From: Pseudomonadota bacterium
Lineage (GTDB): Bacteria; Desulfobacterota; Binatia; Binatales; Binataceae
NCBI GenBank assembly: GCA_021323945.1
Contig: JAJPKA010000002.1
Span: 1-64,000 of the forward strand
Reading direction: 5' to 3'
DNA length: 64,000 nt
In this document: positions 1-64,000 of the stretch, piece by piece
Position numbering within the stretch: the stretch's first letter is position 1
Layout: the number at the start of each line of letters is the position of its first letter
Translations under genes and position numbers: made by a program
Notes under the pieces: generated by a model
The model's input: only the letters and a program-made list of their open reading frames with translations
Databases searched by the model: none
What the model was told of the DNA's origin: nothing

Positions 1-243
1 GCGTAGTCGGTGCCGCTGACGGCGTTGGCAAAGCCGCCCGCCCCGTTGCCCTTGAGCAGCGCGGAACCCGAGGTGGCAGGAGCGTAGTCGGTGCCGCTGA
101 CGGCATTGGCAAAGCCGCCCGCCCCGTTGCCCTTAAGGATTGACGTGCCCGAAGTGGGAGCGGCATAGTCGGTCCCCGGCACGGCATTGGCGCAGCCACC
201 CGACCCGTTGCCCTTGAGGATTGACGTGCCGATGGTATTACAC
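1..243. repeat. 81-bp coding tandem repeat (three copies)
   Basis: The motif GCGTAGTCGGTGCCGCTGAC begins at 1 and again at 82, and a diverged copy (GCATAGTCGGTCCCCGGC) begins at 163, an exact period of 81 bases or 27 codons. The copies encode the LKGNG...GTDYA repeat of the minus-strand fibre-like gene. The array probably continues left of the window. Confidence 0.85.
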
Positions 244-395
244 CCGGTACTTCCCCGTATTTGAACTGGTGAAGTGATACCCGTGCTGGCACCCATAGAC
301 GATTGGGTTTGCGCATGACTGGACAGGCAGGAGAGAAGCAAGCCGACACCACCCAGCAGGAGGCCACTCCCAAGTCCTCGCACCGTGCTCCTCAT
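1..395 (-). CDS. Signal-peptide protein with 27-residue phage tail-fibre-like repeats (3' end outside window)
   Basis: The reading frame starts at an ATG (395-393) about 9 bases after GGAGAG and stays open to the window edge. The first 30 or so residues form a signal peptide: basic start (MRSTVRG), a Gly/Leu-rich core and a SHA-QTQ cleavage-like site. After a short linker it enters repeats of 27 residues with the core LKGNGAGGFANAVSGTDYA. Such LKGNG/GTDYA repeats are common in phage tail fibre and collar proteins, which normally lack a signal peptide. The start overlaps the stop of the upstream Cys-rich gene as ATGA. The likely role is a fibre-like or surface-exposed protein. The C-terminal domain cannot be seen. 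Confidence 0.72.
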   Translation of the reverse strand, partial: MRSTVRGLGSGLLLGGVGLLLSCLSSHAQTQSSMGASTGITSPVQIRGSTGCNTIGTSILKGNGSGGCANAVPGTDYAAPTSGTSILKGNGAGGFANAVSGTDYAPATSGSALLKGNGAGGFANAVSGTDY

Positions 396-544
396 TGCTC
401 GCTTCTCTCCGAATCCGCGTTCTTCCCGCACTGGCGCGGCGCCGCGCCGCGCAGGTCATAAGGCACACAGAGATCGCACCCGCACTGGCCCGCGCCGTCG
501 CACAGCAGATGCGATCCGCGCTCGCACTCCTCGCAAAGCTTCAG
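392..544 (-). CDS. Cys-rich microprotein (zinc-ribbon-like), non-ATG start
   Basis: A 50-residue frame lies exactly between gpD and the fibre-like gene. It contains eight cysteines in the order CEEC, LLCD, QCGCDLC and RQCGK, suggestive of metal binding. Its stop TGA (394-392) overlaps the next ATG as ATGA. At its upstream end a CTG codon (544-542) overlaps the gpD stop as CTGA, and a strong GGAGGTGGAG lies just upstream. No in-frame ATG, GTG or TTG exists. The start must be CTG at 544 or ACG at 553, or the frame is not translated. Mu Com is a zinc-binding phage microprotein of comparable style, but no relationship is claimed. Confidence 0.42.
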   Translation of the reverse strand: MKLCEECERGSHLLCDGAGQCGCDLCVPYDLRGAAPRQCGKNADSERSEQ

Positions 545-1662
545 AGTTTCCGTAACTCCACCTCCGTCGTGTATCCGCTCAGACGGTCGAGCCGATGGCG
601 GCTCGACTCGACATGATAGGTGCCGTCGTAGCTCCCGAAGCCGACCAGCGCCACGTTCACGCCCGCCACCAGCAGCACGTTGCCCTCGGTCTCGATCCGC
701 GCGGTGGTCTCGAGCATGTTGGCGTCATGCAGGGCGCCTTGAGCCTTGAGTTGCGCCTGCTGCGGAGTTTCGCAGCGCGCCACCAGATGCAGATCATCGC
801 CGGTCGGCGACGACGAATCCTGCGCGCTCGCCGCAATGAGCTGCTTCAGCGCCGGATTGAGATAGGCGACGTTCGCCGATCGATAGAGCGCCTGCGTCTT
901 GGTCTGAAACTCGAAGCTTTTGGCGAAGACTCCCTGGCCCGCCACCAGCGGCATCGGCATCGCGTAGCGCGGCTGGTATTCGCCGCCCTGCGCCGAGCCC
1001 CGCGTGATCGTCAGCACCGGCGCGGCCTGCTCCAGTGCCGGACGCGCGTAAAAGACCAGCTGGCTGCCGCGAATCGTGAAATCATAGTTGTGCGCGAGCG
1101 CCAGCCGGCGCAGGAACTGCAGATCGGTCTCGCGCCGCTGGGTGAGCCGCTGCCAGGTCACGTTGACGTCCTGGGGCGCGCCGGTCACGGTCAGCTGATG
1201 GCGCGCCGCGATAGTCTGCGCCACGCCCAGCAGTGTCTGATTCTCGTAGGCCGCGCTGCGCGGCGTGCGCAGCGCCGGCGTGATACCGGCCGCGATGCAC
1301 TTCAAGTGAAAAGTGTCGGGCGGGCCGTGCAACTCGAGCTCGTCCACCTGAAAATTGCCGCAATTGAGCATCCGCTCGTCGCCCTCGTACCCGATCATCA
1401 GGCTCACCGCATCCCCGCGCTGCGGCAGCCACGGCCCCTGCCAGCGGCGATCCCGATCCTCCAGCACCACCTCCAGTTCGTCGGTCTCCGCCGCCGTCAT
1501 CGCCGCCTGCTTGCGCCGGCGATGATGATGGGCGTGATGGTCGCTGTAGGTGATCTCGATTGCCATCGCGGTGATGCGTCCGGTGATGTTCCGGCCGGCA
1601 TAGACCAGCTCCCAGCGCGGATGGCGCACCGGATAGGCGAGCGTGCTCAGCGCCGCCGCCAT
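541..1662 (-). CDS. Late control D-like baseplate hub protein (gpD family)
   Basis: This 373-residue protein resembles the P2 gpD/T4 gp27-like hub of contractile tails. The central part has the family pattern of an LLGVAQTIA segment followed by RETDLQFLRRLALAHNYDF (about residues 165-200) and a YARPALEQ strand. The hub connects the tail tube to the spike and baseplate. It follows the HTH gene with no gap (previous stop 1665-1663, start 1662) and overlaps the Cys-rich frame at its end. A His-rich stretch (SDHHAHHHRRR, about residues 40-50) is unusual. Confidence 0.85.
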   Translation of the reverse strand: MAAALSTLAYPVRHPRWELVYAGRNITGRITAMAIEITYSDHHAHHHRRRKQAAMTAAETDELEVVLEDRDRRWQGPWLPQRGDAVSLMIGYEGDERMLNCGNFQVDELELHGPPDTFHLKCIAAGITPALRTPRSAAYENQTLLGVAQTIAARHQLTVTGAPQDVNVTWQRLTQRRETDLQFLRRLALAHNYDFTIRGSQLVFYARPALEQAAPVLTITRGSAQGGEYQPRYAMPMPLVAGQGVFAKSFEFQTKTQALYRSANVAYLNPALKQLIAASAQDSSSPTGDDLHLVARCETPQQAQLKAQGALHDANMLETTARIETEGNVLLVAGVNVALVGFGSYDGTYHVESSRHRLDRLSGYTTEVELRKL

Positions 1663-1860
1663 TCACTCCCCTCCGCCTCCGCGCCGTTGCGTGTCGGCCT
1701 CGGCCTGCGCGCGCCAGCGGTCGATCAGCTCCGGATCAAACCGCCAGTCCCGGCCGACCTTGAAGGCCGGCAGCTGCCGCTTCTTCAACAGGCGATAGAT
1801 CGTCGTCGTACACGCGCGCAGATGCTGCGCGACCTCGGGCACTGTCATCAATCGCGTCAT
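1663..1860 (-). CDS. Excisionase-family (MerR-like) HTH DNA-binding protein
   Basis: A 65-residue protein consisting of one winged-helix HTH of the HTH_17/excisionase type: MTVPEVAQHL, TTTIYRLLKKRQLPAFKVG and WRFDPELIDRW are its diagnostic parts. Members bind DNA as recombination directionality factors or small regulators. It sits within the tail operon between the small membrane protein and gpD, not next to an integrase, which is unusual. An 8-C run on the plus strand (1865-1872) forms its poly-G ribosome binding site just before the ATG at 1860. Confidence 0.85.
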   Translation of the reverse strand: MTRLMTVPEVAQHLRACTTTIYRLLKKRQLPAFKVGRDWRFDPELIDRWRAQAEADTQRRGGGGE

Positions 1861-1881
1861 TTTGCCCCCCCCTGAAATCGA

Positions 1882-1977
1882 CTATTTCCAGCCGTCGTCG
1901 TCGCCCCGCACCAGAATCCCCAACCCGGCCAGGCCGATCACCAGCACCACCAGCCAGAAAGCAATATCCCCCAGCAT
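1882..1977 (-). CDS. Small single-span membrane protein (31 aa)
   Basis: The ATG at 1977 is one base after the gpX stop (TGA A ATG). It encodes 31 residues: MLGDIAF, a hydrophobic span of about 17 residues rich in Leu/Val/Gly, then a charged tail RGDDDGWK, ending with TAG at 1882. Position and shape fit a phage accessory membrane peptide, perhaps lysis-related. No family was recognised. Confidence 0.6.
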   Translation of the reverse strand: MLGDIAFWLVVLVIGLAGLGILVRGDDDGWK

Positions 1978-1978
1978 T

Positions 1979-2353
1979 TCAGTTCACCTGCTTCCAGGGC
2001 GGCAGATCGGCCGCCTGTTGCACCGTCGGATTCACCGTGAGCAGCGGCACCCCGATCACCAGTCCCGCATCAAACACCGCCATCACCGGGACTTGCGGAT
2101 TGGTCTGAATAATCGGACCGAACAGGGTCGGATCGCCGTAATAGCGCCAGGCCAGCGTGTCCCAGCGCTCACCCGCCGCCGTGATATGCGTGATGAATTG
2201 CCCCGGCATGCGCGCCGGCGTCGGCGGATAGGGCGGCGCGGACGAGGCGGCGGACGACGGCTGAACCGCCGCGCTGCCGGTCAGCAGCTGGTCGATATCG
2301 ACCAGCGCGTCGATATTCGTGACGACGTCCCACGAGGAGAATCCCCCTGCCAT
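1979..2353 (-). CDS. Tail protein X (gpX, LysM-like)
   Basis: A protein of 124 residues whose second half carries the gpX/LysM pattern: GERWDTLAWRYYGDPTLFGPI, then IQTNPQ and LVIGVPLLTV. P2 gpX is a small baseplate/tail completion protein. The N-terminal 55 residues are an Ala/Ser/Pro-rich extension not typical of the roughly 70-residue P2 protein. It lies between a small hypothetical gene and the 31-residue membrane peptide and precedes gpD, the usual tail neighbourhood. Confidence 0.85.
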   Translation of the reverse strand: MAGGFSSWDVVTNIDALVDIDQLLTGSAAVQPSSAASSAPPYPPTPARMPGQFITHITAAGERWDTLAWRYYGDPTLFGPIIQTNPQVPVMAVFDAGLVIGVPLLTVNPTVQQAADLPPWKQVN

Positions 2354-2356
2354 CAG

Positions 2357-2557
2357 TCACTCTCCATGTTCCAAGATCGTCGGCCCGGGATAGGGAATCA
2401 GGCAAAAAACCGCTCGCAGCTCGAACATCCGCACGAGATAGCGCAGCACGGCATTGCGCGCCTCGGCGGCAAAGCCCGGCTTGAAGTAACCTGCACGCTC
2501 GAGCCGCTTGAGCCGGCGCAAATCCTCGTAGTGCGCAATCACTCCACCGAGATCCAT
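2357..2557 (-). CDS. Small phage hypothetical protein
   Basis: 66 residues starting MDLGGVIAHYEDLRRLKRLE. The ATG at 2557 is preferred over one at 2578 because GGGAGG lies 8 bases upstream of it. The N-terminal half is predicted helical and charged; the C-terminal half is hydrophobic (LRAVFCLIPYPGP). No family was recognised. It is placed between the permuted peptidase and gpX in the tail operon, so a tail-assembly role is possible. Confidence 0.6.
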   Translation of the reverse strand: MDLGGVIAHYEDLRRLKRLERAGYFKPGFAAEARNAVLRYLVRMFELRAVFCLIPYPGPTILEHGE

Positions 2558-2582
2558 CCCCCACACCTCCCGGCGCAAATTT

Positions 2583-3131
2583 TCAGTCCGGCGCCGTATT
2601 CAGCTCGCAGCAGATTTCGAGCTTGAGCGGATCGCAGTCGCGAAGATTCACCATCCAGGGCCACCTCTCGCCGGCCGGATAGCGCAGAAAGAGCAGCGCC
2701 GCCTGCGAACAGACGTACGACACCAGGATCGCGTTGCTCGCCTTGAGCCCGACGCAGTGCTCGCACGCCTCCAGCGCGAAACCGAACAAATCCAAAAGCC
2801 CGTAGCCGTCGTGCGCGTAAGTGGCCAGAAAAGCCTTGAGCGCGTTCGTGATCTGTTCGGGCGTCCGCTCGATCCGCCACAGGCGCAGCTCGCAGTTGTC
2901 ATACTCAGAGGCCGGATTCAGCGCCGCGACCGAGTTCTGGTTGAAATTCAGCGCTGATTCGATCACCAGGTCGCGGTCGTGCACGACGAAGGCGTGCGAC
3001 GGGATAAAGTCGCCCTGATAATCGGGATGCAGCCGGCGTTCGAAGTCGACGATCAGGTCGCCCATCAGACTGTGCAGACGCACCAGCCCGATATCGCCCG
3101 CCTGCCGATCCTGCCAGTCAATTGGTTTCAT
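2583..3131 (-). CDS. Permuted papain-like (YiiX/NlpC-P60-type) hydrolase
   Basis: 182 residues. An early GDIGLVR strand, then PSHAFVV (His46) and LVIES (Glu58), and a late YVCSQAALL helix (Cys141) match the order His-acid-Cys seen in circularly permuted NlpC/P60 (YiiX/YaeF-like) amidases. Such enzymes cleave amide or ester bonds, for example in peptidoglycan or lipids. It overlaps the upstream papain-like gene by ATGA. In a tail operon the obvious hypothesis is a tail-borne cell-wall hydrolase. The fold assignment is from motif order only. Confidence 0.58.
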   Translation of the reverse strand: MKPIDWQDRQAGDIGLVRLHSLMGDLIVDFERRLHPDYQGDFIPSHAFVVHDRDLVIESALNFNQNSVAALNPASEYDNCELRLWRIERTPEQITNALKAFLATYAHDGYGLLDLFGFALEACEHCVGLKASNAILVSYVCSQAALLFLRYPAGERWPWMVNLRDCDPLKLEICCELNTAPD

Positions 3132-3850
3132 AGCGCCTTCAGGTCAGCCTCGAGCGTCGCCAGATCGAAACCGTCCGGGTCGCAGTTGGCCGAGTTCTTC
3201 ACCCACGGCAGAAACAGACAGGCATGCGCCTCATCGCAGCGCGCCGCGAACCAGTCCCAGCTCGCCCGCTGCGGCCTGCCCCAGGTGACAACCGTCAGGT
3301 ATTGCGGGTCATACGCCACAACCCAGAGCGCATGGCCGCCCAATGTGTTCGCCATCGAGATGTCCGTCCATGGCTGCCCCGCCTGAAAACAATCCATGTC
3401 GCTCTGCGTGACCAGCACGCCGATATAACAGCCGCCGAACAGCGCGACCGCCTGCCGCACCTGGTCGGGATTGGTCTGGTCGACATCGGCAAAGGCATCG
3501 AGCCGGACGCCCGCCAGGCCCTGCTTGCACATGAACTGCATCGCCGCCAGCTCGGTCCATCCCTGGTCGCTGCCGGGGTCGGCGGGGTTGTAGCCGCTCT
3601 GCTCGTACATCGCCACGATCTCGTCATCACTTGGCGTGATGAGACCGTCGCCATTGGCGGTAATCGTCTGCACCGCATGGCCCATCGCCGCGCAGGTGCA
3701 ATCGCCCAGCACGTCGTTGCGCATCACTCCCCAGTCGGCGGTCATCGCGAGCGTCCAGTCGCAGCTCGGCGGTGGCGGCGGGAGCGCCGTTCCGAGATAG
3801 CGATGAAGCTTCAATTTGGCGCGGGTGGGATGCTTGCGGCCCAGTTTCAT
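3128..3850 (-). CDS. Papain-like cysteine peptidase
   Basis: 240 residues. The motif NDVLGDCTCAAMGHA (Cys51/Cys53, preceded by a GD turn) resembles the papain nucleophile helix. GGHALWVVAYD (His173) and VVTWGRP (189-193) resemble the His and the N/S-W-G elements. The usual Asn before the WG is replaced by Thr, so catalysis is not certain. A basic N-terminus (KLGRKHPTRAKLKLHRY) may bind nucleic acid or the tail lumen. It is followed by a second cysteine-hydrolase gene and preceded by gpU. Confidence 0.65.
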   Translation of the reverse strand: MKLGRKHPTRAKLKLHRYLGTALPPPPPSCDWTLAMTADWGVMRNDVLGDCTCAAMGHAVQTITANGDGLITPSDDEIVAMYEQSGYNPADPGSDQGWTELAAMQFMCKQGLAGVRLDAFADVDQTNPDQVRQAVALFGGCYIGVLVTQSDMDCFQAGQPWTDISMANTLGGHALWVVAYDPQYLTVVTWGRPQRASWDWFAARCDEAHACLFLPWVKNSANCDPDGFDLATLEADLKAL

Positions 3851-3879
3851 GTTGACTTCTTGTTCCCTCCGTTACGCTC

Positions 3880-4557
3880 TCAGCCGGCCCTGACGATCTG
3901 GCCCGGCGCCACGTCGCCCGGATTCCCGGGCGGCTGCAGCACCGGCCCCGGACCGGTCACCGGACTCACTCCCGGCTGTGAATAGGCCGCCGGGCTGTAG
4001 GTTACTCCCGGCCCCGCTCCGGCCGCGCTGAGCTGCAGAATCGCCGAAGTCGGCAGGAGATTGTGCGGGCCAATCGGCTGCGCCGGATTGAACGGCGCGG
4101 CGGCTGCGGCGGCAGGCGCGCTGCTGACGATCCCTGGAGGCGGCGTCGTCCGCCGAGGGGGAGCGGCTGGATCGAAGTCCGCCCCCGGGACCCACTCGCG
4201 CAGGGTGACCCGCGCTGAGATCGCGATGTAACTGCCGTCATCGGCGGTCTGCAGAAAACGCTCCTCGATTCCCTCAATCACGAAGTAACCGCGATGCACC
4301 CCGTTGCCGAAGACCAGGGCGCGCGCCTGATGGTCCTCGGCGGCCGCGCGCAGCTGATTCAGCTGCGTCGCCGGATTGGTGAAGGCAATATGAAAGCTGA
4401 GATCGAGCGAGAGCTTCTGCAGCTCGGTCGCCAGCCACTGCAGCCGCGGCCGCGCCTCGACGACCTTGTGCTCCGCATAGCTGTACTCGCTGCTCGCGCT
4501 CAGCGCCTCCGGCGAGCTCAGCGTTTCAAACAGAATCTCCCCCAGCGTCGCAAACAT
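3880..4557 (-). CDS. Tail protein U (gpU) with long Pro/Ala-rich C-terminus
   Basis: 225 residues. Residues 1-130 fit the P2 gpU family (MFATLGEILFETLSSPEAL start, FHIAFTNPATQL, YFVIEGIEERF, then a REWVPG end). gpU caps the tail at its head-proximal end. The remaining 95 residues are Pro/Ala/Gly-rich (for example APAAAAAAPFNPAQP) and end PGQIVRAG, about 60% longer than the classical protein. It follows a low-G+C gene occupying the place where P2 has gpE and the tape measure. Confidence 0.82.
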   Translation of the reverse strand: MFATLGEILFETLSSPEALSASSEYSYAEHKVVEARPRLQWLATELQKLSLDLSFHIAFTNPATQLNQLRAAAEDHQARALVFGNGVHRGYFVIEGIEERFLQTADDGSYIAISARVTLREWVPGADFDPAAPPRRTTPPPGIVSSAPAAAAAAPFNPAQPIGPHNLLPTSAILQLSAAGAGPGVTYSPAAYSQPGVSPVTGPGPVLQPPGNPGDVAPGQIVRAG

Positions 4558-4625
4558 GTCCGAGAAGAAAAAGTTCGGGAGTTTAGAATTTCTTTCAGTT
4601 GGCGCTTAGTGGGATCGTTGAATGT

Positions 4626-4940
4626 TCAGCGTTGCGGTGAATGCTTTCGCTTCCATTCCAGCAAGCGTCTGCGGACAAACTCCGGGTCCAGGCCGAGACA
4701 CTCGCAAACTTGAGTAAAAGAAAAGAAGGGAGCGTTGCGATACTCGCCGAAAATCCAGAAGTTGGCTTCGCGATGCAAGCGTTCGCGCAACCCCGTTGCA
4801 TACTCATCTCCCATGCTGTGGAAGGGTAAGGCGGCCTGCCAGCATTCGATCGCGTCCATCAGAATTTCTTGCAGCAGCTGCCTTTCCGCTTCGACATTTA
4901 ATTCCTGATCTTGGTTTGAGCGCAGATGCGGCATAGCCAA
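4626..4940 (-). CDS. Host-type hypothetical protein inserted in tail operon
   Basis: 104 residues ending FSFTQVCECLGLDPEFVRRRLLEWKRKH, a C-terminal helix-turn-helix-like signature I associate with a family of small chromosomal proteins in Deltaproteobacteria-like genomes (F-SFxxVCxxLGLDPxxxRRxL). Its function is unknown. Base composition falls clearly here: counted 60-base lines give about 43-57% G+C, against roughly 75-78% in neighbouring structural genes. It lies exactly between tail tube and gpU, where tape measure and its chaperone are expected. Confidence 0.65.
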   Translation of the reverse strand: MAMPHLRSNQDQELNVEAERQLLQEILMDAIECWQAALPFHSMGDEYATGLRERLHREANFWIFGEYRNAPFFSFTQVCECLGLDPEFVRRRLLEWKRKHSPQR

Positions 4941-4969
4941 ATATGCAAGGCGCGTTGGGTCGACCGTTG

Positions 4970-5491
4970 TTACAGTGCTCCGATATTCGCTCTGAAGGTG
5001 GCGAGCTGGTCAACGCCGCCCACCACGTACATGTTGGCGAGCACGTCATAGAGCAGGTACTGCACGCCGGCGACGTAGTATTCGCAATGGTAGACAACCA
5101 GCGTGGTGGGAAAATCGACCTGCTCATGCTGCTTGAAGTTCAACGGACCGCCATCCTTGAACTGCGCGGTCATCAGGCCGACGAAGGGCAGCTCGGCGGT
5201 GCGGCCCTGCGAGGTGTACTGCTCGATCGAGGCCCGGATCTGAAACTGATGCGACTGGAAGATTGAAACCGACTGCAGCACTTCGCTGTAGATCGATGCC
5301 CACTTGACCTTGGCCTCGAGCTTGTCGATCCCGGCGGGAAATTCGGCGGTGCCGAACATTCCCAGCCCCTTGTGGTCGACCATTTTCGCCTTGGGAAAGG
5401 CCAGCTCCACCTCTTCGGCCCGTCCCAGCAGGGAATTGCCGTCCAGATAGATATTGGCGTTGGTCACCCGCGATACGTTCATCAATGCCAT
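4970..5491 (-). CDS. Contractile tail tube protein (gpFII-like)
   Basis: 173 residues with the P2 FII-type pattern: MALMNVSRVTNANIYLDGNSLLGRA start, FPKAKMVDHKGLGMFG, EFPAGIDKLEAKVKW and a C-terminal YYVAGVQYLLYDVLANMYVVGG segment. Hexamers of this protein form the inner tube through which DNA passes. It follows the sheath gene, the standard order in Mu/P2-like tails. Confidence 0.9.
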   Translation of the reverse strand: MALMNVSRVTNANIYLDGNSLLGRAEEVELAFPKAKMVDHKGLGMFGTAEFPAGIDKLEAKVKWASIYSEVLQSVSIFQSHQFQIRASIEQYTSQGRTAELPFVGLMTAQFKDGGPLNFKQHEQVDFPTTLVVYHCEYYVAGVQYLLYDVLANMYVVGGVDQLATFRANIGAL

Positions 5492-5521
5492 CTCGAATCT
5501 CCCATTTTGGTTGTCACCTCA

Positions 5522-7696
5522 TCATCCCGTCGGCAGGGCGGTGGAGGCCGCCGCGCTGGTCGCGCCGGTGAGCTGGGCCAGCAGAGTGGTGTCGATAAAG
5601 ACGTTGAAAGTGAGCCGTTCCGCCGGCGGCGGCGGCATGCAGTCGATATCGAAGACCAGCTGGCCGGCGGCGATCTGCGAGCTCGGATTCTCGGCCGGAT
5701 TGAAGCTCGCCGTCCCCGCCACCAGCGCGCCGCGCGCGATCAGCGTGCGGATAAAGCTGTTGGCGCTCGCCAGGATACTCTGGATCAGCGCGTTCGAGAT
5801 CGGCTGATCCAAAAACTGCATCATGGCCAGCATGATCGACTGTTCAATCACGTCCATCGTGCGGCGCACCGGGATAAACACGTCGGGCGTGCTGTAGGTC
5901 GGAAAGCCCGCGCTGCGATTGCCCCACACCCGAATCCCGGTGCCGAAGGCCTGAAAGGCCGTGACGATGCCCTGCGAGTTGAGCGTGTTGGTGTCGGAGG
6001 CCGCATCCAGAAAGCTCGAATAGATCGCCACATCCGGCCCGAGCGCGCCCACCACCGGCGTATTCGACGGCGACCACCAGTAGCCCTGCGCCAGGTCCTT
6101 CGCCGCCGTGGCGCCGGCCACATAGGGCGAGTAGGGACCGGCATGCGTGACGTTGGCCAGATTCTGAATCGCCTTGCCGCTGCTCGGGTCGATCGACACG
6201 CCGGTCGGCACAATCCCCGAATCCAGAAAGAGCTGCTGCGGTCCGCAGAGAATCGCCCGCTTGTCCGAGGTGTTGAACGCATTGCCGCTCGCGCCGCGAT
6301 TGCTCAGCAGCGTGGCCGGCGACGAACCCGGCGGGCAGTCGATGAAGTACATCGCGCGCATCGCCGCCGCCAGCGTCGCCATCCCGGCCGCCACGGTCGC
6401 ATCCTGCGAGCCCACCACCTGTCCGGTCGGCACCGCATTGCCAAACGACGGCGCAATCAGCAGCTTGGGGAAAAAGCCCATCAGGCCGTAGGCGAGCTTC
6501 CAGTTCTGCATCCCGGTGTAGACGTTGCCGCTCACCGTGCCGACCAGGTCGGAGTCGGCAAGCTTGCTCGGGTCGGCGTAATTGCAGCTCACCTGCACGC
6601 TCTGCCCGGCGGTCAGCAGGCCGCCGCCGAGCGCCGTGATCACGCCGTTGACCCGGTCGACTTTGAAATCCGCCCCCTCGACGTAGATGACGGTCGCGCC
6701 CGTGTTGGTGACCTTGACCGCCGAAAGCCCCATGTGGCCGACGTTGATCGCCTGCACGCCCGCGCCCGGAAAGGTGAAGGTCTGCGCCGTAATCGTGCTG
6801 TAATGCCTGGTCTGGTCGAAGACGTTGACCGCGATCACCTGCCCCGCGCCCTGCGCGAAGACCGTCGCCAGCGCGTACGGAATCGTGAAGCCCTGGATCG
6901 GCGGGCCGAACACTCCGGCCTGCCCCGGCGCCAGCGAGTTCGGATTCGAACCCGCAATCAGCACCGGCTGCTGCAGATTGGGAATCGGCCCCTTCTGCGT
7001 GAGCGTCCAGGTCACGGTGCCGGTCAGGCCGCCCGCAATCGAATCGCTCGTGGTGCCGCCGAGCGTCGTGTTCCAGACCGGCGGCGTCGTGCCGGTAATC
7101 GCCGCCGCGCCCAGCGCCACCAGCGTCCACGTCACGCCGCCGTCAGTCGTGCTGCCGCCGACCGTGGTCGACCAGCTGGGCGCCGACGCGCCCGAGGTCC
7201 CCGCCACCACGCAGCGCTGCGTGTTGCCGCTCGAGTCCAGCACGAGGCTGCCGACGGTGTAGGAATGGGACGCCTGCCAGCCCGGCAGCGTGACCGCGGT
7301 CGCCGTCTGGATATTGCCATTGGCGTCGATACACTGCTGGCCGGCCGCCGCGCCAATCGCGATCAGCGTCCAGACCACCGTGCCGTCGGTGGTGGTCGCT
7401 CCGAGCGCCCGGCCCCAGGCGGGCGTCGAGATGCCGGTTGTGCCGGCGGTCGTCACCTTCTGGGTGTTGCCGTTGCTGTCGACGATCAGATTGCCGACCG
7501 TCTCGACCGTCGACGGCGTCCATTGGGGCGCGGCCTGCACCAGCCACGACGGATCCCACAGCGGCAAAGCCCCCGGCACGGCAAACAGCGGCGCCGAGCC
7601 GACCAGGCCGATCACCGCCGAATTGACCACGTTTATCGGAACCGGCCCGAGATTGAACTCGAAGACCTCGACCCCATGGAGAAAGTTCGCTGGCAT
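5522..7696 (-). CDS. Contractile tail sheath protein (gpFI-like) with inserted binding modules
   Basis: 724 residues, far longer than P2 gpFI (about 396). The N-terminus (HGVEVFEF, SAVIGLVGSAP) and the C-terminal half (SFGNAVPTG, ISNALIQSIL, FDIDCMPPPPAERLTFNVFI) are sheath-like. About residues 56-236 contain repeated W...VGxLxxDSxGNTQ...AGTxG...P.W...TDGxVxWT units resembling CBM5/12-type carbohydrate-binding repeats seen in phage proteins. Residues about 335-375 carry a VEGADFKVDRVNGVITAL module also found in gp37 and the decoration protein. The sheath contracts to drive the tube through the envelope. Confidence 0.9.
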   Translation of the reverse strand: MPANFLHGVEVFEFNLGPVPINVVNSAVIGLVGSAPLFAVPGALPLWDPSWLVQAAPQWTPSTVETVGNLIVDSNGNTQKVTTAGTTGISTPAWGRALGATTTDGTVVWTLIAIGAAAGQQCIDANGNIQTATAVTLPGWQASHSYTVGSLVLDSSGNTQRCVVAGTSGASAPSWSTTVGGSTTDGGVTWTLVALGAAAITGTTPPVWNTTLGGTTSDSIAGGLTGTVTWTLTQKGPIPNLQQPVLIAGSNPNSLAPGQAGVFGPPIQGFTIPYALATVFAQGAGQVIAVNVFDQTRHYSTITAQTFTFPGAGVQAINVGHMGLSAVKVTNTGATVIYVEGADFKVDRVNGVITALGGGLLTAGQSVQVSCNYADPSKLADSDLVGTVSGNVYTGMQNWKLAYGLMGFFPKLLIAPSFGNAVPTGQVVGSQDATVAAGMATLAAAMRAMYFIDCPPGSSPATLLSNRGASGNAFNTSDKRAILCGPQQLFLDSGIVPTGVSIDPSSGKAIQNLANVTHAGPYSPYVAGATAAKDLAQGYWWSPSNTPVVGALGPDVAIYSSFLDAASDTNTLNSQGIVTAFQAFGTGIRVWGNRSAGFPTYSTPDVFIPVRRTMDVIEQSIMLAMMQFLDQPISNALIQSILASANSFIRTLIARGALVAGTASFNPAENPSSQIAAGQLVFDIDCMPPPPAERLTFNVFIDTTLLAQLTGATSAAASTALPTG

Positions 7697-7719
7697 TTCT
7701 CTGTTTCACCGACCTGGCC

Positions 7720-7747
7720 GGAGCCGCCTCCCCTCCCGGGCGGCTCC
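7720..7747 (-). promoter_or_regulatory. Hairpin in the spacer before the sheath gene
   Basis: A perfect 9-bp inverted repeat (GGAGCCGCC, 10-base loop, GGCGGCTCC) lies in the 61-base space between the 62-residue gene and the sheath start. No T-run follows on the minus strand, so a classical terminator is unlikely. RNA processing, stability or translational control is possible. Confidence 0.4.
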
Positions 7748-7757
7748 CGCCAGCCTC

Positions 7758-7946
7758 TCAGTTGCTTGCCTCTTTCACCTCGAGCCAGTCGATCGACGCC
7801 ATCGCCAGGCGCAAGGTCATGTAGCCCTGGCGATTCATCCCCAGCAGATAGCCGTCATCGACCACGCAGTTGTAAAGATTGCGCAGCGTCCGCGTGCTGC
7901 CGTCACGCAGATGCAGTTCGAGCACATAGTCCTTTGCCGGCTCCAT
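7758..7946 (-). CDS. Small phage hypothetical protein
   Basis: 62 residues, MEPAKDYVLELHLRDGSTRTL start and ASIDWLEVKEASN end, predicted all-beta. The ATG overlaps the preceding stop as TGATG, which fixes this start over a longer upstream extension. No family was recognised; it sits just before the sheath gene. Confidence 0.65.
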   Translation of the reverse strand: MEPAKDYVLELHLRDGSTRTLRNLYNCVVDDGYLLGMNRQGYMTLRLAMASIDWLEVKEASN

Positions 7947-8191
7947 CAGTTGCCCCCTCTGGTCGAGACCACATCCACCTCGTAAATGCCGCCCATCAGC
8001 ATGCTGAACGCCGCCGCGACCAGCCGCTTGGTATCCTCGCCGCTGACATTGGCAATCGTGTTGACGGGACAATGCCCGTCGCATTCGTGTCGCGGAATCA
8101 TGAGCAGCGTCCACAGAGTCCCCGCCGGCAGTATCTGCTTGATCAGATGCTGCAGCGTCCGCACTTCCTCGTCGGTCAAAAGTCGCTTCAT
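7946..8191 (-). CDS. Small phage hypothetical protein
   Basis: 81 residues, MKRLLTDEEVRTLQHLIKQILPAG start, then PRHECDGHCPVNTIANVSGEDTKRL and LMGGIYEVDVVS. The HECDGHC cluster could bind a metal. The ribosome binding site is a G-run (AAGGGGGAAAAACG ATG). It overlaps the lysozyme-like gene upstream by ATGA and the next gene by TGATG, so translational coupling is likely. Its function is unknown. Confidence 0.65.
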   Translation of the reverse strand: MKRLLTDEEVRTLQHLIKQILPAGTLWTLLMIPRHECDGHCPVNTIANVSGEDTKRLVAAAFSMLMGGIYEVDVVSTRGGN

Positions 8192-8622
8192 CGTTTTTCC
8201 CCCTTGTCCCCCTTGAGTTGCTGGTAGGCATCGCGCCAGCGCGCCAGATATTCGGGATTCCGCCGCCCTTCGACAAAGACCGCCCGCTCGCCCAGATTCC
8301 AGGCCTGCACGATCAAATCCCGCTCCTCCGGCGACGCCGTGCGCCAGCCCCGCACCGCCAGGTAGGCGGCGCAGGCCTTGATCTGCGCCTGCGTCCAGGT
8401 GTCGCTCACCGTCGCGGCAAAGCGCATCTGCGAGCCGTAGAAGCGCTTGAAGGTCGCCGGATGCATCTGCAGGAGGCCGAAGGACCGGCCGCCATCGCCA
8501 ATCCGGGCCTCGTCCTCATCCGACTCCACCATCGCAAAGGCCCGCACCTCGCGCGCAAACTCGACCGCCGGCGAATAATCAATGCCGGCGCCCGCCCCCT
8601 CAGTCACAGCACGAATGGACAT
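8188..8622 (-). CDS. Lysozyme-like lytic enzyme (probable endolysin/transglycosylase)
   Basis: 144 residues from ATG 8622. FAMVESDEDEAR...GGRSFGLLQMHPATFKRFYG is the lysozyme-fold signature of SLT/goose-type transglycosylases (Glu of the MVES motif as acid, followed by a GLLQ strand-turn), with a C-terminal WTQAQIKACAAYLAVRGW helix. It should cut the peptidoglycan glycan backbone at lysis or injection. An upstream ATG at 8679 is possible but overlaps the zinc-ribbon microgene extensively. The 4-base overlap with the next gene supports operon expression. Confidence 0.72.
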   Translation of the reverse strand: MSIRAVTEGAGAGIDYSPAVEFAREVRAFAMVESDEDEARIGDGGRSFGLLQMHPATFKRFYGSQMRFAATVSDTWTQAQIKACAAYLAVRGWRTASPEERDLIVQAWNLGERAVFVEGRRNPEYLARWRDAYQQLKGDKGEKR

Positions 8623-8695
8623 AGCCGCAGTGCCGACAGAGCCATTTGCCCCCGCTGCCGCGCGCCATCGCCGCGCCACACCAGGGACACCTCAT
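8600..8695 (-). CDS. Zinc-ribbon microprotein (31 aa)
   Basis: The ATG (8695-8693) overlaps the stop of the upstream membrane protein as ATGA. The frame encodes 31 residues with MRCPWCGAAM and WLCRHCGYVHSCCD, a classic CxxC-CxxC zinc ribbon. It ends with TGA at 8600 inside the next gene in another frame. Coupled overlap plus paired CxxC motifs make a real gene likely. The role is unknown; small ribbons often mediate protein or RNA contacts. Confidence 0.62.
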   Translation of the reverse strand: MRCPWCGAAMARGSGGKWLCRHCGYVHSCCD

Positions 8696-8877
8696 GCGCC
8701 GCGCCCGACCCGGCGGCGGCGCAAATCATTGCTGCACAGCACCGTCAGGTCGACCACCGTCGCCCGCCGGCGCGCCTTCTGGCTGCGGCGCCAGCGCCAG
8801 TAGTCGACGCCGAGCCAGCAGAGCCCCACCACGAAACCGCCCATCGCCCCGAACAACAGATCGCCGACGACGCTCAT
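8692..8877 (-). CDS. Small membrane protein, possible lysis accessory
   Basis: 61 residues with one hydrophobic span (about residues 4-25, LLFGAMGGFVVGLCWLGV) followed by a strongly basic cytoplasmic tail (WRWRRSQKARRR). It overlaps the upstream gene by ATGA and the downstream ribbon by ATGA. Proximity to the lysozyme-like gene suggests a holin or spanin-like role, but no family signature is seen. Confidence 0.6.
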   Translation of the reverse strand: MSVVGDLLFGAMGGFVVGLCWLGVDYWRWRRSQKARRRATVVDLTVLCSNDLRRRRVGRGA

Positions 8878-9227
8878 CGCTCACCTCCGGCGGCCAGCGC
8901 CTCGTAGTCGCGCACCAGCGGATCATCAGCCGGCAGCGTCACGCTCTCGCCCGGCACGATCGACGGCCAGCTCACCGCATAGGCCATCCGCCAATGCATC
9001 CCGTCGGGACTGAGCGCCGGCCCGAGATAGATCGCGTCGGCCGCAAGCTGCGTCACCGGATAGCGCCACGCCCTGACCGTCAGCCAGCAGGGCCGGCTGA
9101 GCGCCACCCCCGGCAGCCGATAGAGATCGCGGTCGCGGCTGTAAAGCACCGTCACCAGCCGCCTCGTCGCATTGCGCTCATCGCCGCCCGCGGCGGCTTC
9201 TTTGCCGTTTCCGTTTGACTTAGCCAC
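8874..9227 (-). CDS. Phage hypothetical protein, paralogue of the adjacent gene
   Basis: 117 residues from GTG 9227 with AGGGGGAAAAC upstream. The pattern LYRLPGVALSRPCWLTVRAWRYPV ... PDGMHWRMAYAVSW ... LPADDPLVRDYEAL is shared with the gene just upstream (FYAIPDI..GIWLSLARHPLPV, GRDYWRVGL, IDDELVRDYRDA), so the pair looks like a tandem duplication. No function was recognised. Confidence 0.65.
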   Translation of the reverse strand: MAKSNGNGKEAAAGGDERNATRRLVTVLYSRDRDLYRLPGVALSRPCWLTVRAWRYPVTQLAADAIYLGPALSPDGMHWRMAYAVSWPSIVPGESVTLPADDPLVRDYEALAAGGER

Positions 9228-9612
9228 GTTTTCCCCCTCTGTCCTTTTTGCCCGCTTCGCGGGCCATCTCTTCCATCGCGAGCCGCAGACCCTCCGCCTC
9301 GGCCCACGCCTCCTCGAGTCCCGGCGTCCACCAGCAGGCGTCGCGGTAGTCGCGCACGAGCTCGTCGTCGATGCTCACCGCCCTGCTGCCGTCGGGCCGG
9401 GTCGGCGCATGCAGCCCCACGCGCCAGTAGTCGCGGCCGCGCATCACCACCGCAAAGCTCAGCCCCGGCCGATGCCATTCGCTCGGCACCGGCAGCGGAT
9501 GCCGCGCCAGCGACAGCCAGATTCCGCCCTCCCGCCTGATGTCGGGAATCGCATAGAACTGGCCGCCCGCCGAAAAGACGATCTGCACCTCTTTCATCGC
9601 GCGCTCATTCAC
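9220..9612 (-). CDS. Phage hypothetical protein, paralogue of the adjacent gene
   Basis: 130 residues. N-terminal MKEVQIVFSAGGQFYAIPD, central SFAVVMRGRDYWRVGLHAP and IDDELVRDYRDACWW, and a basic C-terminus (AGKKDRGGKRG). It is similar in layout to the following gene, with which it overlaps by 8 bases. ATG 9612 is used, but ATG 9597 is equally possible. Its function is unknown. Confidence 0.62.
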   Translation of the reverse strand: MNERAMKEVQIVFSAGGQFYAIPDIRREGGIWLSLARHPLPVPSEWHRPGLSFAVVMRGRDYWRVGLHAPTRPDGSRAVSIDDELVRDYRDACWWTPGLEEAWAEAEGLRLAMEEMAREAGKKDRGGKRG

Positions 9613-9656
9613 CGGTCACTCGCGGCCCTCCACCTGCACTCACTGTCAGCCATTCG

Positions 9657-9905
9657 CTATCTAACCGTCACCAGCTCGGGCGGCTGGCGCGCCAGCATCT
9701 CGCCGAGCGCGCTGTGCAGGACCTTGGCGACGTCGAGATTGGGCACCTCCAAAGTCGCCTCGCCGATCACCGCGGGATTTCCGCCCGCCTCCGGCCGCGC
9801 CATCGCATAGGCCTTGTAGCGCCGCCGGCCGTTGGCGAAGTCGTCGCGCATCCACGAGATGCTGAGCAGCGTTCGCGGCGGCGCCCCGTTGACCAGGTTG
9901 TCCAT
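9657..9905 (-). CDS. Small phage hypothetical protein
   Basis: 82 residues, MDNLVNGAPPRTLLSISWMRDDF start, RRRYKAYAMARPEAGG middle, then VLHSALGEMLARQPPELVTVR. ATG 9905 is preferred over GTG 9911 because GAGGGGGG lies 5 bases upstream. It directly follows the gp37-like gene. No family was recognised; a structural or tail-assembly role is only inferred from position. Confidence 0.6.
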   Translation of the reverse strand: MDNLVNGAPPRTLLSISWMRDDFANGRRRYKAYAMARPEAGGNPAVIGEATLEVPNLDVAKVLHSALGEMLARQPPELVTVR

Positions 9906-9920
9906 CGTCACCCCCCTCGT

Positions 9921-10781
9921 TCAGTTGTTCGGCGCCAGCGGCGCCGCGCCGCCACTGGCCAGCGCATTCTCGACATCCGCATACGCGTAGCTCACCGCCA
10001 CCGTCGCGCCGGCCGGAATCGACCCGGTGGCGAGCCGGGTCACCACGCCATTGACGTTGTCGACCGTGTAGTCCACCCCCGCAACGTAGGTCGTCAGCAG
10101 GTCCGCGCTCTTCACCACCACCCCCTGCAGATTCTGATAGGGCAGGGTGATCACCCCCGGCGTGCCGCTGAAGGTCATCAGCGCCACCCCGACCTGCACC
10201 GGCGTCACCCCCCCTTCCTCCATCGCCGTGCCCTTGATGAAGAGCGGGTAGCTGGGTGGCTGATAGTTCTCGACCACCACCGTGCGGGTGGAGAAGATGA
10301 TCTCGTAGACCCAGACACCCCCCTGCCGGTCGCGGTCGACAAACCGCTCGCGCACCGCCTTCATCGGGGTGCAGCCGGTGTTCGGCTGAAAGCCCATGAG
10401 CGCGGTCCGCACCGCCTCGAGGATCTGATAGGCGCCCGGCGAGGTGCCGCTCGGCGGTCCGCCAAAGGCCCACCCCAGATCGCGGATCCGGATTCCCACC
10501 GCGAACTCCAGGGTCCGCTCCTGCGCCACGTGGCCGATATCCAGGATCTCCCCGTAGTCGCCCCCCATGTAGATCACCATCGCAACGCCGATCCGATGGC
10601 GCATCTCGTAGGCCTCGGGCTTGTCGGGAAAATGCGTCACCTCGATCATCTGCGTCCCCAGCGCCGCCCCGAGATAGCTCTCGAGCTGCGCCACGATCGC
10701 CGCTTCGATCGTCGCGATATCGACCGGCGTCGGCGGGCTGAAGTTCTGCCCGGTCCAGGGACTGTCGAGAAAGACCCCCAT
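9921..10781 (-). CDS. Mu gp37-like head-tail protein with extra C-terminal module
   Basis: 286 residues. The N-terminal 170 residues resemble the DUF1834/gp37 family (ATIEAAIVAQLESYLG, YEMRHRIGVAMVIYMG, YQILEAVRTALMGFQP). Residues about 205-270 form a separate module (TYVAGVDYTVDNVNGVVTRL, IPAGATVAVSYAYAD) that recurs in the sheath and decoration proteins. gp37 sits after gp36 in Mu-like genomes, as here, and is implicated in head-tail joining. Confidence 0.75.
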   Translation of the reverse strand: MGVFLDSPWTGQNFSPPTPVDIATIEAAIVAQLESYLGAALGTQMIEVTHFPDKPEAYEMRHRIGVAMVIYMGGDYGEILDIGHVAQERTLEFAVGIRIRDLGWAFGGPPSGTSPGAYQILEAVRTALMGFQPNTGCTPMKAVRERFVDRDRQGGVWVYEIIFSTRTVVVENYQPPSYPLFIKGTAMEEGGVTPVQVGVALMTFSGTPGVITLPYQNLQGVVVKSADLLTTYVAGVDYTVDNVNGVVTRLATGSIPAGATVAVSYAYADVENALASGGAAPLAPNN

Positions 10782-10789
10782 TCAGCCGC

Positions 10790-11131
10790 TCAGAAACCGT
10801 CGCTCCCGTCCTCCAGCGCCCCCGACAGCACCGGATCGCCATGGATCATCGGCCCGTCGCAGCTTCCGGCCGCTTCAGTCTCAGCCGCTTCGCCCGCGGC
10901 CGGCTCGCTCGCGCAATTCTCGGCCTCGTCTTCGACCTGATGGGTCATTTCGCGCATCGCATCGACCATCGCGCGCAGCTGCTCGCGCTCGGCCTTCATC
11001 CAGGTGAGCACCCCCTTCATCTGCCCCACCAGCGACTTGATCTCCGCCCAGCTCGGCTGCGCGGGCGCCGGCTTCTTCGCCGCCGGCCGCTTCATTGCCT
11101 TCTTTGCCGGCTTCTTTTTGCTGCTTCCCAT
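10790..11131 (-). CDS. Lys-rich coiled-coil phage protein
   Basis: 113 residues. A Lys/Ala/Pro-rich basic N-terminus (GSSKKKPAKKAMKRPAAKK) is followed by a heptad-like segment (IKSLVGQMKGVLTWMKAEREQLRAMVDAM is helical) and an acidic tail. The ribosome binding site is GGGGGGGAGG. The basic start could bind DNA. It lies between gp36 and gp37 and no family was recognised. Confidence 0.6.
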   Translation of the reverse strand: MGSSKKKPAKKAMKRPAAKKPAPAQPSWAEIKSLVGQMKGVLTWMKAEREQLRAMVDAMREMTHQVEDEAENCASEPAAGEAAETEAAGSCDGPMIHGDPVLSGALEDGSDGF

Positions 11132-11147
11132 CTGCTTCCTCCCCCCC

Positions 11148-11609
11148 TTAGAATCCCTTCAACGTCCCGCGGCTGAACACGCGCTGCGGCAGCGCCGGAT
11201 CGCCGCCAAAGTTCTGATCCATCACCACCTGCGGCGACGACGGATCGGCCGGCTCCTCGCTGTCGCTGCTGAGCCCGAGCGTCCGCTTGCCGTCGCTCAC
11301 TTCCTTCAGAAAGGCAATCGCCTTCTCGTACTTGTCCTTCGCATCCACCAGGTCATGAATCGGCCGGAGCGCGTTCAAATGGTACATCGCGATCTCGCAG
11401 CAGAGCCGCGTCAGAATCGCCGGCGGATCGCTCAGCGGCAGCGCAAACCGCGCCTCCAGATAGGCATCGATCTCATCCGAGGCATCCGCCAGAAACGTGC
11501 TCAGAAAGGCCGCGTTGATCGTCGTCTGCGTCGGATCCTCGTTGGTCAGCTGCACCAAATCCCGATTGGGATAGCGCGCCTGCATGTCACTGACCTGCGC
11601 GTACGCCAT
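11148..11609 (-). CDS. Mu gp36-like protein (DUF1320), head completion
   Basis: 153 residues with the gp36 pattern: MAYAQVSDMQARYPNRDLVQLTN start, ADASDEIDAYLEARFALPL and ILTRLCCEIAMYHL. DUF1320 proteins are head-tail connector/adaptor components of Mu-like phages and lie between capsid and gp37 genes, as here. An acidic linker precedes a basic, aromatic C-terminus. Confidence 0.85.
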   Translation of the reverse strand: MAYAQVSDMQARYPNRDLVQLTNEDPTQTTINAAFLSTFLADASDEIDAYLEARFALPLSDPPAILTRLCCEIAMYHLNALRPIHDLVDAKDKYEKAIAFLKEVSDGKRTLGLSSDSEEPADPSSPQVVMDQNFGGDPALPQRVFSRGTLKGF

Positions 11610-11621
11610 CTCCGGCTCCCC

Positions 11622-11852
11622 TCAGTCCTCCTCGAGCTCCCGCTTTGTGCTCCGTCGCCGCCGCCGCCCGCCCGCTCCGAACGTGCAGTCGAAGCAGCGG
11701 CCATCGTCGCCGATGTACTCGGAGTCCACTCCCGTCGCCGACCAATGCTGCGTGACGATCGACCTGCCACAGCCCGGACATCGAAATCGCACGATCATGT
11801 GCTCGCGGTCATCGAGCGCGAGCCCGAGCTGCGCCCCCCTGTCTCCAGCCAT
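11622..11852 (-). CDS. Zinc-ribbon phage protein
   Basis: 76 residues. RFRCPGCGRSIVTQHW and GDDGRCFDCTFG give a CxxC...CxxC zinc site; the C-terminus is very basic (GGRRRRRSTKRELEED). ATG 11852 follows a G-run ribosome binding site, and an upstream ATG (11894) is less likely. It lies between the capsid and gp36 genes. Nucleic-acid binding is plausible but not shown. Confidence 0.65.
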   Translation of the reverse strand: MAGDRGAQLGLALDDREHMIVRFRCPGCGRSIVTQHWSATGVDSEYIGDDGRCFDCTFGAGGRRRRRSTKRELEED

Positions 11853-11881
11853 TTGCCCCCCTGACGCGCCTGGCCGCGCCC

Positions 11882-12868
11882 TTACGCCAGCCACTCGCTG
11901 ACGATCAGCGTCGCATCGTTCAGATAGATGTTCGCGATCGGAATCGCGCTTACCGCGCCGCCGATCGTGCCCGCGCCGAAGGTCGCATGCAGGAGCTGAC
12001 GCGCCACCTCTTCAAGCTGCGGCGGCACGATCAGAAAACGCGTGCTCGGCGGCCCGTTCCAGGTGCCAAACGGCACCCCGGCGTCGCTCTTGATGCTGCG
12101 CAGCGCCGCCACCGCCGCCGCATAGTTGCTCGGATTGGACAGGTCGGTGTTGGAGGCATAGGTCAGCTGCCAGAGCCCCACCCCGGCATTGCAGCGCACG
12201 TCCACGCCATAGCGAAACAGCCGCTGCGAAAAGACCGCTTCGTCGGTCGCCGTGTTCATCCGGGTCACGGCATACTCGCGCCGCTTCTGGAAGATAAAGG
12301 GCTTGATCGGCCGCGCCGCATCCACCAGAAACCAGAAGGGCCCGCTGCCGCTCGAATTGATATTCGAATAGGTCGTCTGGTTGCTCGATTCCTGGGCGGG
12401 GCCCGCCGGATGGTTCGGGGCGTACAGATTTAGCCCGTCATAACAGATCGGCACCGGCACCGTCAGCTTGCCGATCTGCACCGGCGCGCCGGTCACCGCC
12501 GCCTTCATCATCCCAAAGACCAGCTGATCAGGATGCGTCTTGGCGTCCCAGCCGAGCTGCTCGATCACCGGCGCATAAACCCCGTACTGGTCATCCTCGA
12601 TCCGCTCCCGCTCAATCCCCACCGTGTCCTCGAAGGTCTTGTTGACAATCGTGTAGGCATGGGCCTCGAGCGCCTGCAGCACCCGCTCGCCGATCCATTC
12701 ACGAAAGCCGGTGGTGCGGCCGAGCCAGGGATAGATCGTCTGGCTGGTCGACGACGGGACAATCGAACAGATCTTCTCGTAGTACGAAGGGGCCATCTCG
12801 AACCCCTTCTGGAAGATCGTGTCGAAACCCGTAAACAGCGTGGTGAGATTGTTCGCAGAGATCTCCAT
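11882..12868 (-). CDS. Mu gpT-like major capsid protein
   Basis: 328 residues with the gpT family start (MEISANNLTTLFTGFDTIFQKGFE) and further signatures YPWLGRTTGFREWIGERVLQ, DTVGIERERIEDDQYGVYAP and LYAPNHP. This is the HK97-fold major head subunit of Mu-like phages, with typical length. It follows the protease and decoration genes, the usual head cassette. Confidence 0.92.
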   Translation of the reverse strand: MEISANNLTTLFTGFDTIFQKGFEMAPSYYEKICSIVPSSTSQTIYPWLGRTTGFREWIGERVLQALEAHAYTIVNKTFEDTVGIERERIEDDQYGVYAPVIEQLGWDAKTHPDQLVFGMMKAAVTGAPVQIGKLTVPVPICYDGLNLYAPNHPAGPAQESSNQTTYSNINSSGSGPFWFLVDAARPIKPFIFQKRREYAVTRMNTATDEAVFSQRLFRYGVDVRCNAGVGLWQLTYASNTDLSNPSNYAAAVAALRSIKSDAGVPFGTWNGPPSTRFLIVPPQLEEVARQLLHATFGAGTIGGAVSAIPIANIYLNDATLIVSEWLA

Positions 12869-12883
12869 CGTCCTCTTCTTCCC

Positions 12884-13069
12884 TCACTTCTGCGTCGGAC
12901 TCGGCATCAGCAGATGCGCCACCGCCACCAGCATCGCGATAATCGCCGTCGCCATGTCGCGCCACTCCGCCGGCAGAGCCTGCACGAACTGCGGCGCGAC
13001 CGTCACAAAGGCGCCGCCCAGCACGGTCGCGTAATGCCAGGCGCGCATGCTCCACAAACGCGTCATCAT
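12884..13069 (-). CDS. Small two-span membrane protein (holin-like)
   Basis: 61 residues with two hydrophobic segments (WHYATVLGGAFVTVAPQFV and MATAIIAMLVAVAHLLM) separated by PAEWRD and flanked by charged ends. Size and topology fit a class II holin, but its place between decoration and capsid genes is not a lysis cassette, so another membrane role is possible. The ATG immediately follows the previous stop. Confidence 0.6.
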   Translation of the reverse strand: MMTRLWSMRAWHYATVLGGAFVTVAPQFVQALPAEWRDMATAIIAMLVAVAHLLMPSPTQK

Positions 13070-13810
13070 CTACAGCGCCGGGTTGTCGCGCAGAAAGTTG
13101 ACGTAAACCAGACCGCCATCCAGCGCCACCACTTCGCCCGCCACCACCTTGGCCGCCGCCCGCCGATAGGTCACATACACCGTGCTCCCGGCCGCAATCC
13201 CCCCGCCGGCCAGCGCGATGAACAGTCCCGCCTGGTAGTCGACCGCGAAGTCCGTGCCCTCCAGGTAATGGGTCCCGCCGCCGCCCGTCGCGCTGTAGGC
13301 GTCAAAGCTGCCCGGCACGATATCCGGCTGCAGCACCACGATCGGCAGCCCGGTCGACGGCACCACGATGCTCGTCGTGTTCGGCACGAGCGTTCCCATC
13401 CCCACCGTGTGGTCGTCGATCGCAAAGCAGAGCTCGCCCAGGTTGGCGGCCGTCACCGAGCCGTCATTGTCCATCCCAAAGCAGCCGGCCACGACGCCCA
13501 CCGAAATCGCCCCGGCCGCCCCGGCCGCGATATTGCCGTAGGTCAGACCCGGCTGATTCAGCGCATTGACGCCCGGCGGCAGGATGCCGCCCGCGTAGAC
13601 GTACTCGCAGATGCCCAGCACGTTGAGCTTGCTCAGCGTCGCGCCCGACACCCGCGATTGCGCCGGCACCCCGTTGCCGTTGTTGTTGACCGCCACCATG
13701 CCGCCCACATAGATCGAGGTCGACGCCTCGACCGGAATCAGCCCGTAATGGTAGCGATTGCTGAAGCCCGGCCATTCCGGGGTGTTCCTGCTAGCCGTTA
13801 GTCCTGCCAT
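13070..13810 (-). CDS. Capsid decoration/cement-type protein
   Basis: 246 residues. It begins MAGLTASRNTPEWPGFSNRY; the Gly/Ala/Val-rich middle (LGICEYVYAGGILPPG, ISVGVVAGCFGMDNDG) resembles DUF2190-like head decoration proteins. Residues about 181-215 (YLEGTDFAVDYQAGLFIALAG, GSTVYVTY) are the same module type found in sheath and gp37. It lies between protease and major capsid genes, where Mu-like phages often place decoration proteins. Confidence 0.65.
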   Translation of the reverse strand: MAGLTASRNTPEWPGFSNRYHYGLIPVEASTSIYVGGMVAVNNNGNGVPAQSRVSGATLSKLNVLGICEYVYAGGILPPGVNALNQPGLTYGNIAAGAAGAISVGVVAGCFGMDNDGSVTAANLGELCFAIDDHTVGMGTLVPNTTSIVVPSTGLPIVVLQPDIVPGSFDAYSATGGGGTHYLEGTDFAVDYQAGLFIALAGGGIAAGSTVYVTYRRAAAKVVAGEVVALDGGLVYVNFLRDNPAL

Positions 13811-13811
13811 T

Positions 13812-15374
13812 TCATCCCTCGCTCGTCCCCGAATTACTGTCGTCGAGCATCAGCCGCGGCCGCGGAAATTTGAGCGTCCAGCGCTCCTTGTTCGCCGCGA
13901 ACTTCTCCAGCTGCTCCTTGCTCTCCAGCCCCAGATTCGCGCAGATCTCAAGCTCGCGCGGCGTCAGCGACGCCTCGCCCCGCGGCGGTTCCCCGATCCG
14001 CGCCGTGAAGGTGCCGTCCGCCCCCGCCTGGATAATCCGCGGCTGCGCCCCCAAAAACCGCTCGAAGCCTTTCGGATCCGAGCTGCAATAGGCAATCGCC
14101 CAGCTGCGCTGCGACGGAATCAATCGCCCCTCGCGAATCGCCGCATCCACCCGCTCGGTCGCGGCCGCCCGCGCCCGCTCGCTGCGCAGCGCGTCAATCT
14201 CCGCCGCCATCCTGACCACCATCGGATGGCTCGCCACCGCCTTCTCGATCTCGGCGGCCGCCACCGCCGGCCGGCGCGCCGCCGCTTCGCGCTTGCGCGC
14301 AAGCGCCCGCCGCCGCGCCATCGCCTCCTTCTCGCGCGCATGGCGCGCGGCCGTCTCGGCCCGCTCCTCCTCGCTCATGCAGTTGCGCATCTCCTCGGCA
14401 TGGCGCCGCGCCATCTGCTCCTCGTTCTCCTCATACGGAGCGCGCAGCTCTTTCTCCTCCTCGTCCTCGCCGCCCTCGGCCGCGCCGTCATCCTCGGCCT
14501 CCATGCGCATCGGCTCGTCGCCGTCATCGTCGTCGAGCAGCACCGAAGCCGCCCGCATCAGCTTGCCCGGGGTGGCCTCGGGACAGGCCTCTTCCAGCGC
14601 CGCAATCACCTCGCTCAGCGTCATCTTCTTCGCTTCCGTCTCTTCCGCCATGGTCTCAGCCGAAGCCTCCTCCCCAATCCCCAGTTTGCGGGCCGCCGCC
14701 CGAATCTTCGCCATCGCCCGCCGGCCGAACGGACTCTGCGGCGCCCGCGCCAGAGCATTGCGCACGTGCGCGGGATCGAGCTCGCCGTTCTTGTTCTTCA
14801 GGGGAAAATGGCGCTTCGAGCGCGGTACGGTCTTGCCCTCTTCGTCCTTGTGGCCGCCCGGCTCGATATAGGCAAACGCGGAATCGGGCAGATCATTTAT
14901 ATATTCGGTCGTCCATTCGGCCATCGTTTCCACCTTGCTCAGCGGCATCGTCAGCGCCGCCAGGCTCACCTCCGCCGCCGCCAGCGCCGGCAGATTGATC
15001 AGCGCCGGATTGTTGACCAGCGCCGCCCGCAGAATCCGCTCCACCCGGCCGTCCTGGTCGTGCTCAAAGACCGGCGAAATATAGCGATACTTCTTCTCCC
15101 GCAGCGCCGCCGCCGCCTCGCGCGTCCATTCCACCCGCGCCAGAATCGCGCCGCCCTTGACCTTGAACTCCTTCAGCCACCCCGCCGCCGGCGCCGGCCG
15201 CCCCTCCGGCGCGGCCAGATCCGTCGCGTGATCGTAGTCCACCACCAGCCCCGCCGGCGGCATCTTCGCCATGCTCGCCGCCACCACCCGCTCCGGATCC
15301 TCGTTGATGAACGGACCGCGCCCGTCCACCGCCGAAAATCGCCCCGCCGGCATCAGCTCAATCCACTCGCTCAT
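13812..15374 (-). CDS. Mu gpI-like head maturation protease/scaffold
   Basis: 520 residues from ATG 15374 (a purine-rich GGCGGGGCGGAAGG precedes it; an ATG at 15443 would add a non-conserved 23 residues). The N-terminal 135 residues match the gpI protease (GLVVDYDHATDL with the conserved His, AGWLKEF, YRYISPVFEHD, NNPALINLPAL). Residues about 165-240 contain an FAYIEPGGHKD...PRSKRHFP domain seen elsewhere as a stand-alone phage or genomic unit. The long acidic/basic coiled C-terminal part is typical of an internal scaffold removed during maturation. Confidence 0.85.
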   Translation of the reverse strand: MSEWIELMPAGRFSAVDGRGPFINEDPERVVAASMAKMPPAGLVVDYDHATDLAAPEGRPAPAAGWLKEFKVKGGAILARVEWTREAAAALREKKYRYISPVFEHDQDGRVERILRAALVNNPALINLPALAAAEVSLAALTMPLSKVETMAEWTTEYINDLPDSAFAYIEPGGHKDEEGKTVPRSKRHFPLKNKNGELDPAHVRNALARAPQSPFGRRAMAKIRAAARKLGIGEEASAETMAEETEAKKMTLSEVIAALEEACPEATPGKLMRAASVLLDDDDGDEPMRMEAEDDGAAEGGEDEEEKELRAPYEENEEQMARRHAEEMRNCMSEEERAETAARHAREKEAMARRRALARKREAAARRPAVAAAEIEKAVASHPMVVRMAAEIDALRSERARAAATERVDAAIREGRLIPSQRSWAIAYCSSDPKGFERFLGAQPRIIQAGADGTFTARIGEPPRGEASLTPRELEICANLGLESKEQLEKFAANKERWTLKFPRPRLMLDDSNSGTSEG

Positions 15375-15770
15375 CCCTTCCGCCCCGCCGTCAGGTCGAG
15401 TAGTCGCCATATCGCCGCTGACCGTCCGATCGCCTGAGGGCATTCGGCTGTTACCTCAACCGCTGCGCTGCCCACTGCTCGTTTTCTGTGCGAGTTAATA
15501 TTCGTCTGGCGATTGCCTGCGTTGCAGCAGTGAGCTTTTTTCTGGCAACTATCCTTGTGTGCAAATTGACCAATCGACAGAGGTGACGCCGTCACCCCCG
15601 AAGCGGGACCGAAGGAACCGGCCACCAGATTCGGCAAGTTAAGGAAGCGAAAAAAGGTTGGATACGAAAATGCTACGGGTCGCGGGATTGGTCAGCGAGG
15701 GTAGGGCGTCAACAGGTAGGCGTTACTGGAAAGAGCGCTGTTGCAAATCTCCTGGGTTAGTGAGGAGAAT
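15375..15770. promoter_or_regulatory. Upstream region of the late operon
   Basis: About 400 bases with no convincing gene. It contains a perfect dyad at 15,582-15,596 (GGTGACG-C-CGTCACC), suited to a dimeric regulator. The structural operon starts at the left side, so a late promoter should lie here. A possible 88-residue minus-strand frame shows no family and unusual composition and was not called. This is where portal, terminase and minor head genes would be expected in a Mu-like order. Confidence 0.4.
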
Positions 15771-16169
15771 TCAAGTGGAACCGGGATTTGTTTGCATAGA
15801 GCAAACTGCCTCGTAAACACGGGCTAGTTCTTTGACACTCAGCCTTTCGAGGTTTACGATTGGACGTCCGAGCACCTGGCCCGCCAATTCACAGAGTCGA
15901 TCGTTTGATCTGCGGTTCTTTGGCGCTCTGAGCCGTATGGCGTCGAGTATCTGTCGGGGCCACGGAGCATTGCGTGCCGGGTATCCTGAAGGTAATTCCG
16001 GTTGCCCTCCCTTGAACACTTTAACCACGCCATTTGTTCCGAGGTTGATCAGGTTATTGTCACCGCGGATCGTAATCTGTGGTACTTCAGGCTTACCCGC
16101 CGAGCGACCCCTCCGGAATTGGTCGGCCAATTGCCCTCTGACTCGCGTCAACTCTTTGTCAAGTTGCAT
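15771..16169 (-). CDS. Hypothetical phage protein
   Basis: 132 residues. MQLDKELTRVRGQL start; a beta-like ITIRGDNNLINLGTNGVVKVF; then a C-terminal helical domain (WPRQILDAIRLRAPKN, LCELAGQVLGRPIVNLERLS, VKELARVYEAV) resembling the short C-terminal domains of phage antirepressor or GemA-like regulators. It is downstream of the repressor and codirectional with it. A regulatory role is inference only. Confidence 0.55.
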   Translation of the reverse strand: MQLDKELTRVRGQLADQFRRGRSAGKPEVPQITIRGDNNLINLGTNGVVKVFKGGQPELPSGYPARNAPWPRQILDAIRLRAPKNRRSNDRLCELAGQVLGRPIVNLERLSVKELARVYEAVCSMQTNPGST

Positions 16170-16261
16170 TAACTGTTAGCTCTCTCCTGGCTGTGATCTT
16201 AACCGGTTGACGTTCAATGTCTACAGCTTTTTTCACAGCCTTCAGCAGGCGACAAAGAAGT

Positions 16262-16705
16262 TTAGAGAGCATGCCGGCGCAGTAACTCGAGAATCTTGGA
16301 GCGACGAACCTCGCTTTTACCCGAACGCCGGTAGTAGTCATACGCAGCAGCCACGATCTCAGCTCTTTGACGAGTTCGGCTTCGTGTCAGCTCTCCGCGA
16401 ATGGCTAGTGCACTATCGACATGCTCAAGTATGGAAGCGAGCAAATCGACGTCCAGTGACTCCTGGTTGATCTTCTCATCATCTCCGGTACGGGAACGTT
16501 TGGGACCGATGCCGAGATAAAGCCATTCGGGACAAAACCCAGTGGCATCGGCGATCTTTTTGACCGTTTGAAACTTCGGATTCTTAACGCGCTTGAGCCA
16601 GGCCGAGATAGTTGTCTGATCGACACCGCTGAGACGCTCCAGCTCTTTCTGGCCGCCTGCATGCTCAACCACCTCGCGCAAGCGCTCAATAAACCCGGAT
16701 TGCAC
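16262..16705 (-). CDS. CI-like XRE-family repressor
   Basis: 147 residues from GTG 16705. FIERLREVVEHAGGQKELERLSGVDQTTISAWLKRVKNPKFQTVKKIADATGF is the helix-turn-helix of Bacteriophage CI-type repressors, followed by PEWLYLGIGP, a common junction motif. The C-terminal half is a charged helical region with no S24 peptidase motif, so RecA-driven self-cleavage is not expected. The frame is open upstream to 16834, but that stretch looks like regulatory DNA. It is divergent from the plus-strand genes that begin at 17,013. Confidence 0.72.
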   Translation of the reverse strand: MQSGFIERLREVVEHAGGQKELERLSGVDQTTISAWLKRVKNPKFQTVKKIADATGFCPEWLYLGIGPKRSRTGDDEKINQESLDVDLLASILEHVDSALAIRGELTRSRTRQRAEIVAAAYDYYRRSGKSEVRRSKILELLRRHAL

Positions 16706-17012
16706 AAAAGCCCCGCTCTGCTTATTGGACCAACCGTTAACAAAAGGGCTTGACCCTGTACGCCAAAAGTCGTAGCCTGTTCCGTACAATTGCACTACAC
16801 TTCGCACAATACGCAAGGCGGCGGAAGAAGCCAACGATCCGAAAAAGACGGTCTCATGCCAGCGCCGGATCGACTACCGCCATGATATCCAATCGCACTT
16901 GGCAGCCTTTGTGAGGCTGTTTGCAGTGTTACAACCGATCGCTTTGAAGGCCATCGAGCGGGTTATTTCAGTTGCAGACGCGACAATGTGATTTGTAGGA
17001 AAGGAACGCGAA
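16706..17012. promoter_or_regulatory. Divergent control region between repressor and plus-strand genes
   Basis: About 300 bases separating the repressor from divergent plus-strand genes. It includes an inverted repeat TGTACG (16,757-16,762) and CGTACA (16,783-16,788) with a 20-base spacer, a candidate repressor operator. A clean -35/-10 pair was not identified on either strand. The role is inferred from the divergent layout. Confidence 0.4.
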
Positions 17013-17234
17013 ATGAGGCTCGAGCTCTGCCGTTCACATTTGGAAATTCTGCCTGAAGGCGAAGCCGATCTCGCTTATATCGAGGATACACTGGGACTGC
17101 GCAAGGCGGGTAATCAAATCCCGCTCATTCGGCTGGATTATTCTGGAAGACGTTTGCCGATCATTCGATTGGCGGCCGGGGGAGTTCGGACCGCGAGAAG
17201 CGGACAACGGAGAAGAAATGTCCCTGGGGCGTGA
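17013..17234 (+). CDS. Small hypothetical protein in prophage control region
   Basis: 73 residues, with AGGAA six bases before the ATG. MRLELCRSHLEILPEGEADLAYIEDTLGL start, IPLIRLDYSGRRLPIIRLA middle, and a basic Arg-rich end. No family was recognised. It is the first plus-strand gene divergent from the repressor, the position of ner/cro-like genes in Mu-like phages, but no clear HTH is visible. Confidence 0.45.
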   Translation: MRLELCRSHLEILPEGEADLAYIEDTLGLRKAGNQIPLIRLDYSGRRLPIIRLAAGGVRTARSGQRRRNVPGA

Positions 17235-17315
17235 GAAAATGTCAGTGCTGTAGCGACGCACTCAGTGCTCCTCCTTAGCTTTATCAGACAAGTACGTTGT
17301 TGGGAGGCAGAAAGC

Positions 17316-17495
17316 ATGCTGACTCTACATGATCGGGACGAAGTTGAGTGCCGCGGGAAGTCAATGGCAAGGGGAACAGCCCGCCTATTGGCGGCGAACT
17401 CGATTTTGGGATGTTCTCACCGTGGTCGGGCGTCTGACACAGCAACTAAATCGATGGTCGAGGGGGAAATAAACTCGGCGCAGGTTGTTGCTTGA
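17316..17495 (+). CDS. Small hypothetical protein in prophage control region
   Basis: 59 residues from ATG 17316, with GGGAGG nine bases upstream; an upstream start at 17265 is less supported. MLTLHDRDEVECRGKSMARGTARLL then ILGCSHRGRASDTATKS and EINSAQVVA. No family was recognised. It lies between another small gene and the Mor-family activator on the same strand. Confidence 0.4.
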   Translation: MLTLHDRDEVECRGKSMARGTARLLAANSILGCSHRGRASDTATKSMVEGEINSAQVVA

Positions 17496-17575
17496 GCCGA
17501 TTTTTCTGCGGCGGTCGAACTCAGCTTCAGGCGGAGGAAAACTGGTTCCGCAGTTTTCTCAAATAGGAGCGCACA

Positions 17576-18079
17576 GTGCAGTTCGCACAAAAGGACAAAC
17601 AGACAGCCGAGGCCAATATTGGCACCAGGTGCAATCAACAGCTTGACTCGCAGCGTCGGCCGCCCAGCCCGCAAGATCGGCGTTCCAAGAAAACGCTGCT
17701 GCAAACCTTGATCGATCTATTAGGCCGAAGCTGTGTTGAGAAACTCATCGCCCAATTTGGCGGAGCTCGAATCTGGGTGCCGGTCCGCAGCACGCCAGAG
17801 GGGAAGCTGGCGCAAGTGCTTGGTGCGGAGGCCGCTTCCGTGCTTTGCAGCCGGTTCGGGGGGGACTATCTCCAGGTCCCCAATACGTTGGTCGACGACA
17901 ACGTTTGTCTGAGGATTGCCGAATTGCACCGGCAGGGCTGCAAGATCAACGATATTGCACGGGCAGTCGGCCGCAGCCGTCGTACCGTTTTTCGCTTGCT
18001 TAGTAAAAAGATTACGGAGCTACGAAGACCTGCACGATCGATTAAGGACCCCAACGCGCCAAGAGACAACCAGAGTTGA
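17576..18079 (+). CDS. Mor-family transcription activator
   Basis: 167 residues, GTG start with AGGAG upstream. LLGRSCVEKLIAQFGGARIWVPV, LGAEAASVLCSRFGGDYLQVPN and a C-terminal HTH (NVCLRIAELHRQGCKINDIARAVGRSRRTVFRLL) match the Mor/C family that activates Mu middle and late promoters. The first 40 residues are a polar extension. Mu places Mor codirectional with late genes; here the late operon is on the opposite strand. It is the last prophage gene before the host CoA-transferase. Confidence 0.85.
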   Translation: MQFAQKDKQTAEANIGTRCNQQLDSQRRPPSPQDRRSKKTLLQTLIDLLGRSCVEKLIAQFGGARIWVPVRSTPEGKLAQVLGAEAASVLCSRFGGDYLQVPNTLVDDNVCLRIAELHRQGCKINDIARAVGRSRRTVFRLLSKKITELRRPARSIKDPNAPRDNQS

Positions 18080-18141
18080 GCGCTTCTCCCGCCCCATGAT
18101 CACTAAACCACTGCCGGCGAGACGAGTCGGCCCAACTGCTG

Positions 18142-19350
18142 TCAGCTGACTTTGCGGAGTAGCTCTTCGATCTCCAAATCACTGTACCCAAGCTCTTCAA
18201 GGATTTCCCGGGTATTTGCGCCGACGTCAGGCGCCGCTGAGGGTTGGCGCTTGGGCTCGCCGGTGATGAAGACGGGGCTGTTAACCGTTTCGATATGACC
18301 TGCGCGGGGGTGTTCCAAGCCGATGATAGCCTGGGCCGCACGCATCTGAGGGTCTCTGACGACGTCGTCAAGCTTCGGCAGGGGAGCCCACTTGATGTCA
18401 CCGAGTCTGAAGGCTGCGGCCCATTCTCCAAGATTGCGTGTTTCGAACTGGGATCGCAGAATTTCATAGAGTGCAGCCGCATTTGTTTCACGTGCAGAAT
18501 TGGTGCAAAAGAGCTCGTTGTGCGCAAGCTCCGGTAGACCGAGAATTTGGCATAGACGCGGAAACTCGTTGTCAGGATCAATCAAGACCAGCAGGAAGAG
18601 CTTGCCGTCCTGGGCTTGATAAGCGGCTGTCAGGGGGTTCGGCGGGTGACCGTCCCGGGTTCGCTCCGGAAATTCGGCATTCAGAAGCTTGGCTTGAATG
18701 TCACATGCGTTCGCCCAGGCGCCACTCGCCAGCAGGGAGGTGGTAACCCTGCCTCCGCGACCCGTACGCTCCCGGCGGTACAAACCCAGCATAATAGCTC
18801 CGAACATTGACATCGCGGTGGGATGGTCCCCCATCCCTGGACGAGGGGCACCGGGCGAGCCGTCGGTACCAGTCACGCTCATCATGAGGCCCGAACGAGC
18901 CCAATAGGCCAAAGCATCGAATGCCGGCGCGTCAGCATCAGGACCTTCATCTCCGTAACCTGTCAGGTGTGCATAGACTAGGCGGGGGTTGACCGGGGCG
19001 AGATCTTCCCAGGTGAGATGAAACTTTTCGAGAAGCACGCGTTGATAGTTGGTGAGAAACACGTCGGATGTGGCTACCAGCCGCATCAGAACCTCGCGGT
19101 GTTCGGCGCAAGCGAGATTGAGTGCAATACTCTTTTTGTTGCGGTTGGTTAGCTCCCAACACCAATCGAGATTACACTTCGCTACTCCCGGAAGCTTCGA
19201 GAACAGCCGCCACAAGTCACCACCTCCGGGCCGCTCTACCTTGATTACTTCAGCACCAAAATCTGACATTACCGTCGCGGCGGCGGGTCCGGCTACATAG
19301 GTTCCGCAATCGATCACACGGATGCCTGCAAGTACCCCTCGGTCGTTCAT
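18142..19350 (-). CDS. Family III (CaiB/BaiF) CoA-transferase
   Basis: 402 residues. The start is the second of two adjacent ATGs (19,350) behind GGAGGAG. GIRVIDCGTYVAGPAAATVMSDFGAEVIKVERP is the family N-terminus, NRNKKSIALNL follows, and GMGDHPTAM holds the conserved Asp175 that forms the acyl/CoA anhydride. The enzyme moves CoA between acyl donors and carboxylic acid acceptors in catabolic pathways. It is the first gene after the prophage, and the following minus-strand amidohydrolase lies upstream. Confidence 0.92.
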   Translation of the reverse strand: MNDRGVLAGIRVIDCGTYVAGPAAATVMSDFGAEVIKVERPGGGDLWRLFSKLPGVAKCNLDWCWELTNRNKKSIALNLACAEHREVLMRLVATSDVFLTNYQRVLLEKFHLTWEDLAPVNPRLVYAHLTGYGDEGPDADAPAFDALAYWARSGLMMSVTGTDGSPGAPRPGMGDHPTAMSMFGAIMLGLYRRERTGRGGRVTTSLLASGAWANACDIQAKLLNAEFPERTRDGHPPNPLTAAYQAQDGKLFLLVLIDPDNEFPRLCQILGLPELAHNELFCTNSARETNAAALYEILRSQFETRNLGEWAAAFRLGDIKWAPLPKLDDVVRDPQMRAAQAIIGLEHPRAGHIETVNSPVFITGEPKRQPSAAPDVGANTREILEELGYSDLEIEELLRKVS

Positions 19351-19448
19351 CATGCTCCTCCAACATCGTTGGTGCGAAAGATCGTCTATAAGAATTGGCG
19401 CAGGTAAGTCTTGTGAGTGCTCTCCTAAGGTCCGAAACCGCACACAGA

Positions 19449-20423
19449 TTAACTGTTCAGATTGAGGATGCGGCAGGCATTCTCGCAATAAATCAAGTGC
19501 CGCTCATCAGATCGCAGATCCATCTCATTGATAAATTGTATGGTCCGCTCCATGAAATTAGTACCCTCGATAAAATAATCAGTACCAAACACGATGTGCT
19601 CAAGTCCTACCAGTTTACGTGCACATTCAAAGGCAGACCGGTTACAACCAAGCGCAGTATCCACATAGAACCTGCGCATGGTTTCGCTGGGACGGCGGTT
19701 TGGTCGAGGGTAAGAGCCATAAAAGCCCGGTGAATCGAAGGCCAAATCGACGCGCGCGGCAAGATACGGCAGAGTCCCGCCCAGATGTGCAAGTACCACA
19801 TTCAGGTTTCGAAAATTCTCAAGCAGCCCGCAGCTCGCCAGCTTCCATGCTGATAAGGTCGTATCGAAGGGAAAAGAGAGTAAAGTCGGAGGTTGATCAT
19901 CCCGATAGGATGGTGAATTGGCCGGATGCATAAACACCGCAATGCCTCGGCGATTTGCTTCCTCCCAAAATGGTAGAAATTCGGGCTCGTTCAGGTAACG
20001 CCCAGCGATGTTGGAAGTGATAAGCACACCGACACATCCGAGCTCATCCAACGCCCGACTCATTTCACGCAGCATTGCAGCCGTGTCGTTAAACGGGAGA
20101 TGCGCCAGTGCTTTGAAACGCTCCGGATAACGCCGGCATGATGCTGCTAGCGCATCATTGACTAGTCGACACAGCTCGGGAGCATGTTCATCCACCCGGC
20201 TGTAGACTGGCGGGTTCGACAGGATTTCCGTATCGATGCCGGCTTGGTCGATTTGTTTGGCTCGTACCTCAGCGTCCCAAACCGGAAGTGGGGTGTTTGC
20301 CCATATCCAGTAGTTACGTCCGTCAACGCCCTCACGCAGCTCGATCGCGTCCGGATAAATCTGATGCATCACCTGCAGGAACTCGGCCGGGAAGGCGTGA
20401 CAATGAAAATCAATCTTACGCAT
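19449..20423 (-). CDS. Amidohydrolase_2 family protein (ACMSD-like)
   Basis: 324 residues from ATG 20423; a TTG three codons earlier is an alternative. Metal-binding elements: IDFHCHAFP (H7, H9), FMHPAN, VVLAHLGGTLPY and FGTDYF with the late Asp. This is the amidohydrolase_2 group, which includes 2-amino-3-carboxymuconate semialdehyde and other ring-cleavage-related decarboxylases or hydrolases. The substrate is unknown. It follows a glutathione transferase gene and precedes a CoA-transferase, consistent with a degradative operon. Confidence 0.88.
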   Translation of the reverse strand: MRKIDFHCHAFPAEFLQVMHQIYPDAIELREGVDGRNYWIWANTPLPVWDAEVRAKQIDQAGIDTEILSNPPVYSRVDEHAPELCRLVNDALAASCRRYPERFKALAHLPFNDTAAMLREMSRALDELGCVGVLITSNIAGRYLNEPEFLPFWEEANRRGIAVFMHPANSPSYRDDQPPTLLSFPFDTTLSAWKLASCGLLENFRNLNVVLAHLGGTLPYLAARVDLAFDSPGFYGSYPRPNRRPSETMRRFYVDTALGCNRSAFECARKLVGLEHIVFGTDYFIEGTNFMERTIQFINEMDLRSDERHLIYCENACRILNLNS

Positions 20424-20444
20424 AGGGTTCAATTGCGCACCAAC

Positions 20445-21095
20445 TCACCGACCGCTCCCCATCATTGCTTTCATCGCCTCGGCCATCTCAGCGAGAGCCT
20501 TTTTCACTGACGGACGTTGCTGGACCTTGTTCCACCAGCCTGCCAGCCGCGGCCGATGCTCGAGCGGGGCATTCGCGCCAAAGCCTGGTAGGAGATTGGT
20601 TACAAAGAAAATAGTTGGCGCCAAGGCGCAGTCAGCCAGTGTGAAATTTGGCCCGGTCGCGAAATTCCCCGGTTCCGCAAGCATTGACTCCAAGTGATCG
20701 AGCTGGGTCTGCAGCTCGGTCAATTTCTCATTCACCAGCTTCTCGTCCCGATTCTTGGGGTTCAGCTGCCCGAACAGAGCACGCAGCGGTGGGTCCAAAT
20801 AGAGATCATGAAAGCGAGTCAGAATGCGTACCGCAGCACGTGCCTCTGGACTTTTGGGAAGCAGTGCCGGGGTGGGGAACTTTTCCTCCAGATACTCGTT
20901 GATGATCTCCGATTCCGGAATAATCGTCCCATCCGCGTCAAGCACTGGAATTTTTCCGAGCGGGTTAATTTTCAAATATTCGGGCGACTTCAGTCCTCCG
21001 GGCGGACTAGTGATTTCAATCTGCGCGCCTTTTTCATAAACCACAATGCGCGATTTGGTGGCAAAGTTTGACAGATTCATATTGTAAAGCTTCAT
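20445..21095 (-). CDS. Glutathione S-transferase family protein
   Basis: 216 residues. The N-terminal thioredoxin-like domain (MKLYNMNLSNFATKSRIVVYEKG, then SPEYLKINPLGKIPVLDADG and the ESEIINEYLEEKFP glutathione-binding motif) is followed by an all-helical C-terminal domain with FTLADCALAPT. It should conjugate or isomerise electrophiles using glutathione. It lies 21 bases upstream of the amidohydrolase, probably in one transcript. Confidence 0.93.
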   Translation of the reverse strand: MKLYNMNLSNFATKSRIVVYEKGAQIEITSPPGGLKSPEYLKINPLGKIPVLDADGTIIPESEIINEYLEEKFPTPALLPKSPEARAAVRILTRFHDLYLDPPLRALFGQLNPKNRDEKLVNEKLTELQTQLDHLESMLAEPGNFATGPNFTLADCALAPTIFFVTNLLPGFGANAPLEHRPRLAGWWNKVQQRPSVKKALAEMAEAMKAMMGSGR

Positions 21096-21228
21096 TTCAG
21101 TAACTCCTCTGGTTCCGGCCTAAGAACAATCGCCCAGACGACCTGAGCCAATCTCGCTCTCATTCGCACGATATCGTCTGCCGATCAGCCTCGGAAAATC
21201 GCGATCGCCGCGAGCGAACACGCTCGAA

Positions 21229-21516
21229 CTAATTGCTGGAATCGGGAGTATGATTCATGCGGTCCAGATGCTCTGCAACGCGGTCAATCTCACGGGTCGC
21301 GTCTTCGACGGCCTTTTGAGCTTGTTCGGCTGCGCGTTGCGCTTGTTGTGCCGCCGCACGCGCTCGATTTGCCGCTGCCTCTGCTTGCTTGGCCTTCAGC
21401 TGAGCTCGTTCTGCTTCTAACTTGGCTTCACGAGCCTGCCTTGCTGACCCGCTGCAGGCTACGAACCCGATCCCGCTGGCCAACGCTAGGATAGCAGCGG
21501 AGAGCACGCTGGTCAT
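21229..21516 (-). CDS. Small Ala-rich coiled-coil lipoprotein
   Basis: 95 residues from ATG 21516. Signal sequence MTSVLSAAILALASGIGFVAC with a lipobox-like FVAC, then an Ala/Gln/Arg/Glu coiled coil (QAREAKLEAERAQLKAKQAE..., IDRVAEHLDRM). It resembles Lpp-type outer-membrane lipoproteins in shape. A -3 Phe in the lipobox is atypical, so lipidation is not certain. Confidence 0.7.
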   Translation of the reverse strand: MTSVLSAAILALASGIGFVACSGSARQAREAKLEAERAQLKAKQAEAAANRARAAAQQAQRAAEQAQKAVEDATREIDRVAEHLDRMNHTPDSSN

Positions 21517-21650
21517 TCTTGCTGTCAAGTGTTTCTGGTCGGCGCGATATTGGCTTCTGATTGGCTTAATTCAAACAACTCGTCACCCGACATCAGGAAA
21601 CGAGCCGAATCCAATGTTGGTTTGACAGTGGGACGACCAGGGCTAAAGTC

Positions 21651-22529
21651 CTATTTTGCTGGCGCTAAAGCCTCCATGACCCGCAGGTCGGGCAGCGATT
21701 CGTTATCTGACCTAATAGGTAAGATACAAACGTGAGTTGCCCCGGCATTCCAATGCGCCTGGATACGGTCGCGAATCCTGTTTTCATCACCCCACGCCAC
21801 GATCGCATCCACGAGCGCGTCGCTGCATCCGTTTTCGAAGTCCTTGTCCTGCCAGCCCAGCGCCTTCAGATTCCGGGTGTAGTTTGGCAGTCGAGGCACA
21901 TAGGTTTTCATGTAAGTCCGCGCCATGGCCCTTGCTTTGACTGGGTCGGTCTCGAGAATCACTGCCTGCGCCGCGCAGATCCAAGGGCCTGGTCCAATCG
22001 CGGCTCGTGCTTTCGAAGTATGCTCGGGAGGAACAAAGTAGGTGTGAGTTCCGTTGGTTTCAGTTGCCGCCAGTTGGAGCATTTTGGGATGCAATGCTGC
22101 GATTACCACCGGCACCTCCTCGCGAGGCTGCGGCGCACGATAGAGCGCGGTCTTCATTTTGGGCAGGTATTCTTTCATATAAGTGTACGGTTTATCGTAA
22201 GCATGCCCACGTAGATTGGTAACCAAGGGCCGATGGCTTACGCCGATACCCAACAAAAAGCGGCCGCCGGATGCCTCCGCCACGGTCTTTGAAGCTGCCG
22301 CCATCGTGATCGCGTCGCGCGCATAAATGTTCGCTATCCCGGTAGCAAAGACGATTCTCTCTGTATGGGCCGCAAGATAACCGATATGCGCAAAGGGCTC
22401 GCGCCCGACCGCTTCTGGTATCCACATTGCGCCGTAGCCCAATTGCTCAGCCTTGCGCGCAAAGTCGACGGTTTCCGGGGCGGTCATCGCATCGAGAAAA
22501 AACCAAATGCCGAGTTTCCCAATGTTCAT
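21651..22529 (-). CDS. F420-dependent LLM oxidoreductase (TIGR03620-like)
   Basis: 292 residues. MNIGKLGIWFFLDAMTAPETVDFARKAEQLGYGAMWIPEA and GIANIYARDAITMAAASKTVAEASGGRFLLGIGVSH are typical of luciferase-like (LLM class) F420-dependent enzymes; the C-terminus has WNAGATHVCILPI. They use reduced F420 to reduce or, with oxygen, to oxygenate substrates. Divergent to two other LLM genes nearby. The substrate is unknown. Confidence 0.9.
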   Translation of the reverse strand: MNIGKLGIWFFLDAMTAPETVDFARKAEQLGYGAMWIPEAVGREPFAHIGYLAAHTERIVFATGIANIYARDAITMAAASKTVAEASGGRFLLGIGVSHRPLVTNLRGHAYDKPYTYMKEYLPKMKTALYRAPQPREEVPVVIAALHPKMLQLAATETNGTHTYFVPPEHTSKARAAIGPGPWICAAQAVILETDPVKARAMARTYMKTYVPRLPNYTRNLKALGWQDKDFENGCSDALVDAIVAWGDENRIRDRIQAHWNAGATHVCILPIRSDNESLPDLRVMEALAPAK

Positions 22530-22742
22530 AATGCAATTGTTAATAGCGACACAGTTACTATCTCGCAAGGACAATCATTTCGTCCAAGCTTGCCTGAAAG
22601 AATTCAGCCCGAAAATTGAACATCGCCAAAGGAAGTTTGTAAATCTCACTTTGTTGACCGCGCGGTGGGTCGGCTTCGTTTTCAAAACCCCGCATGTCGC
22701 GCTAGATCTTGTGGCTCACGCGTTATAATCAGGAGGCCGCCG

Positions 22743-23600
22743 ATGAAGTTCGGCCTGATGTTCGTCAATTCCGGTCCGTTCGCCAATCATGAGTTGTTCG
22801 CGCATCTGGTACAAACCGCCGAGCAGTGCGGCTTTGAGTCGCTCTGGACGGTTGAGCACGTGGTAATTCCCACGGACTACCAGACTCCTTATCCCTACTC
22901 CAAAAGTGGCAAAATCCCGGGCGGTGAAGATGTCCCGATACCGGATCCATTGCTACCCTTGGGCTTCGCAGCCGCGATCACAAAAACAATTCGGCTGGCG
23001 ACGGGTGTCGTCATTTTGCCTCAACGTCACCCTCTGTATATCGCAAAAGAAGTCGCTACCCTCGACGTTTTATCGCATGGCCGAGTAATTCTTGGTGTGG
23101 GTTCGGGATGGCTCAGGGAAGAGTTCGATGCGCTGGGTCTCGACTTCCATTCGCGTGGCGCGCGCACGGACGAAGCGATTTTGGCCATGCGCGCGTGCTG
23201 GAACAACGACCTATCAAGTTTTAACGGGAAACATTTCAATTTTGGTCCCGTTCGAAGTTATCCAAAACCCGTGCGGGGCAACGTGCCTATTCACATCGGT
23301 GGGCATTCCGAAGCTGCCGCCAGGAGAGCCGGACGCTTGGGCGACGGCTTTTTTCCTGCGCTTGGTGAGATTCCCAGGCTTCAAGCCTTGTTCAGCATAA
23401 TGCGTAGTACTGCCGAACGCTACGGGCGCGACCCCGATCAAATCGAGCTTTCGTGCCTGGGGCGTGCCTCGCTCGAGGCCGTTAAGCCGCTCGAAGATAT
23501 TGGTGTCAGCCGGATAGTGTTAGCCCCTCCGGCTTTCGACAAGGAGGGACTTTCACGTGGTCTCGAGAAGATTGCCGAGGAGGTCATGAGCCGCCTGTAG
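22743..23600 (+). CDS. F420-dependent LLM oxidoreductase (TIGR03619-like)
   Basis: 285 residues, ATG behind AGGAGG (22,731-22,736). MKFGLMFVNSGPFANHELFAHLVQTAEQCGFESLWTVEHV, ATGVVILPQRHPLYIAKEVATLDVLSHGRVILGVGSGWLREEF and IHIGGHSEAAARRAGRLGDGFFP are canonical for this F420-dependent subgroup. It is a tandem paralogue of the next gene. Reduced F420 is the predicted cofactor. Confidence 0.92.
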   Translation: MKFGLMFVNSGPFANHELFAHLVQTAEQCGFESLWTVEHVVIPTDYQTPYPYSKSGKIPGGEDVPIPDPLLPLGFAAAITKTIRLATGVVILPQRHPLYIAKEVATLDVLSHGRVILGVGSGWLREEFDALGLDFHSRGARTDEAILAMRACWNNDLSSFNGKHFNFGPVRSYPKPVRGNVPIHIGGHSEAAARRAGRLGDGFFPALGEIPRLQALFSIMRSTAERYGRDPDQIELSCLGRASLEAVKPLEDIGVSRIVLAPPAFDKEGLSRGLEKIAEEVMSRL

Positions 23601-23729
23601 CATTAGGTCACTCCCACAAAAGTTCACTAGCCTTGGTCAATTGCAAATGTTCAGCAACATTCCGCCTGTCTGAGAGAAGTCGGAAAACACCATTCGGTAC
23701 TAACACCCATACCAACCCGAGGGCGTCAG

Positions 23730-24581
23730 ATGAAACTCGGAATCAGCTTTGCGAATTCGGGAAAATTCAGCCAACCTGAGCTGTTGGCGGAACTTGTCCG
23801 CAACTGCGAGAGGCTGGGAATCGAATCGATTTGGACCGTCGAACATGTCGTGATTCCGCAACCGCACATGCCATATCCGGGCTCCCGCGACGGCCAGATG
23901 CCAGGTGGTGATGACGTGCCGATCCCCGATCCCTTGATTCCTCTCGCCTATGCTGCAGCCATCAGCAGCCGCCTGAGGTTATCCACCGGGGTTGTCATTT
24001 TGCCTCAACGCCACCCGCTGTACCTGGCTAAGCAGCTGGCAACGCTCGACGTCCTGTCAAATGGCCGTATGCTGCTTGGAATTGGCAGCGGATGGATGAA
24101 GGAAGAGTTCGAGTCTCTACAGATCCCGTTCAATTCGCGCGGTGCTCGAACCGATGAGTCGATACAAGCAATACGAACCTTGTGGCGAGAACCAGTCGCC
24201 AGCTTTCACGGCAAGCACTTCCACTTCGACAAGGTGAAAAGTTATCCGAAGCCAATTCAGAAACAAGGAATCCCGATTCACGTCGGCGGGCATTCACCTG
24301 CTGCCGCACGTCGTGCCGGCCGGTATGGCGATGGTTTCTTTCCGACCGTTACTGACCCTCAAAGGTTGAGTGAATTGTTTGCAATCGTGCGTGATGAAGC
24401 CAAAAAGGCCGGGCGCGACCCCGGGGCAATCGAGTTTTCAGCCATGGCCCCGAAAATAGAGTCTGCTAGGCGCCTCCGTGACATCGGAGTGTCGCGGGTG
24501 ATCGTGGCACCCCCCTCTGCCGATCCGGCGCGGCTGCGCTCCGGGCTCGAGAGAATAGTTGATCAGCTCGCGGCGATTTAA
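23730..24581 (+). CDS. F420-dependent LLM oxidoreductase, tandem paralogue
   Basis: 283 residues with GAGGG upstream of the ATG. MKLGISFANSGKFSQPELLAELVRN, TGVVILPQRHPLYLAKQLATLDVLSNGRMLLGIGSGWMKEEF and IHVGGHSPAAARRAGRYGDGFFP are near-matches of the preceding paralogue along the whole length. The duplicates may have different substrates. It ends 12 bases from the convergent hydrolase. Confidence 0.92.
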   Translation: MKLGISFANSGKFSQPELLAELVRNCERLGIESIWTVEHVVIPQPHMPYPGSRDGQMPGGDDVPIPDPLIPLAYAAAISSRLRLSTGVVILPQRHPLYLAKQLATLDVLSNGRMLLGIGSGWMKEEFESLQIPFNSRGARTDESIQAIRTLWREPVASFHGKHFHFDKVKSYPKPIQKQGIPIHVGGHSPAAARRAGRYGDGFFPTVTDPQRLSELFAIVRDEAKKAGRDPGAIEFSAMAPKIESARRLRDIGVSRVIVAPPSADPARLRSGLERIVDQLAAI

Positions 24582-24593
24582 CGCCGGGCTGAC

Positions 24594-25499
24594 CTAGAGT
24601 CCGACTTCTTTCAGAAACGGCAATACCACTCCCAGCAATCCAGCAGGATTATCTCCCTGCACGTTGTGGCCGGCTCTTTCAACCCTTGTCCAGCGTCCCT
24701 TGCTTAGCGAGCGGGCGAAGCGCTCGGCGGCTTCGTCTGTTAGCACGTCGCTCAGAGCGCCACGGACGATCAAGGTCGGACACATTATCTTCGTCAGCTG
24801 CTGTGCTAGCCGTTCCCGTTGAGCATTCGCAATTCGCATGTACTCTTCTGAGCCACGCCGCTGGTCATGCTTTAGAGTCCATTTGCCCGTGGGCGTTTGG
24901 CGCAGGTTGTAGTAGAGGCTCCGCTTCAGAACAGTTGGATTGCGCAGCGGGTTAAACTTTATCGCTCGTTCTAGAAATGCTTCGAACGATTCGAGTGCGG
25001 GAGTACTGGCAAACTCGCGAATCCGCTGGGTTCCCGCGGGATTGATCTCAGGGCCGACATCTATCACGACCAATCCACGCAGTTTATCGCTGTGTCGTAT
25101 GGCGTAAGCGATGGAGTTAAGCCCGCCCATCGACTGTCCCACCAATACAGGCTCGTTCAGCCCCAACTGTTGGATAAAACCCTCGATGTCCCTCACTTGG
25201 GTCTCGATTGCATAGTCAATCGTGGGCGACCATTCACTGTCGCCGTGGCCGCGCTGATCGAGCGCGATGCAGCGATAACTATCGCGGAGCATGACACAGA
25301 CTAGGTCCCAGGTATGTGCATTAAGACCGCCACCATGGAGAAAGAGAATTGGATGTCCGGTGCCACCCCAATCGAGATAATGAAATCGCATGTTGCCGAT
25401 GATCACCTGACGATCCTCGGGCAGTGCCACGGATAAAGGCTTGAGGTTTGCCAATTCCAGTGCCTCGCCTAGCATTCGCAATTGCTCACTCGAGTCCAT
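24594..25499 (-). CDS. Alpha/beta hydrolase
   Basis: 301 residues. FLHGGGLNAHTWD (oxyanion region), IALDQRGHGDS, VLVGQSMGGLNSI (nucleophile Ser123), LIVRGALSDVLTDE (acid) and VERAGHNVQGDNP (His). Typical of esterase/C-C hydrolase-type alpha/beta hydrolases. It follows the hydantoinase gene on the same strand, so it may handle a downstream ester or carbamoyl product. Confidence 0.92.
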   Translation of the reverse strand: MDSSEQLRMLGEALELANLKPLSVALPEDRQVIIGNMRFHYLDWGGTGHPILFLHGGGLNAHTWDLVCVMLRDSYRCIALDQRGHGDSEWSPTIDYAIETQVRDIEGFIQQLGLNEPVLVGQSMGGLNSIAYAIRHSDKLRGLVVIDVGPEINPAGTQRIREFASTPALESFEAFLERAIKFNPLRNPTVLKRSLYYNLRQTPTGKWTLKHDQRRGSEEYMRIANAQRERLAQQLTKIMCPTLIVRGALSDVLTDEAAERFARSLSKGRWTRVERAGHNVQGDNPAGLLGVVLPFLKEVGL

Positions 25500-25527
25500 G
25501 AACTCTTCCTTGAAACCGGTGAATGAT

Positions 25528-26955
25528 TCAGCTCGCAGGTCTACGAAGTATTACCGGATCGATCTTGCGTGGGATAAGCTGACCGTCACCCAGCCGGCCC
25601 AGCAATTGACCATGATCGACGATGACTTTCCCTCGCAGAATCGTTATTAGCGGCCAGCCCTCTACGCGCCATCCTTCCCATGGACTGTAGTCGCTTACAT
25701 GAAAGTCCTCGCGCGTGAGTGTCTTTTTGATCGCAGGATCGAGGACGACGAGATCAGCATCGCTTCCCGGCGCGATGACCCCCTTGCGTGGATAGAGGCC
25801 CAGGATCCGCGCAGCATTGGTTGATGTGACTTCGGCGAAACGCTGCAAGGTCATGCCACGTTTGACCACACCTTCGGTATAGATGATGCCCATCCGCGCC
25901 TCAGCTCCGAGATTTCCGCCCGTAACGTTGTCGATCCGCGTACCGAGCAACTTGTGCTCGAGAGTGGTCGGAAACTCGTCCGTCGCAGTCGTCGAGACGC
26001 CATCAGAGATCAGGCCCTGCCACAGCGCCCTTTGATCTTCCGGATATTTCAACGAAGGGTACGTATGATAACAGAAGCCGCGGGGCTTTTTGTAATCCTC
26101 AGCCGAAAACAGGGCGTAATGATGAAGTGTTTCACAGTACACTGGCAGCCCATGCCCGCGCGCCTCAACCACCGCCTCGACACCTTCGAGCGCTGAAGTG
26201 TGCACGAAATAAACCGCCGAACCGGCATCTCTGGCTAATCGAATGACACGCTCGAATGCGAGGCATTCGGATAATTTAGTGTGCACCAAGTGCAGGTTTG
26301 CCCCCTCAGTGCGCCCCTCATGCGCGAACCGTTCATAGTTGAATTGGACCAGGTCGTCGTCTTCCGCGTGCACCACCATGATCCCGTCATTCTTCGCCAC
26401 CTTTTCCATCGCCAGCTGAATACGGCCGAAGTCCAGGCGCAGTCGGGGACGCTTCGGATGAGGTGGCAGAACATCAGTGGTGAACACCTTGAAGCTGGGA
26501 AAGCCCTGTTTAATCAGCTCACCAATCTGGTCGAAAACTCTCAATGGCAGCGCCCCCAACAATCCGATGTGGAATGAATAGTCTACAAACGAGTTACTCT
26601 TCCATCGAGCGATCCGCTCTTCGACAGCCCGGGTCATCTCCATTGAAGGCTCAACGAAACAGAAATCGAGATGAGTAGTCGTCCCGCCGAATGCCATACC
26701 ACGCGTGTCCTCTTCGGGACCGAGTGTCGATTTGCCACTGTCTGGATTGGTCAAATCAAAGATATCGAGGTGGGCGTGCGGCTCGATCCCCCCGGGCACG
26801 ACGATTTTGCCACGAGCATCAATCGTTCGCCCTGCCGCAATCGACGGGTCATCAATGCCAACGTAAGCAATCCGCTCACCGTCGATTCCCACGGACCATC
26901 GCCCGACGCCTTGAGGCGTTACCACTTCGCCGTTTCGAATTATCAGATCGAGCAT
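25528..26955 (-). CDS. Dihydropyrimidinase/hydantoinase-type cyclic amidohydrolase
   Basis: 475 residues with all expected binuclear-metal ligands: H60 and H62 (GGIEPHAHLD), carboxylated Lys156 (PSFKVFTT), H196 (MVVHAED), H252 (VYFVHTS) and D326 (TATDEFP). N-terminal MLDLIIRNGEVVT and C-terminal GSDADLVVLDP complete the fold. It hydrolyses cyclic amides such as dihydropyrimidines or hydantoins. The substrate here is unknown. A linear-amide amidase gene lies next to it. Confidence 0.9.
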   Translation of the reverse strand: MLDLIIRNGEVVTPQGVGRWSVGIDGERIAYVGIDDPSIAAGRTIDARGKIVVPGGIEPHAHLDIFDLTNPDSGKSTLGPEEDTRGMAFGGTTTHLDFCFVEPSMEMTRAVEERIARWKSNSFVDYSFHIGLLGALPLRVFDQIGELIKQGFPSFKVFTTDVLPPHPKRPRLRLDFGRIQLAMEKVAKNDGIMVVHAEDDDLVQFNYERFAHEGRTEGANLHLVHTKLSECLAFERVIRLARDAGSAVYFVHTSALEGVEAVVEARGHGLPVYCETLHHYALFSAEDYKKPRGFCYHTYPSLKYPEDQRALWQGLISDGVSTTATDEFPTTLEHKLLGTRIDNVTGGNLGAEARMGIIYTEGVVKRGMTLQRFAEVTSTNAARILGLYPRKGVIAPGSDADLVVLDPAIKKTLTREDFHVSDYSPWEGWRVEGWPLITILRGKVIVDHGQLLGRLGDGQLIPRKIDPVILRRPAS

Positions 26956-27074
26956 CGCGCGAGCCTCCTTTCATCGCCTTGGCGACGAAGCTCCAACTCG
27001 TCTCCTGCGATCATGAGAAAAAGGCCAGAAGACCACCCGGCAATAGCAACATAGCGAAATAAACTCTTCTGCAA

Positions 27075-28589
27075 TCACACTTGGCGCCAGTCCAGATTCC
27101 GCTCAAATGCGTCGCCGATACGCAACAAAGTTTGTTCATCGAAATAGCGTCCAGTCAGCATCATGCCAACTGGCAAACCTTGTGACATAGCGCACGGAAT
27201 GCTCAGCGAGGGATGCCCGGTCATGTCAAATACGGCGGTGTTGCCCAGCATGCTCCAACCGCGCTCAATGAGCGCTCGTGGCCGAAGCTCCGGCTCATAT
27301 CGGAGTGCTTTTATAGGAGTAGTTGGCATTATCAGGGCATCGACCTGCTGCAGCACCCGATCATAAGCCTCGCGAATCGGGGCGCGCAGGTTTTGCGCTT
27401 TTGCGTAGAGACGACCATGGTACTGGCGGTTGAGGAAGGTGCCCAGGAGAAGGACCAGTTTGAGCGTGGCCGGCAGATCGTCTCCCTGCGCTTTACGGAA
27501 ACGTCCTAAAGCGCTGGCAAGGCCGGCATCGTAGTAACCTCGCAAATGATAACCTACGCCATTGGCTGATATGAGTGCCGCAGCGCCTTGAGCGATAAGA
27601 CCCCAGATAACACTCTCGATATTGCGATGGAGCGGAACGGAAACCTCCTTTACCTCAGCACCCAGGTCCCCGAGTGCCTGAGCCGCTCGTCGGACCGCCA
27701 TATCGACATCCGGCTCACCACCCGGCAGACCGAAGCCTTCACGCAGGATTCCGAGACGCAATCCCTTGAGCTCACGACCCAGGAACTGAGTATAGGGTTC
27801 AACTTTTACCTCGGTCTGCCGGGGATCCATTGGATCCTTCCCGGCCAATACCTCGAGCATCAGAGCCACGTCGGCCACGGTTCGGCCCATTGGGCCGGCA
27901 TGGTCGAAAGTCGGATCGATGCCGAGGCATCCAGTATACGGAACCAGCCCATAGGTCGGCTTTAGCCCGACGACCCCGCACCACGAGGCGGGAATCCGAA
28001 TTGAGCCGCCCTGGTCACCGCCGATTGTTATATCGATATCGTCATAGTAGAGAGCAGCGGCAGAACCGCCCGATGAACCGCCGGCCAGATGATCGCGGTT
28101 GTGAGGATTGCGCGTCGGGCCAAACGCGCTGGTGTCACCCGCGCCGGAGAAGGCAAAATTATCGAGGTTGAGTTTGGCGACGATCTCACCTCCCGCATCG
28201 AGAATTCTGGTCACGATAGTCGCATCATTTTCTGGGACGTAACCCTCCATCACCAGGGATCCGCACGTCATCGGGATCCCGGCGACCGCGATACAGTCCT
28301 TGATTCCGATATGTTTTCCTGCAAGTTTGCCCTCGCGAGCGCCCTTGACGGAGCATCTCCGTAGGATGGCATTGAGCGGATCGGACTCCGGGGTTGGCCG
28401 ATAGCCGCGGTCGCGTTCCAGATATTTCACCGGTGGCGAGGGCTGCGGCGCGCGATCAAGCAGGTCCAGCGTCGCGAACATCGAGGGGATGAGCCCATCG
28501 AAATCGGTCAGCTCGTCCTCGGTCAAACTAAAGTAGTTGGCCGCTGCCAGTTGTTTTAGCTCGTCTTTGGTAGGTCGCTTCAGCGTCAT
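27075..28589 (-). CDS. Amidase-signature family hydrolase
   Basis: 504 residues from ATG 28589. Catalytic triad of the amidase signature: Lys97 (GIKDCIAVAG), the cis-Ser of GGSSGGSAAA (about 172-173) and nucleophile Ser196 (GGDQGGSIRIPA), followed by GLKPTYG and HAGPMGRTVAD. Cleaves linear amides to acids and ammonia. Upstream of the hydantoinase-like gene on the same strand, a plausible two-step amide catabolic route. Confidence 0.92.
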   Translation of the reverse strand: MTLKRPTKDELKQLAAANYFSLTEDELTDFDGLIPSMFATLDLLDRAPQPSPPVKYLERDRGYRPTPESDPLNAILRRCSVKGAREGKLAGKHIGIKDCIAVAGIPMTCGSLVMEGYVPENDATIVTRILDAGGEIVAKLNLDNFAFSGAGDTSAFGPTRNPHNRDHLAGGSSGGSAAALYYDDIDITIGGDQGGSIRIPASWCGVVGLKPTYGLVPYTGCLGIDPTFDHAGPMGRTVADVALMLEVLAGKDPMDPRQTEVKVEPYTQFLGRELKGLRLGILREGFGLPGGEPDVDMAVRRAAQALGDLGAEVKEVSVPLHRNIESVIWGLIAQGAAALISANGVGYHLRGYYDAGLASALGRFRKAQGDDLPATLKLVLLLGTFLNRQYHGRLYAKAQNLRAPIREAYDRVLQQVDALIMPTTPIKALRYEPELRPRALIERGWSMLGNTAVFDMTGHPSLSIPCAMSQGLPVGMMLTGRYFDEQTLLRIGDAFERNLDWRQV

Positions 28590-28663
28590 GGCAGGCACCT
28601 CGTGGCGAACTCGCACCGCTAACTCTCAGCGGCAGCCCTCGCGCTGACTACCACGGCAAATAG

Positions 28664-30421
28664 TCAGCGCGGAATCAGCGGCAGAATTATTTGCGACGGA
28701 TGAGCGGCATCGTGGAAAACGGTCTGGGTCGCGCGTTCAAATTTGCTTTCTCGGAAGAGCGGACCGCCAGTGTTCAGATTGCGGTCGTAGTGCGGAAAAT
28801 TGCTGCTCGAAACCTCTACGCGAAGCCGATGCCCCGGTTTAACTACATGACTGGTCGCCCAGAGATCGATGGTAAATTCATAAACGTTCCCCGGCGTCAA
28901 CAGCGTGGGATGAGTCTTTGAGAGTCGGTAACGCGCCCGGATTATTCCATTTTGTATATTCTGCGCATACCCATTCGGCCACACGTCCACCAGCTTCACA
29001 GTGAAATCCGTATCCGTAGCGCTTGAAGCCGCAAACAATTTGGCCACAATCGGTCCTGTGATCTCGAGATCATCTACAAGCGGCTCACTCGTATACACCA
29101 GAACATCCTGCCGAATTTCGACGGGACGTTGGTCACATGGCCCGGTTGGGTTCGGCCCCAGCAAACAGCCGCCACGGGTCGGCACAGGGTCACCAGGGTC
29201 GTACACGAAAGAGTCGGTCGGTTCCTCCCGGTCAGGTGCGACTCGGCTTAAGGTCCCGTCACCGTTTAGGCTGTTGGCTTTGCCGCCGCTATGTAGAAAG
29301 AAAGGCGTGTATCGAGTGCGTGCCAGCGGCCACTCATCCTCGTACCGCCATTCATTGTCTCCCATGACAAAGATGCTCACGGGTTTTTCTTCGGCCACGC
29401 CATTGTTGATGCCCTTGAGCCAATAATTGAACCAGCGGACCGCGATATCTCCCACACGCACCAGCGCCTCCGGTCCCATATCGAGTTCACCTACTTGGGA
29501 GGTAGGTGCATCGTACGGATAGAGGTGCGGCCAGGGTCCCACCATGAGCCGCTGCCCAGTACGTGCCTCCTCGGTCATCCCATACCGTCGGATGGCAGTG
29601 AAATAGTTGAGACCGCCTTCGAGAAAACCGTCATACCAGCTAGCGAGATGAAAGATCGGCACGCTGACTTGATGCGCTTGACGTCTGACATTGAGTTGAT
29701 GCCAGTAGGCGTCATCCTCGGGATGATCCAGATAATCTCTGAGGTAGGGCACCGAGTCCCGCAGCCGTTCCACCCAATCATAGATGGGTAAGTGTCGGAA
29801 ATGCTCCTCCTTGAGTCCATCCCAAAGATTCATCTCAGATCCACTGGGATAGTAACTGCGGATGCTTTCCAGAAGATGGCGTTTGTTTTGACGCCTCAAT
29901 TGGTCTGGCGTCATCATCAGGCAGTAGGGCAGTAACCAGCCGAAGTCGAGCACTCCAGCCCCGCGGTAAATCCAGCATTCATGCCAGTCTGACGGTGCTG
30001 ATGTTGCAAACATCGCCCGTAAGTGCGGAGGCCGTGTCGGCGCGGTCAGGTACTGAACCGCACAAAGGTAGGATTGGCCGTATGTGCCCACTCTGCCGTC
30101 AGACCAAGGCAGCTGGGCCGCCCATTCGATCGTGTCATAACCGTCCAGTCCCTCGTGGATCAGCGGGTAGTACCAGTCACCCTCCGACTCAAAGCGTGCG
30201 CGTGTATCTTGAGTGACAAGAACGTAACCATACGGTACGAAGCGCCTCGCATTGGGTGCCGTAGCTTCCCTGCCATAGGGTGTACGCATGAGGATCACAG
30301 GGTATCTGCCGGGAGCGTCTGGACGATAGATGTCAGAATAGAGAGTGACGCCGTCCCGCATCCTGGCTGGGACACTTGCTTCTTTGATGATCTTGTAGGC
30401 TTTGGGTATCCACTGTGCCAT
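28664..30421 (-). CDS. CocE/NonD-family hydrolase (S15 family)
   Basis: 585 residues, start ATG 30421 with GGAGGAAATC just upstream. KEASVPARMRDGVTLYSDIYRPD is the family start, VGTYGQSYLCAV carries the nucleophile Ser, and the later PWPHLY region supplies His. The C-terminal jelly-roll domain shows WPNGYAQNIQNGIIRARYR and PGHRLRVEVSSSNFPHYDRNLNTGG. Relatives include cocaine esterase and X-Pro dipeptidyl-peptidases. It lies downstream of an SDR gene. Substrate unknown. Confidence 0.92.
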   Translation of the reverse strand: MAQWIPKAYKIIKEASVPARMRDGVTLYSDIYRPDAPGRYPVILMRTPYGREATAPNARRFVPYGYVLVTQDTRARFESEGDWYYPLIHEGLDGYDTIEWAAQLPWSDGRVGTYGQSYLCAVQYLTAPTRPPHLRAMFATSAPSDWHECWIYRGAGVLDFGWLLPYCLMMTPDQLRRQNKRHLLESIRSYYPSGSEMNLWDGLKEEHFRHLPIYDWVERLRDSVPYLRDYLDHPEDDAYWHQLNVRRQAHQVSVPIFHLASWYDGFLEGGLNYFTAIRRYGMTEEARTGQRLMVGPWPHLYPYDAPTSQVGELDMGPEALVRVGDIAVRWFNYWLKGINNGVAEEKPVSIFVMGDNEWRYEDEWPLARTRYTPFFLHSGGKANSLNGDGTLSRVAPDREEPTDSFVYDPGDPVPTRGGCLLGPNPTGPCDQRPVEIRQDVLVYTSEPLVDDLEITGPIVAKLFAASSATDTDFTVKLVDVWPNGYAQNIQNGIIRARYRLSKTHPTLLTPGNVYEFTIDLWATSHVVKPGHRLRVEVSSSNFPHYDRNLNTGGPLFRESKFERATQTVFHDAAHPSQIILPLIPR

Positions 30422-30516
30422 CCTGATTTCCTCCGGCTTTCGGCATTTGGTCCACACCCTTGAGTTCCCAACGTGTCCGACATGCGAGCCCCGGCAGTCA
30501 GATGGGTCATTCACGA

Positions 30517-31275
30517 CTATTGCGCAGTGAATCCACCATCCACCGGAAAAGCGACGCCGGTGACGAAGGAGGAAGCCTCGGAGAACAGCCATGCGACGGC
30601 ATTGCCTATTTCCTCCGGCTTTCCGGCTCGACCGATTGGCTCTTGTCCAAGCAGTCTCCGCTTGGTCTCTTCATCCTCCATCCATTGAAGAATCGGCGGA
30701 GTTGCGATAACACCTGGGCAAACGGCATTGACCCTGATGTTGGCGCGCGCGTATTCAAGCGCAGCGGTTTTAGTAATTCCAATCACCCCATGTTTGGCTG
30801 CCGCATATGCGCCCATGCGATTTATCCCCACTAATCCCGCTGTGGAAGCGGTGTTCACAATCGCGCCCCCTCCCTGCTTCAGCATCTGGCGAATTTCATA
30901 TTTCATGCATAGCCAAACGCCTTTTAGATCGACCGCCAGCGTCCGATCCCAGTTCTCCTCTGTATCGTCAGCAACGCTGACTATGTGGCCGGAAATACCG
31001 GCGTTGTTGAACGCTCCATCGAGCCGGCCCCAGCTTTTGACGGCCGCGGCAACCAACGCTTGACAATCGGCTTCATGCGCAACGTTCGCTTTGAAGAATT
31101 CTCCTTCGCCGCCAGCCTCCTTGACAAGCGCGACAGTCTCCTCTCCGCGGCGCGACGAGATGTCTGAGACCAGCACCTTGGCACCCTGTCGAGCCAGCAC
31201 GAGACAAGTCGCTCTTCCGATCCCACCACCGCCACCGGTTACGAGCGTGATTTTGCCCTCCAGCGGTCTGGACAT
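30517..31275 (-). CDS. Short-chain dehydrogenase/reductase
   Basis: 252 residues of classical SDR: TGGGGGIG nucleotide-binding motif, NNAG, YAAAKHG with the catalytic Tyr and Lys, and a C-terminal FPVDGGFTAQ. AAGGAGAAACC lies before the ATG. It oxidises or reduces an alcohol/carbonyl substrate with NAD(P). It ends about 95 bases upstream of the CocE-like hydrolase start on the same strand. Confidence 0.93.
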   Translation of the reverse strand: MSRPLEGKITLVTGGGGGIGRATCLVLARQGAKVLVSDISSRRGEETVALVKEAGGEGEFFKANVAHEADCQALVAAAVKSWGRLDGAFNNAGISGHIVSVADDTEENWDRTLAVDLKGVWLCMKYEIRQMLKQGGGAIVNTASTAGLVGINRMGAYAAAKHGVIGITKTAALEYARANIRVNAVCPGVIATPPILQWMEDEETKRRLLGQEPIGRAGKPEEIGNAVAWLFSEASSFVTGVAFPVDGGFTAQ

Positions 31276-31399
31276 AACGGTTTCTCCTTCACTAGGTCAC
31301 TGATACACGATCCCCCACAGCTCTCCCCGTAGTCATCTACGATAGGGTCTCGCAGCGAGAACCCTGGACTGATGTGGGAGTGCCTAACTCGGACAAAAA

Positions 31400-31429
31400 C
31401 CGGGGGCGCGGCATAGCTCGCGCCCCCGG
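31400..31429 (-). terminator. Rho-independent terminator after first DUF1329 gene
   Basis: A perfect 11-bp inverted repeat (CCGGGGGCGCG, 8-base loop, CGCGCCCCCGG) followed on the minus strand by TTTTTG. It lies 27 bases beyond the stop of the DUF1329 gene, before the SDR gene, and should isolate the two units. Confidence 0.9.
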
Positions 31430-31456
31430 CACTTCGCACACGATACAGAAAGTCCG

Positions 31457-32824
31457 CTATCGCAGAATCTGCATCAGACCTGACGGACTACCATATTTGA
31501 CTCCGTCGAAGTATTCCTTGGGTGCTTGAAAATTAAGCAGTGCGCCTTGCTTTTGCGGGTTACCGTACGACGACCATATGGTTTCATGGGTATTCTGAAG
31601 GTCCATCGCCATTGATTCGGCGATATCCCTCCATTGATAACCCCCTCCAGGCGTCTTCTCGATCTGATTCAGGTAGGCGATCGCTTTCCACAACTTGTTG
31701 TTGGAATCAAACAGATCAACCCAGTTTGCCGACCAAAACTCGCGATCCGCATAGAGGATCCGGTGAGCATAGCAATAGCCCGAAGCTTCGCTGGGGATGC
31801 GCGTAACGTCGTCAATCGCGGTATCACGCAACTCCCATTGACCCCATGATGGTTTGGGAAAACCCAGGGGCATGTCGTATTCGTTAGGGAACGCCCCGCC
31901 TTTGCTACCGTCGAAGTCGGTCAGGTTGAGTATCTTGCGGTCGCCGAGAAATCTGCCAGTGTAAATTGACGTACTGCCGTTGAAGCCATTCAGTTTGGCA
32001 TCATCGTTGGTCCAGTCGAAACCAAACACCGGAGAACAGCGTGCCGTAGTTGACAGCCGCAGCGAGCGACGCAAGGCTGGCACGAACACATAGGTATCCG
32101 GAAAAGGATTGCGCTCCTGATCCACGAAGAACAGAGAAAGCGACGCGGTATACCGCGCCTGTTCAGGGGTTTCCTGCATTAACCATTCTGTGTACCAGGT
32201 CCCCGGCGCGTAATGCTCTTGGCGGGGAAAACCGGCGTCGGTGATGAAATCGCTCCACCGATAGACAACGTCCAGCGCAGACGGGGCGATATTGCCGTAC
32301 CTGTCTACTGCCCAAACGGTGCCGTAGCTCGTTGGTGTTTTCACGTACATTGCCGGTACGTACGCCCAAAACACATTTGCCAGTATCTTCCAACCTTTAT
32401 GTGGTTCCTGAGGATTCGGAAAAGGCGTTCCGCCCTGATAATTCTTTATGACGTAATGGCCATTGGGTAAGACCTCGACGTCTGTCTGCGTACCATATTT
32501 CTCAGTTGCCTCAACCCAGGTCTTGGGCAGGTTGCCTCCCTCATGTGCAGGGCCGACGTCAAGCTCAACATCAGAAGGCATTTTCCAACCATAAATGCCC
32601 TCGAACAGCTTTATCATGCCAAGAGGCATGAAGGCCTTATACTGCTGCCAGTTGGCCATCGTGATCTTGGTCCCCACCGGAATGTCACCCTGCTTGGCGG
32701 TATCTTTCAACCACTGGTCCATTTCGCTGAAGTCCGTTCCCGCCCCCTGTGCCCATCCCAGTGACGGCAGCAGAATCAAGGCGAAAAGCGCAAACACAAC
32801 CCCGAACCATTTCCTAAAAACCAT
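31457..32824 (-). CDS. DUF1329 family exported protein
   Basis: 455 residues. Signal peptide (MVFRKWFGVVFALFALILLPSLGWAQ) then DUF1329 landmarks: TDFSEMDQWLK, PFPNPQEPHKGWK, YVFVPALRRSLRLSTTARCSP and LGFPKPSWGQWELR. DUF1329 proteins are periplasmic/outer-membrane associated, LolA-like in fold and often coupled to hydrophobic-compound export or uptake. It is a paralogue of the next gene, and both have their own terminator. Confidence 0.9.
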   Translation of the reverse strand: MVFRKWFGVVFALFALILLPSLGWAQGAGTDFSEMDQWLKDTAKQGDIPVGTKITMANWQQYKAFMPLGMIKLFEGIYGWKMPSDVELDVGPAHEGGNLPKTWVEATEKYGTQTDVEVLPNGHYVIKNYQGGTPFPNPQEPHKGWKILANVFWAYVPAMYVKTPTSYGTVWAVDRYGNIAPSALDVVYRWSDFITDAGFPRQEHYAPGTWYTEWLMQETPEQARYTASLSLFFVDQERNPFPDTYVFVPALRRSLRLSTTARCSPVFGFDWTNDDAKLNGFNGSTSIYTGRFLGDRKILNLTDFDGSKGGAFPNEYDMPLGFPKPSWGQWELRDTAIDDVTRIPSEASGYCYAHRILYADREFWSANWVDLFDSNNKLWKAIAYLNQIEKTPGGGYQWRDIAESMAMDLQNTHETIWSSYGNPQKQGALLNFQAPKEYFDGVKYGSPSGLMQILR

Positions 32825-33153
32825 ACCAAACGCATCCTTTCTGACTTGCGCCCGCTAAACACGGTGCGGCTAGAGAGTTGAACATGCCTGGCGGCAATCT
32901 CCTCCTCGATTGCCGCCCGCGCGGTAAACGCTAAGATTGCGTCACCCCGCAGTTTTGCCGCACTGGATCTTCCACCTAGTGCAACCGGACGCCACGTCGA
33001 ATCTTCCACAATCCCAACAATTTGAACAGAGATATTAGGCCGCGCACCGCCATGGCTTCCTTTCCGCCGAGGCGTAGGAGCAAACCGGTCTTTTACGCAA
33101 CGAAGACGCGAGTTCGAAATTGAGACATTTAAAACAAGGTTGCATTCAATCAA
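32825..33153. other. Intergenic region between the two DUF1329 genes
   Basis: About 330 bases. I see no credible gene; a minus-strand frame of 135 residues has no recognisable family and runs into the downstream coding region. It holds the leader of the first DUF1329 gene, with AAAGGA eight bases before its ATG. No strong promoter was identified by eye. Confidence 0.5.
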
Positions 33154-33191
33154 AAAATGGGATGCGGTCGACTGCGATCGCATCCCATTTT
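33154..33191 (-). terminator. Rho-independent terminator after second DUF1329 gene
   Basis: A perfect 13-bp stem (AAAATGGGATGCG / CGCATCCCATTTT) with a 12-base loop, and a T6 run on the minus-strand side. It lies 25 bases past the stop of the 33,217 gene. Confidence 0.92.
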
Positions 33192-33216
33192 GGTTACGCA
33201 GATCAGCTCCGAGACG

Positions 33217-34566
33217 CTATTTCATTATCTGCATCAAGCCCGCCGGCGTTCCATATTTAATGCCATTGAAAAACTCTTTCGGCACATTGTTGTCCAGGTA
33301 GGGCTTACGCTTCCACGGATTGCCAAAGCCTGACCATACGGTTTCGTGTGAATTCTGGAAGTCCATGGCCATCGATGCGACCCCATCCCACGTCCAGCCG
33401 AGCCCGGGCACATTGCCGATATCATTATAGTAGGCAATCGATTTCCAGAGCTTGTTGTTGGTATCGTACATGTCCGCCCAGTCACCGTTCCACAGTTCCT
33501 TTTCTGCGTACATCACGCGATGACGATAACAGTAGCCGGCTGACTCACTGGGAATCCGATGAACATCTACGACCGCCATTGGGCGCAGTTCCCACTTGCC
33601 CCAGGAGGGCTTTGGGAAGCCCAGGGGCATTAGGTAGCCATCAGGGAAAATCGCACCATCCTGGTTGAAGACAGCCAAGGTCAGGATCTTGCGATCGGCA
33701 AGAAAGTCCCCGGTAAAAATCGAAGTCGTCCCGTTGAAGCCATTGGTCTTGCCGTCATCGTAAGTCCAATCAAATCCCAGGTACGGTGAACAGCGCGCCG
33801 TGGTTGAGAGTCTGAGTGAACGCCGTAAAGCCGGGACGAACACGTAGAGGTCGGGATACGGGTGAGCTTCTTGATCCTGGTAAAACAGATTCAGAGCCGT
33901 CGTATAGCGCGCCTGCTCGGGCGTTTCCTGCATCACCCATTCGGTATACCACGTTCCCGGCATATAGTTTGGGATATTTTGAAAGCCAGGGTCCGTAGTC
34001 CATGCACTCCAGCGATAGACCACGTCAAGGCTGGATGGAGCGATGTTTCCATATCGGTCCACTGCCCAAACGGTACCGTAATTTTCAGGAGTGTTTACGT
34101 AGATGGCCGGTACATAGGCAAAGTAAATGTTCGCCAGCACCTTCCATCCTTTGTAAGGCTCCTGCGGATTCGGAAACGGTATTCCGCCATGGTAATTCAG
34201 CAGTTGAAAATGGCCGTTCGGCAGAACCTTCACCTGAACCTGGGAACTGTATTTCTCCGTAAAGTCCTGCAGGCTCTTTAGTCGACTGCCAAGATGGGTC
34301 GGTCCAACCTCAATGTCGACGTCCGGGGGCATCTTCCAAAAATACTGTCCCTGAAAAAGTTTGACCATTCCCAGTGGCATGTATTGCTGGTACTGTTGCC
34401 AGTTTTGCATTGTAATGTGAGTGCCGATGGGAATGTCGGTCTGGTGGGCACTGTTCTTGAGCCACTGATCCATTTCACTGTAGTCAGTGGTCGCCTGTGT
34501 CCATCCGAGCGAGGGCAGAAGCAGAATCACCGCTCCTGCTGCCAGTACGCGAGCCAGGTTTCTCAT
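33217..34566 (-). CDS. DUF1329 family exported protein, paralogue
   Basis: 449 residues from ATG 34566 with GGAGGG upstream. Signal peptide (MRNLARVLAAGAVILLLPSLGWTQ) and the same DUF1329 landmarks as the neighbouring paralogue: TDYSEMDQWLK, PFPNPQEPYKGWK, VFVPALRRSLRLSTTARCSP, LGFPKPSWGKWELR. Side-by-side reading shows more than half of positions identical. Envelope-associated; substrate unknown. Confidence 0.9.
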   Translation of the reverse strand: MRNLARVLAAGAVILLLPSLGWTQATTDYSEMDQWLKNSAHQTDIPIGTHITMQNWQQYQQYMPLGMVKLFQGQYFWKMPPDVDIEVGPTHLGSRLKSLQDFTEKYSSQVQVKVLPNGHFQLLNYHGGIPFPNPQEPYKGWKVLANIYFAYVPAIYVNTPENYGTVWAVDRYGNIAPSSLDVVYRWSAWTTDPGFQNIPNYMPGTWYTEWVMQETPEQARYTTALNLFYQDQEAHPYPDLYVFVPALRRSLRLSTTARCSPYLGFDWTYDDGKTNGFNGTTSIFTGDFLADRKILTLAVFNQDGAIFPDGYLMPLGFPKPSWGKWELRPMAVVDVHRIPSESAGYCYRHRVMYAEKELWNGDWADMYDTNNKLWKSIAYYNDIGNVPGLGWTWDGVASMAMDFQNSHETVWSGFGNPWKRKPYLDNNVPKEFFNGIKYGTPAGLMQIMK

Positions 34567-34732
34567 AACCCTACCCTCCGTCGTTTGCACCCCGCGCGCT
34601 GCGGGGTGGTTACTGGCTAATCATTCGCTAAACGCAAGCTGAACAAAGACTAACCGACTGTGGGTCTACCCGGGTCGTGCTGTCAAGCCACAAAATGAAG
34701 TTTGGTGTGAGCGCTCGCTTGCTCGGTCCCTT

Positions 34733-35791
34733 CTAATAACCGCGGTCCCAGTTGACTATGTTTTCGAGCGGTCGGCCGTCCAAGTAGGCGCGAAGGTTGC
34801 GGCAAAAAAGCTCTATTCCACGGTGTTGGTTAACATCAGTGGCTGCCGAAACATGTGGCGTGATGATAACGCGGTCGTAGTTCCACAACCGTGCATCCGG
34901 CGCACGTTCAAATTCGCCTACGTAGACATCGAGCGCCACGCCCCTCAACTTTCCGGCATCAAGAGCCGCAATTAGCGCGTCCTCGTCGATAATTTCGCCG
35001 CGTGCGACATTCACCAGGATCGCGTCCTGCTTCATGGCCGCGATCATTTCGCGGCCGATTAGCTTGGTGGTTTCGGTTGTCCATTGGCAGCAAACCGCGA
35101 CGAAATCGCTTTGTCTCAAGTAGTCTTCGAGCGATGCCGGTCCACCCAATTCCACAAATCCTTCTGGACGATCATGCGTGTCGGTGCTCGAACGCCTGGT
35201 TCCAATCACGCGCATTCCCAGGCGCGCGCACAACCGGGCTACTTCGCGGCCGATTCCGCCCGCGCCCACCACACAAGCAGTCTTGCCTTGAATTACCGCG
35301 GGACGATACGCCTTGTGATGAAACTGACGCTGTTGCTGATCGGCAAAGGCGCGGTGTAAACCACGGGCGAAGAACAAAAAGCTGGCTAATACATACTCCG
35401 CCATAGCTCGGGTGTTGCCATACCCGCGCGACGTCGTCACCAGCACATCGCTCCTCCACAAATCACCCCGCAGCAAATTACTTGCACCCGCAGGCAGTTG
35501 ATGAAACCAGCGTAGACGTGGAGCCCGCGCTCGCAGGTCCAGGGGAAAGGGCCAGCCACCGAGGATGACCTCAGCGCTCGCTAGAATTCTATCGAGTTCC
35601 TGGCGGGGACGTGTTGCAAAGGTTCTCCCCGAAAGGTAGCGATCGACTGACCAGCGAGGCCACGTTTGGGCGATCTCGGCGTCAAACCAGCCGCCCGCAT
35701 TTACAAGCCTGATCCGCGCATCAACGCTGGCAATTCGTCGTAGTGATTCAGCATCAACTGGTACAATTACCAGTACCTCGACCTGTTCCAT
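34733..35791 (-). CDS. D-2-hydroxyacid dehydrogenase
   Basis: 352 residues from ATG 35791. NAD-binding VVGAGGIGREVARLCARLGMRVIGTRR, catalytic region VNVARGEIIDEDALIAAL, DVYVGE and ITPHVSAATDVN (His) match the D-isomer-specific family. Converts a D-2-hydroxy acid to a 2-keto acid or the reverse. Expressed alone on the minus strand between the DUF1329 genes and tenA. Confidence 0.92.
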   Translation of the reverse strand: MEQVEVLVIVPVDAESLRRIASVDARIRLVNAGGWFDAEIAQTWPRWSVDRYLSGRTFATRPRQELDRILASAEVILGGWPFPLDLRARAPRLRWFHQLPAGASNLLRGDLWRSDVLVTTSRGYGNTRAMAEYVLASFLFFARGLHRAFADQQQRQFHHKAYRPAVIQGKTACVVGAGGIGREVARLCARLGMRVIGTRRSSTDTHDRPEGFVELGGPASLEDYLRQSDFVAVCCQWTTETTKLIGREMIAAMKQDAILVNVARGEIIDEDALIAALDAGKLRGVALDVYVGEFERAPDARLWNYDRVIITPHVSAATDVNQHRGIELFCRNLRAYLDGRPLENIVNWDRGY

Positions 35792-36144
35792 TGGCGTGCT
35801 CTTGCAAAGTCTCCACAACAGTAAAGCTTGTTTACCGACCCTCTCTTGGAGAAAGTGTGCAGCGCAAGGATATATTCAGTTGTCGGCTACTGCTTTTAGT
35901 CCCGCAATCGTGAAGTCGACAACTGCTAAGGGCTCTTTACCTGGCCTTGCGAGCAGGGACACAGACGGCTGCAACTGATGGCAGGTTCCTAAGGCATCGC
36001 CCAATTCCAGTCGAAACCGAAACCGCAAGGAACTTGGCGCCCAGGCCAAGACCTGTGGCAACGGTTGCGTGATGCAGTTGCTCGAACCATTCATTCGCTA
36101 ACTCCGCTTTGCCGTGGTGGCATGGGCACGTTTAGAATGAGCCT
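35792..36144. other. Intergenic region before tenA
   Basis: About 350 bases. No TPP riboswitch motif was found despite the downstream tenA. A minus-strand frame (35,876-36,094) ends ...LARPGKEPLAVVDFTIAGLKAVADN-like, in short pieces reminiscent of alanine-racemase-type C-terminal domains, but no complete gene is present. Otherwise nothing was recognised. Confidence 0.45.
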
Positions 36145-36807
36145 ATGAGTTTCACAGCGATCTTGTGGCAATCAATTGAACCGATTTATAGCGCAATCCT
36201 GCGGCATCCGTTTATCCAGGGTCTAGCCGATGGCTCGTTGGATCGGGAGTGCTTTAAATTTTACGTGCTTCAGGATTCGATTTATTTGCGCGAGTTCGGA
36301 CGGGCCCTTGCAGTCACGGCCGCTCGCGCCCCGCAGGATGACTGGATCGTGATGTTCGCGGAGCATGCCGCTAACGCGGTCAAGGTCGAGCGTGCACTGC
36401 ATGAGGGCTTTTTTCGGCAATGGGGACTCAGCTCGGCCGATGTCGCTGCGACGCCGGTTGCTCCAAGCAATCTCGCCTACACCAGTTATTTACTGGCTAT
36501 CGCCTATGGCGCCCCCTTCCACGAGGCGATTGCCGCATTGTTGCCCTGCTATTGGATTTATTGGGAAGTTGGTAAGGCGCTGGAAAAGATGGGTTCGCCT
36601 GAGCCGTTATTTCAGCGGTGGATCGAGACCTACGCCTCTGCCGAATTTGCTATCGTCGTACAGGACGTGCTGCGGGCCACTGACGCTACGGCCGACGCTG
36701 CCTCGGACGACGAGCGCCAGGTGATGAGCCGTCATTTCCTTACAACGAGCCGCTATGAGTGGATGTTCTGGGACATGGCATATCGGCGCGAGACCTGGCC
36801 CGTCTGA
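36145..36807 (+). CDS. tenA: TenA family aminopyrimidine aminohydrolase
   Basis: 220 residues. HPFIQGLADGSLDRECFKFYVLQD start, LLPCYWIYWEVG with Cys135 at the TenA nucleophile position, and a C-terminal SRYEWMFWDMAYR helix with the conserved Glu. TenA hydrolyses degraded pyrimidines of thiamine (or thiamine itself) for salvage. No other thiamine gene and no TPP riboswitch are nearby. Confidence 0.88.
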   Translation: MSFTAILWQSIEPIYSAILRHPFIQGLADGSLDRECFKFYVLQDSIYLREFGRALAVTAARAPQDDWIVMFAEHAANAVKVERALHEGFFRQWGLSSADVAATPVAPSNLAYTSYLLAIAYGAPFHEAIAALLPCYWIYWEVGKALEKMGSPEPLFQRWIETYASAEFAIVVQDVLRATDATADAASDDERQVMSRHFLTTSRYEWMFWDMAYRRETWPV

Positions 36808-36832
36808 AATGAACTAGCAGCAACCGCAAAGC

Positions 36833-37927
36833 TCACCTGATGACCGCCGGATCCAGGCGGTCGCGCAGATAATCACCAATAAAATTGAATGACATTACCG
36901 CCAGTGCGATGAAGATCCCTGGGATCAGTACCCATGGGTAATGCAAGACATTCTGCGGGTCCATCGCCTGCGACAAGAGGTTACCCCAGCTCGCAGCCGG
37001 CTCCTGAATCCCGAGCCCGAGCAAGGAAAGTGAACTTTCTCCGATGATGTAGCCTGGAATGGCCAATGAGGCATTCACCGCAGCAAAGCCCAGCACCGAC
37101 GGAACTATATGCCGTCGTAGCTGACGGATTCGTGACGCACCAAGAGCGCGTCCCGCCTCGACGAATGGTGTCGTTCGGACTGCCGCAGCCATCCCACGAA
37201 TCACACGCGCAAAGCCAGCCCAACTGATAAAAGCCATTATCGCGACTATCAGAAAAAAAGTGACTGTCGTGCTTAAACCCGACGGAATCACGGCGGCTAG
37301 TGCCAGCAAAAAATAGAACTGCGGCAACGACATCTCGATCTCGCACCAGCGCATGATCAGGTTATCAACCGTGCCGCCAACGTACCCCGAGAACGTCCCC
37401 ACTGCCAGGCCTAATGAAAAGCTGATAAGAACGCCCACCACTCCAATGAACATGCTGACGCGCGCACCGTAAACAATCCGCGAAAAGAGGTCGCGCCCCA
37501 ACCCTTCGCTGCCAAACATGAACCACGGCAGGTCAGGCGATTCGGTAGTGAAGAGATGACCCCGATAGAAGAACCGGATGTAGGTCTTGCGGCTGTGGTC
37601 CTCGACAAAGGTACGCGCCAACGGATTCACCATCTTCATCGGATATGCGAAAAGCCACCCGTGCTGGCGCTCTGACCCTGAGGTCCAATGCAAGGCCATT
37701 GGTGGACAATCGGGCTGGTCGCGATACTGCCGAACTGGATCGTACGGAGCTATCCAGGGTGAGGCTACGGCAAACGCATAGAAAACAAGCAGGCAGAGAC
37801 TTGAACCGCGCACGATCCAGGGCAAAGTTCTCCACTCCGCCACAGCCGTTCTGCCTATCCTGGACCGCTCTCGCGCAGGCGAGTCAGCCAAAAAGACAGC
37901 TGGGGAAGGAGGCGGTGAGGCGCTCAC
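36833..37927 (-). CDS. Peptide-type ABC transporter permease (OppC/DppC-like)
   Basis: 364 residues. N-terminal membrane span (WIVRGSSLCLLVFYAFAV), a periplasmic insert of about 80 residues ending FGSEGLGRDLFSRIVYGARVSM, then five spans and the EAA-loop motif GRALGASRIRQLRRHIVPS. It overlaps the DppB-like gene by four bases. Partner permease and binding protein genes lie upstream; no ATPase genes are in the vicinity. Confidence 0.92.
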   Translation of the reverse strand: MSASPPPSPAVFLADSPARERSRIGRTAVAEWRTLPWIVRGSSLCLLVFYAFAVASPWIAPYDPVRQYRDQPDCPPMALHWTSGSERQHGWLFAYPMKMVNPLARTFVEDHSRKTYIRFFYRGHLFTTESPDLPWFMFGSEGLGRDLFSRIVYGARVSMFIGVVGVLISFSLGLAVGTFSGYVGGTVDNLIMRWCEIEMSLPQFYFLLALAAVIPSGLSTTVTFFLIVAIMAFISWAGFARVIRGMAAAVRTTPFVEAGRALGASRIRQLRRHIVPSVLGFAAVNASLAIPGYIIGESSLSLLGLGIQEPAASWGNLLSQAMDPQNVLHYPWVLIPGIFIALAVMSFNFIGDYLRDRLDPAVIR

Positions 37928-38910
37928 TGCGACGCCAGGCTGCCAAAATCGACGCGCGGATCAACGGCCACCAGCGCGAGGTCAGCGAGCAGATTCCCAA
38001 CTAGCAGCAGTACCGTTCCCATCAGCACCGAACCCATTACAAGCGGCACGTCGAGCGACTGCACAGCATTGAGTAGCAGCAACCCCAGACCTTGCAAGTT
38101 CATCACCGCTTCAATCAAGGCCGCGCCGGATAGCAAATCTGCGAGCGCGTATCCAGCCATCGTAACAAATGGATTCAGTGCATTGCGCAGAACATGCTTG
38201 CCAATGACAAGCGACTCAGGCAGGCCTTTTGCCCTTGCCGTGCGGACGAAATCCGCCCGCTTTATTTCCAGGATTTGTGAGCGCATCAGGCGCATCAGCG
38301 ATGCCATCCCTGCCACACCAAGAACCAACACCGGTAGGATTAGATGGTCGACGCGGTCCGCAAGCTTACTCCACGGCCCGAGGTTCGCATAATCTGGAGA
38401 GAACGTACCCCCTACCGGAAGCCACGGCTTGTTGACCCAGACCGCGAAGTCCAAAGCCAGGAATGCCAGGAAAAATGCCGGTATCGACATGCCGAGGAAG
38501 GCCATGGATGACAAGACACGGTCCAGAATGGAATTTTGCTTCACCGCAACAACAACTCCCAAAGGGATAGCCAATAGCCACGTGAAGACCATGCTGGATA
38601 CCGAGAGAATCAACGTGTTCAGTGCCCGCGATTCGATAAGTGTAATCACCCCGACTCGATACTGGAGCGAAACGCCAAGATTGAGATGGATCGCCTGCCA
38701 TAACCAGTTCAAATATCGTCTCAGCAGCGGCTCATTCAGCCCGAATTCGGCTTGCATCTGTCGGATAACCTGGGGCGAAATCTGGGGATTCATCGCTAGC
38801 CCGGTAAGAAAGTTGCCAGGCACCAGCGACATTGCCGAGAAGGAAATAAACGTTATCCCAATGATTAGAGGGATCATCAACAGTAGCCGTCGGCATAGAA
38901 AGCGGACCAT
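37924..38910 (-). CDS. Peptide-type ABC transporter permease (OppB/DppB-like)
   Basis: 328 residues, six predicted spans. MVRFLCRRLLLMIPLIIGITFISF start, LNEPLLRRYLNWL, and the EAA loop (RTARAKGLPESLVIGKHVLRNAL) typical of DppB. Forms the inner-membrane channel with the overlapping DppC-like protein. Substrates may be peptides, nickel or sugars; none can be assigned. Confidence 0.92.
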   Translation of the reverse strand: MVRFLCRRLLLMIPLIIGITFISFSAMSLVPGNFLTGLAMNPQISPQVIRQMQAEFGLNEPLLRRYLNWLWQAIHLNLGVSLQYRVGVITLIESRALNTLILSVSSMVFTWLLAIPLGVVVAVKQNSILDRVLSSMAFLGMSIPAFFLAFLALDFAVWVNKPWLPVGGTFSPDYANLGPWSKLADRVDHLILPVLVLGVAGMASLMRLMRSQILEIKRADFVRTARAKGLPESLVIGKHVLRNALNPFVTMAGYALADLLSGAALIEAVMNLQGLGLLLLNAVQSLDVPLVMGSVLMGTVLLLVGNLLADLALVAVDPRVDFGSLASQ

Positions 38911-39004
38911 CTGCTTCCCTGAAGATAGTGCTCAATCGCGAGGCCAGTCTTAACCTTCCGCTGGCACCCAAGTCACCGTGCACGAACTAAAGGCCAGCTG
39001 GGAC

Positions 39005-40699
39005 TCAATGGCGAAACTGGATCCATTCTGGCTTGTACACGCCCCAGGTTGTTTCGTCGAAGTTCTCCAGACTATCCCGGTAAGCCACATAACCAATTTC
39101 ACGCACCGTCTCGATTATGGGTAACTGGTCGTGAAGAATCTGCTGAATTCGCCAGTAGTAGGGTGCCCGTTGATATGGGTCCATCACACGCGTTCCGGCA
39201 TCGAGTAGCCGATCAATTTCGGCTTCCCACGGGGTCGCAGGATGTGGCTCGCGCGGATTCCAAATATGCAAATTACCCGACGAGCGAAGGAAGTTGGCGG
39301 CATTGTTAGGTTCGATAGTGCCCGTAAATCCGATTAAGACGCAATCCCAGTCGAAGGTCGAATCCAGCTTCTTCACCAGGCTAATAAATTCGAGCGGTCG
39401 ATAATTCACCTTGATTCCGAGGGCCGCCAGGTCTTGCTTATATATTGCGCAAATCTGATCGGCGGTCGGATTGCCGGTCGGCGTGGTTAGCTCGAAGACT
39501 ATCGGATGGCCCTCGGGATCGCCGCGCACGCCTGGGCGCAGCAATCGATAACCAGCCTCATCGAGGATGCGTGCCGCCAGCTTCAGATCATATTCATAAT
39601 CTTTCAAGTTTGGGTTATGGAAAATTCTGTCAGCCGGTGAGATGTCAGCGATCGCCGGGACCGCCAATCCCCGATAGCAAAGATTGATAATACCCCGCTT
39701 ATCGAGCGCATGAGCTAAAGCCCGCATGAAATTGATGTCCGTGAACCACTTATACTTCGGATCCATTTTCCCGTTATGGATGTAATGGCGGGGATTACGG
39801 TTGAAGGCGAAAAATCGCGAGCCAGTGTCAACTCCGGTAGGCTGCAGCTTGATATGAAGTTCTCCTTGCTTCTGCTGCAATTCCCAGACTTCCTCGGCAC
39901 GAGGCCGATATACGTCAAGCAAACCCGATATAAAGCGCAGGTACATCGCGTTACGGTCGGTGGCGATCATCAGCACTTGGCCTTTCAAACGGGGCAGCCG
40001 GCCGCCGCGCTCGTCCCGCATCCAATAGTCGGGATTGCGCTTGAAGGCCAGTAGCTGGCCAGGCACGTAACGTTGCATCCGATAGGGACCAAGGCAGATT
40101 AGGTCATCGGGTCGAGTATCGATGCCCCAAGTTCGATTGAATTGGCCCGTCGCCAATGCTTTGCCGAGAACGTGTTCCGGCACGATCGGCACCCCAATGG
40201 CATACAAAAGTGGCGCAAACGGCCTCGGCAGCTTAACCACGACCGTGTAGTCATCGGGCGCTTCAACTTCGAGCGGCCGACCGTCAACCGTCAACGAAGA
40301 AATCATGCTGTTTGGAACACGCGGATCATAAATTGCCCGCATTGTGAAAAGGACGTCGCGCGCGGAAAACCCCACTCCGTCTGACCATCTGACGTCATGA
40401 CGAAGATGAAAAGTGATGGTCCTACCGCCGTTGCTGATGTCCCAGCTTTGAGCCAAATCCGGTTCTGGTAAGGTGGTCTTGGGATTGATCTTCACCAGCC
40501 CCTCGAACAAGTCCTCAATCGCCATGCCGGAAGAAGCGTCTGTCACCAGGATTGGATTGAAGGTTCCTGGATCACTGCCCATCCCCTGATACAACGTCTG
40601 TGCGATTGAGTGGTCGTTTTGGATTCGATTCACCCGGCAGGCAGTGAAGGCTGCCGTGGCCAGCACAACGACGCAAAGCCTCGAACGGATCTTCACCAT
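39005..40699 (-). CDS. ABC transporter family 5 substrate-binding lipoprotein
   Basis: 564 residues. Lipoprotein-like signal MVKIRSRLCVVVLATAAFTAC, then SBP_bac_5 motifs DPGTFNPILVTDASS, AQSWDISNGGRTITFHLRHDVRWSDGVGFSARDV and LGPYRMQRYVPGQLLAFKRNPDYW. It delivers peptides or similar ligands to the downstream permeases. Same strand and order (SBP, DppB, DppC) as an operon. Confidence 0.92.
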   Translation of the reverse strand: MVKIRSRLCVVVLATAAFTACRVNRIQNDHSIAQTLYQGMGSDPGTFNPILVTDASSGMAIEDLFEGLVKINPKTTLPEPDLAQSWDISNGGRTITFHLRHDVRWSDGVGFSARDVLFTMRAIYDPRVPNSMISSLTVDGRPLEVEAPDDYTVVVKLPRPFAPLLYAIGVPIVPEHVLGKALATGQFNRTWGIDTRPDDLICLGPYRMQRYVPGQLLAFKRNPDYWMRDERGGRLPRLKGQVLMIATDRNAMYLRFISGLLDVYRPRAEEVWELQQKQGELHIKLQPTGVDTGSRFFAFNRNPRHYIHNGKMDPKYKWFTDINFMRALAHALDKRGIINLCYRGLAVPAIADISPADRIFHNPNLKDYEYDLKLAARILDEAGYRLLRPGVRGDPEGHPIVFELTTPTGNPTADQICAIYKQDLAALGIKVNYRPLEFISLVKKLDSTFDWDCVLIGFTGTIEPNNAANFLRSSGNLHIWNPREPHPATPWEAEIDRLLDAGTRVMDPYQRAPYYWRIQQILHDQLPIIETVREIGYVAYRDSLENFDETTWGVYKPEWIQFRH

Positions 40700-40708
40700 C
40701 AGCCGTGT

Positions 40709-41521
40709 TCAGCCGAACCGCCGCGGCCAATTGGCCGCTCCGATTTCGATGACCCGCGTGGTCGGCCCTGGCGAGAGGACAAATATTGAGTCAGCGATTT
40801 GGCGGTCGATTGATGGATTTAAGTAATCCAGCTTGATCAACGTTGCGCTCGAGGGGAAACGCGCTTGCAGTTCGAACGGGAATTGCATCGCGCCGATGTC
40901 ACGGTAGGCCCGGTACTGCACTTCATACTCGAGCTCCCCAGTAGCGCCATATGCCCGAGCTGACGCCAGTCTACCAGCCGCAAAGCCGAGTTCGTACCTG
41001 CGGGAGTCAACATGATAAGAGATGACACTCATCCCGCTTTCGGTGCGGATGCCCGACATTGCGGCAGCCATGCTGGTTTTAGCAGGAGGTAACGCGAGCA
41101 AAAGTCGAACCGCCTCCGACGGAGCAACTGGAATATGAACAAAGCGGCCAAGCGTCTCAGCGTTGGCCCGCCCGCGAATGAGGAGATTTTCGCCAGGATT
41201 AAAGACCGCGATCCGACTGCTGTCAGCAACCACTATCAGTGCAACGCCTAACGGCGACAACGCCTCAACCCGCAAATTGCCGGGACGCTGTACGGTGATT
41301 TGCTCTCTCACCCTGATGTGACCCGACGGCGCCGAGTAATCCATTATTACCGGTGTTTGCAGAGATGTAAGTACACTCTCCCGGTCGAGCAGCGACTTTA
41401 TCGCGCTCTCCGACATGACGTTCTGAGTCGAACCCGCAGACTGTCGCGCGGCGCATCCGGGCTCCAATGTTGCGCTCAGGAGCAGCAACAACACACAACC
41501 GGGGACAACCGCAGGCTCAAT
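40709..41521 (-). CDS. DUF4292-like outer-membrane lipoprotein (uncertain start)
   Basis: About 270 residues. The body (SLLDREVLTSLQTP..., RVREQITVQRPGNLRVEALSPLGVALIVVAD, VAPSEAVRLLLALPP) resembles DUF4292/LolB-like folds. A hydrophobic run with a Cys (VLLLLLSATLEPGC) suggests a lipoprotein, but the lipobox is imperfect. No ATG is suitable: an ATT at 41,521 overlaps the TPR stop, and GTG 41,494 is an alternative. Start uncertain; coupling with the TPR gene is likely. Confidence 0.62.
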   Translation of the reverse strand: MEPAVVPGCVLLLLLSATLEPGCAARQSAGSTQNVMSESAIKSLLDRESVLTSLQTPVIMDYSAPSGHIRVREQITVQRPGNLRVEALSPLGVALIVVADSSRIAVFNPGENLLIRGRANAETLGRFVHIPVAPSEAVRLLLALPPAKTSMAAAMSGIRTESGMSVISYHVDSRRYELGFAAGRLASARAYGATGELEYEVQYRAYRDIGAMQFPFELQARFPSSATLIKLDYLNPSIDRQIADSIFVLSPGPTTRVIEIGAANWPRRFG

Positions 41522-43271
41522 GACGTGCGTGTTCTTCGCCGGTGCCCAGTTCCGCCAATTTGTGCTTGAGCCGATGAATTTGATCAGGTTCTTGAGCTTT
41601 CCTGAGAGCGTCCTGATACTCCTGGCGGGCATCGCGGAATTTGCCGATTTTAACGTAGGCGTCGCCCAGGTGTTCAGTAATGGTCGGATCACTGCTCGTC
41701 AGGTTTACCGCCCTTTCCAATTGATCGACGGCTTTCTGATACTGACCCCGCTGATAATATACCCAACCCAGGCTATCAATATAAAAACCGTCTTCCGGTT
41801 CGATATCGAGCGCCCGACGAATCAGCCTCTCGGCCTCGTCGAGATGTTTGCCCGCTTCAGCATAGGAATAGCCCAGGTAATTCAACGCCGGGGCGTTGCT
41901 CGGATTCAGCTCAATTGCTTTGCGCATCTCGGCCGCGCTGAGATCCTTCTGATGATTTTCGTCGTATAGGGCGCCAAGTGTGAAATGGAACTTGTCGTCG
42001 CGCGGTTGCAGCTGAACCATCTTTTGGGCGAGCGCAATCGCGTTGGTGTAGTCCTTCTTCTCCTGGTAGACACCGACCATGAATCCCATGATCTCGGTGT
42101 CACCGGGCTTGCGCCGCAGGGCGTCCTTCAAATTAGCGAGCGCATTGTCGTACTCCGAGCGCTTGTCATAGAGGTAAGCCATCTGCAAGCGCGATTCGAC
42201 GTAATGGTCGTCGGTTTCAGGTATTTGCCGAAACTGGTCGATGGCCTCGTCGTTCTCGTCCAGTTCCGTGTAAACAGTGCCAAGATAGTAGCGCACTCGG
42301 TAATTTGCCGGCTGCGCACCAAGGACGAGGTTGAACTCGGTGGCCGCTCGCTCAAAATCGCCTCGCTCGAAATATAAAAGTCCGATTTTGGTTCGGGTAT
42401 CGGCCGGATTTGTTTCGAGCTGCTCCTGGCGCTGCAATTGGGCAATGGCCTCGCGGAACTTGTTGTCGCCACCGTACAGTTCAGCCAAGCGTTTTCTCAC
42501 CGTCTCATTGTGCGCATCCGTCTGCAGAATTTTCTGGTAAATGTCGATCGCGTCTTTGGGTCGATCCTGTAATTCGCGAAGCACCGCCAAGTCGAGCAGA
42601 ACTAGCTGCGATTGTGGATTCAATGCCAAAGCTTTCTGATAGTAGCCTTCTGCTGCCGAATAATTCTTCGCCGCCACCATTACTCGTCCGGCATAGTAGT
42701 AGCCGAGAAAAGACGTCCGATCGAGCGCGATAAGCCGGTGAAAAATCTGCTCGGCACGGCCATAATCACCTTGTTTGGCGTAGGTCGCCCCGAGAAACAG
42801 ATATGCTTCCTGGCTCTTGGGGTTGAGCTCGATTACTTTCTCGTATTCACGCCGAGCGGTGGCGTCGTCGCCCAAGGCCGAGCTGATCCCGGCAACCAGC
42901 AAGCGGGCGCCAACGTAACCCGGATCGAGTGCTTCCGCCGCCCTGGCCTGCGGCAGAGCATCCTTGAGCCGTCCTGCACGAATATACAAATTCGCCAGCT
43001 GGACGCGCAGTCCGGCATTATGGGGATCGTACTTGACTGCGCTTTCGTAGTTCTTCAATGCTTCCGCGCGCTGCCCGTTATCCGCCGCGATCTGGGCCTT
43101 TAAGTATGCGCCCATCGCGTACGCTGAATGCGGGATATCCACCGTGGGCGTGCCGCCGAAAGGCCGCCCATTGATACTGACGGACTGCAGGGCTCCGGGT
43201 CCGTGCATGTTCCAGCACCCGACCAGCACGCTGGTAATTACTGCTAGGCTTAGGCACCCGGCAATTTTCAT
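41517..43271 (-). CDS. TPR-repeat outer-membrane lipoprotein
   Basis: 584 residues from ATG 43271, giving an ideal signal (MKIAGCLSLAVITSVLVGC-WN); ATG 43310 is an alternative. Then about fifteen TPR units (for example AYLFLGATYAKQGDYGRAEQIF, LNYLGYSYAEAGKHLDEAERL, YIDSLGWVYYQRGQYQKAVDQL). TPR lipoproteins paired with DUF4292 proteins are common in Deltaproteobacteria-like genomes. The function is scaffold-like and unknown. Confidence 0.88.
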   Translation of the reverse strand: MKIAGCLSLAVITSVLVGCWNMHGPGALQSVSINGRPFGGTPTVDIPHSAYAMGAYLKAQIAADNGQRAEALKNYESAVKYDPHNAGLRVQLANLYIRAGRLKDALPQARAAEALDPGYVGARLLVAGISSALGDDATARREYEKVIELNPKSQEAYLFLGATYAKQGDYGRAEQIFHRLIALDRTSFLGYYYAGRVMVAAKNYSAAEGYYQKALALNPQSQLVLLDLAVLRELQDRPKDAIDIYQKILQTDAHNETVRKRLAELYGGDNKFREAIAQLQRQEQLETNPADTRTKIGLLYFERGDFERAATEFNLVLGAQPANYRVRYYLGTVYTELDENDEAIDQFRQIPETDDHYVESRLQMAYLYDKRSEYDNALANLKDALRRKPGDTEIMGFMVGVYQEKKDYTNAIALAQKMVQLQPRDDKFHFTLGALYDENHQKDLSAAEMRKAIELNPSNAPALNYLGYSYAEAGKHLDEAERLIRRALDIEPEDGFYIDSLGWVYYQRGQYQKAVDQLERAVNLTSSDPTITEHLGDAYVKIGKFRDARQEYQDALRKAQEPDQIHRLKHKLAELGTGEEHARH

Positions 43272-43490
43272 TCTGCCAAATCCTCGCGGCCACTTGATAC
43301 GACTTAACATCTTATGGCCTTCAACCTCGCACGAAAACACACTTATTTATATTTTGCCGGTGCTCTTGTGGCAAACCGCAGCTGGCGGGCGGCGCTTTGA
43401 GCGTCTCGTTCGCAGCCTGCGAGACAGCTAACTGCTGATAGATTACAATCGCCACTGTATTTTCTGCGAAACAATAATCTACCGATTAAC

Positions 43491-44825
43491 ATGTGCAGCA
43501 GCCGAGCGCTAACCCTATTCCCTCTAATTTGCGTAATGTACCTCGTCGTAAGTGGCGGTCCTTATGGAATTGAGGACGCAATTGGCAGTGCCGGTCCCCG
43601 GTTGGCTTTTTTGCTCTGCCTCGTCGTGCCTTTAACCATGAGCCTGCCGACAGCCTTAATGGCGGCTGAGCTGACCGCTTTGTTGCCCTTGGAAGGTGGC
43701 TTTTACTTCTGGGTGAAAGAGGCGCTTGGTCCATTCGCCGCTTTTGCTGAAGCGTACTTGACGATTCTCTATAGCGCAGTCGATACCGCAATTTATCCTG
43801 TGCTTTTTGTCACCTACGCGGCATGTTTAGTGCCAATGGGCACGATCGCTCAGGTTGTTTTGGCGATTGTGGTGGTGTGGTTGTGCGGATTTCTGAATCT
43901 TTTCGGTGTCCGTCTGGTCGGCTTAACTTCAACCATCTGGTTAGCTGCTGTCGCAGCACCATTTATCGCTCTGGTCGCCCTTGGCTTGCCCGCCCTGTTC
44001 CATGCACGGCTACCTGCGGCAGTCCCTCACGGGAGCAGCCTCAGTGAGCGCGTAGGCGACGCGTTGACCGTAATCATCTGGAATTTCTGCGGATGGGAAA
44101 ATCTAAGCGTGGTGGCCGCCGAAATCGAGAATCCGCGACGCAATTACCTGCTGGCAGTAACTATTAGTCTACCTATAGTAACTGTCAGCTACCTGCTGCC
44201 GGTCCTGGTTTGCGTTCAAGGTCCGAATGGCGCAGCCGGATGGCACACGGGTGCCTTTGCGGAACACGGCGTGCGGATTGGTGGTCCTTGGCTCGGCACG
44301 GCGATCGCAGCGGGTGGCGCCGCCTCGTCTTTCGCCATCTTCGAGGCGGCGATGCTCTGGTTATCGCGCTTGCCGCTCGTGCTCGCGCGCGAAAATTATC
44401 TACCAAGCAGCCTCGGAAGTGTATGGCTCGACCGCCAGGTTCCAGCACGATGTCTGCTGGTGTGTTGTCTGTTTTTTACCCTCATCATCCCGCTCGGGTT
44501 CATGACTCTGGTGGTTTTCGACGTTTTTTTCTACATGGCGGCATTGGTGCTTGAAATGGCTGCTTTGATTATGCTTCGCAACTCTCATCCTCGACGTGAC
44601 GGCTTGTTTGTAATCGGCGGAGGGCGACCAACTCTCTACGTCGTGGCTTTGGCGCCTATAGCGACTTGGTTGGCTACTCTGGCTTTGGCGGCTTTGGGTG
44701 CGGCTGGCAACCTGGCAATCGCGGTATCAATCGCCGTTCTGGCTCTTCCCAGCTACCGCTATTTGCAGCGGCGTTACGGCGGCCCTGCGGACTGTCGCTC
44801 GCGAGTTACCGGCTACGAAGGCTGA
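43491..44825 (+). CDS. Amino acid permease (APC family)
   Basis: 444 residues with about 12 hydrophobic spans. VSGGPYGIEDAIGSAGPRLAFLLCLVVP start, ELTALLPLEGGFYFWVKEALGPFAAFAEAY and WNFCGWENLSVVAAEIENPRRNY are APC-superfamily motifs, similar to polyamine-type transporters. It imports an amino acid or amine by proton symport. Divergent from the TPR lipoprotein gene. Confidence 0.9.
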   Translation: MCSSRALTLFPLICVMYLVVSGGPYGIEDAIGSAGPRLAFLLCLVVPLTMSLPTALMAAELTALLPLEGGFYFWVKEALGPFAAFAEAYLTILYSAVDTAIYPVLFVTYAACLVPMGTIAQVVLAIVVVWLCGFLNLFGVRLVGLTSTIWLAAVAAPFIALVALGLPALFHARLPAAVPHGSSLSERVGDALTVIIWNFCGWENLSVVAAEIENPRRNYLLAVTISLPIVTVSYLLPVLVCVQGPNGAAGWHTGAFAEHGVRIGGPWLGTAIAAGGAASSFAIFEAAMLWLSRLPLVLARENYLPSSLGSVWLDRQVPARCLLVCCLFFTLIIPLGFMTLVVFDVFFYMAALVLEMAALIMLRNSHPRRDGLFVIGGGRPTLYVVALAPIATWLATLALAALGAAGNLAIAVSIAVLALPSYRYLQRRYGGPADCRSRVTGYEG

Positions 44826-44861
44826 TCCCGCTGTGGTTTTTTCCCTTAGATCGGTCGACAT

Positions 44862-45425
44862 TTAGTCCGACCGCGGTGGATTGTAGAGGTCGAAAAATGA
44901 AAAAGCCGCTATTACGAGTGCGTGACTAATTGCACCGGCTCGGATCATTTGCTTGATATTTGCCAGGGGTACCAGCCTGACTTCTGTTTCTTCAGCTCCG
45001 CCTACATTCTGATTTGGCTCACCTACTTTTATGACGTTGGGAGCGAAAAAAAAGTGACACATGTTAGGCTGGATCGCAGGGTTAGGATGTACTTGCCCGA
45101 GCGGAATGATTACCTCTGAATCATAGCCGCACTCTTCGCGCATCTCGCGCCGGGCCGCTGCCGCCGGATTCGGATCTTCGGGATCAACCATCCCACCCGG
45201 GATTTCCAGAGTGAAGTCACCAATTCCGTGTCGGTATTGTTTGACCAGGACCACTTCGCGAGCGGCCGTTAGCGGAATGATGTTGACCCATGTAGGGGCG
45301 GAAAGCACGTAGAAGTCACGTTCCCCGCGATTCGGGTGCGTTGATTTGAGACGATGGAGGTCGAAAATCGGTGTAGTGTAGACGCGTTCGGTTGCGAGTG
45401 CGCGCCACCGTCCCGCTTTGGCCAC
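44862..45425 (-). CDS. Nudix hydrolase (ADP-ribose pyrophosphatase-like)
   Basis: 187 residues, GTG start. The Nudix box GGMVDPEDPNPAAAARREMREECGY is intact (Gly, the REMREE core). N-terminal WRALATERVYTTPIFDLHR and the QYRHG strand fit the ADP-ribose pyrophosphatase clade. Lies ten bases downstream of a CoA-binding protein on the same strand. Confidence 0.92.
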   Translation of the reverse strand: MAKAGRWRALATERVYTTPIFDLHRLKSTHPNRGERDFYVLSAPTWVNIIPLTAAREVVLVKQYRHGIGDFTLEIPGGMVDPEDPNPAAAARREMREECGYDSEVIIPLGQVHPNPAIQPNMCHFFFAPNVIKVGEPNQNVGGAEETEVRLVPLANIKQMIRAGAISHALVIAAFSFFDLYNPPRSD

Positions 45426-45434
45426 CGCTTTACC

Positions 45435-45863
45435 CTAGAACAGTCGTCGATATTCGATCGCCGGACAGCGATCCATTACAACGGTCATTCCAGCCTCTGA
45501 CGCGCGTCGGGCCGCTTCGACGTTGACAACGCCCAGCTGTCCCCACAAGACGCGTGCACCCTTGCGTGCGGCCTGCTCAGCAATTTCCGGTAAGTACTCC
45601 GAACGTCGAAATACATCAACGATATCAACCTTTCCGGGAACCGAATCGAGGTCCGGGTAACAGCGTTCACCGAGCTCTGCAATGAGGTCGTCGGGGTCAA
45701 GCTGTGGATTAACCGGGATCACACGAAATCCCTTACTCTTCAGTAGTTTTGCAATCTTAAGGCTGTCGCGGCTGGGATCTTTTGAGCATCCTACCACCGC
45801 AATCGTCGTCGGCGTCGACAGGATACGGCGAATCACCTCGTCGGGAGGGTTGAGAAACTCCAT
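45435..45863 (-). CDS. CoA-binding protein (YccU family)
   Basis: 142 residues. TTIAVVGCSKDPSRDSLKIAKLLKSKGFRVIPVNP is the Rossmann CoA-binding motif, with VDIVDVFRRSEYLPEIAEQA and LWGQLGVVNVEAARRASEAGMTVVMDRCPAIEY. Exact biological role unknown. Adjacent to a phosphatase and a Nudix gene, suggesting a small house-cleaning operon. Confidence 0.92.
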   Translation of the reverse strand: MEFLNPPDEVIRRILSTPTTIAVVGCSKDPSRDSLKIAKLLKSKGFRVIPVNPQLDPDDLIAELGERCYPDLDSVPGKVDIVDVFRRSEYLPEIAEQAARKGARVLWGQLGVVNVEAARRASEAGMTVVMDRCPAIEYRRLF

Positions 45864-45883
45864 GAGGAAGGCCTCGCTAACTA

Positions 45884-46417
45884 TTATTCACCCTGATGAT
45901 CGCTCCATAAACGATCTACAACACGTGGCACCAGCCGAGCGATCTCTTCGCGGCATTTGGCAAAAGCCAATTCGCCTTGCTCGAACGGGTCCTCAATATC
46001 GCCTCCTTCGCCGGCGAAGGAACGGAACGTGTGCACCTCCACGCCTTCAGGCATAGGGAAGCGTTGCCGGAGCTCGTGTGCCTGCTGCGCTGTCATCGCG
46101 ATTATTAGGTCGGCTTCTCGAAGCAGCTCAGGATGGCGCTTAAGGTCCGTTGAGGTTGAGTCATCACGGAGGTGGATCCCGATCTCACGCAGCGCCAGTC
46201 GCGTATCCAGCGAAACCAGCGCACCATCACGCGCGTATGGCGCGATTCCAGCTGAGCTTAGCTTAATCTCGCCCTCGAGGCCGCGTCGCTTCAACTCACG
46301 TCGGATCATGTGTTCGGCCATCACGCTACGGGCGGTGTTGGCAGAGCAAATCAAGAGGACGGAGCGAAAGCGCGGCCCCCCAGGCGCCGCCCCTGCGAGC
46401 GATTTACGATCCGACAT
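45884..46417 (-). CDS. Low-molecular-weight protein-tyrosine phosphatase family protein
   Basis: 177 residues. The active loop is CSANTARS (Cys24, Arg30; CX5R), and DIEDPFEQG supplies the acid Asp near the C-terminus. Family members dephosphorylate protein tyrosine or, in relatives, reduce arsenate; the TAR loop fits the phosphatase type. Codirectional with the CoA-binding gene. Confidence 0.88.
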   Translation of the reverse strand: MSDRKSLAGAAPGGPRFRSVLLICSANTARSVMAEHMIRRELKRRGLEGEIKLSSAGIAPYARDGALVSLDTRLALREIGIHLRDDSTSTDLKRHPELLREADLIIAMTAQQAHELRQRFPMPEGVEVHTFRSFAGEGGDIEDPFEQGELAFAKCREEIARLVPRVVDRLWSDHQGE

Positions 46418-46501
46418 GCTCGACTGTGGCGAAAGACTTTTCCGACCGCAACCCTGGTGGTCTCGCCGCGATCCACGCCAAACCGTTTTTTAAAGTCAAA
46501 T

Positions 46502-47440
46502 TCAATTTCCTGACAGTACTTCGCTGAGACTTTCCTTCTTGGTTAGACCCTTGGCAAGTTCCTCCTTGACCCGCATTCCAAGCTCGACTGGATCCCAAAA
46601 TTTTAGTGGTCCAGGTTGCGTTATCTTGGCCGCCGTGTGCCATCCCCTCATTAGCCAAACCATTCCAAGACCAACCCGGAAGACCTCGCCGTGAACATCC
46701 TTCGCATCATCGCTACTTAGCCAGGCCACTAATGGTGCGACGTGCGCCGGGCTGAACCTATCAATCTCACCGGGTTTGGGCGGTGGCATCGTCGCTGCAG
46801 TCTGTGGCGTAGCGTCAATTGTCAGCCGCGTGCGGGCCACGGGTGCGATAGCATTTGCACAAACCCCGTACCGTGACATTTCACGGTCAATAATGATCGC
46901 CATCGTGGCGACAGCGGCTTTGGCGGTGCCGTAGTTGCTCTGCCCGGCGTTACCCAGCAACCCCGAATCGGAACTGGTATTGATCAAGCGCCCGTTGAGA
47001 AGGTTCCCCGCCTTATGCTGTTCCCGCCAATAATTGCAGGCATGTCGCGCCATATTGAAGGTACCGCGGAGATGAACGTCGAGCACCGCGTTGAAGTCGT
47101 CCTCGGTCATGTTGAAGATCATGCGATCCCGCAAGATCCCGGCATTGTTGACGACAATATTGAGTTTTCCGAAGTTGTCGATTGCGCATTCGATGATCCG
47201 TTTGGCTGCCTTGAAGTCGGTAACGCTCTCGAAATTCGCCACCGCTTCACCGCCCGCAGCACGGATCTCTTTCACGACTTCTTCGGCCGGCGAACGCGAT
47301 TCGCCGGTACCGTCAAAGTGGCCACCTAGATCATTGACCACGACCTTGGCACCCTGCTTAGCCATCAGCAGGGCCTCTTCGCGACCGATACCGCGCCCGG
47401 CTCCGGTGATGACTGCGACTTTGCCATCCAATAACGCCAT
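46502..47440 (-). CDS. MFP2-type SDR (3-hydroxyacyl-CoA dehydrogenase-like)
   Basis: 312 residues. TGAGRGIGREEALLMAKQGAKVVVNDLGG, NNAGILRD and SNYGTAKAAV are the classic SDR sites. The insertion pattern and KFWDPVELGMRVKEELAKGL tail resemble the dehydrogenase domain of peroxisomal multifunctional protein type 2, which oxidises 3-hydroxyacyl-CoA in beta-oxidation. Upstream GAGAGGA before the ATG. Confidence 0.9.
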   Translation of the reverse strand: MALLDGKVAVITGAGRGIGREEALLMAKQGAKVVVNDLGGHFDGTGESRSPAEEVVKEIRAAGGEAVANFESVTDFKAAKRIIECAIDNFGKLNIVVNNAGILRDRMIFNMTEDDFNAVLDVHLRGTFNMARHACNYWREQHKAGNLLNGRLINTSSDSGLLGNAGQSNYGTAKAAVATMAIIIDREMSRYGVCANAIAPVARTRLTIDATPQTAATMPPPKPGEIDRFSPAHVAPLVAWLSSDDAKDVHGEVFRVGLGMVWLMRGWHTAAKITQPGPLKFWDPVELGMRVKEELAKGLTKKESLSEVLSGN

Positions 47441-47864
47441 CTTTAATGATCCTCTCTTGTCTCCGGTTCCACTAAGTTTATATCCCGAAGCACGGTTTTG
47501 AGTTGCTAATGTTGATTACCGCGCGTGAGCCATTTGCTCAAGACATGCGGCGCAACAATCTCTCGCCGAGACGGGAGAACTCCCTCCCACCTCAGAAAGG
47601 AACGGCAGGCGCTCCAAGTTAGGAGTGGATTAGACTTCCTAGGCACCGGAAGTCAAGCCATTTCCGGTCCGCGTCCACGTGGCCATGACCATAGCACGCC
47701 AGCGCCACTGGTTATTACGTGGTGGGCGCATGCGCTGGTGAGCAATTTCTGGTAATAGGTACCATCAGCAGTTTGCCGGTGAACAAAATCGGTTGACAGC
47801 GAACGCGGATTAGTGCACTTGGCAACCCTAAGAGAAAATACCGGTGTTTCGGGGTCTAGGGTTA
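47441..47864. other. Intergenic region before exbB
   Basis: About 420 bases between divergent units. A 76-residue plus-strand frame (47,525-47,755) has no family and was not called. TTGACA occurs near 47,793, but the -10 is poor. GCGCATGCGC (about 47,728) is a short palindrome. No feature is supported with confidence. Confidence 0.4.
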
Positions 47865-48506
47865 ATGCAGGACCAATTCAGTCTGCTGGCGATGTTCATG
47901 AAGGGTTGGTATGCGACCTATCCCTTGGTAGCGATTTCTGTGGTCTGCGTCACAATTATTTTCGAGCGCATTTGGGCGCTCTGGGGCATTGGACGGCGTG
48001 CAACCCGCCTGGCTGAGCGGATGATCGGACCGCTTCGTGAAGGCAAGTTTGCTGAGGCATTGGCCTTCATCGGCGATCGGCGCGGACCCAGCGAACGCGT
48101 TTTTCAGGAATTGGTGAGCGAAGCCGATCTGGCTCCTCGTGAACGGCTCGAGGAGATCGACGAGGAGCGTCGCTTTGCTGAATTGCTGCGGCTGCGCGGT
48201 CCTATTTGGGTGTTGGCAACCTCCGGAGCTTCAGCCCCGTTTATCGGACTATTTGGCACGGTTGTCGGAATTCTGGTCGCCTTTCAATCAATGGCGGTTA
48301 TGGGGACCGGAGGGTTTTCCGTCGTTGCGGCCGGCATCTCCGAGGCCTTGATTTCGACTGCCCTCGGACTGGTCGTCGCCATCATTGCCGTGATCTTCTA
48401 CAACTATTTTTCCCAGCGAATCGAGCGCATCAACGCTATTATCCATATCTGCGCTGCTCGCCTCATCGATGCGGCCGAAACCGGCAGAAAAGTCAATGGC
48501 CGTTAG
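47865..48506 (+). CDS. exbB: ExbB/TolQ-type proton channel
   Basis: 213 residues from ATG 47865. Three spans; GPIWVLATSGASAPFIGLFGTVVGILVAF and ISEALISTALGLVVAIIAVIFYNYF are the conserved channel helices of MotA/TolQ/ExbB. Forms the inner-membrane motor that powers TonB- or Tol-dependent transport. The following ExbD gene overlaps it by 11 bases, and a second ExbD follows. Confidence 0.92.
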   Translation: MQDQFSLLAMFMKGWYATYPLVAISVVCVTIIFERIWALWGIGRRATRLAERMIGPLREGKFAEALAFIGDRRGPSERVFQELVSEADLAPRERLEEIDEERRFAELLRLRGPIWVLATSGASAPFIGLFGTVVGILVAFQSMAVMGTGGFSVVAAGISEALISTALGLVVAIIAVIFYNYFSQRIERINAIIHICAARLIDAAETGRKVNGR

Positions 48507-48924
48507 CAGACCCCGCAGCGAAGGCGGGATGTTCTGGGAGATTAACATCACGCCGCTCACTGATATTTTTCTGGTCCTGCTGATTATCTTTATGGTGACA
48601 GCGTCCGTCGCTGTCGAATCGGCAAGCCATGTCAATCTGCCAGTTGCGTCCAATACCAGTCCCGAGAATAAAGGCGTCTTGGTTACTTATACGGCAAATC
48701 ATGAATTATTCGTTAACTCCAAGGACGTTCCCGAGAGCGATGTGGAGTCGGAACTGCGCGATGCTCTCTCCCGAGTCGATGCGAAGGTCGTAATTTTTCA
48801 AGGCGATCGTTCAGTTCTGCTTGGCGATATGGTGCGGATACTAGATTTGGCCAAAGCCGCAGGTGCCGAGCAAATTGCCATTGCGGCGCGCCGTCCGGCA
48901 CCGGGCGAAGGGACCTCAGGCTGA
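48496..48924 (+). CDS. exbD: ExbD/TolR-type protein, first copy
   Basis: 142 residues. INITPLTDIFLVLLIIFMVTASV is the signature membrane helix with the functional Asp, followed by a periplasmic domain (GVLVTYTANHELFVNSKDV, LLGDMVRILDLAKAAGAEQIAIAA). It overlaps exbB. Similar to the next gene along the whole length. Confidence 0.92.
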   Translation: MAVSRPRSEGGMFWEINITPLTDIFLVLLIIFMVTASVAVESASHVNLPVASNTSPENKGVLVTYTANHELFVNSKDVPESDVESELRDALSRVDAKVVIFQGDRSVLLGDMVRILDLAKAAGAEQIAIAARRPAPGEGTSG

Positions 48925-48958
48925 CAGATACGCGCGGCGCTCCAACAGCAAACCTCCG

Positions 48959-49480
48959 ATGGCTATCTCCAGCAACGACGACGGTAATGGCATCTTCGCC
49001 TCTATCAACATCACGCCGCTGACCGATATTTTCCTGGTTTTACTGATCATCTTCATGGTGGCTACCGCGGTCACGATCGAATCGGCGGCTCACGTGGATC
49101 TGCCCCGACTTCAGCCGGCCGCCCATCCCGATCAGCAGCAACGAGTCATGATTAGCTATACCGCTGACCACCAGATTTTCGTAAATGGCAAACATGTGAC
49201 AGAGCGCGATTTGGCCTCGGCGCTCCGCAGCGCACTCTCACGCGCCCAGACAAAAACGGTGGTCTTTGACGGCGCCCCCTCGGCCGTTCTCGGTGACATG
49301 GTTAGGATCGTGGATATTGCGAAGACAGCAGGTGCAGATCAGATCGCACTGGCAGTTTCATCGACCTCAGCTAGCCCTCAGACCGCCGTCATGCCCACCC
49401 CTTCCAGCTCCGACTACGCTCCCGAACCAGTGACACCGGAAAGCGCAACTGCGCCCGAGGGTAGTGGCTTGTCACGTTAA
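48959..49480 (+). CDS. ExbD/TolR-type protein, second copy
   Basis: 173 residues from ATG 48959. Same INITPLTDIFLVLLIIFMVATAV helix and periplasmic VFDGAPSAVLGDMVRIVDIAKTAGADQIALA; the C-terminus has an extra Pro/Ser-rich tail of about 40 residues. A tandem duplication of exbD; heteromeric motors of ExbB with two ExbD types are known. No tonB gene is adjacent. Confidence 0.92.
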   Translation: MAISSNDDGNGIFASINITPLTDIFLVLLIIFMVATAVTIESAAHVDLPRLQPAAHPDQQQRVMISYTADHQIFVNGKHVTERDLASALRSALSRAQTKTVVFDGAPSAVLGDMVRIVDIAKTAGADQIALAVSSTSASPQTAVMPTPSSSDYAPEPVTPESATAPEGSGLSR

Positions 49481-49716
49481 GCCGGGCGCAAGCTGCGAAT
49501 TGAGTTGCAGCTTGTCAAGGCTTGTTCCAGGATCTTAACGGAGGTCGTTTGAGCCGTAGAAGGCTTAAGCCCGATGCCATGCCTCTTAAATCCCGAAACC
49601 CTTCGATTAATATCTGTCACGTGGCAGACGGCAAAATGTTCATCGCATCATGATTGCCGAAGGTTAATTAGGCTAAGACGCACTTGAGTATTCATGGTCT
49701 TTTTGGAGGAACATAC

Positions 49717-50844
49717 GTGTCCGAGGAACTCTATACCAAGCCCCTGATTTCTGCGGATTCGCACGTCATGGAGCCTCGTCGCCTATGGCAGGAGAGAATG
49801 GATGCCAAATGGCGCGACAAGGCCCCGCGTATCGAAACGCTCGATGAGAGCGGTGACTACATCGTCATCGACGGAATGCGTCCCAGGCCTTTGGCATTCG
49901 AGGGTCCCATGGCTGACCTAAAAGCCCAGGGAATGGAGATTCCGATCCCTAAAGGCTACCGTTACGAGCAAAATCGGCCGGGCTCATGGGACCCCAACGA
50001 ACGATTGAAGGACCAGGACCTTGACGGTGTTTCAGGCGAGGTCATCTATCCGGGCGTCGGCCTTCACATTGTACGAGCTCCCGATGGTGATTACATCGCC
50101 GCCTGTTGCAGAGCTTACAACGATTGGCTGGCTGAATATTGCTCCGCTCATCCCGCTCGCCTGAAGGGTGCGGCAATGTTACCCAACCGCGGCTCAATCG
50201 ACGCTGCTATTAGCGAAGCCGAGCGAGCGGCTAAAATGGGGCTCGTAACAGTCATGCTCCCGGCGTGGGTTGATGACCGGCCGTACAATCTACCGGAATG
50301 GGACAAACTCTGGGCGGCCCTTCAGGATCTTGGACTAATTGCGAGTATCCATTTATGTGGCCGCGAGCCTTACGGGATCGCTCACGGCCCAGGAGCTGGT
50401 GGTATCAACGTTGGCGTGGTCAAGTTCGGTATGTATGACACCCTCATGCGCATTATCTGGGGAGGAGCACCCGAACGGTTCCCACGCCTGAAATGGTCGC
50501 TGGTTGAGGGCGGAATCGGCTGGATAGCCTCAGTGCTCCAGTTCATGGATCATTGGTGGGAAGACCACCGCGGCTGGATGCAGCCGAAGCTACCTGAAAA
50601 GCCCAGCTTTTACTTCCACCGGCAATTTTACGCCACGTTCGAGGATGATCGCGCTGGGGTGCTTACCCGAGAGCTGATAGGCGTTGATAATCTTATGTGG
50701 GGTTCTGATTATCCTCACACCGAAGGCGTGTGGCCCTTTTCTCGCCGTCAAGTGGCGCGGAATTTCGCCTCCATACCCGAGGAAGATACCCGCAAAATGG
50801 TTCACGACAACGTTGCGCGCCTGTTCGGCTTTGCCACCAATTGA
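49717..50844 (+). CDS. Amidohydrolase_2 family protein
   Basis: 375 residues. GTG 49717 is chosen because GGAGG (49,705-49,709) sits seven bases before it. LISADSHVMEP (first metal site), SIHLCGREP, LVEGGIGWIASVL and LMWGSDYPHTEGVWP (late Asp) are typical of amidohydrolase_2 proteins common in Binatota-like genomes. Substrate unknown. Followed by thiolase-like and DUF35 genes. Confidence 0.9.
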   Translation: MSEELYTKPLISADSHVMEPRRLWQERMDAKWRDKAPRIETLDESGDYIVIDGMRPRPLAFEGPMADLKAQGMEIPIPKGYRYEQNRPGSWDPNERLKDQDLDGVSGEVIYPGVGLHIVRAPDGDYIAACCRAYNDWLAEYCSAHPARLKGAAMLPNRGSIDAAISEAERAAKMGLVTVMLPAWVDDRPYNLPEWDKLWAALQDLGLIASIHLCGREPYGIAHGPGAGGINVGVVKFGMYDTLMRIIWGGAPERFPRLKWSLVEGGIGWIASVLQFMDHWWEDHRGWMQPKLPEKPSFYFHRQFYATFEDDRAGVLTRELIGVDNLMWGSDYPHTEGVWPFSRRQVARNFASIPEEDTRKMVHDNVARLFGFATN

Positions 50845-51003
50845 AGCTCTAACCTCGAGTGTTTTCTGCCGAATTTTGATGCCGGCAACGGTCACCCGTT
50901 TGCCGTACCGCGACCGGCGACATCATCGTTGCGACGTGTCGCTAACTGGCACAGTGCAGATGCTGGTGAGGTCCTGTAAGAAAGATAAGGGCGAATAGGG
51001 AAG

Positions 51004-52164
51004 ATGAAGAACCGCGTAGCAATAGTCGGGGTGGCCGACACCGAGGTGGGCGTGGTTCCGCAATACAGCGCGACCCAACTGTATGTCAGGGCCGCCCGAT
51101 TAGCCCTGGCGGATGCAGGTATTACGAAAGATCAGGTCGATGGCCTGATTACCTGCGCCTCTTGGGCTGAGCCTTACCTCTATCATGCGGAGATGATCGC
51201 GGAATACATGCAGATCTTCCCTCGCTATTGCATGGGAGCCCCAGCAGGAGGCGGAACCACTCTGGCCATGATGCACCATGCTGCCTCCGCTATTGTTACG
51301 GGAATCTGCCATACGGTCCTCGTCACGATGGCTGATAGCCAGGTGTCTGGCCTCTCGCGCGACAAGGCCGTCGAAATAATGGCTACCGCCGGCCATCCAC
51401 AATTCGAACGGCCTTATGGACCTCCAATTCCCGCCTTTTATGCTTTACTCGCTCGCGCTCACGAGCACGCCTACGGCACCACAGCGGAGCAACGTGCTGC
51501 CGTGGCCGTCGCATGCCGCAAGCATGCTTCGTTAAATCCGGCAGCGCAGATGCGCCAGCCAATAACGATAGACGACGTGCTAGCGTCACGCATGATCGCA
51601 GACCCACTTCATTTGCTGGATTGCTCGCTGGTCAGCGACGGTGGGGCAGCCTTCATAATGACATCTGCGGAACGAGCCCGGGACTTCAAGCAGAAGCCCG
51701 TGTATCTGTTAGGCGTTGGCGAGGGACACTCCCACGAGCACGTCAGTCAGGCGCTGAGTCTTACAACCTCGGCCGCCAAAGAGTCTGGCGAGCGCGCCTT
51801 CGCAATGGCCGGCTTGCAACCGAGCGATGTTGACGTCGCTGAATTATACGACTGCTTCACGCCGGTCGTGATAATCGAGCTGGAGGATCTGGGCTTTTGC
51901 CCCAAAGGCGAAGGCGGGCGCTTCGTGGAGGGCGGCAGGATCGAAATCGGCGGTGAACTGCCAGTTAACACCCACGGCGGACTCCTGTCCCATTGTCACC
52001 CCGGTCATCCAGGGTCGATGTTCGCCATCACCGAAGCAGTCAGGCAGCTCCGTGGCTCGTGCGGCGCTCGTCAGGTCCCCGGCGCAAAGATTGCCCTTGT
52101 CCACGGCCAGGGCGGCATTATGTCGACTCACTGTACCGCAATTTTCGGTAGCGAACCAATCTGA
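51004..52164 (+). CDS. Thiolase-fold protein (SCP2/Ltp-like)
   Basis: 386 residues. RVAIVGVADTEVGVV start, SLVSDGGAAFIMTS and the C-terminal HGQGGIMSTHCTAIF are thiolase-fold marks. At the usual nucleophile site the sequence reads YCMGAPAGGGTTLAMM, without a Cys in the CASG position, as in lipid-transfer/steroid-degradation thiolase-like proteins. Pairs with the DUF35 protein encoded downstream, with which such proteins form complexes. Confidence 0.9.
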   Translation: MKNRVAIVGVADTEVGVVPQYSATQLYVRAARLALADAGITKDQVDGLITCASWAEPYLYHAEMIAEYMQIFPRYCMGAPAGGGTTLAMMHHAASAIVTGICHTVLVTMADSQVSGLSRDKAVEIMATAGHPQFERPYGPPIPAFYALLARAHEHAYGTTAEQRAAVAVACRKHASLNPAAQMRQPITIDDVLASRMIADPLHLLDCSLVSDGGAAFIMTSAERARDFKQKPVYLLGVGEGHSHEHVSQALSLTTSAAKESGERAFAMAGLQPSDVDVAELYDCFTPVVIIELEDLGFCPKGEGGRFVEGGRIEIGGELPVNTHGGLLSHCHPGHPGSMFAITEAVRQLRGSCGARQVPGAKIALVHGQGGIMSTHCTAIFGSEPI

Positions 52165-52274
52165 CTTAAACGGTGGCGATGCCTCCGCCCGAATGGAGCG
52201 ATCACCGGCGGTAACTCGAATGAGCCCAATCGCACGAACCTCCACTTCGAAGTTGTAAGGAGTTAGGACTCCCA

Positions 52275-52697
52275 ATGACAAATAGCCAAGGCAAGCCGAT
52301 ACCGGTACCGACACTCGAGACAGCGCCTTATTGGGAAGGCTGCCGCCAGCATCAATTACGGATCCAACGCTGTAACGATTGCGGTCAGTATCAGTTTTTC
52401 CCCCGCCTTTATTGCTCGAAGTGCTTCGGTGAGCGCGTAGACTGGGTCAACGCGACCGGTCGTGCATCGGTCGTGTCCTTCACCGTAGTGCGTCGTCCGG
52501 TATCGCCGGCTTACGCGAACGAAGTTCCTTACGTCGTTGCACTCGTCAGGCTCGAAGAAGGGCCTCAGATGATGACCAATATCATCGGCTGCGCACCCGA
52601 GGAAGTGAAAATCGGGATGATCGTGGAAGTTGTCTTTGACGACTGGACCGAGACCATTTCCATTCCCAAATTTCGGCCAGCCGAGACGGTGCCATAA
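52275..52697 (+). CDS. DUF35 zinc-ribbon/OB-fold protein
   Basis: 140 residues. RIQRCNDCGQYQFFPRLYCSKCFG gives the CxxC...CxxC ribbon, followed by an OB-fold (VVSFTVVRRPVSPAY, VPYVVALVRLEEGPQMMTNIIG). Such proteins partner thiolase-like enzymes, as in the gene just upstream, and supply or stabilise acyl-CoA binding. Together they suggest steroid, aromatic or branched acyl-CoA degradation. Confidence 0.93.
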   Translation: MTNSQGKPIPVPTLETAPYWEGCRQHQLRIQRCNDCGQYQFFPRLYCSKCFGERVDWVNATGRASVVSFTVVRRPVSPAYANEVPYVVALVRLEEGPQMMTNIIGCAPEEVKIGMIVEVVFDDWTETISIPKFRPAETVP

Positions 52698-52869
52698 TCA
52701 ACTCCGCGTCGCCAGCTGCAGCTTGACAGGACCGTGGTTCGTCCGACAACCTCGCAGCCGGAAGCATTCTCTCAACCTTGCTCTGACGCTTTCGTGACAT
52801 TAGTTCCTCTTCTCGTAACGAACGCTCGGATCATCGACGGTAGCTAAACGTTAGTCGGAGACTTCTGCC

Positions 52870-53226
52870 ATGGCACAGAATGAAATGTCGTCATCCGCCG
52901 GCAATACTTCGGCGGCAGGTACGGTTCCCGGCGGGATTGTGGGCGGTAGGGTATTAACCAGTACTGCGCTCATTGGAGCCGGAATTATGATTGAGCCCGA
53001 ACTGTTGGGTGGCGCACTGTTGGGGGCAGGCATTATGTATGGGCTACCAGTACTCGGTCAAATCTTGCGACCCATCGCCACGACCGTAGTGCAGATCGGC
53101 TATTCAGCTGTTGCCGGGGTTGGTCAGCTCCGTGCCGGTGCTCGTGAGCAGGTCGGGAGTATCGTCAGTGCTGCACGCTCTGAGTATGAGCGCTCCCGTG
53201 CTGGAGCAATCCCTTCAGCTGAGTAG
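52870..53226 (+). CDS. Gly-rich small membrane protein (DUF5132-like)
   Basis: 118 residues. A Gly/Ala-rich hydrophobic middle (VGGRVLTSTALIGAGIMIEPELLGGALLGAGIMYGLPVLGQ) with two probable spans, then a charged amphipathic tail (AGAREQVGSIVSAARSEYERSR). Resembles DUF5132-type proteins, but the assignment is weak. Function unknown; likely inner membrane. Confidence 0.65.
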   Translation: MAQNEMSSSAGNTSAAGTVPGGIVGGRVLTSTALIGAGIMIEPELLGGALLGAGIMYGLPVLGQILRPIATTVVQIGYSAVAGVGQLRAGAREQVGSIVSAARSEYERSRAGAIPSAE

Positions 53227-53321
53227 TTCAGAAACGCCAGAGGCTCAGCCTGCGCCGTCCCTTCCGTTTAATCCGATTTAGCGACCATACGTCAGCCTCA
53301 CCAAGGTTTAGGACTCCCTGA

Positions 53322-54323
53322 ATGGCGGCGCACGCGTTGGTGATGGTGCTATTGACCGGCTCTGCAGTGGTCGCTGCTGGCATAATCCTGGGTTGGTCGG
53401 CCGATCAAATTGCGAGCGCGACAGGGTTGGGCGAGCTGTGGACCGGGTGGGTACTGCTGGCAGGTGCCACTTCGTTGCCCGAGTTTGCAATTGACACTGC
53501 TGCAGTAAAGATTCACGCGCCAAACCTCGCCTGCGGCGATTTATTCGGCTCAAGCCTTACCAACATGGCAATTTTGGCGCTACTGGTTCTTTGGTTCGTC
53601 CCAGCGTCCGACGAAAATGACGACGTTTTGAATTCTAGGGATCTGCCTGAAGCAGCATTGGCGATCTTTCTTACAACTCTCGCCACCGCCTTCACTTTGG
53701 CCCATCATGATATCGGTGTTCGAGGTTTACGTCCTGAATCGCTAAGTATTCTCCTTATTTGGCTGGTTGGGACGCGCTGCCTATATCAGCGCCGTCGCGT
53801 GTCCACCCAACTCGGGCTTGGTGACCTTCCGGGGGCTCTTCGCTCCACTGGCCTGAAGCAGGCGCTTCGGTCGGTGCTGGTTTTTGCCGCCGGCGCGGGA
53901 ATCATTTTGGTGGTCGCCCCAATCTTCGCGCACTGGGCGAGTCAGTTCGCAGCCCTAAGTGGTTGGAAAGAGTCATTTGTCGGTACCTGGTTGCTGGGCT
54001 GCGCCACTGCCCTGCCGGATTTAGTGTCATCGATTACCGCTTGTCGTCTTGGCGCCTTCGAGCTGGCATTCGCCAGTCTCTACGGCTCCTGCGCGTTCAA
54101 CATGGTAGTTTTTTACGTAATGGATTTGGCGTCGTCGACGCCCGTGTTCTCGCTGCTCAACCCCGTTCTTGCGTTATCGGGAGTGCTCGCCACAATGCTG
54201 ATGATCCTCGGAGTCTCACTTGTGAGGGTTCGCCGGCGACTCAGTATCACACGGGGCTTGAGAGGAGGATTTTTGCTCGCCTCCTATGGTTTAGCCATCT
54301 GGATCACCTATCGCTACCGCTGA
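53322..54323 (+). CDS. CaCA family cation (Na+/Ca2+-type) antiporter
   Basis: 333 residues, about 10 spans in two inverted halves. The alpha repeats are ATSLPEF...GDLFGSSLTNM (first) and TALPDLVSSITACRLGAFELAFASLYGSCAFNM (second). Members exchange Ca2+ or other cations for Na+ or H+. It may have GS-N substitution (GSSLTN, GSCAFN) relative to GSNxxN. Adjacent genes give no further clue. Confidence 0.9.
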   Translation: MAAHALVMVLLTGSAVVAAGIILGWSADQIASATGLGELWTGWVLLAGATSLPEFAIDTAAVKIHAPNLACGDLFGSSLTNMAILALLVLWFVPASDENDDVLNSRDLPEAALAIFLTTLATAFTLAHHDIGVRGLRPESLSILLIWLVGTRCLYQRRRVSTQLGLGDLPGALRSTGLKQALRSVLVFAAGAGIILVVAPIFAHWASQFAALSGWKESFVGTWLLGCATALPDLVSSITACRLGAFELAFASLYGSCAFNMVVFYVMDLASSTPVFSLLNPVLALSGVLATMLMILGVSLVRVRRRLSITRGLRGGFLLASYGLAIWITYRYR

Positions 54324-54392
54324 TCTGCGCAGTGGATGAAGGTCAAGATCATCGAATCGTGGCGGGGACTCGGCAGGTCGATTGAACCTGAT

Positions 54393-54429
54393 ATACCGGG
54401 CAAGAGTCATATACCGGGGCACAAGTCAT
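54393..54429. repeat. Short imperfect tandem repeat
   Basis: ATACCGGGCAAGAGTCAT (54,393-54,410) is followed directly by ATACCGGGGCACAAGTCAT (54,411-54,429). The pair lies in the spacer between the CaCA exchanger and the acyl-CoA dehydrogenase. It has no obvious function. Confidence 0.6.
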
Positions 54430-54563
54430 CGCTCGACAACCCACTGATGATTTTGGGCATTTAAGGGTTGCTCGGCCGCGGCGCTACCGTCTCACCGTGC
54501 GATTATGTAGCATCATTCTAACGTCATCTTTCCGTCTTTGAACCGATTGGAGCCGGCCGATCG

Positions 54564-55748
54564 ATGGATTTCAACTACACACCAGAACAGGAAGCATATC
54601 GGATGAGGGTTCGAAAATGGCTGGAAGAAAATCAGCCACCGCCCTTAACCCCAGAGGAAAGAGAGCATATCAATGAAGACTTACTCTGGGAACGCAACAA
54701 GAAATGGCACAAGCGTCTCTACGACGGGGGCTGGATCGGCCTGAGCTGGCCTCGCGAGTATGGCGGTCGAGGCGCCACGTTCATCGAGCAGCTCATCTTC
54801 CAACAGGAACTCGCTCGGCTCAATCTGCCGATGGGTGTGAATGTCCTGGGAATCATAATGACCGGTCCGGCGCTAATGCAGTGGGGGACACCAGCTCAGA
54901 AAGAACGTTACCTTAAGCCAATCCTGACTGCCGACGAAATCTGGTGCGAGGGTATGTCTGAGCCCGGGGCCGGCTCGGATCTGGCAGCGATCCAGACCCG
55001 GGCGGAGCTGCATGGCGATTACTTCGTCGTCAACGGCCAGAAAGTTTGGACCACCATTGCCCACCGCGCCGACTTTTGTCAGCTCTTTGTCAGAACCGAT
55101 CCGACAGCACCCAAACATCGCGGGCTCAGCGCTTTGCTGGTTGATATGCACAGTCCTGGTGTGCGCGTTCAACCGCTGCGGCAGATTACCGGTGATGCTG
55201 AATTCAACGAAATCTTCTTCGAAGACGTACGGGTTCCAAAAGAAAACCTATTGGGCCCGCTGAACCAAGGATGGCAGGTTTTGCTTTCGACTCTGATGCA
55301 TGAACGGTTTGGCATCAGCGAGACGATTGGTGGGAGCGAAGTTATCCTTACGCAACTTCTCGAACTCGCCAGGAAAGTTGAAATTAATGGTGTCACGGCC
55401 GCGGACGACCACGAGATCCGACAGCGACTCGCACAATTTGCCATCGAAGTGACGGCAAAGCGTTACAACGGGTTGCGCGCACTTACCAAGCGACTGAAGG
55501 GACAGCCGCCGGGCGCCGAATCTTCAATTGGTAAGTTGGTTTCAACCGAGCTTTCGCAGAAAATGACCAAATTCGCCTCGCGCTTGCTTGGTAATTTCGC
55601 CACCCTTGAACGCCATTCACTGTTCGCTCCGGATGGCGATTGGCTGCGACGGATTCTCCAGGTAGAAGCACTGACGATCGCCGGTGGTACATCTGCGGTA
55701 CAGAAGAACATGATCGGTGAACGCAACCTTCACCTGCCCAGAGACTGA
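54564..55748 (+). CDS. Acyl-CoA dehydrogenase
   Basis: 394 residues. MDFNYTPEQEAYRMRVRKWL start, GMSEPGAGSDLAAIQTRAELHGDYFVVNGQKVWTT (FAD and substrate region), and C-terminal LTIAGGTSAVQKNMIGERNLHLPRD. The GGTSAVQ segment lacks Glu at the MCAD Glu376 position, as in other GGTSEIQ-type members. It catalyses alpha,beta-dehydrogenation of acyl-CoA. Fits the beta-oxidation-like surroundings. Confidence 0.92.
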   Translation: MDFNYTPEQEAYRMRVRKWLEENQPPPLTPEEREHINEDLLWERNKKWHKRLYDGGWIGLSWPREYGGRGATFIEQLIFQQELARLNLPMGVNVLGIIMTGPALMQWGTPAQKERYLKPILTADEIWCEGMSEPGAGSDLAAIQTRAELHGDYFVVNGQKVWTTIAHRADFCQLFVRTDPTAPKHRGLSALLVDMHSPGVRVQPLRQITGDAEFNEIFFEDVRVPKENLLGPLNQGWQVLLSTLMHERFGISETIGGSEVILTQLLELARKVEINGVTAADDHEIRQRLAQFAIEVTAKRYNGLRALTKRLKGQPPGAESSIGKLVSTELSQKMTKFASRLLGNFATLERHSLFAPDGDWLRRILQVEALTIAGGTSAVQKNMIGERNLHLPRD

Positions 55749-55821
55749 TTCCGAGACCCGATCTTCACGGCGATCTATTATGGCAACCGTTCGAGCACGC
55801 CCTGTGAGAGTTTGAGTAAAA

Positions 55822-57171
55822 GTGAATCCTGTACACGTCGTAGGTGCGGGCCTCGCCGGCAGCGAGGCAGCCTGGCAGTTGGCTCAGCGTGGTCTCCCCG
55901 TGCGGTTATTTGAGATGCGACCGACACGCATGACTCCGGCTCATCAGACCGCTTTTTTTGGCGAACTGGTTTGCTCCAATTCCCTGCGAAGCGCGTCACT
56001 GGAGACCGCGGTGGGTCTCCTGAAGGAGGAAATGCGGCGCCTCGGCTCGCTCGTTATGATTGCTGCGGACCAAGCCCGAATCCCGGCGGGTAGCGCCTTG
56101 GCCGTCGACCGCAACATCTTTGCCCGTCTAATCACCGAAACTCTCAAATCTCATCCGTTGGTCGAAGTGGTACAGGCTGAGCTGGCAGCAATTCCTGAGG
56201 GTCCCACCGTTGTCGCGACCGGGCCGCTTACCAGCGATGCGTTAGGTGATGCATTGAGCCGGCTTATAGGACCGCGAAATTTGTACTTTTATGACGCGAT
56301 TGCTCCTATCGTCACCGCTGACTCCATAGATTTCACCGTCGCCTTCAAGGCCTCGCGTTACGGGAAAGGCGGTGACGACTATATAAACTGCCCACTCACT
56401 GAGGCGCAATATGACTCTCTGATTGAAGCAATCGCGACAGCTGAAAAAGTTGAACTGCATTCCTTTGAACGACCCGTGTATTTCGAGGGCTGCATGCCGA
56501 TCGAAGAAATGGTTCGGCGTGGCCCTCGCACACTGGCATTCGGCCCAATGCGACCGGTAGGGTTGCGTGACCCGAGAACCGGTACAAGGCCTTTTGCCGT
56601 GGTCCAGTTGCGACAGGACGATTATCTCGGTCATTTGTTTAACATGGTCGGTTTCCAGACCAAGATGACTTATTCTGCGCAGCGTCGCGTGTTTCGCATG
56701 ATACCCGGACTTGAGCGGGCTGAATTTGTCCGGCTCGGCTCGCTTCATCGCAACACCTTCATCGATTCTCCGCGCCTGCTGCACCCGACCCTGCAGCTCA
56801 AGAAACGAGCCGATCTGCTTTTTGCTGGCCAAATGATAGGGGTTGAAGGCTATGTTGAATCGGCGGCGACTGGGTTGCTTGCAGGCGTCAACGCAGCGCA
56901 GATTGTGGCGAACCGGTCTCCTGTAGTCCCACCACCTGAGACAGCGTTAGGTGCACTGGTGGCCTACATCACCACCCCTTCGCGCCGTGACTTTCAGCCG
57001 ATGAATGCGAATTACGGCCTGATGCCAGCCATCGATCAACGGTTGTCGGGTCGAGCACGCAAGATTGTGCTAGCCGAGAGGGCGCTCAAGTCACTGGATA
57101 GTTGGATCCGTTCGAACGGCCTTGAGAACTCGCATCTTTCAACCCGGTCATCCAGTGCGCAGATGAATTGA
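55822..57171 (+). CDS. trmFO: Methylenetetrahydrofolate-tRNA (uracil-5-)-methyltransferase TrmFO
   Basis: 449 residues, GTG start. [33 protein letters not shown] is the FAD-binding start, [15 protein letters not shown] the conserved Cys loop, and later [15 protein letters not shown] and [24 protein letters not shown] match TrmFO. It methylates U54 of tRNA using methylene-THF and FADH2. Followed by a Ppx/GppA gene on the same strand. Confidence 0.95.
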
Positions 57172-57222
57172 ACCATCCACCGTCCACTTGCTGGCGATGT
57201 AATTGGTTGTGGCGAGGCCGCG

Positions 57223-58152
57223 ATGAAGATTGCTTCGCTCGATGTCGGCTCGAATACGGTTCTGATGCTGGTGGCTGATTGCAGTGCGGGGCTTAGACCT
57301 AGGGTGTTGGCCGATCTCGCCCGCATTACTCGGCTAGGTCGCGGCGTCGATGCCAGTGGGAAGCTCGACCCAGGCTCTGCCCAACTAACACTCGACACAA
57401 TCGCTGAGTTCACATCTGAAGCGAAACGCTTGGGCGCCAATCGAATCGTCGGCGTGGCCACCGCCGCACTGCGTGATGCCGCAGACGGGCTCGACTTCCT
57501 CACGCTGGTCAAGAATCGGACCGGCGTCAGCCTTCAAATCGTAACGGGCCAGGTCGAAGCCGAACTTTCGTATCTCGCAACTCAAAAGGGTCTCGAAATA
57601 TCCTCACCGGAAAATTTGCTTATCGTCGACATCGGGGGAGGCTCGACCGAGTTGATTCGAGCCAATCTTGGGAACACGCTGGATCTGGTTAGTCTCCAGC
57701 TGGGCTCAGTTCGGTTGACCGAGCGAATTGTTCATCATGATCCACCTTTACCCAGTGAAGCGAAGCGACTGCGAGAGCTGGTCGACCACTCGTTGCGCCG
57801 GCTCGGATGGGTGTATCGACCTAGCAAAATGGTCGGAATTGCGGGCACGGTCACAACCTTGTGCGCCATTCGGTTGAGGCTGACACATTATCGCTCCGAG
57901 GTCGTCCATGGGTCCATCCTTGCTGCCGAAGATGTTCGAAATCTTATTCAATTGTTGGGTTCACTCCCCCTCGGGCAGCGCCGGCAGCTGCCGGGAATGG
58001 AGGTTGGACGAGCAGATGTTCTGTTTGCCGGAGCAATCATACTTGAGCGCATCATGAACCATTTTGGTTGTGCAGAGGTTATCGTTAGCGACCAGGGAGT
58101 ACGCTGGGGATTGCTGTGGCGCGAACTCGAATATCACTCGAACCACAATTAG
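57223..58152 (+). CDS. Ppx/GppA phosphatase family protein
   Basis: 309 residues. SLDVGSNTVLMLVADC (N-terminal phosphate 1 motif), ATAALRDAADGLDF and LLIVDIGGGSTELI are Ppx/GppA signatures. The length corresponds to the catalytic N-terminal domains only. It hydrolyses polyphosphate and/or pppGpp. In a plus-strand run between trmFO and an HU gene. Confidence 0.92.
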   Translation: MKIASLDVGSNTVLMLVADCSAGLRPRVLADLARITRLGRGVDASGKLDPGSAQLTLDTIAEFTSEAKRLGANRIVGVATAALRDAADGLDFLTLVKNRTGVSLQIVTGQVEAELSYLATQKGLEISSPENLLIVDIGGGSTELIRANLGNTLDLVSLQLGSVRLTERIVHHDPPLPSEAKRLRELVDHSLRRLGWVYRPSKMVGIAGTVTTLCAIRLRLTHYRSEVVHGSILAAEDVRNLIQLLGSLPLGQRRQLPGMEVGRADVLFAGAIILERIMNHFGCAEVIVSDQGVRWGLLWRELEYHSNHN

Positions 58153-58242
58153 CTGCGCCGGGAAACACCCCGCGTCCCCAGCTTGTGGCAATCTCCTTCC
58201 AAATGCTCTTGGATTGCCGTTGCAGCGTGCGGGCTAACAGCG

Positions 58243-58512
58243 ATGACTAAGTCCGAACTTATCGAACAAGTTGCCACAGCAATGCGCCAGCCGAAGAGCG
58301 TGGTCAGCGCGACAATCGAGCTGACTTTCAAACACATTGCGCGTGCGCTGCACGAACATCAACGCTTTTGTCTTCCCGGTTTCGGTACCTTCTCTGTCCG
58401 CGAGCGCAAAGCTCGCAATGGTTTCAATCCCCGAACCAACAGGAAAATGAAGATCCCCGCAGCTCGAACGGTTGGCTTTCGTGCTGCACCAAGCCTGAAG
58501 AAAGGCCTTTGA
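58243..58512 (+). CDS. HU/IHF-family DNA-binding protein
   Basis: 89 residues from ATG 58243. MTKSELIEQVATAMRQ start, FCLPGFGTFSVRERKARNGFNPRTN (beta arms; FGTF and the RNP of the arm) and KMKIPAARTVGFRAAPSLKKGL. A nucleoid-associated protein that bends DNA. The following glycosyltransferase gene starts at TTG overlapping its stop. Confidence 0.95.
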   Translation: MTKSELIEQVATAMRQPKSVVSATIELTFKHIARALHEHQRFCLPGFGTFSVRERKARNGFNPRTNRKMKIPAARTVGFRAAPSLKKGL

Positions 58513-60056
58513 CCACCGCGTCGCCAGTTGCGCCAGGGCGCTATCATCAAGATCTGACTGATTCGCGAACCGCCGCTGATCGTTCGTTCGCCTCGTCGGT
58601 CTTCCCGACGGACTCGGCTTGGATTACATTGCTACGCCTTAAGCCGCAAGGGACTACGGTGCTCTTGATGGTGGCAGTCGGGTTGGGGGCCGTTCTCCGT
58701 TTTGTCCACCTCGGCGCTCGCGAGATGTCCGCAGATGAGGGAGCCTCCTGGGCTGCTGCGAGTGCGTCTTCGCTCGGGAGGGTCTTGGAGCTCCAGCCCA
58801 AACTAAATCCTGGCAAGTTCGCCATCCACGAGCTGTTGCTTCATGGCTGGATGCAGATTTTCGGCGACGGGTTAGTATCCATCCGGGCGCTTTCGGCGCT
58901 CGCCGGCACCTTGGTAGTCGCTGTCGCCTTCCTGGTGGTTCGAGAGCTGTTCGATCTGAGTCGCTTAACGCTGACAACGGACGCGGAAGACAAAAGCCCA
59001 GATAGATCGTCGATAGCCCCAGCTGCTGCATTCGCAGCGCTGCTGATTGCCGTCAATCTGGTGTTCATCAAGTATGCCCGGGAAGGCCGGATGTACTCCA
59101 TTGGACTGCTAGCTGCGGTGATCCAAGTCTGGGTCTTCTTGCGCAGCTTGCATCATTCGAGTTTGCTCTGGTGGTTCGCGACCGCACTATTCACCGCAGT
59201 TGCGATCGCGAGCACTTTCACGATGTTTCTGCTGCTGGCATCGGAAGCATTGTGGTTGGTATACCTGCTCCGCCATCGCAGCGCCACGCTCAACCATCGT
59301 ATCGCCCTAACCAGCCTGGCGATTTTCGGCGCGCTACCACTGTTAGCCATACCAGCTCTCATTTACTGGCACGTGCGCGAAAACGCTCCGAGCCTCCTGG
59401 CTTACGCGTGGGCACCAGTCCCGCCGTTTTGGGCACCTATATCTCTGTTCAATAAGGCCACGGGCGACCTCGGCTTTCCGATTGCCCTTGTACTCGCACT
59501 GACTGGCTGGGCTCGTACTTGGAGCCGAGACCAAGATGTAGCGATGTTTCTGATCCTCTGGACGCTCTTTCCCCCGGTTCTGGCGCTGACAGCTTCCTAC
59601 CTGATTCGTCCCGCCTTCGTCGAACGTTATGTGGTTGTCAGCTTTGTACCTTTCTTTATCTTGGTCGCCCTGGGCTTGCAAAGCTTCAAAGGCGCTGTGG
59701 CGAAACGCGCTTTGTCGGCACTGGTCGTGCTCACCGCTTTAGCGCACCTATACGCTTACTGGCAGCATCCTCATGACGTAGAATGGCGCGAAGCCGTCCA
59801 AATTGCGACGGCGTCGCCTGCAGATACCGTCGTCGTTGCACCGCCATATGCAATCGACGTGGTTCGTTATTATCTGCAGAAGCTAAACCGGAGGCGCAAT
59901 GTCAGTCCAAGTGTTGGTTCCTCAGGGACTGTTGCAATTGTCGCGGATACAGGTATTTCATCTGTCGAGCGGGAGCAGATCGCGGCAGCCTTCCCCTACT
60001 TGGTCAAGCGACTGCGTGGCGTCACGGTTCGCCAACAACGTCTCGGAGCATCTTAA
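58509..60056 (+). CDS. GT39-like glycosyltransferase (ArnT/PMT-type membrane protein)
   Basis: 515 residues. The TTG at 58509 overlaps the HU stop (TTTGA), with AAAGG close upstream. GAVLRFVHLGAREMSADEGASWAA has the acidic DE motif of GT-C enzymes; about 10 membrane spans follow. It likely transfers sugar from a lipid carrier to an envelope substrate. Longer N-terminal starts within HU are unlikely. Confidence 0.85.
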   Translation: MTTASPVAPGRYHQDLTDSRTAADRSFASSVFPTDSAWITLLRLKPQGTTVLLMVAVGLGAVLRFVHLGAREMSADEGASWAAASASSLGRVLELQPKLNPGKFAIHELLLHGWMQIFGDGLVSIRALSALAGTLVVAVAFLVVRELFDLSRLTLTTDAEDKSPDRSSIAPAAAFAALLIAVNLVFIKYAREGRMYSIGLLAAVIQVWVFLRSLHHSSLLWWFATALFTAVAIASTFTMFLLLASEALWLVYLLRHRSATLNHRIALTSLAIFGALPLLAIPALIYWHVRENAPSLLAYAWAPVPPFWAPISLFNKATGDLGFPIALVLALTGWARTWSRDQDVAMFLILWTLFPPVLALTASYLIRPAFVERYVVVSFVPFFILVALGLQSFKGAVAKRALSALVVLTALAHLYAYWQHPHDVEWREAVQIATASPADTVVVAPPYAIDVVRYYLQKLNRRRNVSPSVGSSGTVAIVADTGISSVEREQIAAAFPYLVKRLRGVTVRQQRLGAS

Positions 60057-60057
60057 C

Positions 60058-60918
60058 ATGGGAAATCAGACGGTTGATTTCGATAAACTGAAGAGCGAGC
60101 AGAAACGCGACTGGGATAGCGCGGCGGCCGGCTGGAAAAAGTGGTGGCCAGTGCTGGAACGTGCTGCGCAGCCGGTTAGTGACCGACTGGTCGACCTCGC
60201 AGGCATCGGCGCGGGCGCCAGGGTGCTGGATGTTGCTACGGGCAGTGGCGAGCCGGCCATCACCGCCGCTCGCCGGGTTCTCCCTGGCGGCTTCGTGATT
60301 GCGGTCGACCAGTCGCCCGCGATGCTCATGGTAGCTCGGGAACGCGCTAATGCCTTAGGTATCTCGAATGTCACTTTTCACGAAAGCGACGGTGAATTGC
60401 TCTCGATTGAACAGACCGACTTCAACGCAGTCTTGTGCAGGTGGGGTTTGATGTTCATGCCTGACATCGACCGCGCCTTGAGCGGCTTCTCTCGCCGGCT
60501 CATTTCAGGTGGACGGATTGCCTTGGCCGTTTGGGCCGGCGCCGATAAGGTTCCGATGATCAGTATCGGTGCTGAGGCTGTGCGCAGATTGGCGAACCTG
60601 CCTCCTCCCAGCCCCGGTGCGCTCGAGCCTTTGCGGCTAAGCGATCCGACCGTGGTAAAAAGGGCATTGGAGCAGGCTGGCTTTCACGACATCACGATAG
60701 AACGAATGCCCGTCACGTTTGAATTCGACTCGGCGGAGGATTTCACACAAATGCGCGAAGATGTAGCGCCCGGTTTCCGTGCGTTGCTCGATCGCCAGCC
60801 CTCGCAGTTGCGCCGCCAAATCACCGCCGCGGTAACGGAGGCAGCCTCAAGGTTCGTCCAGAGCGATGGCAGGTTGCGTGTCACGAACGAAGCAATTCTG
60901 TTTGCCGCGCAGAGGTGA
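60058..60918 (+). CDS. Class I SAM-dependent methyltransferase
   Basis: 286 residues, ATG one base after the glycosyltransferase stop. VLDVATGSGEPAITAARRVLPGGFVIAVDQSPAMLMVARERANALG is the SAM-binding motif I to II, FNAVLCRWGLMFMPD the motif IV region, and GGRIALAVWA motif V. Substrate unknown. Probably cotranscribed with the glycosyltransferase. Confidence 0.92.
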   Translation: MGNQTVDFDKLKSEQKRDWDSAAAGWKKWWPVLERAAQPVSDRLVDLAGIGAGARVLDVATGSGEPAITAARRVLPGGFVIAVDQSPAMLMVARERANALGISNVTFHESDGELLSIEQTDFNAVLCRWGLMFMPDIDRALSGFSRRLISGGRIALAVWAGADKVPMISIGAEAVRRLANLPPPSPGALEPLRLSDPTVVKRALEQAGFHDITIERMPVTFEFDSAEDFTQMREDVAPGFRALLDRQPSQLRRQITAAVTEAASRFVQSDGRLRVTNEAILFAAQR

Positions 60919-61000
60919 ACACGGCGCCAGCTTGCCCAAGGCGCAAAAATTCGACAGCAGCTCGTCCTCGCCGTTGGCGATAATGCCCTCGACGCGGGCC

Positions 61001-62050
61001 TCACGATAGATATCGGTAGGCGAAACGCTCAATACCCCTGCACAATGGCTCCGGCAGCAACCTCCAGACCTCGGTCAGAATCCGACGCCTGACTGACAGA
61101 ACCTCGCTGCTGGGAGGATCATGCGGCGCCACTGGATAGAAAGCATAGGGCAACGGCGTCGATCTGCCTCCCAAACCATGTTTGAAACGGTTCAGGCCGA
61201 GGTTACGGACATCACTGCGTCCGAGGTCGAGTCGCTGAAATCTTCCGGCGCAGTGCTCCAGTAAAGACCATGCCAGCAGGTGTCCAGCACCCGATGTTTC
61301 GCTCGAATAACGTGCGCTCCATTTGTAGTGTAACGTGTCGCCGTTGCTGAGAAGGAAAATCGCCGCGATATCGCGTTGTCGATGAGATGCAAGCCAGATA
61401 TCGACGTTATCCCCAAAATGCTGCAGTAACGCGTGAAAAAAACGCAACGGTTGACAGGGCAGTCCCATGCGACGGCGCGACCGTAGGTGCAGACGATAAA
61501 AACGGCCGACGATTTGCGCCGAGTTGCCGTGTTCTACCGTGATTCCCGCCTTGAGCGCCTTGTTTACGTTGCGCCGAAAGTTGGTCTCCAGACCACGGTA
61601 GAGCGCGGAGGTCGATCCAGAGATGTCTAAATGCCAGGCCAGAAAATGGTCAGCGGTTTGCCAATTGGGGCGAGCAGCCATGCCGCGAATCTCAAACCGC
61701 TCGTTCCCAAATTGTTCGCACAGAGGTCCGAACAACTCGTCCTCGCTGTTCCTCTCCAAACTCAGCGGTGGACACTCATCCGAAAACGGCAAAGCTACCC
61801 ACCATCGTGCTAGCGGTCGTCGCACGCGCGCGAACAACACCCCCGCCTGAGCCACGCCGCCGCATTCAAACAATGCAGCGCGGAATTCAAATCCATATGT
61901 CCAGCGCAGTGCCTCGATCCAAGGTTCGGAATGATACAAGGTTGCCCGTTCACTCGAACGAGTTAGCGCGCGCCATTGCTCATAGACTTGTTGCAACGGC
62001 TCGAATCTGAGAACGCCGGTTCCTGGATGGATTGCCTTCCGGTTAAGCAT
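61001..62050 (-). CDS. FemAB/GNAT-like acyl- or peptidyl-transferase
   Basis: 349 residues. Two GNAT-like halves: TLYHSEPWIEALRWTYG and ETNFRRNVNKALKAGITVEHG, RFYRLHLRSRRRMGLPCQP, LLSNGDTLHYKWSARYSSETSGAGHLLAWSLLEH. Similar to the BioF2-like/FemAB (PEP-CTERM-type) families. Substrate unknown; an envelope or exopolysaccharide role is possible. Convergent with the methyltransferase. Confidence 0.88.
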   Translation of the reverse strand: MLNRKAIHPGTGVLRFEPLQQVYEQWRALTRSSERATLYHSEPWIEALRWTYGFEFRAALFECGGVAQAGVLFARVRRPLARWWVALPFSDECPPLSLERNSEDELFGPLCEQFGNERFEIRGMAARPNWQTADHFLAWHLDISGSTSALYRGLETNFRRNVNKALKAGITVEHGNSAQIVGRFYRLHLRSRRRMGLPCQPLRFFHALLQHFGDNVDIWLASHRQRDIAAIFLLSNGDTLHYKWSARYSSETSGAGHLLAWSLLEHCAGRFQRLDLGRSDVRNLGLNRFKHGLGGRSTPLPYAFYPVAPHDPPSSEVLSVRRRILTEVWRLLPEPLCRGIERFAYRYLS

Positions 62051-62388
62051 TCAGGGAGGCTATCAGTCATTGACGAGCGACCACTTCGGGGTCGAGCTCG
62101 TTGTCGCCACTTTGCTAACCCTCGTCCCTGGTCTGGGCCCAATCCTTCCCTGTGGACGCATCGATGGTCTCGCCCTGCGTAGATCTGCTGCCTTTGCGCC
62201 TCAAGCGACGAGTCGATCAATACCTCCGGCGGCTTTGCTATTTGAGGTGCTCTCCAGCTTTTAGGTCGGTCTTGCGATCATACCAGCTCGCCGGCGAAGG
62301 TCGCAGCCATCGCTTCGGCATTTTTTCTGAGGTTCGTCTTGAAGCGGCAACCTCCTTTCAGTTCAAAAGCGACAGTTGTGCCGCCAAC
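62051..62388. other. Intergenic region between FemAB-like and bcp genes
   Basis: About 340 bases. Several plus-strand frames are present, but none shows a family or convincing ribosome binding site. I see nothing in this stretch. Confidence 0.5.
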
Positions 62389-62949
62389 TCATGAACGGCC
62401 CCTCAGCGCGGCTAGCACTTCCTCCACATGGCCATTTACTTTCACTTTGGGAAACACTCGAGTGACGGTACCGTCTTTGTCGATAATGAAAGTAGTGCGT
62501 TCGATGCCCATAAATTCCCGGCCGTAAAGAGATTTGCGCTTATAGACCCCATAGGCTTTTGCCACCTGGTTGTCCGAATCGCTCAGCAGCGGGAACGTCA
62601 GCCCATATTTTTCGGCAAATTTCCGATGTGACGCGGCACTATCAGCACTTACTCCAACAACCTGAGCGCCCGCCGCCCTTATCTGGTCGAGTTGGTCGCG
62701 AAAAGAACACGCTTCATTGGTGCATCCTGGTGTCATGTCTTTGGGATAAAAATAGAGTACCACGGAGCCGCGCTCACACAGCTTGGTCAACGAGGTGCTG
62801 TTACCGTGCTGGTCGGGTAGGGTGAATTCTGGTGCTTTTTTTCCCAGCAAATCCGCTTCCTGGATCCTAAGTTTTTTGGGCCTAGTTTCGATGCGACGCT
62901 TGGTCCCGGCTTCCTTTGCTCTTACAGATTGACGTGTGCCACCAGTCAT
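62389..62949 (-). CDS. bcp: Thioredoxin-dependent peroxiredoxin Bcp/PrxQ
   Basis: 186 residues from ATG 62949 (GGAG upstream). Residues 1-35 are a Lys/Arg-rich extension. APEFTLPDQHGN, FYPKDMTPGCTNEACSFRD contains the peroxidatic Cys76 and resolving Cys81 of the 1-5 Cys arrangement, and ERTTFIIDKDGTV ends the fold. It reduces peroxides with thioredoxin. Confidence 0.94.
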   Translation of the reverse strand: MTGGTRQSVRAKEAGTKRRIETRPKKLRIQEADLLGKKAPEFTLPDQHGNSTSLTKLCERGSVVLYFYPKDMTPGCTNEACSFRDQLDQIRAAGAQVVGVSADSAASHRKFAEKYGLTFPLLSDSDNQVAKAYGVYKRKSLYGREFMGIERTTFIIDKDGTVTRVFPKVKVNGHVEEVLAALRGRS

Positions 62950-63134
62950 GACCTGTCTCCGTTCCCTAGAGCTTCCAGGCAAAGTTCCGCTCGGGCGCGC
63001 TTCACACCGGCGGCTGCAGCCGCCGACTCGTAATTTATGCCACCATCTTTTGCGGTTTCGCGCCCTGCCCAGTTGACGAAATTGGCCTTAGGTTTTAGAC
63101 TTGCGCCGGGTAATTCATAACCTACCTTAAATTC

Positions 63135-64000
63135 ATGGCCGTTTATACCGAGCTCAAAAAATCCTTAATCGACGAGCTCGCTGACGACTATAACCTCGGC
63201 CGCATAAACAATGTAAGCCCGATCCGCGAAGGGTCTGTCAATTCGAATTACCTGATCGAAACCGCTAAGGCCCGAGTGGTTTTACGGATCGATGAAGTCA
63301 AGAGCGAGGCGGAGGTCAGACGCGAAATCGACCTGTTGGCCTTTTTGCGCAACCACGGGTTCCCTTGCCCGCACCCCTTGCAGGATCGCATGGGGCGCCT
63401 TTATCGTGAGTACGAAGGTAAATGTCTATCGCTGTTCCGCTACATTGAAGGCCGCGTCCTCGCTGAGTCGCGCCTGAGACTGGGCCATTTGGAGGAGGCG
63501 GGTCGAGCACTGGCGAAACTTCACATAATTGGCAAAGGGTACAAAAAAGGAATCGACAATCGCTTCAGTTTCGAACGAATCGCTGATTTGTACTTTGCCG
63601 TTCGCGGACGGCTCCCCAGCTATTTCCGCAAGGTTACCAGAACTCTCGAAGACGAGATCGAGTACCTGACGCGATATCTCGAGAGCAAATTGCCTAAGGG
63701 CATCATTCATGGCGATCTGTTTGCCGACAACCTGCTCTTTCGTGGCGAAAAGCTAACGGCGGTGCTCGACTTCGAAGCGGCATGCCGCGGAAAATTCATC
63801 TTCGACATCGCGACAGCGGTTAATGCCTTGTGTTTCATCGATGGCGGCTATTCGCTTGACCGGTTCCGACACTTAATGCGCGGCTACGAATCGGTGCGAA
63901 CCCTCTCGCTGGCAGAGTGGGACGCTTTTCCAAACGAATTGCGCTATTCTTCCCTGCGCTTTACGGTCACGCGGTTGCACGATTTCTTTTTGCGCCCCGT
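63135..64000 (+). CDS. thrB: Homoserine kinase, ThrB type II (3' end outside window)
   Basis: 288 residues seen. MAVYTELKKSLIDELADDYNLG start, IREGSVNSNYLIETAKARVVLRIDEV, GIIHGDLFADNLLF (catalytic loop) and LDFEAACRGKFIFDIATAVNAL match the choline/aminoglycoside-kinase-like homoserine kinase. It phosphorylates homoserine in threonine synthesis. No ribosome binding site is strong. The frame is open at the window end. Confidence 0.92.
   Translation, partial: MAVYTELKKSLIDELADDYNLGRINNVSPIREGSVNSNYLIETAKARVVLRIDEVKSEAEVRREIDLLAFLRNHGFPCPHPLQDRMGRLYREYEGKCLSLFRYIEGRVLAESRLRLGHLEEAGRALAKLHIIGKGYKKGIDNRFSFERIADLYFAVRGRLPSYFRKVTRTLEDEIEYLTRYLESKLPKGIIHGDLFADNLLFRGEKLTAVLDFEAACRGKFIFDIATAVNALCFIDGGYSLDRFRHLMRGYESVRTLSLAEWDAFPNELRYSSLRFTVTRLHDFFLRP

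Follow-up and report, generated by a model that had tools for sequence, protein, structure and literature searches.

Contractile tails of the P2/Mu type are encoded in the usual order sheath, tube, chaperone, tape measure, gpU, gpX and gpD, together with V, J and I. In the bacterial DNA studied here, the tube gene is followed by a single small gene and then by gpU. This raises the question of what became of the chaperone and the tape measure, the protein that sets tail length, and of what the small gene is doing in their place. We analyzed a stretch of 64,000 nucleotides (the window), which is the left end of contig C11 in a Binataceae assembly of 22 contigs; two further contigs of this source genome, C7 and C4, are cited below. 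Other genomes or IMG/VR records are given G numbers, G001 being the genome of a sister species within the same genus, and loci are given L numbers.

The tail cluster and its tube-gpU slot

Pfam and PHROG matches delimited a cluster of Mu/P2-type structural genes on the minus strand of bases 1 to 16834. The order along the cluster was repressor-like gene, head maturation protease, structural protein, major head protein, head-tail adaptor, Gp37-like gene, transglycosylase-like gene, sheath, tube, the 104-amino-acid (104-aa) gene, gpU, two genes without a clear role, gpX, a gpD-like gene and finally a fibre-like gene, which is cut off at the left end of the window. Host genes start ca. 18.1 kb into the window. 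The features, from left to right, were as follows.

1-431, minus strand: beginning of a gene that resembles a fibre gene and contains 81-bp repeats, running off the left end (repeats and position)
541-1662, minus strand: gpD-like tail protein (phrog_52, E = 5.6e-80; Pfam Phage_GPD, E = 0.0059, below the cut-off)
1979-2353, minus strand: gpX-like tail/baseplate hub protein (Pfam Phage_tail_X, E = 1.9e-8; phrog_46, E = 2.2e-14)
2583-3850, minus strand: pair of genes with no clear role that separate gpU from gpX, of 240 aa (3128-3850; phrog_19005, E = 3.2e-30) and 182 aa (2583-3131; phrog_1128, E = 1.5e-5)
3880-4557, minus strand: gpU-like tail protein (Pfam Phage_P2_GpU, E = 2.2e-27)
4626-4940, minus strand: 104-aa gene of a multicopy host chromosomal family, resident in the tube-gpU slot (ORF search, family searches and G+C)
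4970-5491, minus strand: tail tube, FII (Pfam Phage_tube, E = 5.7e-36)
5522-7696, minus strand: tail sheath (Pfam Phage_sheath_1, E = 1.7e-11; phrog_23, E = 1.8e-79)
8188-8679, minus strand: transglycosylase-like gene (phrog_21776, E = 3.8e-4; Pfam SLT, E = 0.027)
9921-10781, minus strand: Gp37-like protein (Pfam Gp37, E = 5.2e-26)
11148-11609, minus strand: head-tail adaptor (phrog_195, E = 5.3e-41)
11882-12868, minus strand: major head protein (phrog_371, E = 2.6e-90)
13070-13810, minus strand: virion structural protein (phrog_1731, E = 5.9e-15)
13812-15443, minus strand: head maturation protease (phrog_328, E = 5.4e-66)
16262-16834, minus strand: repressor-like helix-turn-helix protein (Pfam HTH_3, E = 5.2e-8; phrog_4, E = 1.6e-11)
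17576-18079, plus strand: late-activator-like (Mor-type) regulator (phrog_836, E = 7.4e-19; Pfam Mor, E = 7.2e-5, below the cut-off), with a 64% identical partner in G001
18142-32824: host genes; G001 has collinear ones next to its copy of the cluster (comparison with G001)

Read by eye, a 65-aa protein encoded at 1663 to 1860 on the minus strand, overlapping the start of the gpD-like gene, resembles an excisionase-type helix-turn-helix protein.

Positions 4558 to 4969 are exactly the gap between gpU and the tube. The sole minus-strand ORF of at least 80 aa lying wholly within this gap is the 104-aa one (4940 to 4626), which has a TTG start and contains the motif quoted in an earlier note on this DNA, LGLDPEFVRRRL; a 107-aa minus-strand ORF (4804 to 5127) partly overlaps it and extends into the tube gene. 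No chaperone, tape measure or other large gene was present among the ORFs of the slot, so the slot holds the 104-aa gene alone, just as the earlier note had reported in seeing no large tape-measure gene between tube and gpU. That note had also put the G+C of the gene at 43 to 57% in counted lines, much below its neighbours, and the seven 60-base lines do range from 0.43 to 0.58. The 104-aa gene itself (G+C, 0.537; GC3, 0.619) is below the phage average, the means for the 18 other phage genes of the window being 0.655 and 0.836, respectively. The 412-bp interval as a whole had a G+C of 0.522, and equally low 412-bp windows made up 1.7% of those within bases 1 to 17000 and 6.2% of those across the 64 kb, where the interval is less extreme because the host part (18.2 to 64 kb) has a G+C of only 0.558. 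Thus, the G+C of the 104-aa gene is low for the phage genes and normal for the host.

A tape measure on contig C7

The earlier note had proposed searching to the left for a helical gene of more than 600 residues, and a tape-measure gene of that size was found on another contig. With the G001 tape measure as the query (a protein that itself had no tape-measure match in Pfam), the source genome gave a single match, 29% identical, at C7:49175-51184. The gene encodes 671 residues and matches PhageMin_Tail (E = 1e-17) and phrog_28, tail length tape measure protein (E = 1.4e-46). The gene order on C7 is fibres, V, J, a chaperone-like gene, the tape measure, I, H and portal, followed by genes read as host; V, J, I and the portal, which is of the Mu type, were identified by Pfam. 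The chaperone-like protein had no Pfam match and matched only a PHROG of unknown function, and we call it a chaperone by its position, its profile similarity and the subthreshold match of a relative to Phage_TAC_7 (E = 0.0049).

C7 ends in exactly the 104 bases with which the window begins, in the same orientation, and they lie within the 81-bp repeat of the fibre-like gene. Given this overlap, the tape measure would occupy about -14970 to -12958 in window coordinates (C7 position minus 64142), so that 17.9 kb would separate its start from the tube and ca. 13.0 kb from the first base of the window; both distances are minima, because a repeat may have been collapsed. The overlap alone leaves room for another join, because its 104 bases fall in a tandem repeat. 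However, homologues of the C7 and C11 halves are joined, in the same order, within each of two IMG/VR records, G057 (39 kb) and G151 (37 kb), which provides independent support for the halves belonging together. In addition, one IMG/VR contig matched C7 without a difference along 17,976 bases that span the tape measure, although it may share the sample of the source genome; it is the only IMG/VR contig with the order J, chaperone, tape measure, I.

Alternatively, C7 and C11 might carry parts of separate prophages, of which that in the window would be dead, having lost its tape measure. Such a reading could appeal to the join, which consists of a 104-base identity inside a repeat only, and to G057 and G151, where both halves are present and neither a search with the source tape measure nor the profiles detected a tape measure. 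In both records, however, the sequence stops precisely with the stop codon of the portal gene, as expected of trimmed proviruses, and the gene may therefore be missing only through trimming. The halves are also complementary, and searches of the source genome returned one match each for gpU, portal, tape measure and terminase. As for a dead prophage, among the 14 window genes compared with G001, dN/dS was between 0.07 and 0.25 in 11 and reached 0.32 in the adaptor, the two others (p117 and the 104-aa gene) being saturated; most genes of the element are under purifying selection. We regard two separate prophages as very unlikely.

Taken together, these data support a tape measure that was relocated to between J and I rather than lost, as the earlier note had suggested among other readings; deletion was rejected for the source element by the match on C7. 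Given the C7-C11 join, we consider it probable that the window holds one half of a Mu/P2-type tail cluster, whose chaperone and tape measure left the slot, a chaperone-like gene and a tape measure now being encoded ca. 18 kb downstream. From its new place, the tape-measure gene would still be producing the protein that sets tail length.

Slots of relatives and the origin of the displaced pair

The earlier note had called for a comparison of synteny with relatives. Iterative searches that started from proteins of the window and of C7 gave profiles, with which the fetched loci were scored. Nine loci were left out of the count (eight repeats of others and the source-genome locus L001), the duplicates L056/L076, L060/L077, L072/L263 and L080/L262 were kept, and L175/L176 look like one element. 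Both tube and gpU were found around 119 slots, most of which showed the usual P2/Mu order, and 107 had a chaperone-profile match. Chaperone and tape-measure profiles only were matched in 66, and the same two together with an RNA-recognition-motif (RRM) gene in 26. Eight slots (six distinct) had a chaperone and an RRM gene only, five (two of which look like one element) had chaperone, tape measure and a gene of the 104-aa family, which adjoins gpU, and two had a chaperone and a 104-family gene. The 12 others, including the source slot, held a 104-family gene alone, and the slot type of the source is therefore an unusual one. It should be kept in mind that a match to the tape-measure profile is not always a full tape measure; in compact elements, the proteins are short (327 to 424 aa) and rich in Arg and Ser, with mainly the C-terminal end of a tape measure recognizable.

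Other placements of these genes were also seen. J and I were both present in 51 loci, in one of which, a copy of the source element, chaperone and tape measure lay between them. With the source tape measure as the query, matches were obtained in 3 of 22 IMG/VR records. In L118, a G001-type chaperone (L118:8913-9858; 77% identical) is found downstream of an ORF of 983 aa that was read as a spike, and the contig stops soon afterwards, before any tape measure could appear. In a second element of G033 (L291, G033:C39:66403-74407), the terminase is preceded by a gene that matches the tape-measure profiles (E = 3.7e-8 and 0.057) and is separated from the portal by a chaperone.

The survey yielded some side observations. 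An RRM gene lies between the chaperone and the tape-measure position in 34 of the 119 slots (e.g., in loci among L065-L080 and L122-L165), many of them in compact elements of the Binataceae type; the example at L073:8756-9076 matched Pfam RRM_1 with an E value of 2.4e-18. A homologue of the 182-aa gene of the window is found between V and J in G057, and one of the 240-aa gene between capsid and adaptor in G151. The P2 chaperones E and E' are made by frameshift, and the arrangement at L086:8370-8825 (minus strand) looks alike, in that a second frame after the chaperone-like ORF continues, by eye, with a similar-looking extension.

Regarding the occupant of the slot, the description as a host-type gene in the earlier note agrees with its composition and with its distribution. 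Members of the 104-aa family were found in all 57 genomes searched, the source included. The source genome has five further copies, two of them weak (E of about 1e-4), at C22, C14 and C11:248.9 kb (L002-L006); their G+C is 0.536 to 0.587, and they sit among differing genes, with surroundings that share nothing. A chromosomal member used as the query gave matches in 6 of 59 genomes sampled from the phylum (source included), 3 of them of the host class. By sequence comparison, the 104-aa protein belongs to a multicopy chromosomal family of the host class. The chromosomal members are proteins of ca. 140 aa with no Pfam or NCBIfam name, found throughout the class sample and rare outside it, and they may be helix-turn-helix proteins.

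Profile searches, which the earlier note had suggested for this protein, returned no useful family. It had no Pfam or NCBIfam match at E values up to 1, its best (and only) PHROG match had an E value of 0.14, and among 18 family members searched the best PHROG match (E = 0.0012) and the best Pfam helix-turn-helix match (E = 0.08) were each found in one member. The only match among annotated phage records (E = 7) was in two records of one phage, and the best match in a PDB sequence search had an E value of 0.34. Consequently, a family name for the protein was rejected on the Pfam, NCBIfam, PHROG and PDB searches. A structure prediction of moderate confidence (pLDDT, 79.7; pTM, 0.64) was all helical, and of its four helices the last two (75-82 and 86-100) are spaced as in a helix-turn-helix. 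With this model, Foldseek gave nothing at an E value of ≤0.001 (best, 2.3), and a second structural aligner gave Z scores up to 6.0, mostly to chains of bacterial 30S subunits and other helical proteins, which may reflect a common arrangement only. The protein is most likely a small DNA-binding regulator of host origin, judging by its sequence and the model, although neither a known fold nor a known family backs this reading at a useful significance. In the family tree, which bears on a single origin of the phage copies, 18 phage members fell on one side of a branch and 25 members taken as chromosomal on the other, with weak support (45/26); L124, an IMG/VR locus, was assigned to the chromosomal set by judgement.

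Could the 104-aa protein have taken over a role in the tail, as a chaperone or a short tape measure, and owe its place in the slot to it? A gene of this family is present in each of the 12 slots that lack chaperone and tape measure, and the predicted structure is all helical. However, five loci have the gene beside a chaperone and a tape measure, its chromosomal paralogs sit in unrelated surroundings, and a tape measure of normal size is present on C7, so that we find such a role highly doubtful. Replacement of the tape measure by this gene, one of the readings of the earlier note, does not hold, because sister elements have it between the tape measure and gpU. That note had also named two findings that would speak against its reading of the slot, a tape measure to the left and a close homologue of the 104-residue protein in the same slot of intact phages; the tape measure does lie to the left, and phage homologues, from relatives that may or may not be intact phages, do occupy the same slot. 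Comparison of the loci indicates that the gene is an older passenger of the element family and no substitute for the tape measure. It would already have been in the slot and would have stayed when the chaperone and tape measure left.

Whether the pair was moved or exchanged can be approached through its divergence. The identity between source and G001 was 28.7% for the tape measure and 34.3% for the chaperone, compared with 88% for the capsid, 85% for the tube, 77% for the sheath and 69% for gpD. Even the lowest values among the 14 shared window genes (range, 42 to 88%) were 42% for p117, 47% for the 104-aa gene and 48% for the protease (aligned part). Given that the tape measures are only ca. 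29% identical, loss of the native pair and gain of a divergent one is favoured, and we consider it the likeliest route. Alternatively, the native chaperone and tape measure could have been moved by recombination and then diverged fast, with no foreign module involved. The chaperone tree groups G001, L118 and L175 (99/98) with the source apart, but a single clade of these four was not rejected (p-AU, 0.345), and the G001-type chaperone downstream of the spike-like ORF in L118 indicates that such a move seems to have occurred elsewhere. Against it, the divergence of the pair far exceeds that of tube and capsid, and the source chaperone is closer to that of one compact, family-wide element (46.6% identity). 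We therefore judge a move of the native pair to be rather unlikely.

Host setting and comparison with known systems

To the right of the element, the host genes follow the same order as those next to the G001 cluster, with 18 matching pairs, on one side only, the other side lying outside the G001 assembly. The distal half is not in that assembly either, because the sole match of the source J (E = 3.8e-8) falls in the G001 sheath gene. The lone terminase match of the source genome is at C4:4439-5965 (L288; Terminase_6N, E = 4.4e-7; phrog_2, E = 4.8e-37), and its neighbours, read by eye, are trpS, endonuclease IV, flavin reductase and alcohol dehydrogenase. The G001 homologue (C304:5511-7040; L289) is flanked by these genes too, except that a further gene separates the terminase from endonuclease IV, and dN/dS between the two terminases was 0.109. 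Synonymous divergence was 1.1 to 2.0 in the 12 computable window genes, while out of 11 host genes, 6 had values of 1.8 to 2.5 and 5 were saturated; the lower dS of the cluster could reflect a later arrival or only a stronger codon bias. Flanks are also shared between two species in three other genera (G002/G017, G015/G026 and G020/G033). Thus, although a single species pair was compared in detail, the element looks domesticated and inherited with the chromosome, not newly acquired.

An ordinary temperate phage or prophage with an odd gene order, not domesticated, is a real possibility, if somewhat less than an even one. Repressor-like and Mor-like genes flank the cluster, and many relatives appear in IMG/VR as viral contigs. 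A relative of gpU was found in 28 of 148 genomes of the class (source included), one match in 27 and two in one, all in a single family of which at least 13 genomes have none, and the gpU of G001 is disrupted after residue 150, which counts against domestication. On the other hand, the same host neighbours, on the assembled side, are found in a second species at near-saturated synonymous divergence, the terminase stands alone among shared host genes in both genomes, and no integrase, transposase or replication gene was noticed in the cluster among the ORFs read or searched. For a domesticated element, a role like that of a gene transfer agent would be plausible. With nearly even confidence, we tentatively propose that the Binataceae carry an ancient domesticated contractile particle of the Mu type, which would be an undescribed type of gene transfer agent with scattered genes (a lone terminase, a portal at the far end and an exchanged and moved tape measure) and a host regulator in its tail operon. 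The separate chromosomal place of the terminase, seen in two species, may have relaxed the pressure on gene order.

These findings matter in two respects. The displaced pair, with the remaining tail set kept, makes the importance of operon position for tail length testable, because the pair has moved here while 107 of the 119 slots have a chaperone-profile match. The lone terminase and the host neighbours that both species have in common suggest a domesticated particle in the phylum Binatota. Among the literature matches listed, no title dealt with displaced tape measures or with phages or gene transfer agents of Binatota, and those on Binataceae, Binatia and gene transfer agents included no earlier account.

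Compared with P2/Mu contractile tails, the source element shares homologous sheath, tube, gpU, gpX, gpD-like protein (by PHROG only), V, J, I and tape measure, as well as a Mu-type portal, head protease and head protein. Unlike them, it encodes the chaperone and tape measure after J and before I, has a host-family gene in the tube-gpU slot, and carries the portal at the far end of the cluster and the terminase elsewhere. The compact elements of other Binataceae genomes share a homologous head-tail set, but their terminase adjoins the portal (in the three inspected), and their slot keeps a chaperone, in most cases an RRM gene, and either a short protein whose end resembles that of a tape measure or no such protein. 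Gene transfer agents, according to a review (PMC11841831), are encoded at several loci, have packaging and structural genes without replication genes and are inherited vertically. The source element resembles them in having a head-tail cluster with genes at more than one chromosomal place (terminase on C4, cluster on C11/C7, with the same split in G001) and, in the one species pair, signs of vertical inheritance. The tail of RcGTA is siphovirus-like, whereas the source element, known from its genes, has a contractile tail set of the Mu/P2 type.
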